A model generated the notes under the pieces. The model was not told the origin of the DNA, made no database searches, and saw nothing but the letters and a program-made list of their open reading frames with translations. From NCBI GenBank assembly GCA_963920575.1, contig OY986969.1:18399288-18463287 (forward strand): a stretch of 64,000 nt of DNA, read 5' to 3'. The stretch is from Narthecium ossifragum. Lineage: Eukaryota; Streptophyta; Magnoliopsida; Dioscoreales; Nartheciaceae. The first letter of the stretch is position 1. The number at the start of each line of letters is the position of its first letter. A program made the position numbers and the translations under genes. Below are positions 1-64,000 of this stretch, piece by piece.

Positions 1-16
1 CATATGAAGCGCAAAA

Positions 17-173
17 GATCGATCTTCACAGCATAGGAAGATCGATCTTCATCGAGATGTAGCCGCCAGTCAAGAACACAGATCAATCTTCATCCATAGG
101 AAGATCGATCTTCCACGAGACCATCAATCACACGGAAGAGAAAGATCGATCTTTTACCCTATAAAGATCGATC
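17..173. repeat. Paired GATCGATC palindrome array in family F LTR
   Basis: GATCGATC (one copy is GATCAATC) starts at 17, 40, 81, 103, 144 and 166. These form three pairs with internal spacings of 23, 22 and 22 bp and a pair-to-pair period of 63-64 bp. Most copies extend to an AAGATCGATCTT palindrome. The last copy ends 64 bp before the TATA box. The linkers are not obviously repeated. Confidence 0.8.
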
Positions 174-236
174 TTTATGTGCCAGCTGAGCAAAATCAAC
201 GACCCAGATCTAATGCGAGTGGAGGATCCTTGTAAT

Positions 237-246
237 CTATAAATAG
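237..246 (+). promoter_or_regulatory. TATA box of family F LTR
   Basis: CTATAAATAG lies 64 bp downstream of the palindrome array, in the same relative place as TATA boxes in E1 and B. The transcription start is expected a few tens of bases downstream. The promoter role is inferred from motif and position. Confidence 0.6.
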
Positions 247-1116
247 ACCCCATTGGGGGAATTTTGGGGGATCTCTCTTAGAATTTTTCCAGCCTTTCCT
301 CTTTGAGGCTCTTCTCACCTAATTTAGAATAAGGTCTTTTTGGAGGAGATCCATGGAAGGAGAGCGTCATCAACCTCTCTCCACGGATCAAACCCCCAAG
401 ATGAGTCACTAAACTCTTAGCTTAGGGATTCTTATGATGTAATAAGGGTTTCTTTTAAGGAATCCTAGGATTTAGGGTTTTTGCTATTCTATTGAATGGT
501 TGTATGGATTGGATTTAATCTCTTTATGAATTTGGTGTTGTTTTCATTGATGAATGCTTGGATTGCCCTCTTGTGCCCTAGATTTAGGTCTCTTGCATGC
601 TAGGGCTTGGATGGAACCTCTCGTGAGAGGGATTCATGCTAGAACCATGGATTTTGGTCAGCGAGGTGCTAGAACCACCTCGCTATCACACCTAGATCCA
701 TACCACGTTAGCTCTCTTACGATGAATCCATCCTAATTAGAGGGTTCGTTAGCGGTGATCGCAACTAATTATTCGGTAGCCGATCATTAGACGTTTGTTC
801 TTGCCGACGAGGGATCTTAACCCGAGCCTCGTCGAGCAATAGGTGTAACTAGCCACTCTCCTATCGACATTCGGATTTAACCATTCAATTTGAGGAGGCA
901 TGCCCTGGTCATAGGAAGAATTATTAGAACTCTTGTTATTGTATAAGAATCCCTCGGCCCTTCTTCATATTTTATCACCTTTTCGCATTAATTTTAGTCT
1001 AGTCTAGTTAAAAACCCAAAATCTTAATCTTTTCCTCCAACTTCTTGGGAGACGATTATGCTTAGTATGTCGCTTCAATCCTAGTTTCTTCCCAGTGGAT
1101 CGACTCAGAGTCACCA

Positions 1117-3369
1117 TGTTGCGCCCCGACCCGCGAAAGCCCAACCGGGCCGGGCGACGCGAACCGGAACCTAACGAAACGCGGAAAAAGCTGGCGAGGG
1201 TTCCCTCTAACCTATTGGTCTTCCTAACAATTCACCAAAAACACCCTCAATTAAAAGATATTAATTTAACGAAACCTCGAATCACAGATTTACAAACCCA
1301 AAAAGATTTAATATACATATCCTCGGAGAGAGGAAGATTCAAATACAACATTACTCCCATAGGAGACTATCTAGCATAGGGTAAAAGCAGTAAATGATCA
1401 CCACCTCTCAGACTCCGTCTGGCGCCGCCGCACCGCCGACCAACTGCCCGGTAGGGACCACAGAAGAAGAACTAACGCCTGCACCTGCAAAACGCAGCCC
1501 GGGTAGGAGTGAGCATAAAGCTCAATAGGGTTCTACACTACGCCACACAGAAGGAAAAGGGAAACACAACAGTGTCGCCCTCAAGTAAGACCTGGGTGTA
1601 TACAGGGGTCCCATAACCCCACCGCGTGTCCCTGAGGCCCAGGAGCAGCACTCAGTAAGCAAGAACAAACACTGCTGACTCACATGCAGGAACCCGACAC
1701 TGCAGGCAGGAAGAGGCACCGCTAAGTGGGCAACTCCCCTACTCAAGAGTCAACACAGTGGAACACCGGCTACACCTCAGCATCCAACTCGAGACCGACA
1801 CGACCTCTACAATCATCAACCAACAAGTGTACCAGTCATCTAAGCTTATCATCGAATCGATTGGACACCACAATTCGCACCGGGTCCAAACTACCCAACC
1901 CCGGTCCTAGGGCTAAATCCGAGCTTCTAGCCTCGGGACGGCGACCCACAGATCACCCACGCCCTAACCATGCAACTAATGTACAAATCAACAATGCATG
2001 CTATGACATACACAAACAGGAGATAGGCATGCAACAGTATGATAAGGCATCATATAAGTCAACCGGATCGCTGAAGCGGTACTACCAACCACTGCCAGCC
2101 AATCCGCAGCGGGTCCCAGCATTACGACGGTATCGTGACCGTCAACCGTGGACTCCTGCAACGGGAAGCAACCCCAAAAACGATGATGAACAGTAAACAA
2201 TATAATATTATAATCTGAAATATAATATTATATTCAAAACACCAAAACCTCTACTTAGAGGCTAATTGATCCCGTCGATCTGACATCCAAACGATGTCGG
2301 ATTCAAGATCCAACTTAGCCATCAGTAGATCCACAATCATCCAACGGTTGGATTAACGGGCAAACACTAATCAAAACCGCAAATCAAACTAACTTACAAA
2401 TTAATTGCTGCAACACAGCCCTCCAGTAATAAATTCATAACAAATCATAGGAAAAGAGGCAAATTATGAAATCAGTTGGGTTAGAGAGTAGATTCAAAGA
2501 GCTACAACTCTTATGTTCATCACAACCCAAGATCATGCACGTATTGGCCGGAAAACTCGCCGCAAGCCGACTGTTCTTCAAGAACAACTGAAATCGGAAA
2601 ATCCGAGATTAATCATGCATAAATCCTAGTAAAATCTCAACCAAAGTTCATGAAACTTATAACATAAATTATACTAAGCAAGAGGAAGCTAATAACACCA
2701 AGATCAACAAGATCTACTTGCTAGATCTAGAGAAAACCCAAAAACAACATCAGTACGTAGAAACCTGCTGGAAACACACTCCTTGGCTGATTCCCCGCGA
2801 ACTGGTCACCAACGCAGCTCCAAACTACTTCAGGGAACTTCCTTTCGTTGCCACGGATCCAACGAGCCTTAGAACACCCAAAACGGTGGCCGGAGGAGGG
2901 AGAACAGAGGAGAAGAAGATGGTTGCCGGAAACAGGGGAAGAAAACAGAGCCGCAGGAGAAGAAGAAAGAAGGAAGAAGAAAGGAGGAGGAGAAGAGGAA
3001 GAAAAGGAGGGAAAAGGAGAGGGGAAAGCCGCGGGAAGAGGGGAAAAGGGGAAGGAGGGGAGGGAAAGTCCTCCCCTTCAGACAGGAGAGAGCGACAGCC
3101 AATGGCGGTCGTCATCTCAAAGCAGAAAAACCCACCGACGCGGGTCCGATCGATCGCTCGCGGGCCGCCAGCAGCCCAAAGACGGGCTACTGCGCGCCCG
3201 AGCTGGGATCTTCCGATCCCGGGTCCACCTAACCATTCTAATCAAGCACTAACACAAACAAGGTCAGTGTGTGCACACGCGGGTGTGAAATAAACCAACA
3301 AGGCGCAATTTACCAAATTGCCCTTACAGTCTACAACGAGCCATAGGGGTAGAGGGACAGGTCCTCACA
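1117..3369 (-). mobile_element. Solo LTR, family A (Tekay/Del-type Ty3/gypsy)
   Basis: On the - strand the LTR begins TGTGAGGACC (3369) and ends GGGGCGCAACA (1117). It is flanked by a perfect 5-bp TSD, CACCA (1112-1116 and 3370-3374), so it is a complete solo LTR of 2253 bp. It aligns with the two LTRs of element A over both ends, including the 'caatttggtaaattg' block. Its middle (about 2200-3180) is different: a purine-rich stretch (2880-3075) replaces the palindrome clusters of the other A copies, leaving a single GATCGATC near 3149. Open frames across the purine-rich stretch are low-complexity and not credible genes. Confidence 0.88.
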
Positions 3370-3452
3370 CACCACTAGCTACCGCCAAAGGTAGTTAGTA
3401 GAGAGTTTGATTATAAATTTCTAATTTTGATCGGGCGCGTTATGCCGCGACA

Positions 3453-3814
3453 CTTTCCACGTTATATGACGCACTTTGAGGGTTCGATGGCTTTCTCGGT
3501 TGAGTTGGTTGGCCGCGCACCGGGTTGTGTTACCTTGGCCGTGGGAGGGTGTCGTGGGTACACCTGATGGTGTTGTTTTGCTCTCGTTGAAGGTCGTGGG
3601 TTGGCGAGCTTACTGGTTGTCGAGAGCTGGGGCCTATTCACCAGTTTGTGGAGGACTCCTTTCCCTATTTTGTGTGGGCACTGGTGCCTTTTGTTGTGTG
3701 GTTGCTCATGTTGTGAGCTTGCTAACCTTCTTCTCTTATGCAGGTGTGTTTATTTCCGTTTTGTTGTTTTTGGTCGTACTCTTATCAAATCTCAGGATGA
3801 AATGCCTTGCAGAG
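3453..3814. other. Unassigned sequence between family F LTR and family C remnant
   Basis: GT-rich sequence with no match to the other repeats here. Open frames are short, Cys/Leu-rich and overlap on several frames, with no recognisable domain. I see no TIR, PBS or TSD. It may be older genomic sequence or the decayed interior of an element. Confidence 0.3.
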
Positions 3815-3822
3815 TGATAAGT

Positions 3823-5131
3823 TGTGAGGACTCATATCTCCAACTCGGTCTGATCGCGTTAGGCCAAGGGTTTGGTTTTTTTCTTTGACTTGGTTGGCCT
3901 TGGTTCACGATCGAGTTGATCGTTGCGACCCCAAGGGCAATTTGGTAAATTACGCCTTGTCCGTCGGTTTCACACCTGCGTAGCGCGCAGACTGTCTTGG
4001 ATTGATGTATATGATTGATTAAATCCTTATAGGCATTCTCGATCGGAAGATCGGATCTCGATCGGGAGAAATCGAAACTAACGGCTGAGATCAAACATAA
4101 GTTTCGCATAAATACCCTTTTCCTCTCCCCCCTTCTCCTTTTCTTTCTTTCTTCTCCCCCACTCACGACCGTGCCGGCTCCTCCTGTCTACCGGAGCTTC
4201 TTTGCCACCATCGCCGTCCACGCCCCTCGTCATCCTCCTCTGCTTTCCCTCGATACCCTGCGGCCTCTCTTTCCCTCTTCTCCTCTTTGCTCCTCCCCGT
4301 CACACATGAACAGTGGATGTTGGACGTTCCTGGTGGCTCCCTGACGACCTGGAGATGGCGACGGCGAGGGATCAAGGTGGCAACGACGAGATTAACAATG
4401 GATTAGCGCTTTAAGGTAGGGTTTCTACCCTAACCTTGGGTTATGCTAAAAGTTAGGGTTTTGTTTGTTTGGTGTTCATTCTCTTTGTGGTAGATGATGT
4501 CTCTAAGCTGGATTAGCATCTGATCTAGCTCTCATGCGATTTTATTTGGATTTAAGCCGGAATTATGTAAGGTTTTCTCAGATTTCCATTGAAACTCTGT
4601 TTTCATCCGATCTGAGTTGTTCAAGCTCAGATCCTGGCTCGTGTGTGCATGATCTCTTCCGATAATCAACAAGACAGTTGTAGATTAGTGGATAAGCTTT
4701 CAATTCCACCTAGTTTCTTAATTTGTGAAGTTTTCTGCGATTTGTGGTGATTTCTCTTCGAACCTGCGATGAGATAGTAATTAGTGGGTTGACTAGTGAT
4801 TTTTTGGATATTTAATCATGAGATTGATCCAATTCTTGGTCAACATGTTCCTTGTATGTTAATCTACACTTTCGCAAGTTTAATTTGAAATTTGACGTCG
4901 TTTGTACGTCGAATTGACGAATATTTCATCACCTCTAACTATGGTTCTCTATTGCAATCCGGAATTTAGCTTTTTAGTGGTTTTTCGATGTTTTATCGTG
5001 TTTGGTTCTTCGGGATTGATGAACTTAGTGTTCCTAGTGATCACTAGGATTAGTATGTTCAAATTGGTAACTTTTAGACGGTTAATTGCTTAATTAGCTT
5101 TTAATTTGAGGAACATGCCATGCTATAGATG

Positions 5132-5171
<40 letters not shown>

Positions 5172-6513
5172 TAGTTAAGCCCTATGGAAGGGTCATGGTT
5201 GAACCAAGGGAGTCATGCTCCTTGAGAGGTTTAGATAGTTTAATGGGCCGACGGTGTGCCCTTTACTGCTTTGTGGGTTAACCGAGCGAGTGATGACCCT
5301 CGGGAATATTTAGTAGAATTAAAGGCTTGAGTTGTGCCTTGTGTGTATCAGATTATAACTGATGTGTTGTTGTTAATTGTTTTACGTCGTATCTTGTTTG
5401 TAGAAATTTCGGTTGACGGCTGTGGATGCTGTCGTAATGCCGAAATTTAGATTGATGTGTAGTTGCTTGTTAACGACCGGTGGGCGCCGTGGTAATATCG
5501 TATATTTAATTGTTGCTTAGACCTTTGCTATGTCTATCCTTTTGGTGAGCTATGTGCTGCGCCTAGCATTGTATATTATCTGACATCTTGTTGCATGCTT
5601 TTACTGTTATTTATGTGTGTATGAGCATTGCATCCACTTTGATTGCATTAGAGACATAAAGGTTAGGACGCGTGCAATGGGTTGATCGCCGATATGAGAG
5701 CTCGGGCAGCTCGGATCTAGCCATAGGACCGAGGCTGGGTAGCAAGGTCTAGGACGTGGAATTATCATGTTAACCTTAGGTTATCGAGGATTTCTGGTTA
5801 GTTGGATGAAATTACTCTGTTTGAGGTTTAGAGATCGTGTCGACTCTATAGCTGAGTGCTAAGGATGTAAGTCGGTGTCGCCTGGTATGGTTCCTCAGGC
5901 ATAGAGCTCTTCCTGCATGGGTAAGGATGATCCTGCATGTTACCAGTTCTGTGAAGGTGCATGATTGGAGCCCTTAGGGACATCGACGGGGTTATGGGGC
6001 CCCTGACATACCTTAGACTTTGGCAAGGATGCGACATAGTCGTGTTCCCTTTTCTTTTTGAGAGACGTAAAATAGAACCTTACTCAGGTTTGTTTGTAGC
6101 TGCAGGCACCAGCGCTTTTGTAGCTTCTACCGGATCAGCTTTTGGTGGCGCAGTGTGAATTTGTATCCATACTGCAGTTGGCAGCTTTAGCAGATTCTTT
6201 TGTTATAGATTACTTTTGATAGATGTATTAAATATATAATTTACCTCTTCGAGAATTAGATGTTTACGAATTTGTATTTGAGGAGAAAATTGTATAACTC
6301 TGAGGATTGCATCATTGTGTAATCTTGCATACTCTAATGTTAGTCTCGAACTGTTATAGATAGTAGTTTATTAGAAATTACTATGTTGCCCCTCTGATAG
6401 AATTGTTCAAATTAGTTGTCATAATTGTTATATAAATACACCACAAATGGATTGAGTAGATTTGGAACCCTCATGTCCCGGATCGGATGGGGTTTATGGA
6501 TTAGAGTGTGACA
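3823..6513 (+). mobile_element. Solo LTR D1 (Tekay-related family D)
   Basis: The LTR starts TGTGAGGACT and ends GAGTGTGACA, 2691 bp. Near its start it shares with A the block 'gggcaatttggtaaatt...ttcacacc...cgtag'. It has a TATA-like GCATAAATAC near 4107, a CT-rich GC-rich leader, and a splice-donor-like AAG/GTAGGG at 4416. The flanks (TAAGT and ATGAG) do not match, unlike D2 and D4, so one side was probably deleted after insertion. No internal region or PBS is attached. A (TA)n tract lies at 5135-5163. Confidence 0.75.
5135..5163. repeat. (TA)n microsatellite in D1
   Basis: An uninterrupted run of about 14 TA units within the T-rich part of the D1 LTR. D3 has a (TA)n(TG)n tract at the equivalent place (about 57868-57906). 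Confidence 0.9.
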
Positions 6514-7301
6514 ATGAGGGTGCGGATGGTGACGGCTTTCTTCCCTAATCCGATGACCTTCATTCACAAGATGAGTGGCTAACTTCTTGTACTTAGGGAT
6601 CTCATTAAACCCTAATTTAGTTTTGGTTTTTCTTTAGTTTGATTCTTGTGAACTTCCCGATGCATGATCTCGTAAATAAGATTTTATTGATTAGAGATTT
6701 GAAGGAGCAAAGCTCCCTTGAAGTACTTTGATTCATGCAAGCTTTCTGTGATTGTTTGTATAGATTTATGACATGGTTTTGATGAAGTTTTTGGTTTGCC
6801 TTTGAGATAAGCTATGCTAAGCGAAGATAGGTTGTACCAAGGTCATTAGGAGTAGTATAACTTAGGATAATCATAGGATCGAAGACAATCTATGCCAAGC
6901 GAAGTAGGTTATGTTGTTGGGAACATTAACTTTCTTTTAAAGATTCATGTTAGCTTGTAGCCATATAATCCATAATATTGAGAGAAGGGAATAAAATAGT
7001 AACTAAAGAAGACTAATAACGAAACTAGGACGTATTGATTAATTCCTAAATAACTACTTCATTTATTCGAATCGATCAACTTTTTATTTCCTTTCTTAGT
7101 TAGTTTAGATAATTAAATTCGATCTTTGATTCTTTTTGCCTAGATTTAGGGTTTTGAGAATTGATTTAAGTTTCCAATAATTTTCCATATGGATCGACTC
7201 CGGACATCACCACTAGTCTACTCTGGAGGATAGTGATTTGATAAGGATTATATTTTGATTGAAGTTTGCTGCTTTTTAACGACACATTTTGTGAACGATC
7301 A
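6514..7301 (+). repeat. 3' portion of the 5' LTR of the old family C element
   Basis: This matches the C3 3' LTR ('gtgaggg...gatggcctt cattcacaa...gagtggctaacttcttg') and the reverse complement of the C1 LTRs ('ttgccaagc', 'catgttagcttgtagcc'). It ends ...GAACGATCA at 7301, five bases before the PBS, as expected for this lineage. About the first 565 bp of the LTR are missing. The 8-bp TGATAAGT at 3815-3822, left of D1, equals the first eight bases of a C LTR and may be its residual start. Confidence 0.75.
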
Positions 7302-7306
7302 ATTTT

Positions 7307-7324
7307 TGGCGTCGTTGCCGGGGA
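7307..7324 (+). promoter_or_regulatory. Primer-binding site of the old family C element
   Basis: TGGCGTCGTTGCCGGGGA, one base different from the B PBS (TGGCGCCGTTGCCGGGGA). It lies five bases after the LTR end. Athila/Tat elements use this PBS type, which is described as complementary to tRNA-Asp. Confidence 0.85.
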
Positions 7325-7674
7325 TTTTCGACAGTTAATTGATTGATGTTCACTTAATGCTTTTTCTTTGCTTAGTTAGTTTTTATTTTTATTTTTTATC
7401 TTTCTTATTAACTCTTTCTTTATTTTACACTTTTTAGAATTTTCTGATAATTTTTTGGAATTTTTGCAACATTGAATCTGATTTTTCTTGAAGGAAGTAG
7501 CTCACCCACCACCTGAAGCGATCAGTCCGACCCCAAACCGAACAATCTGAACTGCAAAGTAAGGTAAGTTTTCTAAGTTCAAAATTTTTCGTTTTGATCA
7601 TTGCTTTCTGGGTATTATCCTCTCAACCGAACCTTTATTTTCTTTTTCTCTTTCTAGTGTATGATCTTGCATAC

Positions 7675-8152
7675 ATGGCCGAATATTATATGCCACCTTG
7701 TGATACATCGTGGGATTATTACACGCCCTCGATATATACCCATGCTTACACTAATGACACAGATGGTTTCTAAAATTTGGCCAATGATTCATATTCCTAC
7801 TATTATAATCCACATTTTAGAGACCATACATACCCCAGTTGGCAATTCGAAGGTTATCAACCTCCTAACGTTCAACCATGGAACATAGAAGCACCGGCCA
7901 AAAATTTTAAACTTTGTTTCGAACAGCAATATCCTCCACAAACACTCTCTGACCCGACCTTGAACACGATCATGAGTGCACTTGCAGACATGAAAACTGA
8001 GCTTAAGAGTGAAATGACTTTGATGAGGAACGAGCAATTATTGTTAATAAACAATGTTAATTCTAATGCTCAATCAATTAAGAATTTAGAGATACAGATT
8101 GGACAACTAGCTTGTATTTTGGATTCATATGATATCAGATTATGCAAATGAT
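7675..8152 (+). pseudogene. Gag-derived ORF lacking the capsid domain, one internal stop
   Basis: ATG at 7675 follows the PBS by about 350 bp, the normal place for gag. The frame is open for 32 codons to a TAA at 7771-7773, then continues in the same frame to about 8152. The segment after the stop is Tyr/Asn/Pro-rich. It is followed by a predicted coiled coil (about 7960-8110: 'SALADMKTELKSEM...NSNAQSIKNLEIQIGQLA') that matches the segment before the protease in C1. No capsid domain and no CCHC knuckle are present. The TAA sits where a Gln or other codon would continue the frame, so it may be a C-to-T change. It is either a decayed gag or the product of a strongly reduced non-autonomous subfamily. 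Confidence 0.55.
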
Positions 8153-8458
8153 TCTGTTCCTTTTGTTTGCGATGACAATGGTTTTGATTCAAATGTTTTT
8201 AATGACAATAATGCATGCCATTTTGAGATGTGTTTTAATGCTTTGCTAAATTTTGCAACTATTGATGATATTTTGCCAGCCCCTGAAAATAATATTTCTG
8301 AATGCTATATTGTTGAATGCATACCTAATGAAATTGGGCATTATATGTATTTCAATCATTCTTTAGAAGCCCAACTTTTTGATAGTGATGATGATGATTG
8401 TTGTGATGAATTGCCGGTTATACATGATTTATTGAATGATAATGTGGTGCCTATTTGA
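8129..8458 (+). pseudogene. Acidic ORF in the old family C element
   Basis: 109 codons, rich in Asp, Asn, Cys and Phe, overlapping the end of the preceding ORF by 24 bp in another frame. The Asp-rich tail resembles in composition and place the acidic region after the protease in C1 ('YDSNDDD', 'ASDSDDD'). The protease itself is missing between them. It is read as the remains of the gag-PR C-terminal region after internal deletion. No function is claimed. Confidence 0.4.
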
Positions 8459-8982
8459 ATTGATCATATTTAGCATGAGCATGTTTGTGAGATCCCTTTT
8501 TAACAAGCTCAATTTGAGACTCTACATTTTCAATTAGCCATATTACTTGAACGTTGTGAGGAGAAGAACCCTGATATGAGTGAAAATCATACCAATTTCT
8601 ATTGTCCCTTTGATGAGTGCATGAAAATGCACTCTGAATAGCCTTATCACCTATCCAATTGCTAGATTCTTTATCCTTAATTAGCCTCTTTAGTATTGTT
8701 TTTACACTTATATGATGCTTCACAAAGCTTGTTGAAAAATGCAGTAAATATGAGTCAAAAAGAGCAAAGAAGATGAAAAGATGACGTGGGTCAACTTCAA
8801 AGATTAAACTGTACCATCTTAGGAAGAACCAGATTATGTTCCATAAATGATTGGAAAGCTCTTGAAGTCTAGTTTTTGGATAATTTTACGATTCATGATT
8901 TCAAGTTTCCTAAAAAAAGTTACAATATTTTTAGTACCAATGGCGCAGTGCTAAGAAAGAAGCTGAAATTTTAGAATTAAAA

Positions 8983-9243
8983 GATCGATCTTTCTTGCAT
9001 TAACATCTTCTGTGCGCCAGAGATGACAGAGAGCAATATTTGAGAAGATTATTTTCTTCTTAAATTGAAGTGATTTTTGAGACAGGAAGAACAATCTTCT
9101 CTATAGAAGATCAATCTCTTATGAAGCTGAAGCAGACAGCCTTTTCAAAAGATTGATCTTCTCCTTTAAAAAGTTCGATCTTCCTTGGGTGCAACCAACT
9201 ATACGGGATGAAATGATTGATCTTCATCCCTAAAAGATTGATC
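8983..9243. repeat. Paired GATCGATC-type palindrome array in E1
   Basis: A perfect GATCGATC lies at 8983. Three degenerate pairs then start at 9089/9109, 9151/9173 and 9215/9236, with spacings of 20, 22 and 21 bp and a period of 62-64 bp. Many copies have one substitution (GATTGATC, GATCAATC), so spacing is better kept than sequence. The last copy ends 66 bp before the TATA box. Confidence 0.75.
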
Positions 9244-9308
9244 TTTTGATTGACGGAAGAGAAAAATAAAGGGTCCAGATTTAATCCGAGTTAGAGAAGC
9301 TTTTGAGG

Positions 9309-9318
9309 CTATAAATAG
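9309..9318 (+). promoter_or_regulatory. TATA box of E1 LTR
   Basis: CTATAAATAG, 66 bp after the last palindrome, with the same arrangement as in F (64 bp) and B (62-63 bp). Confidence 0.6.
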
Positions 9319-9480
9319 GAGACTTAGGGTTAACCAGCCAACCCCAAGAGGATCTGCAAGGTATCCTCTTCTCTTCCGTCTCCCTCCTCCAGTCTTCATC
9401 TTCCTCGTCGAATACCTAAGGTCCTCCTCCTAAAACCCTAAAGGTATCTCTCGACCTAGCCATAGATTTGGCTAAGGAGG

Positions 9481-9840
9481 AACTGAGACCAGGAAAGAGA
9501 CCAGGTACCCGTGCCTACGAGAAGGCTCGGCGTAACAAAAGCTATTCATCCAGCATCTCGCCTTGGCGGCCGTGGTCGCTGTGTTTGTGAAGTGCGAGAA
9601 GGAGCAAATCAGCATATGGCCGGAGAAGCCACCCTCGTCTCCGGCGTCGGGGGACCATACAAAACCCTAGACGAAACCCACCAAGTGCTCATGTGCAACG
9701 CACGTGAGTGGTTTTCTATAAGGGGGAGCTAACGCCTCTGAGGCTTGTCCCGGTTTAGTAACATGAGGGTACTAAAATTACATTTTATAACTAGAGGGTA
9801 CTAAGAGCTAATTTCCCCTAAAAAAACATCATGTCCGCCA
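9481..9840. other. Unassigned sequence
   Basis: GC-rich first half (about 9500-9680), then a part with two 'gagggtacta' motifs (about 9766 and 9795). Similar wording occurs around 38895-38990, so it may belong to a dispersed repeat. No domain, TIR or TSD was found. The open frame at 9511-9732 has no recognisable motif. Confidence 0.3.
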
Positions 9841-10273
9841 AGCCATCGCGGCTATGTTTCACCCTGGCCAACCCTCTCTCACTTCCCAGAATTTTCCCAG
9901 AATTTTCCAACACTTTTCCTTTTTTCCATATTTTTCTGATTTTTACCTCGATTTTCTTTCTCATCCAAAATTAACATGCTCCCGGCTCATTCATCGGCTC
10001 GCCCCAACTCAATCGCAAGCCAAGGATCCATCGTTCCAGCTTGATCGGCTCAACGTGGGTAGTCGATGAGTCACTGCCTTTCCTCTACCGTCATCCCTCT
10101 CTCTCCCGACGCCGGTGAGACCCCTTCGCATCCTCCGCCGCCGTCAATTTCCTCATCCATAGCCTCCTACCACCCTGAATCACCTCCAAAAGCTTCCCCA
10201 TGCTGCCATGATCCTTCCTGTATCCACCTCAACCTTGAATGGAGCTCGGATCACCGGAATCTCAGTTCGGTGA
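9841..10273 (+). repeat. Interior of the old family C element, left of element A
   Basis: T-rich sequence followed by a C-rich part that parallels the non-coding 3' interior of C1 read on its - strand (about 49300-48800). Shared wording includes 'ggatcaccggaatc...tccggtga' just before the A insertion point. The reading resumes at 30191 on the far side of A. No coding sequence is recognised. Confidence 0.5.
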
Positions 10274-11606
10274 TGTCGCGCCCCGACCCGCGAAAGCGCA
10301 ACCGGGCCGGGCGACGCGAACCAGAACGTAACGAAACACGGAAAATTTGGTGAGGGTTCCCTCTAACCTATTGGTCTGCCTAACAATTCACCAAAAACAC
10401 CCTCAATTAAAAGACAATAATTTAAGCAAACCTCGAACCAAAGATTACAATCCCAAAAGTGTTTAATATATATATCCTCGGAGAGGGGAAGATCCAAATA
10501 CAACATTTACTCCCATAGGAGACTAACTAACAAGGTTTAAAGCAGTAAAAGATCGCCACCTCTCAGACTCCGCCTAGCGCCGCCGCATCGCCGACCAATT
10601 ACCAGGTAGGGGCCACCGAAGAGTAGTTAGCGCCTGCACCTGCAAAACGCAGCCCGGGGAGGAGTGAGCAACTAAGCTCAGCAGGGAAAGTACACTACGA
10701 CACTCAGAAGGAAGAAGGAAACACAACATTGTCGCCCTCAAGTAAGACCTGGGTGTATACAGAGGCCCCAAAATCCCACCACGTGTCCCTGAGGCCCACG
10801 ATAATGGTCTTCCAGAAGAACTGGTCACACGACAGGTAACACTCAATAAGCAAGAACTAACACTGCTAGCCCACAAGCAGGGAACGGCACTGCAGGCGGG
10901 AAATTGCACCGCTGAGTAGGCAACCCCTCTACTCAAGGGTCAACACAGTGGGACACCGGCTACACCTCAACATCCGACTCGAGGCCGACACGACCTCTAC
11001 AATCATCAAGCAACATGTGTATCAGTCATCTAGACCTATCATCGAATTTGACTGTACACCACAATTCAAACCGGGTCCAAACCACCCAACCCCCGGTCCT
11101 AGCGCTAAATCTGAGCTTTCAGCCTCGGGACGGCGACCCACAGACTAATGCATAACAGAAATGCATGCGATAAACAAACGCATAGAAAAACAGTTAAAGC
11201 ATGCAGCAGTATGTGATGATAGCATAACACGGCATGGGCTCGGCACACTGCCGGCCCGGGGTGGTGAACATATATTTAAGGTATGGATTTACTGCAGTGG
11301 TACACCACCAACTCCCTGCCAGTTCACCAGCAACCTGCATCGGGAAGTAGCCCTGCAAACAACAGAGACAAGCCACGCAGGTAAAAGCCCTCGGCGCACG
11401 CCGGCATGCAAGGCTATGGAAAGCAGTAGGGCTACCCGCCCACTTATTCTAAACATCTCAATAGTCATCACTCTTCTGGTTCACCACTACCCCTAATATA
11501 GGGCTAGCATGCCTAAAGAATATGTACAAGGTCTAAAGCTGTAAGAAATCTGTACATACAAAGCCCCACGGATAAAACCAATGAAAGCTCCTCTCTGTCA
11601 CCAAAG

Positions 11607-11865
11607 GATCGATCTTTTCTTAGGGAAAGATCGATCTTCCAAGTAATAGAGAGCCTTACCTTCCGGTCGAGCCAAAGAAGATCGATCATTCCTCTTAGGT
11701 AGATCGATCATCCTCGCGATAGAGGCACCCTCTAGTTGCGTCAAGGAAGATCGATCCTTCCTCCCAGGAAGATCCCATGCTACCCAAGGCACAAAGATCG
11801 ATCATATGGTGGATGATCGATCATGCTCGGGTTCAGTATGACCAACAATGAAGGATCGATCGATC
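11607..11865. repeat. Paired GATCGATC array in A 3' LTR (transcribed side)
   Basis: Copies start at 11607/11629, 11680/11702, 11749/11771 (second degenerate) and 11796/11815, plus a triple GATCGATCGATC at 11854-11865. Spacing within the first three pairs is 22 bp and the pair-to-pair distance is 73, 69 and 47 bp. The partner LTR has the same arrangement at 29273-29503. Confidence 0.8.
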
Positions 11866-12206
11866 TTGTTGGGTTCTCCGGCGAACCTCTGGCGAGAAAT
11901 ACCATCGAAAAAAGCCACCAATCCCACAAAACCTTGGGATCTGGTAGTACGAAGGACCACGAGTCCAAAACCGGTGAAAATACTATAAACTAACAAGTAT
12001 GCAGTGAGATCTAAGCAAAAGAAGACACAATCAACTCGAAACTCACAAAACCGAAAAACAAACATAGGTAGAATCCGTACCTAGGCAATAGCTGCTTTAA
12101 TCCCAGCTGCTAAGCCTTAGATCGTCCCAAATCTCCTCAAAATCCGGCAGCTCTGAGCTCAAGAACGCGGATTTCAAATGGGATTCAAGGAAGAGGGTTA
12201 CGTCCG

Positions 12207-12216
12207 TTTTATAGAC
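12207..12216 (-). promoter_or_regulatory. TATA box of A 3' LTR
   Basis: GTCTATAAAA on the - strand. The partner LTR has the same box at 29846-29855. GATCGATC at 12239-12246 lies 22 bp upstream, with further copies at 12285 and 12307. Confidence 0.6.
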
Positions 12217-12532
12217 AAAAGAACCGACCTTAAGGAAAGATCGATCCTTCATGACGATCGCGCCTTGACTTTCTGGTATTAAAAGATCGATCTTCTATCA
12301 AGGAAAGGTCGATCCTTTAGGTGCAGAAAGCTAGACTTGGGCTAAAACTAAAACTCAAGCCAAAGCCCGGATCTTTCGATCCCGGGTCCACCTAACCTTT
12401 CTAATCAAACACTAACACAAACATGGTCAGTGTGTGCACACGCGGGTGTGGAACAAACCGACAAGGTGCAATTTACTAAATTACCCTTGCGGTCTACAAC
12501 GAGCCACAGGGGTAGAGGGGCAGGTCCTCACA

Positions 12533-12550
12533 TCCTATTACCCTTAAAGG
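12533..12550 (-). promoter_or_regulatory. Polypurine tract of element A
   Basis: Read on the - strand, CCTTTAAGGGTAATAGGA abuts the 3' LTR start TGTGAGG. It follows a 'ctcgggacgagatt' stretch typical of the end of Tekay/Del elements. The pyrimidines CCTTT and TAAT weaken the tract. Confidence 0.6.
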
Positions 12551-12646
12551 AAATCTCGTCCCGAGATTCGATAAAGGTAGGGCTCGGAAACGACAAACAA
12601 TCTACACTAGAAGACAGGAAAAAAAGGTACCTCTAGAAGAAAACAA

Positions 12647-14287
12647 CTATGAAAACTTTTGCCGGATGCGCGCCTCGCGCTCGCAAGTCATCTCCTCGGT
12701 GCCTCTGTGCCTCCACAGTACCATGACCAAGGGAATCGTCCTGCCCCGCAGGACCTGATCCCTCCGGTCAAGTACTCAAACCGGCTGCTCAATGAAGCTC
12801 GCGTCTACCTGAAGCTCAATGTCATCTACCCTGATGACATGAGACGGATCTGGGTGATACTTCCTCAGCGTCGACATGTGGAAAGTCGGGTGCACAATTG
12901 ACATGTGCTGAGGAAGATCCAGGTGGTAAGCTACCTCGCCAACCCTCTCTAGGATCTCTAACGGCTTGACGAACGTCGATGCCAACTTGCCACCTCTGCC
13001 AAACCTGACGAACCCTCTGTACGAAAAAGCCCGCAGGAACACCCTGTCGCCGACTGCAAACTCTAACGGTCATCGCCTCTGATCTGCATAACTCTTCTGT
13101 CGGCTCTAAGCCGTCATAAGTCTCTGTCTGATCTGCACTAACCTCTCTGATTACCGCTGGATGAGGTCTGGACCTGTGACTAAAGCCTCTCCAACCTATG
13201 TCCAGCACACTGGGGAACAACACGGCCTACCGTACAACGCCCCGAAATGTACTACTCCAAGACTAAACTGGTAGCTGTTGTTGTAGGCGAACTCCACCAA
13301 GGGAACGTGCTCCTCCCAGCTATCTCCGGCATCTAGGACACATGCTCTCAGCATGTCCTCCAAGATCTGGATCGTCTGCTCTGACTGCCCGTTTGTTTAC
13401 GGATGGAACGACTTACTGAAAGTCAGGAGTGTGCCAACTGCCTCTTGAAAACCTCGCCAGAACCTACTGGGGAACCTGGGGTCACGATCTGACACGATAG
13501 AAACGGGAACTCCGTGTAGTCTGACCACCTGTCTGACGTACAAACTGCCCAACCTGTCCGTCGAGTCTGTTGTCCGCATAGGCAGGAAGTGCGCCGATTT
13601 GGTCAATCGATCAACGATGACCCAAATCGCATCATTCCTCATAGGAGATCTCGATAGCCCGGTCACGAAGTCCATCGTGATGTGCTCCCACTTCCACTTA
13701 ACTAGTGGAAGCGGCTGAAGTAACCCTGGAGTTCGCTGGTGCTCTGCCGTGATATTCTGACAAGTAAGGCAGCGCGATACGAACTCCGTCACTGCCCTCT
13801 TCATCCCGCACCACCAGAACTGCCGCCGCAGGTCCTGGTACATCTTCGTACCCCCAGGATGAACTGCAAAATGAGAGTGGTGGAACTATCGTAGGACGTC
13901 GTCTAGTATAACTGGATCTGCTGGAACCGCTACTCTGCCTCTGAACCATAGCCCTCCGTCTGACGATACTGTCCAGTCCCCGTCTACGCCCTCTGTGCCT
14001 GCCGATGTGCGCAACTCCTCGAGCTCTGCGCCACTGCGCTGTGCCTCTAACACTCTGGCTAGGACTGCTAGCATACTCTGCACTGTGTAGGGAAAGCTTC
14101 TGGATCCGTGATCCTCAAACTCGAGCCCCAACTGGCCCGCTGTCTCTAGAGCCTGCCACTGCCACGCTGACAACCCTGCAACTGCTGCTCTGGTGTCTCT
14201 CACCTGTCTGCTCAGCGCGTCAGCTACGACGTTTGCCTTACTAGGATGGTAATGCAACTCAAAATCGTAGTCTTCCAGTAGCTCCAT
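12647..14287 (-). pseudogene. Element A integrase with C-terminal chromodomain, broken
   Basis: It follows RNase H directly. The zinc-binding region contains 'HFAVHPGGTKMYQDL' and 'CLTCQ' (about 13860-13760). The catalytic core shows 'HITMDFVTG' (first Asp, about 13675), 'IVSDRDPRF' (second Asp, about 13490) and the Glu in 'GQSEQT' (about 13375). A 'VAYHLDLP...LRKYHPDP' SH3-like region lies at 12960-12850. A chromodomain-type segment ('GRTIPLVMVLWRHRG') lies at about 12770-12650, which is the mark of chromoviruses. Breaks: in-frame TAG after 'DDVLR' (13886-13888), TAA inside the 'FHP..TNGQ' motif (13396-13398), frameshifts between 13240 and 13040, and TGA after 'EQPV' (12776-12778). Confidence 0.85.
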
Positions 14288-15623
14288 CTAGCCTCGCTGT
14301 CTCAGGTTGACGTCACGTTGGGTGAAAACGTGCCTCAAACTCTTATGGTCCGAAAAGACAGAGAACTTCTCGCCGTAGATGTAATGACGCAAGGTCTTCA
14401 GTGCGAAGACCACCGCTGCTAGCTCCAAGTAGTGAGTCGGGTAGTTCCTCTCATGGTTCTTCAGCTGACGAGAACCATAGGAAACTACGTGTCCCTCCTG
14501 CATGAGAACACACCCCAAACCCCCACCGTTGGCATCACAATAGACACTGTAACCAACACCTTGCTCGGGGACGATCAGCATCGGCGCACTGGTCAACCTC
14601 GTCCTCAGGTTCACGAAGGCTCGCTCACAAGCATCATCCCACACGAAAGGGACGACCTTCTGTGTCAGTCTGGTCAATGGTCGGGCAACTCTGGAGAAGT
14701 CCCACACGAACCGCCTGTAGTAACCCGCCAGGGCCAGGAAACTGCGGACCTCGAACACGGTTCTCGGTCTCTGCCACTGTATCACTGCTTCGACCTTGGC
14801 CGGGTCAACTGAGATCCTTGCTGCCGACACCACGTATCCAAGGAATCCCACCTGTGCAAGCAAGAACTCGCACTTGGAAGCCTTGGAAAAAAGCCGATGC
14901 TCCCGAAGTAGCTGCAACAATGTCGTCGACGAACACCACCACGAACTGGTCTAGGAATGCCCGGAAGAACCTCTGTATGAGATCCATGAACGCTGCTGGT
15001 GCGTTCGTCAGCCCAAACGGCATCACCACGAACTCGTACAGGCTGTACCGAGTCCGGAAAGCAGTCTTCAAGATGTCGCAATCCCGAACTCTCAACTGGT
15101 GGTAGCCGGTGCGGAGGTCAATCTTCGAGAACACTGAAGATCCTCGCAGATGGTCAAACAAGTCGTCGATCCTCGGCATCGGATACATGTTCTTCACTAT
15201 CACCCTGTTGAGCCGCCTGTAGTCTATGCAAAGTCGAAGGGTACCATCCTTCTTCTTTGCGAACAACACTGGCGCCCCCCAGGGAGACATGCTGGGAGGG
15301 ATGAAGCCTCTGCTGGTAAGCTCGTCCAACTGGGTCCTCAACTCGCTCTGCTCTGCTGGTGCCATCCTGAAAGCTGGAAGAGAGATCGGTGCGGTACCTG
15401 GTACTAGGTCGATCTCAAAGTCGACCTCTCTAGACGGTGGAAGCCCTGGCAACATCTCGGGAAACACGTCGTTGTAGTCGCACATGATCCTGGGAAAACT
15501 ACTCTGCTGCACTCCCTCAGAACCGAACAGGGACAGTCTGCCCAACAAGGCTGAGAGCTCGCTGCCACGTCTCCCCACACCACAAGCAAAGGAATCGGCT
15601 GAGAACTGATCCCCCAACAACAC
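14288..15623 (-). pseudogene. Element A reverse transcriptase and RNase H, broken
   Basis: From high to low coordinates: the RT N-terminal part ('[19 protein letters not shown]', '[13 protein letters not shown]', '[13 protein letters not shown]') and the catalytic 'FVDDI' at about 14925-14940. The next bases jump directly to the '[16 protein letters not shown]' segment in another frame, so a short piece just after the catalytic motif is deleted and the frame is lost. RT thumb ('[16 protein letters not shown]') and RNase H ('[14 protein letters not shown]', 'SDHKSL') follow in the new frame. A TAG at 14288-14290 ends that frame just before 'MELLEDYDFELHYHPSKANVVADALSR', which continues the normal RNase H end in phase. 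Confidence 0.88.
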
Positions 15624-15883
15624 AAACTGTGTCCCATTGGGTGTCCAAGCGACACCCTCCGGCGACCATAGTCAATGATAGATTGGTATGCTGCTAACCA
15701 GTCCATATCGAGTATCACATCAAAACCCGTCATGTCTAGCACCCATAGGTCTAAACAGACGCGGAGGCCTCCAACCTCCAAAGAACAAGATCGGCAGACC
15801 CGGTCTACCCTGGTTGTCCCGCCGATTGGTGAGTCTACAGACTGTACCACCTCTATCAAACTCGTCTCTAATCCTAACGATGC
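15404..15883 (-). pseudogene. Element A protease, C-terminal half, beside the B insertion
   Basis: It encodes the end of the aspartic protease: 'LWVLDMTGFDVILDMDWLAAY', the conserved 'GFDVILGMDWL'-type block of Tekay/Del. After 'DYGRRRVS' the frame shifts, and the PR-RT linker continues in the frame ending at 14805. Its N-terminal half, with the active site, is on the other side of B (26400-26535). Confidence 0.85.
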
Positions 15884-16780
15884 CACAGTGAGGTGCTGTC
15901 GCAGGCACTCAAAAATAAATCCAGTACTCGTTAAAATAAATGTAGTAGTGCGAGTACGAGTCGATCCCACGAAGAGTGTTTAGCCTAGTTTTGTGCTCAG
16001 TGAACAAAGATAGGGGGTTTTAAACGTGAGTAAAAACAATAAAGAAATAATCTAAAGCGAAGAAACAAGTTGAATCAAGAGAACAAACCTTGGTATGAGT
16101 CAACATCCACCATCGGAATCCAATAACTGATCATAGATGCAAGTATCAATCAATTTATACCATGAATATTCATCGTCCGAATTCAATTCGAAGCTCTCCT
16201 CGATCATAGTTAATTAGAAACAAGCGATCTAATCAACCCTAACTACTAGACAACCTAAGACAAGCGATGTAGATTTAATCTAGTAGCAGCGTTAAGAATA
16301 GGGAGATCGATGAAGCTAAACAACACAAGCACAAGCGGTTGCATTTAATCTAGTTGAATATTCTTCCTAAGATCTAACAAGATCTGATCAGCAGTAAATT
16401 ATTAGATCCTAATTGCTTCGCAGATTAGAGGGATCAAACAATTCCGGATTTGATATCAAACCTAGCGGTCGATCACCATGAATAATAAACTAGTAGGCCT
16501 CCTAGCAATTAAACAAGGTAATCATGAAGATTTAATCTCAGAAGAACATCCAATACTCATGTATAAACTGAACAATAAAAATAAATTAGATCTCACAGTT
16601 TCATTGATTCCGAGGTTTCAGTCTCCTCGACCAAAGATCAAGATTTAGCCACGCAGGGCCATCAAGAACAATCCTCCAAAAGATTTCATAAAACAAAAGA
16701 AAACCTAGAGAAAATATAAAGGAGGAGAAAGAGTAGCCAAAAGTGTCCAAGAATCCCCCCTCAAACCCTAGAAAGAGTCC

Positions 16781-16790
16781 TATTTATAGC
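16781..16790 (-). promoter_or_regulatory. TATA box of B 3' LTR
   Basis: GCTATAAATA on the - strand, 62 bp after the last palindrome of the array. The 5' LTR has it at 25548-25557 and the solo B LTR a one-base variant at 55779-55788. Confidence 0.65.
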
Positions 16791-16851
16791 CTCAATTGTA
16801 TCCACCCTCGGATTAGATCACAATCGTTGATTTTTGTTACTGGGAAAGTCC

Positions 16852-17285
16852 GATCGATCAGACCTTGGATGCTGGATCGATGGGTCTCATTAAAATCTTC
16901 AACTTCTATTCACGCCCGAGCCCGATCGATCGGACTAAGGGAGTCGGATCGATCGATTTCGTAAAAATCCTTCGTCTCTGGCTCTTCCCGAGTTCGATCG
17001 ATGGTCCGATCGATCGAACTGTGTTCCTCTAAAAAGTATACGTTCTGTCGCCCTTTAATTCCCAAGTCCGATCGATCGAAGTATGAGTGTTGGATCGATC
17101 GGTTGAGTAAAAATCCGCTGTTTTTGACTTTTTCCGAGTCCGATCGATCGGACCATTGGTGTCCGATCGATCGGACCCCATAGGAGCGATGGATGGATCG
17201 ATCGGATGTGTTGTGGCTGAAAAACGCATGTTCTGTCACGTTTCTGCATTGTCCAATCGATCGGACCCTGGGTGTCGGATCGATC
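16852..17285. repeat. Paired GATCGATC array in B 3' LTR
   Basis: Copies start at 16852/16875, 16924/16947, 16996/17008, 17070/17093, 17142/17165, 17196 and 17255/17278. Spacing within pairs is 23 bp in five of six. The first five pairs recur every 72, 72, 74 and 72 bp. Many copies extend to GTCCGATCGATCGGAC. Linkers are only partly similar ('taaaaatcc...ccgag'). Confidence 0.85.
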
Positions 17286-17627
17286 GGACTGTTCAGCTTA
17301 TTCACTGCTTGCCATCCAAACTGCGCATCGGTACTAAAATTACCGTAACTTCCTCTAGGAAACTCGGAATCAGGAACCGTAAAATTCTCCAGAATCTAGA
17401 CTTCAAGAGCTTTCCAACCATATATGGCACATCCTCTGGTTCTTCATGAGCAGGTACAGATAAATCTTTAAAGTTGATCCATGCACTCTTTTCAGCTTCT
17501 TTTCGACTTAAGGACTTCAATTGCATCCTAAATCAAAATATAAGAATAATGAGTGTATTTAGGAACTAAATAAGCACAGGAGACCAAGTATTAAGGGATA
17601 AAAATATAACATTATGCATTCTCATCA

Positions 17628-17643
17628 AATTCCCCCACACTTA
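17628..17643 (-). promoter_or_regulatory. Polypurine tract of element B
   Basis: Read on the - strand, AAGTGTGGGGGAATT abuts the 3' LTR start TGATGAG. A G5 run beside the LTR is usual for this lineage. Confidence 0.7.
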
Positions 17644-19119
17644 GCTTTTGCTCGTCCTCGGGCAAAACTAAAATTCACTCTACTCAAGATATCAAGGTTG
17701 CAACGCCATCAACAAAGAACAATCAAGCTCTTCACAATTCATAACATATCATGAACAAACATTTTTAGACAACTTAAAAATCAATCAATAAGCATTCACT
17801 TGAATATGGAGCATACTAAACAAGTAGACCCTCACGGAAATAAACACTCAACTCTCATGTGTTTGAAGGGTATGTATTTCACTCAAATTCATTCCAATGA
17901 AAATGATCTACCATAGGCTTGCATATCTTCTCATTCTCCGCCACTAGAATCACATGCATAACACAAATCATAAGGACTTCAAAAGGTTGTAATGGGGTCC
18001 AGGATTAAGGTGGGAAATATTTAGGAATGTAGCTCAAAAGCCAATGAAAGTAATGGAGCAAAAAATGCATCAATAAGACATGTACAACCAATCACTCCAT
18101 TCAACAATTTTCTTCAACTTGGCTTTAAAGTACTCAAACCATATAACATTACCACATTGGCAAAGAGATTGCTCAAATGAATATTTTTTTACTGAAATAG
18201 TGAACAATCTTTTGCAAAAACTTCCACCTTTGTAGAGATCATACATAAACATCCCCCTTCCTTGGAATATTAGGAGGATTCATAAACATATTTTGCAACA
18301 TGAGAAACAATTTCCTCCACTTTCTTTTCTTCTTTTCTGTGTTTTTTTTTTTTTTGTTTCAGAACCAACATACTCACGAATTAAGTACGAAAAATATACT
18401 CCACTTCACCAATCATAGCCATACCGCAAATCCAAACACCCCCACACTTGAACTATTGCACCCATACATGTCATAATGATGATCAATGCTCCACTAGTTT
18501 TATGGCTTGGGTAACGGAAATACTTTTCATGTTTAAGGCTTGTAATGTGGGTTAAAAATGAAGTCAATAAAGCTCAAAGGTGTTTAGCAAAAGGATTAAA
18601 TCAAAAGGTAGGCTATTTGGCTTATGTAACTTATAACAAAGATGGCCTTATTCATGTTCATGTATACATGTGTCAATGTGACCTTGAATAGAATCAAAGC
18701 AAGTTCTAGAAAAACAAATCCATGGAAGAGTATCTCTCATGAAAGAAAATAGTGAGACTGATATGAATGTGTCAGTCTAAAGGCTCAAAATCTCACCAGC
18801 TTTTGTCTACTCATTTAGTCACTACCATCTCAAGCAAAATAACTCAACTAATTAATTCTAAGTCGCAAAATTACTTATTCAATCATGTTATGAATATGTC
18901 AAGCTTAACTGGTTCTCGCTCATGGCAAATGCAACCTAGATCTCCTCCCCCACACTTGAAACTGACATTGTCCCCAATGGAAGGTGGAATGCAAAGAAAA
19001 GCAAAAATAACTAAAATGGAAATGCGAAAATAAAAAGAGAAAGGAACGAACTCCCCTTGGGTTGCCTCCCAAGCAACGCCTTTGTTTATTGTCATTGGCT
19101 CGACTTTATGCTGGCTTCT
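17644..19119 (-). other. Non-coding 3' region of element B
   Basis: About 1.5 kb between the end of integrase and the PPT. It is AT-rich, with a T11 run near 18346 and no open frame of interest on the - strand. Some Athila elements carry an env-like ORF here; none is visible. Confidence 0.7.
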
Positions 19120-22100
19120 TTAATCAGTATAAGTTGGCTCCTCAAGGTCCAATTTTTCCAACTTTTCTGTTGGAACGCCTTCATAGAAAGGTTTAAGTCG
19201 ATGGCCATTCACCGTAAACATTTTGGAAGTGGCTAAACTTTGAATTTCAACTGCACCATGAGAAAAAACATTAGTAACAATAAAAGTTCCAATCCAACGA
19301 GAACGCAACTTACCTGGAAACAAACGTAAGCGTGATTGGTAAAGGAGAACTTTTTGACCAACTTTAAACTCCTTTCTAGAGATCATCTTATCATGAAAAG
19401 CTTTTGTCTTTTCCTTGTAAATCCTAGCGCTCTCATAGGCATCATTGCGAATTTCTTCTAATTCTTGCAGTTGCAACTTCCTGTGTTCTCCACTCTCATC
19501 GACGTTCATATTAAAGCTCTTGATAGCCCAATAAGCTTTATGTTCTAACTCAACTGGAAGGTGACATGGTTTCCCAAATACCAAGCGATAAGGTGACATA
19601 CCGATGGGTGTCTTATATGCAGTCCTATATGCCCACAACGCATCATCCAAACGCAAACTCCAATCTTTTCTATTTGGATTTACCGTCTTTTCAATGATGG
19701 ACTTGAACTCTCGATTTGACACTTCCGCTTGTCCACTCGTTTGCGGATGATAGGCGGTTGATACCTTATGGGTCACATGGTACTTCCTTAGCAACGCCTC
19801 CACAGTTCGCTTGCAAAAGTGCGTGCCTCAATCACTTATGAAAGCTCTCGGAATTCCAAACTTGGATAATATGTTAGACTTGATAAAATCTGCAACAACT
19901 TTAGAATTATCAGTCCTGGTAGCTTTAGCTTCTACCCATTTCGAAACATAATCAACAGCAAGTAGAATATAAACATAACCAAAAGATATAGGGAACGGAC
20001 CTATGAAATCAATGCCCCAAACATCGAAAATTTCACAAAATAATATGGGGGTTTGTGGCATCTCCTTCCTTTGGGATATATTACCTGTCTTTTGACAATT
20101 TTCGCATGATTTACAAAGAAAATATGAATCTCGAAATAAAGAAGGCCAATAGAAACCACATTCTAACACTTTTCTTGCCGTCCTCTTAACTCCAAAGTGA
20201 CCTCCACAAGCATAAGAATGACAAAAAGTGAGTATAGAAATAATTTCATTTTCAGGAACACACCTTCTTATTACTTGATCTGCACAATGCTTCCATAAAT
20301 ATGGGTCATCCCACACATAGTATTTGGCATCACTTTTAATCTTATCTCTTTGAGCCTTAGACAAATCAGAAGGTAACATATTAGTAACCAAATAATTCAC
20401 AATATTTGCATACCATGGTAATGTCACAGTTGCAGAAAACAATTGTTCATCAGGGAATGTTTCCTGTAGACGAAGTTTATCCTCCACATGAACTAACCGA
20501 CTCAGATGATCTGCAACTCGATTTTCTGTTCCTCTTTTGTCTTTTATCTCCAAATCAAATTCACTCAAGAGAAGTATCCATCGGATTAATCTCGGCTTTG
20601 CCTCCTTCTTCGTCATTAAATAACGAAGGGCTGCATGATCAAAATAAACAATGACTTTAGTACCAAGTAAATAAGAACGAAATTTTTCTACAGCAAACAC
20701 AACAGCTAAAAGTTCTTTTTCAGTTGTAGAATAATTTCTCTGGGCATCATCCAAAGTCTTGGAAGCATAGTAAATTGCATGAGAAGCTCTTCCAATCTTT
20801 TGACCCAAAACCGCGCCCACTGCATAATCACTTGCATCACACATTATCTCGAAAGGAACGCTCCAGTCTGGGGGTTGAATAATTGGAGTAGAAGTCAACA
20901 ATTCTTTCAGCTTATCAAATGCCTTTTTGCATGCTTCATCGAACTCAAAAGTCTTGTCCTTTTGTAACAACGTGCACAACGGTAATGCTATTCTGGAGAA
21001 GTCCTTGATGAATCTTCGGTAAAAACCTGCATGTCCAAGAAAAGAACGAACTTCCCGCACACTAGTGGGATAAGGTAAAGATTGAATGACATCAACTTTG
21101 GCTTTATCAACCTCAATTCCTTTAGATGAAACAACATGACCCAAAACTATACCTTGTTCAACCATGAAATGACATTTCTCAGAATTTAACACAAGGCTAG
21201 TTTCTATGCATCTTTGAAGAACAAGTGTAAGGTTATGTAAACAATTATCAAAAGAGTTTCCATAAACTGTGAAATCATCCATAAAAACCTCTATGATCTG
21301 TTCAATATAATCTGAGAATATACTAACCATACACCTTTGGAAAGTAGCTGGGGCGTTGTAAAGACCAAAAGGCATGCGACGATATGCAAAAGTTCCAAAT
21401 GGGCATGTGAACGTCGTCTTTTCCTGATCTTCAGGGGCAATTGCAATCTGAAAGTAACCTGAATAACGATCAAGAAAACAATAATAAGAATGACCAGCTA
21501 ATCTTTCAAGCATCTGATCAATAAAAGGTAAAGGAAAGTGGTCCTTGCGGGTTATAGCATTTAATTTTCTGTAATCAATACAAACCCTCCACCCATTTTG
21601 CACACGGGTGGGAACTAACTCATCTTTGTGATTTCTCACCACGGTTATTCCTGTCTTTTTAGGAACAACTTGAACTGGACTAACCCAAGTGCTATCCGAA
21701 ATAGGATAGATCACTCCAACTTCAAGAAGTTTGAGGATCTCCTTCTTTACAACATCCATCATGGGCGGATTTAACCTTCTTTGTGGTTGGCGGGAAGGTT
21801 TCGCTCCCTCTTCAAGCAAGATACGATGCATACATGTACTTGGGCTGATTCCTTTGATGTCTGCAATTGTCCAACCAATAGCTGTCTTATGCTCCTTAAG
21901 AACCTGCACAAGTTTTTCTTCCTGTGGTGCACTAAGGTTATTGGAAATAATCACTGGTAACACTCCTTCATCTCCAAGAAAAGCATATTTAAGATGATTA
22001 GGAAGAGGTTTCAGATCTGGAATAGGTGCTTGCAATTCAGAAGGTAATGATTTCTCATTAGATACAGGTAATGAACTAGAAGAATCGTTACCTGATTGCT

Positions 22101-22140
22101 GAATTATCGAAAAATCATTCAGTGTTGCAACAGTTTCCTG
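19120..22140 (-). pseudogene. Element B pol: RT, RNase H and integrase, with one internal stop
   Basis: The frame follows the gag-PR frame in phase after a TAG (22141-22143). The RT has '[20 protein letters not shown]', '[13 protein letters not shown]' and the catalytic 'FMDDF' (about residue 248 counted from 22035). RNase H shows '[14 protein letters not shown]' (about 397) and 'VADHLSRL'. The integrase zinc region is at about residues 600-640 ('[10 protein letters not shown]', 'CENCQKTG'). The core has 'WGIDFIGP' and ends at 'AFISD', where a TGA (19828-19830) interrupts. The rest, including '[12 protein letters not shown]' with the catalytic Glu, continues in the same frame to 19120. The stop could be a C-to-T change of CGA. 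No chromodomain is present. Sequence and layout fit Athila. Confidence 0.92.
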
Positions 22141-24523
22141 CTAATTAGTACTCAAAGATATTTCCTCATTTTCTTCCTCCAGAGATTTGCTAATAGCCAC
22201 TTCCAATTCATCTTTATCACTAAGTTCAAAAACTTCCTGTGATAAATAATCAATCACATCAATTGAATACACTGAACAATCATCAGCAGGATATTTCATG
22301 GCATCATAAATATTAAACTTAACAGTTTCACCATCAAATTCCATGGTAAGTGTGCCACTATGGACATCTATCTTAGTCTTGGATGTCTTCAAGAAAGGTC
22401 TTCCCAACAAAATAGGAGTACTATGATCACCATTCTCCATATCAAGCACATAAAAATCAGCAGGGAAAACTAAATCATTGACCTGCACAAGAATATCTTC
22501 AACTACACATTTAGGATAGGCGTTAGATCTGTCAGCCAATTGAATCACAACACCAGTTTCATTCAAAGGCCCAAGTTTTAAATAAGAATATATAGAATAT
22601 GGCATGACATTGATAGAAGCTCCCAAATCTAACATAGCTTTCTCAAATTTGGTGTTACCAATTGTACATGGGATAGTAAACATAGCTGGATCCCTACACT
22701 TCGTAGGAATTTTTCTTTGAAGAATTGCAGAAACATTTTCCCCTACTTTCACCTTCTCACATCCTTTAAGTTTCTGCTTCCTCTTAATTGTGCACAATTC
22801 TTTCAAGAATTTAGCATAACGAGGTACTCGTTTAAGAGCATCTAAGAGTGGAATATTTACCTCGCATCGGCGAAAAGTCTCATATAGATCTGAATTCTTC
22901 TCATATTTTCTTGATTCTGTCAAAGCCCGAGGAAAAGGAGGTATAGGTTTATAATCAGAAAGAGGTGGAAACTTACGTTTAGGTACGTCATCGTCATCAG
23001 GAAAGATTTTGTCCGTGATAATATTTTGCTCTTCTCTTTGTGGTGACGATGTAGGAACTTCCTTTATTGGAGTCTCAACTTCTTTACCACTTCTCAACAT
23101 GATTGCACTTGCATTCTCTCTTGGATTTATTACCGTTTGAGAGGGTAATTTTCTCGAATTTTGCGCCTCTAGCTTGCTAATTGCTGACGCCATCTGGCCC
23201 ATTTGATGTTCCAAACCTTGGATACTTGCCTTTGCATCTTGTTGAAATTGTTTTGTATCTTGTTGAAATTGCATAGCACTAGTAGCAAGGGAATTAACAA
23301 TATCTTCTAAAGACATACCAGAATTCGGAGTTGGATTTTGTTGTGGTCTCGGGGGGTATGGCGGTCTATATTGTTGATATTGCTGTCCAGTTGGGCGAAA
23401 TTGAGTTGTAGGCTGATTCACTTGTGAATTCCCATAGTTGAGATTGGGGTGATCCCTCCATCCCGGATTATACGTGTTTGAATAGGGATCATACTTCCTT
23501 TGCGGTGGTCCTGAAAAACTCCCAGCTGCATTCACTTGTTCAATCGGATCCTCCTGAAGAGTTGGGCACATATCGGTTGGATGTCCCGCCACCGAACAAA
23601 TTCCACAAACCTTCGCTGTCTGCATATTACCTACAGCCATTTGACGAACAAGAGAAGTTAGACTCGCAATCTGTTGTTCAAGAGATGAAACATTTACCTC
23701 ATTAACATGTTTTGAATAAGAATCAAGCCTAGTATTAAATTGCTGAGAATTAGCCGCCATTTTTGCAATCAAGTTCCTCGCGGCTTCAGGAGTTTTATCC
23801 ACCAAAGCTCCTCCACTAGCTGCATCAATCATACTCCTGTCATTGGTTAGTAAGCCCTCATAAAAATATTGAATAAGTAATTGCTCACTAATTTGATGAT
23901 GGGGACAGCTTGCACATAATTTCTTAAAACGTTCCCAATATTCATGTAGAGATTCTCCATTATGTTGCCTTACACCACATATCTCTTTCCTAATGTTGGC
24001 CGCTCTTGAGGCTGGAAAATACTTTTCTAAAAACAACCTCTTCATCTCATTCCATGTAGTAATACTCCCAGATGGTAAATAATAAAGCCAATCCTTAGCC
24101 GAATCCTTCAAAGAAAACGGGAAGGCTCTCAATTTGATTTGATCTTCAGTCACCCCCATGGGTTTCATACTTGTGCACACCACATGAAGCTCCTTTAAAT
24201 GCTTGTGAGGATCCTCACCTGCAAGTCCATGAAAAGTAGGTAAGAGATGTATTAGTCCAGATTTCAATTCAAAAGTAGTAGCAACATCCAAAGTAGGAAA
24301 TGTAATGCATAAGGGTTGTTGATTCAAATCTGGGGCAAGTCCGATTTCCGGCCATGACTTCCTCTTCTAATTCCGAATCACTGATAAATACGTGATCAAG
24401 AGCCAAATCGTCCTCCTCAGGATTTATCCGAGCTTCTCTCCTTAACCTGCGCAAAGTTCTTTCTATCTCTGGGTCGTACTGTAAACCACCTTGATTAAAA
24501 GATCGAGCTATACTCATAAACAA
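22141..24523 (-). pseudogene. Element B gag and protease, with an N-terminal frameshift
   Basis: The N-terminus (24523 to about 24340, 'ARSFNQGGLQYDPEIERTL') and the main frame (24327 to 22141, 728 codons) are in different phases. They meet just after 'MAGNRT', where a short deletion seems to have occurred. The main frame holds the retrotransposon gag domain ('FPFSLKDSAKDWLYYLPSG', 'RQHNGESLHEYWERFKKLC'), a CCHC knuckle at about residue 240 ('CGICSVAGHPTDMC'), a Pro/Gln-rich linker, and an aspartic protease with 'DLGASINVMP' at about residue 565 and 'ILLGRPFL'. It ends in TAG (22141-22143). The next codons are CAG GAA in the same phase and lead into pol, so the stop is either a mutation or a read-through site. 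Confidence 0.92.
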
Positions 24524-24632
24524 TCAAGAGAATTCCGGCAAAAAAGAGAAAAAGAAATCAAGAAAATTCGAATAACTCTTTTTTTTTTTGAAAATAAGGA
24601 TCACAATAAACACAAAAATCAACTAGAATCAC

Positions 24633-24650
24633 TCCCCGGCAACGGCGCCA
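24633..24650 (-). promoter_or_regulatory. Primer-binding site of element B
   Basis: TGGCGCCGTTGCCGGGGA on the - strand, five bases inside the 5' LTR end (24656). This is the PBS type reported for Athila/Tat elements. Confidence 0.92.
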
Positions 24651-24655
24651 AAATC

Positions 24656-26394
24656 TGATGTGCTGTCGCAGGCACTCAAAAATAAATCCAGTACTCGTTA
24701 AAATAAATGTAGTAGTGCGAGTACGAGTCGATCCCACGAAGAGTGTTTAGCCTAGTTTTGTGCTCAGTGAACAAAGATAGGGGGTTTTAAACGTGAGTAA
24801 AAACAATAAAGAAATAATCTAAAGCGAAGAAATAAGTTGAATCAAGAGAACAAACCTTGGTCTGAGTCAACATCCACCATCGGAATCCAATAACTGATCA
24901 TAGATGCAAGTATCAATCAATTTATACCATGAATATTCATCGTCCGAATTCAATTCGAAGCTCTCCTCGATCATAGTTAATTAGAAACAAGCGATCTAAT
25001 CAACCCTAACTACTAGACAACCTAAGACAAGCGCTGTAGATTTAATCTAGTAGCAGCGTTAAGAATAGGGAGATCGATGAAGCTAAACAACACAAGCACA
25101 AGCGGTTGCATTTAATCTAGTTGAATATTCTTCCTAAGATCTAACAAGATATGATCAGCAGTAAATTATTAGATCCTAGTTGCTTCGTAGATTAGAGGGA
25201 TCAAACAATTCCGGATTTGATATCAAACCTAGCGGTCGATCACCATGAATAATAAACTAGTAGGCCTCCTAGCAATTAAACAAGGTAATCATGAAGATTT
25301 AATCTCAAAAGAACATCCAATACTCATGTATAAACTGAACAATAAAAATAAATTAGATCTCACAGTTTCATTGATTCCGAGGTTTCAGCCTCCTCGACCA
25401 AAGATCAAGATTTAGCCACGCAGGGCGATCAAGAACAATCCTTCAAAAGATTTCATAAAACAAAAGAAAACCTAGAAAAAATATAAAGGAGGAGAAAGAG
25501 TAGCCAAAAGTGTCCAAGAATCCCCCCTCAAACCCTAGAAAGAGTCCTATTTATAGCCTCAATTGTATCCACCCTCGGATTAGATCACAATCGTTGATTT
25601 TTGTTACTGGGAAAGTCTGATCGATCGGACCTTAGATGCTGGATCGATCGGTCTCATTAAAATCTTCAACTTCTATTCACGCCCGAGCCCGATCGATCGA
25701 ACTAAGGGAGTCGGATCGATCGATTTCGTAAAAATCCTTCGTCTCTGGCTCTTCCCGAGTTCGATCGATGGTCCGATCGATCGAACTGTGTTCCTCTAAA
25801 AAGCATACGTTCTGTCGCCCTTTAATTCCCAAGTCCGATCGATCGAAGTATGAGTGTTGGATCGATCGGTTGAGTAAAAATCCGCTGTTTTTGACTTTTT
25901 CCGAGTCCGATCGATCGGACCATTGGTGTCGGATCGATCGGACCCCATAGGAGCGATGGATGGATCGATCGGATGTGTTGTGGCTGAAAAACGCATGTTC
26001 TGTCACGTTTCTGCATGGTCCGATCGATCGGACCCTGGGTGTCGGATCCATCGGACTGTTCAGCTTATTCACTGCTTGCCATCCAGACTGCACATCAGTA
26101 CTAAAATTACCGTAACTTCCTCTAGGAAACTCAGAATCACGAACCGTAAAATTCTCCAGAATCTAGACTTCAAGATCTTTCCAACCATATATGGCACATT
26201 CTCTGGTTCTTCATGAGCAGGTAAAAATAAATCTTTAAAGTTGATCCATGCACTCTTTTCAGCTTCTTTTCGACTTAAGGACTTCAATTGCATCCTAAAT
26301 CAAAATATAAGAATAATGAGTATATTTAGGAACTAAATAAGCACAGGAGACCAAGTATTAAGGGATAAAAATATAACATTATGCATTCTCATCA
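24656..26394 (-). repeat. 5' LTR of element B
   Basis: 1739 bp, ends TGATG/CATCA, matching the 3' LTR in length. The palindrome array is at 25619-26058 and the TATA box at 25548-25557. Compared with the 3' LTR, several palindromes are intact here but mutated there, and the reverse (for example 26046-26053 reads GATCCATC). Confidence 0.96.
25619..26058. repeat. Paired GATCGATC array in B 5' LTR
   Basis: Same layout as the array at 16852-17285, offset by 8767 bp, with 23-bp pairs and a period of about 72 bp. The first copy starts 62 bp upstream of the TATA box in the element's orientation. Confidence 0.85.
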
Positions 26395-26399
26395 CACAG

Positions 26400-27656
26400 A
26401 CATGCTAGCAACATAGGAATGAGACAGCCCAGAGTCTATCAGCACATCTACTAAAGAACTAGAAAGCTGAAAGGTACCTCTGAGCACGGATGGCTCTACC
26501 GCTGCCTGCTGGTACTGCTGTGGCGCCTGGTAAGGCTACACGGTGTGCGGTTGCTCATGCACCGGGAGACCAAACACACGCCCCCGCTGGCTGCCTCCAC
26601 CTCTGGAGCAGCTCAGTCCAGCCCCCGATCCGCGCCCACCACTGCTCCCCTGCCAAGCATCGGACCCTCCGCATCTACTGTCATGCGGCATAGCACCCCG
26701 CGCTCCTTGCAGGGGACAGCCCCTACGGAAGTGTCCCGGCTGCCCGCATTGGAAACACGTAGCCGACGCGCCACCAGGTTGCTGACCGTGGCCTCCCCCT
26801 GACGGAGCCTGCCCAGACGGCCCGATCGTCAGGAGAAACTGGCATGCTGGGCTCGGCAGTGGCGACTGGAACTGTTGTGGGCGCTGCGATGGCTGCTGGA
26901 AGGGTCGCTGACGCCGCTGCTGGCCTTTGCCGAATCCCCCTCTAAACTGAGGTCTCTGCGGTGTACTAGTAGAGGATGCTGGCGGAACTGCCCGACACCT
27001 CTCGTCGCGCAACTGCGCCTCCACTACCAAGGCGAAGTTCAGAACTGCTGTGTGTGTCTGGAAACGGTGGGAACACGTCTGTCGTCTGATCTCTGATCGA
27101 AGCCCCATTCGAACTGCCGTGCCCGGGCCGTCGGATCTGCTGCTACTGCCCCCGCAAAACGGACAAGGTGAGTAAACCGGGTGGCATACTGCTGTACAGA
27201 GTGAGTACCCAACTGAAGGGACTGGTACTCATGGGACAGAGCGTCACGTGTACTCTCCGGGAAGTATGCGTCCAAGAACAACGCTCTGAACTCCTCCCAC
27301 ATCAGCTCCTCTCCGCCACTGGTGTGCTGGGCGGTGCACCACCAGTCAAGAGCGTCTTCATCGAACTGGAACATAGCGAGGGTGACCCGGATCCGGTCCT
27401 CCTCGACGAAGAGAGCGTCGAGAACGTGCGCGACTCCTCGGAGCCAACCATCTACTGTGGTCGGATGTCCAGTCTCACCGCTGAACCTAGGCGAGTTCAG
27501 CCGTTGAAAATCCATCATGACCGTCGCTGCGGCCCGCCCGTCGATTGGAGCGAGAGCCCTCTCCTCGGAGAGAAGAGTATCCTCCCGTGCAACCGAAACC
27601 GTCGCTGGTGATGGCTCATTCCGTTGAGCTCGTACGACCCTAGCGGGAACCTCCAT
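26400..27656 (-). pseudogene. Element A gag and N-terminal protease, broken by frameshift, stop and the B insertion
   Basis: ATG at 27654-27656. A Tekay/Del gag follows ('MMDFQRLNSPRFSGETG', 'DALDWWCTAQHTSGGE', 'FLDAYFPESTRDALSHEY'). Near 27105 a one-base shift moves the reading into the frame of 'MGLRSEIRRQ...', which goes through a Gln/Pro-rich linker to the CCHC knuckle 'CFQCGQPGHFRRGC' (about 26745-26705). A TAG at 26536-26538 follows 'EQPHTV'. The protease N-terminus continues in phase, with the active-site region 'LIDSGLSHSYV' about 26410-26440 (Leu where Ala is usual after Gly). The sequence then stops at the B insertion (26399). Confidence 0.88.
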
Positions 27657-27916
27657 TCTCGGTCGGGCGGGCCGACCGGGTCGTGCCCCGCCCCGACCGA
27701 TGACTGAAGCCCAGTCTTGAACTCCCTACATCTGCGCAATCACCAACAACAAACGAGCGTTCACGTCAGAAGCCACAAAACAAACAGTACATACAGAAAG
27801 CGGAAAAGCACAACACATCAAAAGTAGCATGCACAGATGTTCTAGACATAGAACTATCTCATTCCACGCTTAAACTCAACCGAATCCTGATCCTAACCCT
27901 AGGATCTACAACCTAT

Positions 27917-27928
27917 GCTCCGATATCA
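27917..27928 (-). promoter_or_regulatory. Primer-binding site of element A
   Basis: TGATATCGGAGC on the - strand, four bases from the 5' LTR end. It differs at two bases from TGGTATCAGAGC, the initiator-methionine tRNA site of chromoviruses. Confidence 0.8.
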
Positions 27929-29272
27929 AGCTGTCGTGCCCCGACCCGCAAAAGCCCAACTGGACCAGGCAACACGAACTAGAACCTAACTGAAAATTTG
28001 GCGAGGGTTCCCTCTAACCTATTGGTCTCCCTAACAATTCACCAAAAACACGCTGAATTAAAAGACAATAATTTAAGCAAACCTTGAACCGAAGATTAAA
28101 ATCCCAAAAGTGTTTAATATACATATCCTCGGAGAGGGGAAGATCCAAATACAACATTTACTCCCATAAGAGACTAACTAACAAGGTTTAAAGGAGTAAA
28201 AGATCGCCACCTCTTAGACTCCGCCTAGCGCCACCGCATCGCCGACTAACTACCCGATAGGGGCCACCGAAGAGGAGCTAGCGCTTGCACCTGCAAAACG
28301 CAGCCCGGGTAGGAGTGAGCAACTAAGCTCAGCAGGAAAACTACACTACGACACTCAGAAGGAAGAACGAAAGGCAACAATGTCGCCCTCAAGTAAGACC
28401 TGGGTGTATACAGAGGCCCCAAAACCCCACCACGTGTCCCTGAGGCCCACGATCATGGTCTTCGAGAAGAACTGGTCACACGACGGGTCACACTCAATAA
28501 GCAAGAAGTAACACTACTGGAAGCAGGGAATGGCACTGCAGGCGGGAAATGGCACAGCTGAGTAGGCAACCCCTCCACTCAAGGGTCAACAAAGTAGGAC
28601 ACCGGCTACACCTCAGCATCCAACTCGAGGCCGACACGAACTCTACAATCATCAAGCAACAGGTTTATCAGTCATCTAGACCTATCATCAAATTTGACTG
28701 TACACCACAATTCAAACCGGGTCCAAACTACCCAAGCCCGATCCTATGGCTAAATCCGAGCTTCCAGCCTCGGGATGGTGACCCACAGATCCCCCACGCC
28801 CTAACCATGCAACTAATGCACAACAGAGATGCATGCGATGAACAAACGCATAGAAAAATAGTTAAAGCATACAATAGTATGTGATGATAGCATAACACAG
28901 TCTGGGCTCGGCACACTGCCCACCAGGGGTGGTGAACAGATATTTAAGGTCTAGAGCTGCTGCAGTGGTACACCACCAATTGCCAGCCAGGTTACCAGCA
29001 ACCTGCATCGGGAAGCAGCTTCGCAAACAACAGAGACAAACCAAAAAGGTAAAAGCCCTCGGCGCACGCCGATATGCAAGGCTATGGAAAGCAGTAGGAC
29101 TACCCCGCCACTTATTCTAAACATCCTAGGAGTCATCACTCTCCTGATTCACCACTACCCCTAATATGGGGTTAGCATGCTTAAAGAATATGTACAATGT
29201 ATAAAGCTATAAGAAATTTACATACAAAGCCCCGTGGGCAAAACCAATGAAAGCTCCTCTCTGCCACAAAAG

Positions 29273-29503
29273 GATCGATCTTTCCTCCCAGGAAGATCGA
29301 TCATCCTCGCGACAGAGGGCACCCTCTTGCTGCGCCAAGGAAGATCGATCCTTCCTCCCAAGAAGATTGATCTTCCTCGCGACAAGGGGGATCCCATGCT
29401 ACCCAAGGCACAAAGATCGATCATCCTCACCAGATGATCGATCATGCTCGGGTTTAGCTTGACCAACAATGAAGGATCCATCTTGTTCCCAGAAAGATTG
29501 ATC
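29273..29503. repeat. Paired GATCGATC array in A 5' LTR (transcribed side)
   Basis: Pairs start at 29273/29295, 29343/29365, 29415/29436 and 29475/29496, with spacings of 22, 22, 21 and 21 bp and pair periods of 70, 72 and 60 bp. It lies downstream of the TATA box in the element's orientation, so LTR transcripts would include it. Confidence 0.82.
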
Positions 29504-29875
29504 GTGTTGGGTTCTCCGGCGAACCTCCGGCGAGAAATACCATCGGAAAACTCCACCAAATCCCACAAAACCTTGGGATCTGGTAGTACGAATGACCACG
29601 AGTCCAAAACCGGTGGAAATACTACAAACTAACAAGTGTACAATGAGATCTAAGCAAAAGAAGACACAATCAACTCAAAACTCACAAAACCAGAAAACTA
29701 ACGTAGGTAGAATCCCTACCTAGGCAATAGCTGCTTCGATTTCAGCTGCTAAGCCTTCGATCTTCCCAAATCTCCTCAAAATCCGACAGCTCTGAGCTCA
29801 AGAACACGGATTTCAAAAAGGATTCAAGGAAAAGGGTTACGTCCGTTTTATAGACAAACGAACCGACCTGTGAAT

Positions 29876-29974
29876 GATCGATCTTTCCCTAAGGAAAGAG
29901 CGATCCTTCATGACGATCGCGCCTTGACTTTCTGACACTAAAAGATCGATCTTCTATCAAGGAAAGATCGATCT
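29876..29974. repeat. Paired GATCGATC array in A 5' LTR (upstream side)
   Basis: Pairs at 29876/29898 (second is GAGCGATC) and 29945/29967, both 22 bp apart and 69 bp from pair to pair. The array starts about 20 bp from the TATA box. Confidence 0.8.
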
Positions 29975-30185
29975 TTTAGGTGCAGAAAGCTAGACTTGGG
30001 CTAAAACTCAAGCCCAAGCCCGGATCTTTCGATCCCGGGTCCACGTAACCTTTCTAATCAAACACTAACACAAACATGGTCAGTGTGTGAACACACAGGT
30101 GTGGAACAAACCGACAAGATGAAATTTACCAAATTACCCTTGCGGTCTACAACGAACCACATGGGTAGAGGGGCAGGTCCTCACA

Positions 30186-32010
30186 TGTGACCTTTAACCC
30201 ACTTGGTGGCCACAATTCATCGATCAACCACCACAAGAGCGTTCACAGAGCTTCCACGATGCTTCCTCCGCCATCCCCATCCTCCGGTGATGACGTTTCA
30301 ATGTCGACCCAGAGCTTCCCGACGTGATCCAAGGGCTCCAGAGTTTAGATTTCAGATCAGATGGCCCAGATATTCGATCAATGCCAGATCAAGAACCCCA
30401 AATCATCTTGGCGTCCCAGAGCAACCCCAGGTATTCAATTTTGTGCTTATCCACAACATTCAATTCTATTCTAGCTGTAGGCTGCAGACCATGAATAGGA
30501 TGAGCAGTGGTGCATATGATGAATGATTTGGTGCTCTGCTTGGATGTTTTTGGGTCTTTGTTTCTTTGTCTGTGATGTCTAGATGATTGTTTATGCTGCT
30601 ACTGTGATCTCCGTTACTACTTCCTATGCATTTGTTATTTTGTTTCATGGGATTAATGCTTGTACATGATTGATATATGCTAAGAATTACAAAGGAGACT
30701 TTGCAAAAAAATTTCATGAATTTAGTACCTTTTGTAATCTTTTGGTGAACTTCTTTGTTATTTTTCTTGATCTTTTGGAAAGGTACGTCTTTCAATGGCA
30801 GGGGTGAACATATTAGAATTTCGATCAGATCTGGGTGGTGTCTACTTTTTTGGAAAAGTTTCCATTCCTTTACCTCTTGTTCTATATGGTTTATAATTGG
30901 AATATTTTTTTGTGCTTCACTTGTTCAACCTTGAGATACGGGATATGACTGGCAGGATATAATTCAGTGTTATTGGTGGAAGCTTGCTAACCTTCAATTG
31001 CATGAGAGAGAAATATTTTTGAGGTGTTTATTATGGTTATATCCACCCTTTATTTCTTGCTTTATTTTTATGACTTAGTGTAATTAGGAACAATTACATT
31101 TAAGTTGGGGGTAACATTCATGATTTGATGCTTATATTTTTTTCTGATAACCAATATTATACACCCTTGAGTTATGTCATGAGAATGAAATTGTGATATT
31201 GATTGATTAAAGATACTTTATTTAGAAACATATTTTATGATTTACTTTGATTCTCATTTGTACTATAAAAAATAACTAAATTTTTGCTATGTATGATATT
31301 ATTTCTATATTTCAACACTTTTGCCATGAATTAAGGATGACTTGACATATCCCAATGCATATGTTCACTTCCACATGTTGATGAGTTGATATTAGATTCT
31401 AAGCATGACACAATGATGGATTTATGACTTTATGCCATGTTATATGAAAGTATGCAATTGAAAAATAGAGGTTTATATGCAAAAAAGGGTTTCATACTTA
31501 GTAACTGGGCAAGGTGCCTAACTAGGTGTGTTGTTCTGGTAAAATAGTTGAAATTCCTAAAAAATGACTAGTTATGATTTGTAGCCTTCATGGTTTGAGT
31601 ATTAGAGTCTAAAGGTTGTTCTACACTTAGTACTCTGAAGTCATGTGGTTTGGGAGTCACTGGTTTAAACCTTTTTACATTGCACATGTCATGAAAAAAA
31701 AACGATATTGCAAAGTGGTGAACGAAAATATGAACTTGGCCAAGTTCGTATTCTTGAATGGTTGAAGTGTTTGGATAAAATTGATACTCTTAGACATATG
31801 GAACCCTTTTCACACACTTGGATTGTTAGAGTTGTTCTTAATTGTGGTTAAATATGTTGAATTGTTGGAAAGATGTTTGGCATGCATTGATTTGCTATTA
31901 TTTTATCTTACTATGGGTAGAAGAATAAAGTCATGGGTATCATTTCTATTTTATACATTAGAGTTGATGAATATTGTGATTCATTTCTATTTTATAATGG
32001 AAAAATCAGG
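30186..32010 (+). repeat. Non-coding interior of the old family C element, right of element A
   Basis: Collinear with C1 interior 48850-46990 read on its - strand. Shared stretches include 'ggctgcagacc', 'gatgctctgcttggat', 'tgatgtctag', 'caaaggagact' and 'cttagtgtaatt...acaattacatttaagttggggg'. No coding sequence. This is the long 3' untranslated interior typical of this family. Confidence 0.75.
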
Positions 32011-33021
32011 TAGGAGAGAACCAACACCTTAAATGCTTGTAAATGAAATGAAACTAAAGTAAAACAACATGCAAGAATTATATCAAAGAGAGGTTAGAGA
32101 GATGGCACCGATTTTATAGTGGTTCGACCCAACTCTTGGTCTACGTCCACTTCTCTCAAGGCTCTCCTTGAGGTTCCACTACTTGCAAAGCTTTTACAAG
32201 CTCATCCTCCAAGCTTCCCGGTGCTTGGTGACCTTATAATCACAACCAACTGCTGTTGGATAACTCTCAAAGTACTTCTTCACACTCGAAGAAGATTTAC
32301 AAAGTTTGCAGCTCTAAAGAGAATAAGTAGTAACTCTTGCTTAGACTTGCTCAGATGATCTCAATAATATGAGTAATAGTTGTGGCAAGTTTACAACAAA
32401 TAACTACTTATATCTAGTATTCAACCAGCTCAAAAAGGACCTCCAAAGGCTCATTGCAACTCTCCAACATCTAGTTTTTTTACTTTGCGCGTTGCTGGCG
32501 GTCGATCCATGCATTGTCCGTGACATCGACCGTCATGTACAAAAACTCAGCTTTGCTAGCCGCGATCGATCCACCCATCGACCCTCACATCGTCCGTGAG
32601 GCTCTGTTGTGAAAAATGCTTCTCAAGGTCGATGCTCTGATCTACCGTCGCTTCTTCACTTTTCACCAACATCCTCCATGGTCGACCGTCGCATCGTCCG
32701 TCTGATCGTCCGTGAGCCTGCAATATTGAAAACCACAAAATCCAAACCTCACGGTCGATCGGCCCATCGACCGTCACATCGACTGTCAGGCTCTGTCAAG
32801 AAAAAGGCTTCCCAGGGTCGATGCTTCGATCGACCGCGAGCCAACATTTTATTTTGTCAAGTATGGTGCATCATCCGTGCAACCCCCACGGTCGATCCAT
32901 GGATCGTACAATAACTCATTAACTATTGAATTTGAGACTTTGAATTAAGGGGTAATAAATATTAAACATATATTCAATCATTTAATGTATGTTGGCATCA
33001 TCAAAACAAGGTTAGGATCAA
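32011..33021 (-). repeat. Copia-like LTR insert in the old family C element
   Basis: About 1.0 kb with no match in C1 splits the C interior. On the - strand it would begin TGTTGATCC...TTTTGATGATGCCAACA, resembling starts of some copia LTRs. The other end has a 'gtggttcgacccaa...ctacgtccac' stretch common near copia LTR ends. CAGG appears at both junctions (32007-32010 and 33022-33025), a possible partial TSD. GGTCGATC/ATCGACC pairs occur at about 32500-32905. Boundaries and class are uncertain. Confidence 0.45.
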
Positions 33022-33078
33022 CAGGGTTGAATAGATGTTTGTAGGTGTCATCCCTGAAAACCCTTAGGAGATTATAAC

Positions 33079-35046
33079 TGTGAAGACCCGGTCCTCTAAA
33101 TCTGGCTCGATCACGTAGGTCGGGGGTCATGTCCTGTTGGCTTGTTTCCGCGTCGAACACGATATGTTTGATCGCATTGTTGATTTTGGACCCCGGCTAG
33201 GGGAAATTTGGTAAATTACACACTGGCGATCGATTTCACACTCGCGTAGTGCACACATAGCCCTATGAATGATATATGTGCCTATTAGAACCTTAGAGAG
33301 CTTGGCATCGAAAGATCCGAACTTGGGCGAGAAAGCTTGTCCTTAGGACTGCTAGTGACCCTAGAGCGATTGAGCGGAGAGATCGGTCGGCACTGACGTT
33401 GACGTGTCCCGATAAGGACGATGAACCGACCTAGTCCGACCGATCGGTGTTGTTGACCGATCGATCGGACTCAGGTTCCATAAGAGCCCGCGAAGGCTCT
33501 GTTTTTCTTTTTTTTTCCTTCTTCCTTCTTCTTCTCTCCACCGTTTACTTTAATTCGAGAGGGGAGCTTGGTTGGATTTTAATCGGATTTAAGCAACTTT
33601 TCATTGGCTAATTTCTAGATTTCCTGGTTTAATTAGAACAGCTATGTTTGAGCTAGATTATAGAGTTGTACGTGCATACTCTCAGTTGATCTTGAACATG
33701 AAAGTTGTAGATCTTAGAGTTTAGTTTCAAACCCAACAATTTTTGTAATTTTTGATATTTCTATTATTTTTGGTGATGTTTATCATGGAGTGCGATGAGA
33801 AAGATCTGAATCTGCATGAGCAGTTGGATCGATCCAAACCAGTTTTGGATCGATCCAAACCCAGCGACAGGAGGATGAGTGAGCCTGAAACGGTTGGGAT
33901 CGATCCAGACTTGGGTTGGATTGATCCAGACTTTGGTTGGATCGATCCTAACCTGGATGATGAGGTTTTATTGACTGTTTTTATGGTTTTCGAAGCTATC
34001 TTTGATTCAGTTTTTGAGGAGATCTTTGTGTTGATAAATTGATGTTAATGTAGATTGTTTGCTTAGTCTCATGGAGACTTGTTGGCCCATGTGCCTATTT
34101 ATGCACTTTTATCTACACCCATGCTATGTTCACCCCCTTTGCGAGCTATATGTTGTGTCTAGCCCCGTGTATTACTTAGCATACTGTTGCATGCCTGAAA
34201 ATCTTAAGTATGTGCGTGTGAGAATACCTGCATTTGATTGCATTAGAGATATTCTAGGTTAGGAAGTAGGCGATGAGTTGATCACCGATCCAAGGGCTCA
34301 GGCACCTCGGATTATCTAGGCTTAGGACCGAGTCTGGGTAGCAAGGTTTAGCGCGAGATTGTTATTGTAATTATTGCTTTATTGTGCCAAGGTTTAAGGT
34401 GGTTTAATTATTGTTATGCCTTGGGCTGGTTTCTGATCAGTCATGGGGTTTGGGATGCATTGAAGATGCACTGAAATCCCTGTTTGTTCTACCTTGGTCA
34501 CACATCGAGGAGCGCTTAGAGCTATGTGATCATCATCGTGGTTGTTTAGTTTTTTGCTGATGTAGTTAGTTATACCTTAGACTTGGCAGAGAGAGATGAC
34601 ACAGCTTGTAGTTCTATTTTCTTTTGAGTGTCGTAGAAAAGAACCCGATTGCGCTTATCGCTTACTCCTACCCGAGCTGCATTTGCAGGTGCAGGCACCA
34701 ACGCTTTCGTAGCTCCTAGCGGATCAGCTTTTGGTGACGCATCGACTTCTGAGGGTGTTTGAAGTTTTTGAAGACCCTATTGTACTTTTGTTAGTTTTGT
34801 TTACAGACATCCTTCGAGAATTATGTTAAATGTATAATTGTTAAATGTATAATTTCCTCCTTCGTGGAGTTTTGATGTTATTGTATCAGTACATTTTGGC
34901 TTAATATTAGAGATTATAGTTTTTGCCTCAGATCAATTGTTTAAATTAGATATCTTAGTTTATTATAATTGAGCCACATATGGATTGAATAGATTTCAAA
35001 CCTTCATGCCCTAGACCGGATAGGTTTTCTAGGTCGGGGTGAGACA
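33079..35046 (+). mobile_element. Solo LTR D2 (Tekay-related family D)
   Basis: 1968 bp, from TGTGAAGACC to GTGAGACA, with a perfect TSD ATAAC (33074-33078 and 35047-35051). It shares blocks with D1, D3 and D4: 'gcattagagat', 'ctcggat...taggaccga.tctgggtag', 'gcaggcaccaacgctttcgtagctcctagcggatcagcttttggtg'. It is the shortest D copy and lacks the GTAGGG donor-like site of D1 and D4. GACCGATC/GATCGATC copies are at 33438-33466. Confidence 0.88.
33827..33947. repeat. Paired GATCGATC array in D2
   Basis: Copies start at 33827/33848 and 33898/33919/33940 (33919 is GATTGATC). Spacing is 21 bp throughout and the pair period is 71 bp. Most copies extend to TTGGATCGATCCAA, a palindrome different from those in A, B and F. 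Confidence 0.82.
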
Positions 35047-35179
35047 ATAACTTCTCCTCTGATTTAACCCAGGGGTTTAAAGATTTGTTGCATATGCTAA
35101 CTGCAATCGTGAGACTTACAAAAGTGGCTAGTTAGATTTATTGCTTTCTGTTATCATTTCTTTTCTTGAGGACTAGCAA

Positions 35180-35196
35180 AGTGAAAGTTGGGGGTG
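35180..35196 (+). promoter_or_regulatory. Polypurine tract of the old family C element
   Basis: AGTGAAAGTTGGGGGTG directly before the 3' LTR start TGATGAGTCATG. C1 has an equivalent tract at 46812-46825 on the - strand. Confidence 0.75.
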
Positions 35197-35869
35197 TGAT
35201 GAGTCATGAATTATGCATAATTAAACCCCTTAAATTAGCTTTTTTAGTCTAAGAGTAGTTGTATTTGAGATTTTATTTTTTGATTTCAGGTTTAACTAGG
35301 ATTTGAGAAGAAATACAAGAAATTCGGCCAAAAATCACCAAATTCTGCAAGAAGACTATTTGGTCGACTGTTTGGAAATAAATCACCAGTATTCATTCAA
35401 AATCTAAACATCCTGAAATTTTGGGAGATTGGAGAAGACTTGAAAAGCTATAACTTTCATGTTTAAGACTTTGTGAGATTCGCTATAAATTGGTGCCAGT
35501 TTTCAAGTAAAGTCAGATTCATGGAAGTTGGAATTAAAAGCTAAAGAAAATAATGCTGATGATGTGGCGTAAACCGGCCAGAGCAATGGATCGGAAATAG
35601 GTCCGATCGATCTCTCCGCTAATGTGACAAGTACAGAAATTAGGAAAATCAGAGTTTAAGTCCAGTTATGACTCCTTAAGCCTATTTTGGGGTTGCTACT
35701 ATAAATAAGGTTATTTTAGGCCGAGTTTATCATCTTTTTGACAATCTTTGGAGAAGAAAAGATGAGACGGTGAGGGTGTGGACGGTGATGGCTTTCATCC
35801 CGGATCCGATGGCCTTCATTCACAAAAGGAGTGGCTAACTTCTTGTTTTTAGGGATCTGATTAAACCCT
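35197..35869 (+). repeat. 3' LTR of the old family C element, truncated
   Basis: It starts TGATGAGTCATGAATTA. A palindrome at 35605-35612 and a GATCGGAA at 35589 precede the TATA box CTATAAATAA at 35699-35708. It stops matching C after 'ttaaaccct' (35869), where a copia fragment begins. Confidence 0.75.
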
Positions 35870-35882
35870 TGTTTTTAGCGAT

Positions 35883-35966
35883 ATGCTTGTTGGTCCATTG
35901 ACCAAACCCATTGCTCGAGATGCGTTTTATTGGCATATGAGGGGTTTGGGATTGTGTAGGATATGA
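35883..35966 (+). pseudogene. C-terminal tail of a copia RNase H
   Basis: The 28-codon frame contains 'GPLTKPIARDAFYWHMRGLGL' and a TGA. Copia polyproteins end with a block of this type (D/G-PLTKPI ... H-R-x-L/M-G-L). Too short to show more. The upstream RT is absent, so this is the edge of a truncated copy. Confidence 0.72.
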
Positions 35967-36959
35967 CATACTTATGTATCTTCGACACAGTATTCAAATT
36001 TGATGAAATTAGTTTTCTTCTATGATGCATTAATGAATTGAGCTTTCTTCTTGCAAAATTTGTGAGGATGTTTGTGCCCATATTATCTCTTTTTTTTTAT
36101 AGTTTACACTAGGCTGATGATCGACCCTCTCATACGAGCGATGGCCTTGACGCTGAGTGCGGACATGATGAGACAATAAGATCACTAAGTACCACTTGCA
36201 AAGTGATCCCTTTTAGTGCTGAATAAGCTTGAAGGTTATTTTTGGGTGTCGCCTTAGTAAGTCTAAGAAGAGACTGATGAAGTCGAACATGGAGTATGTC
36301 CACATCTCCATGAAGCCTATACAACGCCAGATGTGAGATGCTTGAGATATTGGTTGAGTACCAATTGTCTCGAGATGCTCAAGTTATACTAGGGGTGACA
36401 ATTCGGGTTCGCGGGTCGGGTCGGGTCAGGTTTGGGTTCGTTTAATAAAGGCCAAACCCGAACCCGACCCGTTTAATAAACGGGTTAGATTTATAAACCC
36501 GAATCCAACCCGTTTATAAACGGGTCAACCCGACCCAACCCGTCTAACCCGTTTAATAAACGGGTTAGACGGGTCGGGTCGGGTTGACCCACCACGGCCC
36601 AAGAGGGAGGAGGCACTACTGAGGCAACGCTCGGCGTCGGTGGTGGGATCTGGCTGGGAAACGGTCGGAAAAGAGTCGAAGAGGAGAGGGGGTCACAGAT
36701 TCGATGTTAAATAGTATCGGGGAGGCCGGAGATGGGGGGATCGAACGGTGGTGGCGCCAGATCTGAGAGGGCCAGAGGGGTGATGGAGCTTGTAGAGATC
36801 TCGACAAGTCAGGGCGACAGAGCAATGGCGCTGAGCGGCGTCGATGGCATTGGTGGGCGTCGTCGAATCTGGTGCTGGGCTTCGGGGTTGTTGGCCTTAG
36901 AGGAGTGGGGAGCTAGGACAGTGGTGGGGCTCGTGGTCGTGGACTGCGATCGGGCCTCG

Positions 36960-37420
36960 TGGTCAGTGAGGCTCGTCGTCGGTGCTGAGATGACCTCGGG
37001 GAGGTCAAGGACAGCGACGGGAAGGAGTCGGGGGCGGAGGACGTGGAGATCGTTGATGAGATGAGGAGAAGGGGGAGATCGGCCGTGCCGCCACTGGTAG
37101 GAGTGGAGAAGGGGGAACTAAGGGACAGCGGTGGGGCTCGCAGTCGTGGACGGCGATGGGGCTTCGTGGTCAGTGAGGCTCGTTGTCGGCGCTAAGGTGA
37201 CCTCGGGGAGGTCGAGGAGGGCGACGGGAAGAAGTGGGGCGGCGGAGGCCATGGAGGACCAGGGGGCCGCGCCGCCGCTGTTAGGAGAGGGTGAGAGGAG
37301 TGGAGGAGAGGGTAAGAGAGCTCGGGGGCAGAAAGGCAAGGGAAGAGGAGAAGGTGAGGCTCGTCGTCGGCGCTGAGGTGAGCTCGGGGAGGTCGAGAAT
37401 GGTGACGGGAAGGAGTGGGG
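36960..37420. repeat. Imperfect tandem repeat inside the hAT-like element
   Basis: A unit starting 'gtgaggctcgtcgtcgg' and running through 'cctcggggaggtc' and 'gacgggaag' occurs at about 36966, 37174 and 37352, spaced about 208 and 178 bp. Confidence 0.75.
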
Positions 37421-37636
37421 GGCGGAGGCCGTGGACGACCAGGGGGCGCGCCGCCACTGGTAGGAGAGGGTGGATGAGAGGGTAAGGGAGCTTGGGGCAG
37501 AGACGCAAGGGAAGAGGAGAGGATGTGAGGAGTGGAGGAGAGGGTGAACTGGTGGAGAGGGTAAGTTGGTAACGGATAACCGGGTAAGGGAGATGGTAGG
37601 AGGGTAAGTGGGACCGGGTAGGGGAGATGGGTGTGT

Positions 37637-37662
37637 GGGGGGGGGGGGGGGGGGGGGGGGGG
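37637..37662. repeat. Poly-G run of 26
   Basis: Twenty-six consecutive G on the + strand next to a GTGTGT stretch, 130 bp inside the right end of the hAT-like element. The exact length may be affected by sequencing. Confidence 0.85.
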
Positions 37663-38438
37663 ATAAACGGATTGACCCACCTAACCCGTGGGTCAACCCG
37701 ACCCGTTTATTCACGGGACCGATTATACCCAACCCGAACCCGTTTATTTCGGGTCGGGTTCGCAAGTCACGACCCAGATTGCTACCCCTAAGTTAGGCAC
37801 TATGAGAAGCGATTGGACTAAGATCCGTATGGTGTTGAGTGTGAGAAATCTGTAGTGGGAGCTCGGCCAGAACATACAGATCAAACTGTATGTGCTAGAG
37901 ATCGACCATAATAGGGAAGTGACTGAATAAATCCCTGCTTCGTCACTATGTGACCCTTTATAAGACTCTAAGTCGAAAACTTGTACCCTTTGGGACTAGG
38001 GACTATGTCAAGTAGTTGAAGCTTGATGTTTCTACTTTAGCATGATATCCAAGGATCAGGAGAAAATACGGTTCCACGGATCTAGGAAGGCAATCAGGTT
38101 TAGATGAATTGACATGAGTTTCAAAGGAAAAATCATTCGATATCACGCTAATGATTTGTGGCTCATAGCCTGGGCAAGCATATTGATTATAGTTCTCATG
38201 CATGATTATGAGTACAAATGCATAAAGAGATCTTGCATGGCTTGGTATTAGTTCAATGAGGGATCAGAGATGCAATGATCTGGTGTGGTTAAGATGGTTT
38301 GGGGTATACACAAGATTTAAGAATTGGTGTTATGTTAGTTTGATGGTAACTTAATATAACACTCTTCACTGGTACTTTCTCTCATGCGATCGCACACTCC
38401 ATTTCCCTGTATGAAGGGAGAATAGGATGACAGAGAAT

Positions 38439-38866
38439 TGTTGGGTGAATACGCAATGCCCGTTGTGTACGAGTGGGAGAGTTGCGTGGAGTCTAACCAA
38501 GTGGTGCGTCCACATGGGCATATGTGTCCTAATCCAATAAGTAGTCTAAGTGATTAGGCTGGACCAAGGCTCCAACCAAATAAAGTAGGTTACGTCCTAC
38601 ACGTTCATAAATAGATGCTAACCCTAACCCCAATAAGGATTCTCTCAATTACAGCCGTCTCTCCTATTTCTCCTAGGGTACCATCAAAAGCCCTTGGGTT
38701 TGGAGTATATGTGAGAGGGGAAATCTCTAGTAGTTTCCTCCGATGCTGTGGATCCGAGATCGAGGTGCAACCATGAGATCAATGAAGTTCATAAGGCGAG
38801 CAGATCCCGAACCGTTTCCGCTCTAGGTATTCTATATACCAAATATACATGATAGTTTTTCTGACA
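38439..38866 (+). repeat. Probable copia 3' LTR
   Basis: It starts TGTTGGGTGAATAC after a purine run. A TATA-like 'cataaatagatg' is at about 38607. The following '...ttccgctctaggtattctat' is typical wording near copia LTR ends. There is no second LTR in the window for comparison, so the end is a guess. Confidence 0.45.
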
Positions 38867-39254
38867 TGTATATTATAATGGGTTAATATCATTTTGGTAT
38901 CCTCTAGTTTCAAGAATTATCAATTTAGACCATGTGTTTTAAAACGTAACAAAACAGGGTCTGTAATTAACAATCTCTTCATTTTAGTCTCATAACTAGA
39001 ACGACGTTAGTTGGGTTAACGGAAAACCGGACCACTATTTACTCATTCATATCCTTCTCCAACCTAACGGGGTCGTGGATGGATAGGAGCTCTTCGGCGG
39101 TGGAGGGAGAGGAAAGGAGGACCAACTGGGATCCGAAGCGGAGGAAAAGAAGGGGGTTGTGAGGGTCATCTTTTCCATCAAAAGCATTTTAAGCCCACCC
39201 TCTCTGTCTGCTACGAGCTCGCTACTATCCCCGTCCTCTCCTTCTCCGGCAACC
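38867..39254. other. Unassigned sequence left of C1
   Basis: The first part ('atcattttggtatcctctagtttcaa...') is phrased like a dispersed repeat also seen around 9750-9830. The second part is GC-rich and ends CCGGCAACC, which includes the C1 TSD. Removing C1 joins it to the start of D3 (54572). Confidence 0.3.
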
Positions 39255-40571
39255 TGATCGTTTACAAACGTTATCGTTAAAACGTTGCAAACTCAATCAA
39301 GTATAAATTTATAATCCTTATTCAATCACTACACTACTAGGTAGAAATAGCGGTGAAGTCGGGAGTTGATCCACAGGAAAAACGTTGGAAACAAAAATAA
39401 ATTCTCGAAACCCTAAAACTAAGGAAAAGAGTCAAAGATAGAATAGAGTTATCTAAACTAATAAATAAAAAAGATAAAAGGTTGATCAATTTGAATCAAT
39501 GGATAAGTGACTTAGGAATTACTCAATCCGCCCTAGTTTCGCCTTCAATCATCTCTAGTTATTCTCTTGTTCTCTTCTCTCAACATTATGGATCATATGG
39601 CTACAAGTTCACATGAATCCCTAAAATAAGATTTATGTTCCTAACGGCATAGCCTATCTTTCTTAGCATAGATTGTCTTTGGTCCTATGATTACTTTAAG
39701 TTATACTACTCCTAATGACCTTGGCACAACCTATCCTAGCTTAGCATAGCCTATCTCACTAGCAAACCATAAATCGCATGAAAACCATCTCATAAATCTG
39801 TATAAACAATCACAGAAAGCTTTTACGACTGAAAATACTTCAAAGAAACTCTGTTCCCTCAAATCTCTAATCATTAAAACCATATTTATAAGATCATGTT
39901 GAGAAGAAGTTTACAAGAATCAAACCAAAGAAAATTAAAAGCTACACTAGGGTTTTATGATATCCCTAAGTTTAGAATTAGTTACTCATCTTCTGGGAGA
40001 GATCCATAGGTGTTGGTAAGGAAGCCGTCGATCCCCGCGGAAAGATCTCCATCTTCAAAACCTTAGCCTTCTCCTCCAAAAATGGTCCAAAAGATGATAA
40101 ATTTGGCTGGAATAACCCCTTTATATAATAAAAACCCTTAATCCCGGAATTAGGGTTATGGCTAAGTTGAGTTGGACCTCTAGTGCAACTCGGAATTCCT
40201 AGTTTAATTCTGACAGTCACTTCTGGTCGCGACTGGGTTCAACCCGTCCGGAATTTAGAAATGTTCTCAACATGAAAGATGTCGATTAGGAAGTCTTCTA
40301 TCTTCTCCCGAAGAGTGTATAATATTCAGACTTATGGGGAATATTTGGCGAATATTCTCCTGAGCATCGATGGATCAGTTTCCAGCAGCTGTATATCTTC
40401 ATAGTCTTCAAAACTGGTATTAATCTGTATGGAATCTCGCCAAGTGTCCAACATGAACGTTGTTAATCTCTGAGTCTTCTATCACATACTAAATTTGCAG
40501 AATATTTGGACTTATAAAGAATATCTGAGGAATATTCTCCTGACAGGTGACGAAACAGTCACTACAACAAA

Positions 40572-40935
40572 TATAATATATAGTGACAAAATCGATTGCG
40601 ATAAATACGAATTTGTCACAAAAAAGATACATATTACAACCAATATTAGCTTCGTCACAATAATACATGTCCAATGATGTAATTGCAACTACTTGTAATT
40701 TCATTACAATAGTTTGTCACAATAAGTCAGTAATTGTGACAAACTATGTCATTGTCACAATAGATTGTCACAATAAGATTTGAATAATTATATAGTGACA
40801 AAAATTATCTCGTTAAAATAATATTGTCACAATAAATTTATATATAAATATATAGTGACAAACATATTCATCATAATAAATTAATATTTTATATCTTATT
40901 ATAAATTTATTATTAAATTTTTCATCGCAATAAGT
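40572..40935. repeat. Left subterminal repeat region of the CACTA element
   Basis: Many copies in both orientations of a short motif like TAGTGACAAA / TTGTCACAATA, spaced 10-40 bp. In En/Spm such repeats are TNPA binding sites; the role is inferred here. Confidence 0.8.
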
Positions 40936-41117
40936 CACAGCTCTCCTGTAAAATATTTATCCCCTCCTTTACTTATTTTTGCCCGACCAATCAGAGGCCG
41001 CAGCTCGCCTTCTCTGCGAGCTCTCTCTCCATTCGATCTCTAGAGTGAGAGAGAGATCTCTCACCCTCCCTCGACCTCGCCGTCCGCTACCTCGTCGAAG
41101 CCCTCTGTTTTTATCTT

Positions 41118-42462
41118 TTGATATTATGTATGATTAGGTTCTTGTGTAAGCTTAAGCGTTATGTACGTAACAAAGCGCGTCCAGAAGGTTCAATTGCTGA
41201 AGCATATACCAACAATGAGTGCCTTACGTTTTGTTCATTGTACTTACATGGCGTTGAGACAAGATTCAACCGAGAGGAAAGGAATTATGATGTAGATAGA
41301 GTGGAGGTAGCATGTGGTGGGTTCTCTATTTTTACACAAAAGGCAAGATCTTTATGTGCTCTAACTTATGATATGCTATTCACATCTGATTTTGAGAAAG
41401 TTCGGTGGTATGTGCTTCATAATTGTGTTGAAATAGAGACATATCTAGAGTAAGTCAACTATCTAACTTTGACTAAACTTTTCTTTGCTTTTTTGTTATT
41501 GCAAAGATAATCATTTTTGTTACTTTCTATGTCATGTTCTTGCGCATCTCTATATAGTAAACATCGGGAAGAACTACAAGCAGAAAGCCCTATTAATTTA
41601 GAACAAAGGCATCAAGCAAATTTTCCTTCTTGGTTTGCGAATCACGTAAGCATTTAAAAATAATTGTGTGATTATTATTCCTTCTTTTTTGATGGTGTAT
41701 ATATGCATAATGTTCAAATTTTTTTCTCTTGTGTTTAGGTAGCACATTTACATGAGAATGGCTCAAATGGATCCCTTGACCATCTTTATGTACTGGGGTT
41801 GGGACCTGATAAACGAGTCATACGATATTCTGGAATTGTTGTTAATGGTGTTAGATTTCACACCAAATATCTTCGCACTCAAAATAGTGGAGTTGTTGTT
41901 AAAGGTGAACACCAAGGAGAGGAAATTGATTTTTATGCTACATTAACAGATATCATTGAGCTTCAATACTGTCATGGGAATCATATTTTCTTATTCAAGT
42001 GTGATTGGTGGGATGTCGGTAATAAGAAGTATGGAATAAAGCAAGATGACGACCTCGTTAGTGTCAACATCTCTCGCAAATGGTACACAGAGGATCCGTT
42101 TATACTAGCTACTCAAGCAGACCAAACTTTTTATGTGAATGATATAAAGAGTGGAGCTAGCTGGCAAATTGTACAGAAGACATGTCCAAGAAGCTTGTAT
42201 GATGTCCCCGAGAAAGAAGGAGTTATTCTTAATGATGAGCCATATCAACAATATGAGGCAAATAATGTTAATGACGTTGACCAATTTGATAATGGAAGTA
42301 TGACCTTATTGCACCGAACAGATGTCGACCCAGATTTTGTTTCTGACGATGCTATGCTTTCAAGGGCGAACGTAGTTCCCCTCAGTGATACTTTTATTGA
42401 TGACCTAACTTGTGAGGAAGATGATACGATGATTGATTATATCGATGAGGACACCGACTAGG
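41118..42462 (+). pseudogene. 3' part of a TNPD-like CACTA gene (DUF4218 tail, DUF4216), three exons
   Basis: Exon 1 (to 41449) has 'FLCKLKRYVRNKARPEGSIA' and 'NECLTFCSLYL', the end of DUF4218. An intron with GTAAGT donor and TATAG acceptor precedes exon 2 (41558-41645). GTAAGC and TTTAG bound the second intron. Exon 3 (41739-42462) holds DUF4216 ('VVNGVRFHTKYL', 'IELQYCHGNHIFLFKCDWWDV', 'PFILATQADQTFYV') and an Asp-rich C-terminus ending in TAG. The Tnp2 transposase domain that should come first is missing: upstream of about 41110 the sequence is the GC-rich leader. Splice sites are predicted from consensus and from codon phase. Confidence 0.82.
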
Positions 42463-42678
42463 AGAAAAATGATAACAATGACCAAGAAGAGAGTGACAAC
42501 GATTTTGATATGTAGTTTGCTTGACAGCTGTAGACGTTTTTTACTTATTGCAAATAAGAGGTGAAAATATACAATGCTATTTTATACTTGTACCTTTATA
42601 TTATTAATTTTTTGATACTTCATATTCGGTTCTAATAATCTATTAACAATTTATTCGAATGTTACAGGCTTATTGTTA

Positions 42679-44066
42679 TGGCACCTGGTCGTCCCAAAAG
42701 ATATAGAGTCCTCCTATTTCAGAGGTCCAGTCTCATTCCATGCCTGCACTAGTAGATTCTCCGCCTTCCAGATCAGTAGAGGATTCTCAATCATTTTCTG
42801 CACCTATTGGTACTAATATTCAATTTCTATTTGTGCTTATTAGTAGATTAACGCCACATATTTATACTTCTATCTTTTGATGGATTGTTTTAGAGGATTT
42901 GCTCCAATTTCTGTCTATAATGATTGTATCTAGCCTGATAGTACTTTAAGATAGCCATAAGTTCATGGTTGTTGGTATGTCAGTCAAGATTTCATTTTTT
43001 GGTTCTTTTAACTCATTTCTTTTCTGTTGATTTTACAGCAAATGCTGGTTCGAATAAGGCTGCTTCTAGTAGCTCATCGTTGAACACTAGACAACTTGAT
43101 GAACAAGGTTGCTTCTGTGTATAATGCTTATCATAATATTCATTTTTACAATATTGACATTTTATATTTTCCATTTATGTCAATACTTTAGGCATTTTGT
43201 AAATCATAAAGCATAAGAATAGTATGTTATTGCCATGTAGATTTCAAAGAGGCTCTTGGAACAAGTTTAAAATGACTGAAGAGTGTATTGAGGAATTTTT
43301 TGCTTTGATGCTTGACATTTAATTCTCTTTTACAGATCTTTAAACAATAAAGAGAGGCCGTGGTGTAGCTTAAAGCAAGTAAATATCCATAATATCCATT
43401 GCCACATATAAGAGCTAGGCAAATGGAAGACCAGTAAATGCATGCATGGTGTTCAATATTCATGAGCCTACATGACTCTTTTCATAGGTACTTAATTTAG
43501 ATTTTGACTTGTCTCATAATAACCATTTACTTGTTTATGATGAAACATGAAAACATGGAGATGCCTGATCAAGATCCTAGTCAACTTAATTTGTACTATG
43601 ATACCCATCACAAGAAGGATGGGTCATGGATTCACCCGCAAGCGAAAGAGAACTACGTAAAAAATTTAGTAGATAAATTATATTGTCCACTATCAAATTC
43701 TCACTATATGTTGTTTTAAAATTCTCTTGACTTGATGGTTGTATGTAGATCCAAATGGAAGCACTTCGTCTGCAATCTTTGGAAGAGGATGTACAACTAT
43801 CGGAGGATCAAATTCGTGAGCAAGTGTTGGGAAAGAAATCTGGATATGCTCGTGGACTCGGATATGGGGTGAAGTCAAAAGTATCTAATTCATTTGCAAG
43901 GATGTCACGTGAAAGAGATGAGGCTCTGAAGAGGGCCGAGATGGCAGAAAGACGAGCTGAGGAGTTTTATAATGAGCTAAAGACTGTGAAAGAATCTCAA
44001 GCTAATATTCAAGAAATGATGCGATCGTTTCTTCTTCGACATGATGGATCAGGCACATCTGAGTAG
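42679..44066 (+). pseudogene. TNPA-like CACTA gene (Transposase_24 type), multi-exon
   Basis: A first exon may start at ATG 42679 ('MAPGRPKRYR') with a frame disturbance soon after. A Ser-rich exon lies at about 43039-43108. The 43530-43680 segment ('NLYYDTHHKKDGSWIHPQAKENY') matches the plant Ptta/En/Spm transposase family. The last exon (about 43750-44066) has 'VLGKKSGYARGLGYG', then a Glu/Arg-rich coiled coil and a TAG. The function in known elements is DNA binding at subterminal repeats. Exon borders other than the last are approximate, and it may be non-functional. Confidence 0.7.
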
Positions 44067-46080
44067 ATTTGGGAATTAGTACCTAACTTCATTTCTTTAT
44101 GCATCTTGCTTCAAAGTAGCATTGTTGACACTAAAACACATTGCATTGCATTGTATAGGTTTAGCTCATTAGTCGGAATAAGGCAAAGCAAGATCGGTTG
44201 AAGCAACTAAAGGTAAGTTGGGATGTCATAGATATATGGTTTGTTTCTATTTGCTGAATGTATTTCTTTCCTTTGACTAGAATACTTATGATATATTAGA
44301 TATATGGTTTGTTTCTGCATTTTTTTGGTTGCGCTGACTTGTCAAGTTGGATATATGTGGATTTTTAAGTAATTCTGGTAGCATAGTTTGGTTCCATTTA
44401 GAAGCAGTTTTTTCATGCTATCACATGATGGATTCTTTACAAACTTGTATGATTAGATCATAACTTGAAATGGAAAATCCTAACTTCTCTTGGAAGACTT
44501 GACAGTGCGTATGGAAAATCCTTGTACATGTACATGTGTTTTGATTTCATTTCCGTTAGATTAGGTTTATTTCATTATATTTTCGCTGATTTAAATTAAC
44601 CTTTTTTTTCCTTCCCCAGAAGAGTATTTAGATTAGGTTAATTTAGTTGTCTGTTAATCTATTATCTGCAATTAGACATGGAATATCTGTTCTCTCTTTG
44701 TTCTAGTTTTGTCGCATGTATCTCCTTTGCTCGCATGACCATTGGAAATTTTATGTCTTTTTAATTTCTAGTTTTAAAATTTGCTTTTGACTGAACATTA
44801 AAAGCATGATAGTTTTGTCGCATGTATCTCCTTTGCTTGCATCTGGATTGTATTATTCCTTCAACCTACTTAACCTACTTGTACATTTACAGTGTGTATG
44901 TAAGTGTCGATGCTAAGGAGATAGGCAAAGTTAGCTTGCATGTTGGCTGTTATCACCCTAATGTAGAGCTTGTCTCTTCACTGTAAAATATCAAAATTAG
45001 TATGTCACATGTTCGAAGTAGATAAATGTTCTATTATATTGTATCACCCTAATGCATTACCTTTTGGAAGTAATGCTTGTGTTGGTGGTTTCAGTACAGT
45101 AATGCTACCTATTATATTGTATCTTTTGATTTTCTGATCTAGAAAAATGTTCTAGCTCTCTGTTTGTATATTTTCTTTTGTAATTCTCAGCCCTTTTCCT
45201 TGTATAAAAGGGTGTTTTTTCTTTGGTCGTTGAACTAGCTAGGAGAGGTACATATACTGCACTGAATTCATGGAGAATGGGGTTGACGTGGAAGTCTAGG
45301 TTTTGGGTTTTAATGTTAGGGTTAAGCTTTTGGCCCATGAATTGGGACAAGTGGAGAAGAACCATTCATGACCTTAGAAAGAAGAAGAGAGAGATGGACA
45401 TGTAATGAAGTAAAGCTATGTTTCATAAGAAGCACAAGGTATGAATGGGAAAGGTCAACTTTTTTCTCTTTTAAGGATAGTCTGGTTCCTTTTCTTGGCC
45501 TGGCTTCTTTCTCTGTCTCTATTATGCTTTTTTGCATTCATATATAGATGACAGAGAAATTTGGAAGCTCGCATGGAGGATGTCGAGGGTGAACGAAATG
45601 GAGTTTCCTTCTTTTTTGCTCTTTTTTTATTGGATGACATGAATCGGCTTGCAATTGTGGGTGTGTCTGTCTTCATTCTCTTGTTTCAGTACAGTAATGC
45701 TTGCAATTGTGAATCTCTTCTTATTCTTTGTTGATGTGTTTTTGTTTTGTAGATTAACATGGACACAATTGAAGTCAGCAACTTGGAGTGACAATTCTTG
45801 TTTCTTTTGCTGGCAACACTTCTCAGACAAGCAGCTCTGAGATTTGCAGAAAATACTTATTTTTGAAGCAATTGAGCTACTTAGTTGGAAACTAAGTTTT
45901 ACTTGTCATATAGTTAGATAGTTGATATCATCTATTTGTGGTTAGTAATTGTAGTAGTTCTTTTTGTTCACTGGCTGGCTTTGTATACTTTGATAGACAT
46001 TTTTCCAAGTTAATTGATAGCTAATGTTTTGTAATTGGTGATTTTTTGTCCAATTTATTAAAGCTGTTTTTTAATTATTT
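44067..46080 (+). other. Non-coding 3' interior of the CACTA element
   Basis: T-rich sequence after the TNPA-like gene. Some short stretches recur within it ('tagttttgtcgcatgtatctcctttgct' near 44705 and 44813; 'cagtacagtaatgct' near 45093 and 45688). Open frames are under 90 codons and show no domain. Confidence 0.6.
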
Positions 46081-46083
46081 ACA

Positions 46084-46640
46084 GGTATAAATACATCTAT
46101 GGTGACAAAATAGTTGTCATAATATTGTATCTATTGTCACAAATTATTTTGTCATTACAAGTCAAATAAGTTTATTACAACAAAATTATTTTGTCACAAT
46201 AGTCACATTTATTGCAACAAAATATGTTGCTATTTTTATGCTAGATTGTGACGAAAACATTTGTCGGAATAAATCTGTTTATTGCGACAAACATATTGTG
46301 ACAAAACTTTTGTTAAAAATTATAGTGATAAAATATTTTGGTCGCAATATACCACATGTCGAACATGTCTATTGTGACAAAAACATACATATGGCCACAA
46401 AGTCTTTTATTTGTGGTCACAAAATATTTTGTCACCAGTACTAGTGTTATGGCGACAAATTTTTGTTTGTCGTAACTTGTATGCACCTATTGTAATAAAT
46501 TGCTATATTTATCGTAATAAACTTATTGCGACGGACTTGTTGTAACAAACCTGGTGACGAAATATATTCATCACGACAAGTATATAGTTACAAATATAAG
46601 ACTTATTGTCACGAAATTTTTTGTCGCGAAATCTTGATTT
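46084..46640. repeat. Right subterminal repeat region of the CACTA element
   Basis: Dense TGTGACAAA / TTTGTCACAAT / TATTGCGACAAA motifs in both orientations over about 550 bp, longer than on the left side. Confidence 0.82.
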
Positions 46641-46811
46641 TGTTGTAGTGAGTCTTTATCATATAAATTCATCTTTTTAGCTGAATTTCTTGTATTTCTT
46701 CTCATATCATGATTAAATCTGAAATCAACTAACAAACAATTAAATACAACTACTCTAGGCCTAACAAAGGTAATTTAAGGGGTTTAATTAGGAATAATTA
46801 GTGACTTATCA

Positions 46812-46825
46812 CACCCCCAACTTAC
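46812..46825 (-). promoter_or_regulatory. Polypurine tract of C1
   Basis: Read on the - strand, GTAAGTTGGGGGTG abuts the 3' LTR start TGATAAGTC. The old C element has GAAAGTTGGGGGTG in the same place. Confidence 0.75.
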
Positions 46826-49335
46826 ACTTTGCCAGTCCTCGAACAAAGAAAAGATAAAAAGAAAGCAATAAAACTAACTAGCCACTTTTGTAGGTCTCAC
46901 AATTGCACTTAGCATGTGCAACAAGCCTTTAAACCCCTGGGTTACCCCACAAACATCTATACATTCCCTTGAATATATCATTTGAAATCAATTATAATGT
47001 TCATCAACTCTAATGCATGAAATAGAAATAATATCCATAAATATACCCTTCAACTCATAGTCGCATAAAAACATAATAAATCAAAACATGTCATAACATA
47101 TTTCCAATACTTCAACATATTTAATCATGATTAAAAATAACTTTAACACTCCTGTGTGTGAATGGTGTTCCATATGCTTCAGAGCCTCAATTATATCTAA
47201 ACACTTCAACTATTCAATATCACAATCCTATCCAAGCACATATCTTCCACTAATCACATAGCAACCTCTGTTTTTTTTTTTTTCTTTTCATTTTTTTCTT
47301 TTTTTTCTGCAGGAATTTCAACTGTTTTACGCGAACACCACGCTGGTTAGGCACACTGCCCGGTTACTAAGTTGAAAATCCTAATTTTTTTTCTTTTTTT
47401 TTCAGAAAATTTAACCGTTTTACGCGAACACCACGCTGGCTAGGCACACTGCCCGGTTAATAAGTTGAAGATCCTTTTTTTTTCGCATACTCAGATAATT
47501 GCATGTGTTCATGTATTTTCTGTGTCATGACATAAAATTATAACTCTATCCCAGTATCATGCTCATAATCTAATATCAACCCCTTAACATGTGAAAGTGA
47601 ACATGTGCATTAGGATATGTCAAGCTATCCTTAAATCATGGTAAAAGTGTTAAAGTATAGAAATAATATCATGTATAGCAAAAATTTACTATTTCTTATA
47701 TGACATACAAGTCTCAGAATAATTCATAAAATAAATTTCTAAAACATGCACCTTTGTCAAATCATATCATAATTTCATTCTTTTGACATAATTCAAGGGA
47801 TGTATAATATTTGGTTAGCATAAAAAAATATGAGCATGAAATTTATGAATGCTACCCCCCAACTTAAATGTAATTGTCCCCAATTACACTAAGTCATAAA
47901 AATAAATCAAGAAATAAAGGGCAGAGATAACCATAATGAACGCTCCAAAACTAGATTTCTCTCTCTTATAATTTAAGTTTAAGCATCAGCATCATTGAAT
48001 AAATACTTCCTTCCCCACCATACCCTGTCACAAAAATATATACCTTTCCAAAAAGATCAAATATAACAAATAAAAGTATTAGAACCATAGAAAATTTCGG
48101 CACAGTCTCCTTTGTATTTTCATAATATATTAATCTATACAAACATTCATCACATAAAAATATAACATGTACAGATAAATAGTAACAGAGATAATACATC
48201 AAAAATAATCTTCTAGACATCAAAAACAAGGAAATAAACAACCAAAATATCCAAGCAGAGCATCAAATTATTCGTAATCCGCAGTATGGTTGTTCTCATC
48301 CACGGTCTGCAGCCCGTGGCGAGATCAAATTCGAAATTAACGGAGATAGGGAAAAGTGAACACCCGTGAATGCTGTGGGATGCATGGATGAATTGAATAT
48401 ATAGATTATGGTCCTGATTGAATATTTAGTCCGTCCGATCGGAAATCAGAACACTGTAGCGCTGGATCATGTCACGCAACCATCGGATGGCTGAAATTTC
48501 GCCGGCGATGGATCAACGGTGAAACGTCGTCGCCTGAGGATTTGGAAGGTACAGAAAGAATCGTGGTGGCTTGTTGAACTCATCTATGTAGTCTGATTGT
48601 GGAATGAAAGTTCTCAGGCGGGAGATTAGGGGTGGCCGGCGCGGTTAAGGATCGTCGGAAGTGGGTTTTGGCGATCCAGACATTAATGGAGGTAGGGGAT
48701 AGTGGAGGAAGGAACGTAGGAGCTCTGTGAAAACTCCTGTGGGGTTAGATCAAACGATTGTGGTCGGAAAGGGGTGGATTGGAGGGGGACGGCGAGGTAT
48801 AGTCACCGGAGTTTGATTCCGGTGATCCAGGAAGAAATGAAGGATTTTGATAGTGTGGGAAGGATCGTGACAACCTAACGAAGCTTCTGGAGGTGTTATA
48901 ATGCGGTGGGCGGCCATGGATGATGGTGAAGACGATGGCCGAGGGCCTCACCGGCGTCGGAGGAGAGGGTGTCGAGGGAAGAGGAGGCCGTGGATTAGGG
49001 GTTGGAATGATGGCGGAGGTTGTGGTGGTGGTTTGAAGGGATGGGGGTGGCCGGAGAGGCTGCGACGGGCGGTGGTGGTGACGGCTCGGGGAAGAGCCGC
49101 TGGAAGCCAGGCGGAGCCGGGACGATGATGTCCCGGCTCACAGGTGAGCCGCTCGGGAAGAGGGAAAAAATCAAAAGAAAATTGGCAGAAAAATGAAAGA
49201 AAAACGGAAAAATTGTGGAAAAATTATAAACAAAATCAGGAAAAACTCCTAAAAATCAGGAAAAATCGTAAAAATTAATAGAAACTCCTAAAAACTGGGT
49301 TGCCTCCCTGCAAGCGCGTAATTTTACGTCTTTCG
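46826..49335 (-). other. Long non-coding 3' interior of C1
   Basis: About 2.5 kb between the stop of gag-PR and the PPT. Two copies of a roughly 45-bp unit with 'cgaacaccacgctgg...aggcacactgcccggtta' lie at 47332-47374 and 47422-47463, separated by poly-T. A GC-rich block at about 48880-49130 contrasts with the AT-rich rest. The old C element carries a collinear version (9841-10273 and 30186-32000), so this region belongs to the family. Confidence 0.7.
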
Positions 49336-52300
49336 CTAGATTTCCCGAAAAGGTAAGTTATAGTATGGATCCATCAGATTGACGGACTCGATCACACCCA
49401 CAAGTATAATTTCCCCATATAATGATTTAGACCACACCCGGCCCCACAGTATATCAAGTATTTGATGATGCAGACCTATTAATTCTTTCCTCCCAACAAG
49501 TGTACTAGAAACCCCACCCGTTATAAAAGATAAACTATCGTCATATTTCTTCTTACAACCAGGTCTACGGTATGTGTCTCTCATAATGTTAAAACCCGGA
49601 AGTGAACATGGAGGGGATTTCGATCTCAGAATGAGTGTAGGCAATGACGATGGTGCAAATATAGGTAAAGGAGAAGGTAGTGGAGGCTCAAGTTTAGAAT
49701 ATACTGACACATCTGTGCAAAGGTGTGTGTTAACATAATAAGCACGAACTTGTCTAGGATCTAAGTCAGGTGCAGGAGTAAGAGATAACGGTGGACGGGG
49801 CTCAACCACCCAAGAAATAGTTTTTGTCTCTACAGTGTACTGATCGAGTGACTGATCGGGCAAGATGTGTAGTTTGATGTCATATTTCAATTGTGCAGTG
49901 TCCCGATTAACATCATCATCAGAGTCAGAAGCATAGGCATTCAAAATATCAGACAAAATGTCATTCTTTAATTCAACATCATCATCGTTCGAATCATACT
50001 CATCCCAAATTGTAGGCAGTCTATCATCATGCAGTTTAGCATCATTATCATGATTAAATTGTCCAGTATCCAAGTCAATGTCAAATAAGGATGAATCAAA
50101 ATTATAAACCCAATCATTTATAACATCAATAACAAAGCAGTCATTATTTTCAGGCACACATGCATCCTTAAATATATTCACACGTTTTTTCATGTTACCA
50201 AACGAGATATCCATAACACCCGTACGACAGTTAATACAAGCATTCGCGGTAGCTAAGAAAGGTCGACCTAAGATAATAGGCACAGATTTCTTGCAAAGAA
50301 CAACAGGCTCCATGTCTAAGACAATGAAGTCAACTGGAAAAAAGAAGTTATCAACCTTAACCAGCACATCCTCCAAGATACCTCGCGGTGTCTTGATGGA
50401 TCTATCAGCCAACTGAAGGGTTACTGTCGTAGGTTTCAAATCATTCATTCCAAATTTCTGATATGAGGAGTATGGAAGTAAATTAACACTAGCACCAAGA
50501 TCAAGAAGGGCACCATCAATACGATAGTCGCCTATGTAACAAGAAACAGTTGGGGTGCCTGGATCCTTAAGTTTTGATGGAGTGTCATACTTCATGATCG
50601 AACTTACATGTTCAGTCAGAGATATTTTCTTAGAGGCCTGAGATTTGGATTTGTGTTTTTGGGTACAGAGGTCTTTCAGAAATTTTGCATAGGAAGGGAA
50701 TTGTCGGATGGCCTCTAAAAGTTGTATATTGATGTTCACTCGCTTGAATATCTCCGTGATTTCCTCTACATAAGATTTCTTATTGGGTCTAGAGGACGGG
50801 TCCATAAGTGCATAAGGGAACGGTACTTTGGGCACATATCTAGAAGGGTCAGGCTCCCTATGATCAATTGGATTTGGATCCACTTGGTCCAAAGTGTTAT
50901 CACGTGTTTGTGGGGACAGAGGCCGATCGGTCGGACCAGAATCCGATCGGTCGGAATTGTTCTGACCGGTCGGTTTTGAGAGCGATTCGTCGCTCTGGGC
51001 AATGTTAGAACGTGTTTCCACTTGCTTACCATTCCTTAGGGTTACTACAGCTTGTGCACTTTCAAAGTTTTGGGCATTTACGTGGTTCAAGGCCCTAGGA
51101 TTTATAACTGGTTGATGAGGTAAATGACCATCTTCTTGCTTAGACACTGTGTTAGCCTGTTGCCCTAGTTGTGTCTCTATTTTGGATATAGATTGAGCAT
51201 GCGAATTAACATCATTTCTTATCAAAGCAATTTCGCTCCTAAGCTCACTCTTAAGCTCAGCCATGCTAGTATTTATGTTATTTATACTAGCATTGATGCT
51301 AACATTCATGTTGGCTAGTGTACTTATGATTGTGTCCAAAGTAGGGTCAGAGGGTGCTTGTGGAGGTGCAGTTTGTTGGTATTGTGCAGAGTAACTCGGG
51401 TTTGGATTTGCAGGAGGTATAGATTGGTATCTATCCGTGGGGCCACTGGAGAAACTACTTTGCCCTTAAAAAATATTAGATTGCTGAGGTGGTCTCGAAT
51501 TAAAGTTGGGATGGTTTCGCCAACCTGGATTATACGTGTTTGAATACGAATTATTCTCAGATTTGGTGAAACCATATGTCGCGTTTGCTTGTTCCTGAAC
51601 GAATTCAGGGAACAAAGGCACCAGGGGACAGTCGGTTATGTGATGTTCAAGGCTAGAGCATAGTACACAAGTTTGAGGTTGATTTTGGAACGGGGGAGGG
51701 TCAGGTGCTTGTCTCATTTCCAATTTATCAAACCTTTTATTAAGGAGAGCTATTTGTGCAGTAAGGGCATCAAATCCAGAAATTTCAAAGGTTCCCTTAG
51801 ATGTAGGCCGACTCCTAGGGTTTGTATACTGTTGTTGAGAATCAATGGAAATTTGTTCATAAAGGTTTCAGAGCTCATCATTATCTTTGTCTAAAGGAAT
51901 ACCCCCACAACAAGCTTCAACCCTAGTTTTACATCTTTCATTAAGGCCTTTATAAAACTTATGCGTTAACAACCACTTATCAATATCAAGATCGGGACAT
52001 TTTCTCAAAAGATCTTTAAATCTATCCCAGGCATTATGGAAAGACTCATCATCATATTGAACAAAGGTAAGGATTTCAGTCCTGAATTTTTCAGTTTTAA
52101 TTATGGGAAAGAATTTCCTTAAAAATGTCTCTTGAAGTTGGTCCCAAGTTGTGATTGAGCGTGGAGGTAAACATTGAAGCCAGTGTTTAGCTTTATCTTT
52201 CAACGAGAAGGGGAAAAGTTTTAATTTAAAGGCATCATCATTAAAATTCTCCAATTTTAGTGTAGTGATAATATCGATAAAATTGTGAATGTGCTCATAA

Positions 52301-52669
52301 GGATCCTCATTACTTAAACCCTGAAAGTGGGGTAACATTTGAAACGTTTGGGGGTCTAATCTCATAGTGTGAGGCTGTGATTGCAGGAGGATCAATGGAA
52401 GGAGTGTAAGTGTAGGCAGTGGGCAAGAAGTGATTTCTCAAATGAACACGTTGTACCCCCCCATTGTTATTATTATTACCTCCCCTTCCAAGATTAGCAT
52501 TAGGGTAGATGACATGTCCCTCATTTTCAGCCATGGTGACAAAGGTCTCGTGAATAGATTGCAGGTTACTCAAAGATTGTTGACCTAAGGCTCTAGCTTT
52601 TCGGAGTGTGGTCTCTAGTTCTAGATCCAAAGGTTCCAACGGGGTATTTAAGGATCGTCTACCTTGCAT
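49336..52669 (-). pseudogene. C1 gag and protease, without pol
   Basis: ATG at about 52669 ('MQGRRSLNTPLEP'). The first frame runs to about 52355, where a one-base shift near a C5 run moves to the frame ending at 51868. That frame carries the gag domain ('FPFSLKDKAKHWLQCLPP', 'FPIIKTEKFRTEI'). A TGA (51868-51870) and a TAA (51466-51468) interrupt but the frame continues through a CCHC knuckle ('CVLCSSLEHHITDC', about 51670-51620). The 667-codon frame from 51339 has a coiled coil, then PR with 'DLGASVNLLP' at about residue 277 and 'IILGRPFL'. An Asp-rich and Pro-rich tail ends at 49336. No RT follows. Confidence 0.88.
50925..50971. repeat. GATCGGTC-type palindromes inside the C1 gag-PR frame
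   Basis: GATCGGTC at 50925 and 50945, GACCGGTC at 50964, spaced 20 and 19 bp. On the coding strand they encode repeated Ser-Asp-Arg/Thr-Asp-Arg in the linker before PR. They match the leader copies at 52791-52903. Confidence 0.65.
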
Positions 52670-52790
52670 GCAAGATCACACACAAAAAGAGAAAAAGAAA
52701 AAAAAATTCGTAGGAGAGGACAAAACCCGGCAAACAACAATTGAAACGAAAAGGTTTGAAGCAAAAAGGCCTAGCTAACTGCGCAGTTCC

Positions 52791-52903
52791 GATCGGTCGA
52801 TTTCCAATCCGATCGGTCGCCCCAGGCCGCAAGCTCCTTCACTCGCAGTCCACTTCAAAGTAGATGCCGCAGTCCGATCGATCGGATTCAAGTCCGACCG
52901 ATC
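52791..52903. repeat. Paired GATCGGTC/GATCGATC palindromes in the C1 leader
   Basis: Pairs at 52791/52811 and 52876/52896, each 20 bp apart, lie between the gag start and the PBS. The C1 LTRs have no such array, so the motif sits in the leader here rather than in the LTR. Confidence 0.75.
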
Positions 52904-53079
52904 GCTCTAGGTGTCTTGCGAGTTGTGTTTTTCTTCAAGAAAAATTCGTTCCAATGTTACAAAAATTCCAGAAAATTCCTAAAAAGTGTAAAATAAAAAA
53001 AGGGAAAAATAAGAAAGATAAAAACTTACCTAAGCAATGAAAATGAGTTAAGAGAAAATCAATTCGTTAACCGTCGAAT

Positions 53080-53097
53080 TCCCTGGCAACGGCACCA
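53080..53097 (-). promoter_or_regulatory. Primer-binding site of C1
   Basis: TGGTGCCGTTGCCAGGGA on the - strand, five bases from the LTR end (53103). Two bases differ from the B PBS. Confidence 0.85.
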
Positions 53098-53102
53098 AAA
53101 AT

Positions 53103-54565
53103 TAATCGCTTACAAACGTTGTCGTTAAAACGTTGCAAACTCAATCAAGTATAAATTTATAATCCATATTCAATCACTACACTATTATGTAGAAATAGCG
53201 GTGAAGTCGGGAGTCGATCCACAGGGAAAACGTTGGAAACTGAAATAAATTCTCGAAACCCTAAAACTAAGGAAAAGAATCAAAGATAGAATAGAGTTAT
53301 CTAAACTAATAAATAAAAAAGATAAAAGGTTGATCAATTTGAATCAATGGATAAGTGACTTAGGAATTACTCAATCCGCCCTAGTTTCGCCTTCAATCAT
53401 CTCTAGTTATTCTCTTGTTCTCTTCTCTCAACATTATGGATCATATGGCTACAAGTTCACATGAATCCCTAAAATAAGATTTATGTTCCTAACGGCATAG
53501 CCTATCTTTCTTGGCATAGATTGTCTTTGGTCCTACGATTACTTTAAGTTATACTACTCCTAATGACCTTGGCACAACCTATCCTAGCTTAGCATAGCCT
53601 ATCTCACTAGCAAACCATAAATCGCATGAAAACCATCTCATAAATCTGTATAAACAATCACAGAAAGCTTTTACGACTGAAAATACTTCAAAGGAACTCT
53701 GTTCCCTCAAATCTCTAATCATTAAAACCATATTTATAAGATCATGTTGAGAAGAAGTTTACAAGAATCAAACCAAAGAAAATTAAAAGCTACACTAGGG
53801 TTTCATGATATCCCTAAGTTTAGAATTAGTTACTCATCTTCTGGGAGAGATCCATAGGTGTTGGGAAGGAAGCCGTCGATCCCCGCGGAAAGATCTCCAT
53901 TTTTAAAACCCTAGCCTTCTCCTCCAAAAGTGATCCAAAAGATGATAAATTTGGCTGGAATAACCCCTTTATATAATAAAAACCCTTAATCCCGGAATTA
54001 GGGTTATGGCTAAGTTGAGTTGGACCTCTAGTGCAACTCGGAATTCCTAGTTTAATTCTGACAGCCTCTTCTGGTCGTGACTGGGTTCAATATGTCCGGA
54101 ATTTGGAAATGTTCTCAACATAAAAGATGTAGATGAGGAAGTCTTCTGTCTTCTCCCGAAGAGTTTATAATATTCGGACTTATGGGGAATATTTGGCGAA
54201 TATTCTCCTGAGCATCGACGGACTAGTTTCCAGTAGCTGTATATTTTCATAGTCTTCAAAACTGGTATTAATCTGTATGGAATCTCGCCAAGTGTCCAAC
54301 ATGAAAGTTGTTCATCTCTGAGTCTTCTATCACATACTACATTTTCAGAATATTTTGACTTATAAAGAATATCTGGTGAATATTCTCCTGACAGGCGATG
54401 AAACAGTCTTTACCATATAAATTCATCTTTTTAGCTGAATTTCTTGTATTTCTTCTCATATCATAATAAAATCTGAAATCAACTAACAAACAATTAAATA
54501 CAACTACTCTAGGCCTAACAAAGGTAATTTAAGGGGTTTAATTAGGAATAATTAGTGACTTATCA
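53103..54565 (-). repeat. 5' LTR of C1
   Basis: 1463 bp, beginning TGATAAGTCACTAATT at 54565 on the - strand. It ends ...AAGCGATTA; the 3' copy ends ACGATCA. TATA-like 'ttattatataaagg' is at about 53966-53979. It provides the empty-site sequence for the CACTA insertion. Confidence 0.92.
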
Positions 54566-54887
54566 CAACCCTATGGGGACCCATTCCTCCAACCTGGCCC
54601 GACCACGTTAGGTCGAGGGTCTGGTTTGGTTGGTTTGGCTCGGTTGGGCTTGGTCTGTGGTTGATCGCATCGCTGTTTTTGGACCCCAAGGGCAATTTGG
54701 TAAATTGCACATTGGCGGTCGATTTCACACCCGTGTAGTGCACACACAGCCTTGGATTGATGCATGTGATTCATTAGATCTTATAGGCGTCCCCGATCGG
54801 AAGATCAGAACTCGATCAGGAATGATCGAGATGGATGGTCGAGATTAAATCTCAGCTTTAGTATAAAACCCTTTCTCTCTCTCTCTC

Positions 54888-56543
54888 TGATGTGCTGTCG
54901 CAGGCACTCAAAAATAAAACCAATACCCGTTAAAATGAATGTAGTAGTGCGAGTACGAGTCGATCCCACGAAGAGTGTTTTGCCTAGTTATGTGCTCAGT
55001 GAATAAAGATGGGGGGTTTTAAACGTGAGGAAAACAGTAAAGAAATAATCTAAAGCGAAGGAACAAGTTGAATTAAGAGAACAAACCTTGGTCTGAGTCA
55101 ACATCCACCATCGGAATCCAATAACTGATCATAGATGCAAGTATCAATTAATTTACACCATGAATATTCATCGTCCGAATTCAATTCGAAGCTCTCCTCG
55201 ATCATAGTTAATTAGAAACAAGCGATCTAATCAACCCTAACTACTAGACAACCTAAGACAAGCGCTGTAGATTTAATCTAGTAGCAGCGTTAAGAATAGG
55301 GAGATCGATGAAGCTAAACAACACAAGCACAAGCGGTTGCATTTAATCTAGTTGAATATTCTTCCTAAGATCTAACAAGATCTGATCAGCAGTAAATTAT
55401 TAGATCCTAGTTGCTTCGCAGATTAGAGGGATCAAACAATTCCGGATTTGATATCAAACCTAGCAGTAGATCACCATGAATAATAAACTAGTAGGCCTCC
55501 TAGCAATTAGACAAGGTAATCATAAAGATTTAATCTCAGAAGAATATCCAATACTCATGTATAAACTGAACAATAAAAATAAATTAGATCTCACAGTTTC
55601 ATTGATTCCGAGGTTTCAGTTTCCTCGACCAAGGATCAAGATTTAGCCACGCAGGGCCATCAAGAACAATCCTCCAAAAAATTTCATAAAGTAAAAGAAA
55701 ACCTAGAAAAAATATAAAAGAGGAGAAAGAGCAGTCAAAAGTGTCCAAGAATCCCCCTTCAAACCCTAGAAAGAGTCCTATTTATAGTCTCAAGTGTATC
55801 CACCCTCGGATTAGATCACAATCGTTGATTTTCTTCACTGGGGAAAGTCCGATCGATCGGACCTTGGATGCTGGATCGATCGGTCTCATTAAAATCTTCA
55901 ACTTCTATTCACGCCCGAGCCCGATCGATCGGACTAAGGGAGTCGGATCGATCGATTTCGTAAAAATTCTTCGTCTCTGGCTCTTCCCGAGTTCGATCGA
56001 TGGTCTGATCGATCGAACTGTGTTCCTCTAAAAAGCATACGTTCTGTCACCCTTTAATTCCCAAGTCCGATCGATCGGACAATTGGTGTCGGATCGATCG
56101 GACCCCATAGGAGCGATGGAGGGATCGATCGGATGCGTTGTGGCTGAAAAACACATGTTCTGTCACGTTTTTGCGTGGTCCGATCGATCGGCGGATCGCT
56201 CGGACTTCCACATTATTTTCCTTTCTGCCATTCAGACTGCGCATCGGTACTGAAATTGCCGTAACTTCCTCTAGAAAACTCGGAATCACGAACCGTAAAA
56301 TTCTCCAGAATCTAGACTTCCAGAGCTTTCCAACCACGTATGGAACATCCTCTGGTTCTTCATGAGCAGGTACAGATAAATCTTTAAATTTGATCCATGC
56401 ACTCTTTTCAGCTTCTTTTCGACTTAAGGACTTCAATTGCATCCTAAATCAAAATATAAGAATAATGAGTGTATTTAGGAACTAAATAAGCACAGGAGAC
56501 TAAGTATTAAGGGATAAAAATATAACATTATGCATTCTCATCA
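54888..56543 (-). mobile_element. Solo LTR of family B
   Basis: 1656 bp, TGATGTGCTG...CATTCTCATCA in + orientation, as in the two LTRs of element B. Flanks are CTCTC on both sides, which fits a 5-bp TSD but lies in a CT microsatellite, so it is not independent proof. It is shorter than the B LTRs mainly because about one palindrome unit and neighbouring bases are missing (around 56070 and 56190). Array 55851-56207, TATA variant 55779-55788. Confidence 0.92.
55851..56207. repeat. Paired GATCGATC array in the solo B LTR
   Basis: Same order as in element B, but with one 72-bp unit absent: the pair equal to 17070/17093 is fused with that equal to 17142/17165. This suggests unit loss by recombination between palindromes. 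Confidence 0.78.
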
Positions 56544-59183
56544 CTCTCTCTCTCTCTCCCTTTGTTTCTTCCCCGTGCGAAAGCTTTCCCCTTCTCCTCC
56601 CTCACTCGCGATCTAGCCGGTCACTCCTCTCTCAGGAGCTTCTTCGCCACCGTCGCCGGCTACCACTCCTCCCTGAGCTCCTCCTCACCTCTATTGAGTT
56701 CCCCAACCTCCACTACCATCAAATCTGACCCTCTCTCCTCCTTCCCTTTCTCCTGAGCTCGCCGGCAGCCCTCTTCCTCGCTAATCGATGATCTCCGCCG
56801 CCACCAAACTTCAGCGCCTGGAACAATGTCGGGGGACGAAGACCAAGCTGGATCTCCTCTTCTCCGAGCTGGCAAGTAGGGTTTCCTACCTGAATCATTG
56901 ATTCAGTTCTAGGATAGGTCTCTATTGTGATTGTGGGTTGTTTCCTTCATTGTTTGAATGCACATTCATGCTAGATTGGTTGCTGGTTTTGGATTTATAG
57001 ATTTCAGATTTGATTGAGAGGGTTTTCAATCGTATTTTTGTGGATTTCTTCCTCCTGCCTTGTTTCCCTGAGCTTGGATTTCATCTAACGTAGGTCTAAT
57101 CGTGTGTTGATGATTTTTAATTGGAGTTTATCAAGCTGTTCTTCCTAGATTTGGTTTTCAGCCCCTGGATCTGTGCATCCAGCCATCTTCTGCTTGAAGA
57201 TGGTGCTATTTCGTGAGGAATCTCATGAAGCGTTCATCATGAAGGTTGTAGATCTTCGGATATACTTTCAATTACCGATGATTTCATAATTTTCAGATTT
57301 TTCTATGATTTATGATGAATTGTTCCCTGATCTGCGGCGAAACTGAATCTTTGATAAGGTTTGGGTTTTTGACCGAATTCTGAGTTTATCTTGATTTCTT
57401 GCTTTGATCTTTCTCGGTAGATTAATAAGAATGCTAGATAATATGTATATTAATCCTAGTGGGATTTTGATGGATTTGGGCATGCTTAGTTCTATGTCAT
57501 GTTTATGGAGGTTCTGTCCTTTTATGCAAATTGATATATTTTATGTGATGAATACTAGTATGCTAGTAGGAGACTTTTAGATTGATTTCATATGAATTTA
57601 ACGTGGATTTGTCGAGGAATTAGGCTTGGGTTTTCTATTTAAGAAAATGCTATCTTAGATGAATTTCCTCGATTCCCCTTATCGATGTTATGGTAGCATT
57701 TCTTATCATGTTATAGATATGTGTATTTGTAATTCATATCATGTTAGTATATTTAAATGCCAAGTCTCATAAGAATGGATTGGTTTTTATTTCTTGTTAT
57801 ACCATGTGTATTCCTTCGCCGATTTCATGTACTTAGAAGCTTACTTCAAATTTTAGCATGGTATCTATATTATATATATATATATCTGTGTGTGTGTGTG
57901 TGTGTAGGCCCTATGTGTGGCCCAGCCCTATGTGAGGCTTGATGTTGAACCAGGGGAGTCATGCCCCTTGGGATGTTTAGATAATTAAATGGGCCGAAGG
58001 TGTGCCCTTGTTTGAATGATATTATGCATGATTTGGATAATTATATAAGTAGAGTGTATGTCTAATTGATGGATGTCTTGAAGTATCTGTGATGGCCTAT
58101 GCATAAACGTTTATTCCTTTATCTTGTTAGCTTGTTATCTCATTCTTTCGGACGATTGTTTGATGATATGGCATGTAGAGACACCTAGGTCTAGTTATTT
58201 GAATAGTCTCATACATGATGCTTGCATTAGAAGCATTCAGGATAGGTGGTAGACAATGTGTTCGATTGCCGATCCAGGGTTCTTGGGTAGCCCGGATCTA
58301 GCCCTAGGACTGGGGTTTGGGTAGTCGAGGATTAGAACGTGATTGTCATCAGTGATTATGTTTGATATCATTTGAGATTATTGTTATAGTCGACTATATA
58401 TATTATATTATTGTATTTGAGGTGTAGAGGTCATGTCTGGTCTCCAAGGCCAAGTGCTAAGAATGGATGTCGATCTCCATGACTTGTGTGTCCCCGCGAG
58501 AGATGGTACGACTTGGCAGGGTGGTAACTGGACAGGACCCCACAGTCTTTGTTTCCTCTCGTTAATTCTTGGGTGAGGGTGGGACCTGGACAGGAGTCCT
58601 CGGGAATTGACGGGGTTATGGGGCCCCTTGGCATATTTTAGACTTAGGTGGAGAACGACATAGTTATAATTTCCCTTTCTTTCTGTCCGACGTATAGTAG
58701 AACCCTACTGGGCATTAATGCTCACCCTACTTGGGCTGCATCGGCGATGCAAGTCAATGCAGTTCCTTCTTTCATATGTTTGATGAGTGCATGAAATTGC
58801 ACTCTGAACATGACTAAGAGCAGCTTATTTGCTGAGTTTTCATGATTAATATAGATGATTTCGTCCGTATATGTTGCTTCACAAAGTTATTTATATTATG
58901 TAGGAAATTGAAGAAAAGATGGGTCTTTAATGCCAAAACTGTACCTTCTTGGAACGAACCAGATGATGTGCCATACATGGTTGGAAAGCTCTGAAAGTCT
59001 AGTTTCCGAGAGTTTTTACGGTCTGTGATTTGAAGTTTCCTAGAGAAAGATATGCCATTTTTAGTACGAGAGGTGTGGGAGCAAGCAGCTACGGAAGACG
59101 ATGATTGATCCGATCCCAAATAAGATCGAGCTATTTTTGTGCTCAGACGCTGACAGAGAGCTGACAGAGGACCAATTATAAAA

Positions 59184-59262
59184 GATCGATTTGATCCTTA
59201 AAAGATCGATCTGAACCTGGGCGATTTAGAAGTGACCCAGTCTACAGAGACAGAAGATCGAT
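59184..59262. repeat. GATCGATC palindromes in E2, with D4 inserted in one copy
   Basis: Copies start at 59184 and 59204 (20 bp apart, both GATCGATT/GATCGATC type) and at 59256. The last is split by D4 and completed at 62588-62593; its partner at 62607 would be 21 bp away before the insertion. Confidence 0.75.
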
Positions 59263-62200
59263 TGTGAGGACCCGTACCTCCAACCTAGTCCGACTGCGTC
59301 GGTCGAGGGTCTGGTTCAGCTGGTTTGGCCCGGTTGGCCTTGCATCGCGATCCCCTTTGGTCGTTGCGGCTCCGGGGGTAAGTTGGTAAATTACCCTAGG
59401 CAGAGTGGGTTTCACACACACGTAGCGCACACACAACCTTGTAATGATGTATGTGCTTGCCTAGACTGTTAGGAGCACCATAGCTCGGAGGATCTGGGTT
59501 CGATCGTAAGGATCGAGATTTGAGCGGCTAAGATCAGATTCGGTTGATCGGATGGCCAAGATCTTTTCTTGAGCCGTTCAATAATAAGACCCTTTAATTA
59601 ACATTCATCTCCCGCTAGGGCATCAGCGGCGATTGAGAGAGAGCTCATCGCGACGAGAGAGAGAGAGAGCGGGTCGTGAGAAGATCCCGTGCGGTGGCGG
59701 CAGCGCGTGCATCCACTTCCGAGAGTCTAGGCTCTCCACTGGCGACCGCAACCGGAGAGGAGAGGACTTGGCGACGTCGACAGGGGGGAGCTAGGCAGCG
59801 ACAAACCTGGCGACTGCTGTGGAGACGGAGAGGTCGACGGCGACTACAGAGAGCTCGACGATCGGCTGGAGAGGAGAAGATCTCGACGCCCAGAGGTAGG
59901 GTTTCTGATCTAATCTCCTGATTAGGCTCTACTAGACTAGAGTGGATTGGCTTGATGCGTGTTTCTTTGATTCCTCTATGGCTACTCTGTTTCCCTTCTT
60001 CCTTCTCTTGTTATGCCATGCTCTATTTTCCATTGCTACAATATTGTGCTACGACTGGATGCTTCGATGGTTGTTGGATTGATGAGAATCTCTCCCTTCT
60101 CTTTGCTGCTTTGTCGAGATACATGCTAGACTAGGTTCGTGTGAGGCTATCTTCTTCCCTGTGGTTGTGATGTTTGGTTTTCCTCGTTGAGTCCGTGGCT
60201 TGGTTGGAGGTTTTCTTCTTCTCTTTGCTGGTAGCTGGGGATTGTTGGCTCTGCTCTGTTCTCCGTGGTTTGTTGGTGTCTGATGCTCTATGGTCTTGGC
60301 TCTTGTGATGTTCTCCCCTTCCTTCACATCGGTAGCTCAGGTTTAGTGATTGTCGTGGTATTTTATTCCCTTCTCTGAGGTTATGCCTTGATTCTCTGAT
60401 TTTGCTGCCGTTGCTCTGTTTTTCCTCGCTGCCATGTACTTCGACGCTATGCCTCTGTTTTGTTCTCTGCCGCCGTGGGTTGCTGGTTTGATCGATGGAC
60501 GATCTTGGTTTTCTTCTCTGTTTTAGGTTGCCGGATTTCTTTGGATCAACTGCCGATCCTTCAGCTCTCGTGATCTCTGTTTTGGGGACTGGTTGTTGGA
60601 TAGATGTTGATATGTTCTCGAGGGTTTGGATTTCCTCTCCTCTGCGATGTTTCATTAAGCTTAGATTCCATCTCAGAAAGATTCAAACATACCTTGAGAT
60701 GCTTTGATCAAGCTTTGATCAAAGTTCTTCCCAGATTTTGGTTTCGACCCCTGTCCTAAGCACCAGCCAGCTTCTTCCCGAAGCAGGTGCAATTCCGTGA
60801 GAATCTCACGAAGACTTCATCGTGAAGGTCATAGATCTCCGAATCTACTCTCAATTGCCACTGATATCGTAATTTTTCGGATTTTCCTATAGTTTACAGT
60901 GAATTATTCCCTTATTTGCGACGAAACAGGACTTTTTATAAAAGCTTGGAGTTTTGGCTGAAATATGGATTTCCTTCGATTTAGGTACTTCGTTCTTTTT
61001 GCCTAAGACTAATAAGGATGTTAGATAGCATGCACTCTTATTCTAGAGGAATTTCGAAGGATTTGTGCATGTGTAGCCTAGGTGTTATTTATGCAAAGCT
61101 ATCTTTTCTTACAAATAATCTACCAGCATGTTTTACTTATATATATGTAATATATAAATGTACCAAGTTTATTAGAATTGAGTTGGAGGTTCTGGCTTTG
61201 ATCTTTGTTGTCCACCAAATTGCTTCCCTCCCTTTGAAGTGGATGTCGGATTTGTGTTTTTCAATTATGTCAATTATATACTCTTGTATCATGCTTATGC
61301 CTAAGGCCGACAGTGTGCATGTTCCTATTTCTTTTGCGTTGGAACCAAGGGAGTCATGCCCTTGGGATGTTTAGATAATTAGATGGGTCGAAGGTGTGCC
61401 ATTGTTTGTTGAAGGATATTATGCATGGTTTGGATAAGTATACACGTGGAGTGTATGTTTAATGGATGGGTGTCTTGTAGTATCTGTAGTGGCTTTATGC
61501 ATAAATGTTTATTTCTTTATCTTGTTAGCTTGTTATTTCATTATGCCAAACGATTGTTTGATGATATGGCATGTCGAGACATCTAGGCCTAGTTGTTTGA
61601 ATAAGCTCATGCATGATGCTTGCATTAGAGGCATTAAGGCTAGGCGGTAAGCGATGGATTCGATCGCCGATCTGGGGTTCTCGGGTAGCCGGAATCTAAC
61701 CCTAAGACTGGGGTTTGGTTAGTTTAGGACTAGGGCGAAATTGTGTGGTCATGATCTTGTGTTGATCGAGGTTGCAACCTAGATATAATCGTTTGAATTA
61801 TGATATTGAAGAATAGAGGTCGTATTGTCTGTTTGCCCCAAGGACCTAAGTGTGGATGTCGATGTCCATGACGTATGTCCCCGTACAATAGGTGGTGTAC
61901 GGTGAGAGCTCCGGCGGTGAGTGCAGCGGCGATGCACCGACCCTGTGTCTGGGCTCGTGTTGGCAGTCCTCCTTGTTTCGCCGCTTGGGTGAGAGTGACC
62001 CTATTTAGGGGCCCATTCTGGATCGACGAGGCGTGATGCCTCCAGTGACACCTTAGACTTGGGATGAAGGACAATACTGTTGTGGTTTCCCCTCCCTTGA
62101 GTGTGACGTAGAGTAGAACCTTACTAAGCATTGTTGCTCACCCTACCTGGGCTGCATCGGCGATGCAGGCCGATGCAGTTTCTTCTTTCAGGTGCCCTCC

Positions 62201-62587
62201 TAGGAGATGACGCGATATTTCGAGGTGATCGAGGACTTGGAGTTTCGAGGAGTTCTTCAGCAGTTAATTTGTAGTTTCAATCATTGATGTATAATCTGAT
62301 GTATTCGAGAACAAAGTTGTATGATTATTAATTCAGTTGTATTTGAGAAATATTGTAATATTATTTGATATAGATGTTGAGGAATGTGAGGATATTGAAA
62401 CGGTAAAATGTATAGGTTTCTTGTGCTATAATTATAAAGGAGATTCTATCGAATTTGTTTTTCTGAACTGGAGATCCAAATTGTTTAAATTCATAGCAAT
62501 TATATATATATGCGCCTATTGATGATGTAACAGGTTTAGATGGCTCATGCCTTGATCTGGATGGGTTTTCTGGGTCGGGGCGTGACA
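59263..62587 (+). mobile_element. Solo LTR D4 (Tekay-related family D)
   Basis: 3325 bp, from TGTGAGGACCCGTACC to GGTCGGGGCGTGACA, with a perfect TSD TCGAT (59258-59262 and 62588-62592). GC-rich leader (59620-59895), donor-like AGAG/GTAGGG at 59896, T-rich middle and an acceptor-like 'ttcttctttcag' at 62180-62191. It is the longest D copy. The antisense 174-codon frame (60131-60655) is Arg/Lys/Ser/Thr-rich with no domain and is not accepted as a gene. Confidence 0.92.
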
Positions 62588-63970
62588 TCGATCCTTTCCC
62601 AAAAAAGATCGATTTTAGTCGGGGCGACCCAGATTACATCAAATGAGGAGAAATACAGTTTCATCAACTGGTAGGAAAATATTCAGAAAATATTTGCTGC
62701 AAGTCCAAATATTCTGAAATGGAAATACCTGATAGAAGGTTCAGAGATCTACAACTTTTCTATTGGACATTTTGTGAGATTCTGGATGGTGTGATAACAG
62801 ATTGGAAGAATAGATGAAGCTAGACAAGCAGGAAAATTGTTCTGTCGAAGCTGAGAAGAATATTCGGAACATATTTCATATAACTCAGAATATTACGACA
62901 TCTTCGGGATCTGATAGAAGACTTTCAAATCTACAACTTTCATGTTGAGTAAGTTTCCAAATTCCGGATGGATTGGATCCAGTTGTGACCGGAATAGGGC
63001 TGCTAGGATTAATTCAGAAAATCCGAGTTGCATCATAAGTCCAACTCAACTAAAACCCTAATTCCGGGAGTTCCCCTATATATATGCTTATTTAATCCAA
63101 AATTTGGCTGGTTCCAAGGGGGTTTTTCTACAGAGCTTTGGAGGGGAGAAAAGCAAGAAAGAAGATCAAGAAATCTCCATCCATGGCCGGGTAAGCCGCG
63201 AGCATGGCGGACGGATGATCTAGCGAGGATTAGGGTTTCTTCTTCATCATGGTTCATAGTTTTAATCTTTATTGTTAAACTCTTTTCTATGTATTGAATC
63301 TTCAAAGATTGTTTTCAGATTATAGATTCCTATGTGGATGATTAATATTATAAATCCAGTCATGCTTCTTTCATGATCTTATAATCCCATAGTTTTATCT
63401 ATTGTTTACCTACTTTATCTCGTGAAATATTTGCTATGCATTGCCGATTATGAGAGTTGGTATTGTGTATTCTTAGAGATCTGGTTAGATAGAGTTAGGG
63501 CTTTGTCCCGATGAACTTTTGCTATATGTTGCCTGTAGTAACAACCGATATCATATATTCTTAAGTTTTGGTAGGATGAAGTTAGAACTATAATAAGGAA
63601 GAATCAATCTTAAGAAAAGACATTTATATATTTTGTTAGATTCATAATTCCATATCATCCAGTTAAGGTGATTGGGATGTGAATCCCTTAATTGAGTATT
63701 ATATGAATCATTGAGAAGAGAAGAACCTAAATCTGAGTGAAGTGATTCCCGATGCCTAGCCTTATCAAAATCCCGATATATTTAGTTAACCTTACATTAT
63801 AATTAAATCCTTTGATCTAATTTAGTTAATTCTTAAGCTCTCGGTTGTGTTCAATTCATTGTTATTTGCGTTTTGGATGTTTTCTGCTTGTCTCTCTGTG
63901 GGTTCGACCTCTCTTATGCTGTAATGCACCGCGATCGCTGTGCATGACACATTTGAGTGATATGAAAAAT

Positions 63971-63988
63971 TGGAACCGTTGCCGGGGA
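63971..63988 (+). promoter_or_regulatory. Primer-binding site of element E2
   Basis: TGGAACCGTTGCCGGGGA, two bases different from the B PBS (AA for CG at positions 4-5). It marks the start of the E2 interior, of which only 12 more bases are visible. Confidence 0.8.
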
Positions 63989-64000
63989 GACGGTTTAGAA

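Follow-up and report, generated by a model that had tools for sequence, protein, structure and literature searches.

Palindromic arrays in retroelement promoters

Arrays of host-factor sites are found in the regulatory regions of several retroelements, such as the su(Hw) array of Drosophila gypsy, the BII boxes of Tnt1 and the heat-shock elements of ONSEN. Each of these belongs to one element family and to a known or suspected factor, whereas the palindrome described here is shared genome-wide. The closest known kind are the palindromic repeated-motif (RM) boxes of Sireviruses (Bousios 2010). According to the available portions of that paper (PMC2829016), these boxes number 8-32 per Ty1/copia element and mostly occupy the LTR's upper half, upstream of the TATA box; their palindrome differs by element, a CGG-CCG core is found in 12 of 13, the boxes define CpG islands, and a cis-regulatory role is suspected. 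In maize, the regulatory region of the LTR is reported to hold clusters of Sirevirus palindromes that are predicted to be strongly structured (available portions of PMC5311732 and PMC10760457). In addition, a GATC motif bound by GATA factors has been described for plants as a strong and dose-dependent expression motif, which is single and short and acts in the 500 bp following the start site (Voichek 2024; PMC11525189, as far as its available text goes).

In the monocot Narthecium ossifragum, the eight-letter palindrome GATCGATC builds arrays which resemble the Sirevirus boxes in that many copies of an element-variable palindrome lie in the LTR upstream of the predicted TATA box; the Tnd-1 RM box ACAATCGATTGT even has ATCGAT in common with GATCGATC (PMC2829016, available portions). 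Both the hosts and the cores differ, however, since flank homology and domains place the arrays in Ty3/gypsy elements of Athila and Tekay type and not in Ty1/copia Sireviruses, and GATCGATC is used genome-wide in place of CGG-CCG. Furthermore, the copies form 20-23 bp pairs in a helical register that includes the TATA box, while the available text on Sirevirus RM boxes (PMC2829016) gives no spacing rule. Small-RNA mapping has been shown for the maize palindromes (in the portions available), whereas the present arrays are known from sequence alone. With the plant GATC motif the arrays share the GATC core, but they consist of doubled palindromic cores upstream of a predicted TATA box instead of a single downstream motif (PMC11525189, available text). 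An earlier note on this DNA had held that no described plant element fits; this is unsupported, because the Sirevirus boxes resemble the arrays. New here are the gypsy lineages, the one genome-wide core, the helical phasing and the TATA register.

No title or abstract on GATCGATC arrays or on a helical register in gypsy LTRs was found, with the subscription literature mostly outside the full-text search, and the available part of PMC11302176 contains nothing on LTR palindromes. One stretch, L023:4443-4620, lies downstream of a copia reverse transcriptase and holds an array of GGTCGACC with gaps of 29, 62, 63 and 21 bp together with one GATCGATC. GGTCGACC falls within the published Vitis Sirevirus RM CGGTCGACCG, and this copia-associated array suggests one wider kind.

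Abundance and sampling

In the 379.4 Mb host genome, GATCGATC occurs 202,613 times compared to 8,576 times for a reversed control word, and two copies stand 18-26 bp apart in 77,976 cases compared to 24 with the control. The window, i.e. the whole 64-kb stretch of DNA that was analysed, contains 65 exact copies and only one of the reversed control CTAGCTAG. Besides the window, the sample, drawn from this one plant genome, comprised 25 stretches of 10 kb each: 15 were taken at fixed positions and 10 near listed matches. Among the fifteen fixed-position stretches, GATCGATC was the most over-represented 8-mer (98 seen, 2.4 expected), and 82 of the 98 sites sit in 11 arrays of at least three. Defining an array as at least three exact GATCGATC sites with gaps of at most 130 bp gave 37 arrays, grouped by sequence into 18 families; the array density of the whole sample is biased because ten stretches were picked for matches, while array geometry was not selected except that pairs were required in these ten. 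A broader survey for clusters of any one palindromic 8-mer found 48, namely 37 of GATCGATC, four of the overlapping word TCGATCGA and seven others, each seen once; among four other-palindrome contexts examined, the GGTCGACC array in L023 was the sole clear parallel to the GATCGATC architecture. In viral contigs, at least 120 stretches matched, and each of the 80 matches listed is one pair, which was taken as chance.

Arrays of the window

The array B1 (16852..17285, minus strand) lies in the 3' LTR (15889..17627, minus) of element B, an Athila-type element with gypsy-type RT/RNase H/integrase domains, and consists of 10 exact GATCGATC sites and degraded cores. Five of its pairs (16852/16875, 16924/16947, 17070/17093, 17142/17165 and 17255/17278) have a spacing of 23 bp each and the sixth (16996/17008) has 12. 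Its predicted TATA box CTATAAATAG is located at 16780..16789 (minus), with TATAA beginning 63 bp after the end of the last site, or 71 bp from start to start. The 5' LTR of element B (24656..26394, minus), to which the 3' LTR is 98.2% identical, has at its inner edge the PBS-like sequence TGGCGCCGTTGCCGGGGA, presumably of the tRNA-Asp-like type. It carries array B2 (25619..26052, minus), with 11 exact sites up to 26029 and a degraded core at 26045, and a predicted TATA box (25547..25556, minus) at the same distance as in B1. A further B-type LTR copy, B3 (54888..56543, minus), for which no partner copy was seen within the window, has an array of nine exact sites and one degraded core at 55851..56201 (minus). 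The promoter of array F (17..173, plus; palindrome AAGATCGATCTT; 17/40, 81/103 and 144/166 with spacings of 23, 22 and 22 bp) can be aligned with that of B, its predicted TATA box lying at 237..246 (plus) with TATAA starting 64 bp past the last site.

Element A is a Tekay-type chromovirus, possessing an SH3_Tf2-1 domain and LTR ends which we take to be chromovirus-like. Its 5' LTR (27932..30186, minus) is 85.6% identical to the 3' LTR (10274..12533, minus) and contains two arrays. The first A2 array (29876..29973, minus) has the pairs 29876/29898 and 29944/29966, both of 22 bp, and a predicted TATA box at 29847-29853, whose TATAA begins 23 bp after the last site. The second (29273..29503, minus) is found downstream of the predicted TATA box, with pairs 29273/29295 and 29343/29365 of 22 bp and 29415/29436 and 29475/29496 of 21 bp. 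In the 3' LTR, the arrays span 11607-11865 and 12239-12314, including the pairs 11607/11629 and 11680/11702 (22 bp each). The D arrays (33381..33947, plus) combine GATCGGTC/GACCGATC-type sites at 33381-33466 with GATCGATC at 33827-33947, where the D2 pairs 33827/33848, 33898/33919 and 33919/33940 are each spaced 21 bp. A copia-like insert had been proposed as host of D2, but its flank matches, albeit weakly (77% over 57 bp), a Tekay-type LTR.

Array C1 (52791..52907, minus; TCCGATCGGTCG), with pairs 52791/52811 and 52876/52896 both at 20 bp, is located in the leader of the Athila-type element E, about 200 bp inside the 5' LTR. The degraded E2/G array (59103..59263, plus; 59103/59124 at 21 bp, 59184/59204 at 20 bp) stands in a stretch which, by reading, resembles the start of the B LTR. 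With one-mismatch cores admitted, the listed window spacings are recovered at their coordinates, in agreement with what had been claimed for F, A, B (23 bp in five of six pairs), D2, E2 and C1; the family-specific palindromic flanks are likewise present. A series labelled E1 (20, 22 and 21 bp), for which no coordinates had been given, could not be assigned to a position. The LTR of element E itself lacks GATCGATC, and hence the system is not universal. By reading, this LTR (53105-54571) has palindromic stretches resembling GAATATTC that recur at intervals of about 180 bp, possibly a different motif with the same role.

Among the matches listed for pol, identities are 53-78%, and most are from apple and other eudicots. 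Some further features of the window lie outside the arrays. Rfam snoR71 (RF00097) matches at 23891-23997 and 51983-52089 (plus); at both places the match runs antisense to a gag ORF, each belonging to a different Athila-type element. Either gag contains a snoRNA-like stretch or repeats have gone into the seed of this Rfam family. A DUF4216 ORF (41739-42461, plus, 88 bits) contains a domain typical of CACTA-type transposons, and a 41-bp unit starting CCAAACCCGAATCC is repeated in tandem in 2.9 copies at 36452-36570.

Spacing and helical register

Although pairs 18-26 bp apart were allowed in the genome search, the first 100 of the 77,976 pairs listed are all spaced 19-23 bp (19 bp in 2, 20 bp in 13, 21 bp in 15, 22 bp in 58 and 23 bp in 12), with none at 18, 24, 25 or 26 bp. 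The 20-23 bp spacing put forward in the earlier note is real genome-wide; the rule proves wider and extends as a register of about 10.3 bp over whole arrays. Taking one array per family (18 arrays), site positions have a mean phase coherence of 0.380 at a period of 10.3 bp, compared to -0.011 (sd 0.042; best of 1000, 0.135) in a control with gaps jittered by up to 5 bp. Pair-centre distances among the first 100 genome pairs listed also peak at 10.3 bp. When gaps above 24 bp are counted once per family, the 45 distinct values cluster at 39-42, 48-51, 59-63 and 71-72 bp; three lie at 44-46, and the range 52-58 is empty. Their best period is 10.1, and their coherence at 10.3 was equalled by none of 20,000 jitters. 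All 37 arrays together contain 98 long gaps, not independent counts because families are related, of which 32 lie at 48-50, 23 at 59-63, 13 at 39-42 and 7 at 71-72 bp, compared to off-register gaps at 44-47 (6) and 54 bp (2) and one gap of 68 bp. The 48-50 bp gaps are 1.5-3.5 bp shorter than five turns and come into register only when summed with the 22-23 bp pair, giving about 72 bp or seven turns. A flat distribution of spacings, which had been named as a possible refutation, was not seen in the first 100 matches of two genome-wide patterns, in the 25 stretches and in the window. As claimed earlier, spacing is also better kept than sequence.

A period of 10.3 bp may also point to nucleosomes, with CpG palindromes on one face setting the rotational position of an LTR-promoter nucleosome or repelling it. 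An array span of about 70-450 bp is compatible with this, as is a CpG observed/expected ratio of 1.19 in arrays versus 0.67 in flanks. An exact 8-bp core with family-specific dyad arms, however, exceeds the needs of rotational positioning, and sites recur at 20 bp or more and not at each 10 bp; we regard this explanation as very improbable.

Symmetry of sites and pairs

The symmetry of the sites extends beyond the core. Over 278 contexts, the 4-bp arms are complementary at frequencies of 0.56, 0.60, 0.41 and 0.50 per position, compared to 0.28, 0.30, 0.27 and 0.34 after shuffling, and complementarity falls beyond four bases. These arms vary by family; in 5 of 18 families they are, by majority, fully palindromic, and the other families have partly palindromic arms. 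The commonest degraded core is a transition at the central CpG (15 versus 1.0 expected), a pattern that would fit methylation decay. A third motif between pairs did not emerge: GACAGA was present in 6 and CTGTCA in 7 of 17 gapped families, and a conserved GACAGA was rejected as not significant because the mean maximum for shuffled 6-mers is already 7.35 families; for 7-mers, five families compare with 5.0 after shuffling.

In isolated pairs (16 families), the linker-facing arms match each other more often (0.73) than the two arms of one site do (0.55), an excess seen in 14 of 16 families and reversed in one, which speaks for a unit of two sites with the linker at its centre. This excess is not predicted by a plain dimer-site model. 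It is predicted if each pair is an inverted repeat with arms of about 12 bp and a loop of 4-7 nt, selected as RNA or cruciform, in which case the arrays would give rise to 21-24 nt small RNAs or be targeted by them, like the maize Sirevirus palindromes, on whose regions small RNAs gather (PMC5311732, PMC10760457, available portions). The drop in complementarity after four bases and the folding of B1 RNA, which is better than that of shuffles (z -6.7, 0/100), agree with such a hairpin. Good folding is trivial for paired palindromes, though, and the four families with chain arrays lack the inner-arm excess (0.47 versus 0.51). Moreover, a 10.3-bp register over arrays and to the TATA box has no evident role in RNA folding, and a hairpin or small-RNA hotspot appears improbable overall.

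Register with the predicted TATA box

All TATA boxes considered here are predicted from sequence. CTATAWA occurs within 200 bp of 18 of the 37 arrays, compared to 1.7 expected. Where TATAA lies within 140 bp, its distance from the last exact site (site end to TATAA) is 63-65 bp in 14 arrays, 53 bp in one, 23 bp in three and 11 bp in one, whereas five arrays have TATAA at other distances only (60, 72, 101, 118 and 131 bp). The remaining 13, among them six Tekay-type first arrays (L012, L014 twice, L016, L017 and L020), have none within 140 bp on either side. Measured from start to start, the distances of 71-73, 61, 31 and 19 bp correspond to about 7, 6, 3 and 2 turns (19 bp being 1.8), placing the TATA box in the array register in 19 of 37 arrays; seven turns, rarely six or eight, are used in Athila-type LTRs and three in one Tekay family. 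Genome-wide, GATCGATC lies 45-74 bp ahead of CTATAAATA in 6,905 cases (3,547 + 3,358), compared to 3 in the control. Of the first 100 genome matches listed for Athila-type LTRs, which are not independent because near-identical copies are included, 95 have the last site 71-73 bp from the TATA box; the other five are at 61, 61, 68, 70 and 82 bp within an allowed range of 54-83. Between array and TATA box the linkers are widely divergent in sequence, and the cases at 61 and 82 bp are off by about one turn. B-like promoters in which the array and the TATA box are about 10 bp, or roughly one helical turn, closer together (61 bp as against 71) were also observed at L024:3104-3190 and at C1 places 6979459 and 6984837.

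These data bear on the two constraints that the earlier note had suggested for the pairs. Two helical turns are the better candidate because distances over whole arrays follow 10.3 bp and the TATA box shares the register. The length of 21-24 nt small RNAs is not supported, since distances are not confined to that range: those near 41, 50, 62 and 72 bp and the TATA register are unpredicted by it, by which it is ruled out as the spacing rule.

Where a TATA box is predicted, the arrays lie upstream of it, as in the Athila-type elements, while Tekay-type elements also have a second array downstream. This position matters for host GATA factors as the binders, with GATCGATC read as two overlapping GATC motifs. 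YVGATCBR adds expression per copy and is recognised by GATA factors (PMC11525189, available text). The core provides the inner flank for both GATC motifs, and the second Tekay array stands downstream of the predicted TATA box. The motif has minimal effect upstream of the start site according to the same available text (PMC11525189), whereas in Athila-type elements the arrays precede the predicted TATA box. Its flanks are not enriched either, being found at 196 of 556 half-sites (0.353) compared to 0.375 at other GATC, and a match via the published flanks was rejected on this ground. GATA factors are the best named lead for the binder because GATC is a strong plant expression motif; as the flank and position tests do not favour them, we consider this assignment unlikely.

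Host lineages and descent

Athila- or Tekay-type gypsy LTRs hold 36 of the 37 sampled arrays. By flank homology, 21 are of Tekay type (four of these placements being weak, 41-57 bp) and nine of Athila type; six more have an Athila-type promoter, five by alignment and the sixth by belonging to the same family, and one is unplaced. Two arrays matched both references and were assigned to the better one, and the match of L025:2541 may come from a neighbour. The names Athila and Tekay rest on element features (domains, PBS, LTR ends). In Tekay-type loci, a first array is found near the LTR start and a second further in, 565-568 bp apart at four loci and 380-447 bp at others. That the arrays span both types, as had been noted before, is supported by flank homology and by the pol and SH3_Tf2-1 domains.

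The earlier dismissal of common descent was too broad, since thirteen Athila-type promoters, whose palindromes differ, can be aligned from the last site as far as the TATA box, and descent likely accounts for much of the sharing within this lineage. To judge from these alignments, the array was likely inherited within the Athila-type lineage, and within each lineage the arrays likely descend from one common LTR. Descent does not explain the core and spacing common to Athila and Tekay types, which probably share the core through exploiting one host factor.

The arrays might alternatively be a functionless by-product of tandem duplication in ancestral LTRs, with a spacing inherited from one founding unit. 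Besides the alignable promoters, tandem units of about 62-72 bp in arrays and the common spacing within families are in line with this. Tandem duplication alone, however, would repeat one unit length, whereas several unit lengths near whole turns are observed, with 20-21 bp chains and units near 62 and 72 bp representing different arrangements. TATA distances of 61, 71-73 and 82 bp likewise fall near whole turns, sequence has diverged where spacing has not, and the Tekay arrays occupy other positions in another lineage. A pure by-product is, in our view, quite improbable.

A model for the arrays and its implications

Based on the core, the family-specific 4-bp arms, the pairing at 20-23 bp and the register near 10.3 bp that includes the TATA box, we infer a host protein, its cooperation and activation, and consider it probable that the arrays are U3 enhancers composed of cooperative palindrome pairs for a dimeric host factor, presented on one DNA face toward the TATA box. 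Each GATCGATC with its arms would bind one protein dimer, and two dimers two turns apart would act together as a cooperative unit. Copies facing the same side of the helix would stack toward the basal machinery at the TATA box, and the bound putative protein would help activate the elements. Tandem duplication would multiply the arrays, of which only those preserving the helical register would persist. Repression rather than activation is also possible as the effect. The TATA distances of 61, 72 and 82 bp make this DNA-face model directly testable.

More tentatively, and with considerable doubt on our part, one host complex could be the regulatory entry point for unrelated gypsy lineages, its dimers assembling on helix-phased GATCGATC scaffolds into a one-sided nucleoprotein filament in register with the TATA box. 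If true, a single factor acting on about 200,000 GATCGATC sites could control or silence most LTR promoters together.

If the enhancer model is right, plant LTR promoters can follow a strict helical geometry legible from sequence alone, and separate gypsy lineages have converged on, or exchanged, one host binding site, which would have grown into the most over-represented 8-mer of the sample. The unexplained Sirevirus palindromes may then belong to a wider rule, and the arrays offer a testable route to the host factor governing much LTR transcription in Narthecium ossifragum.
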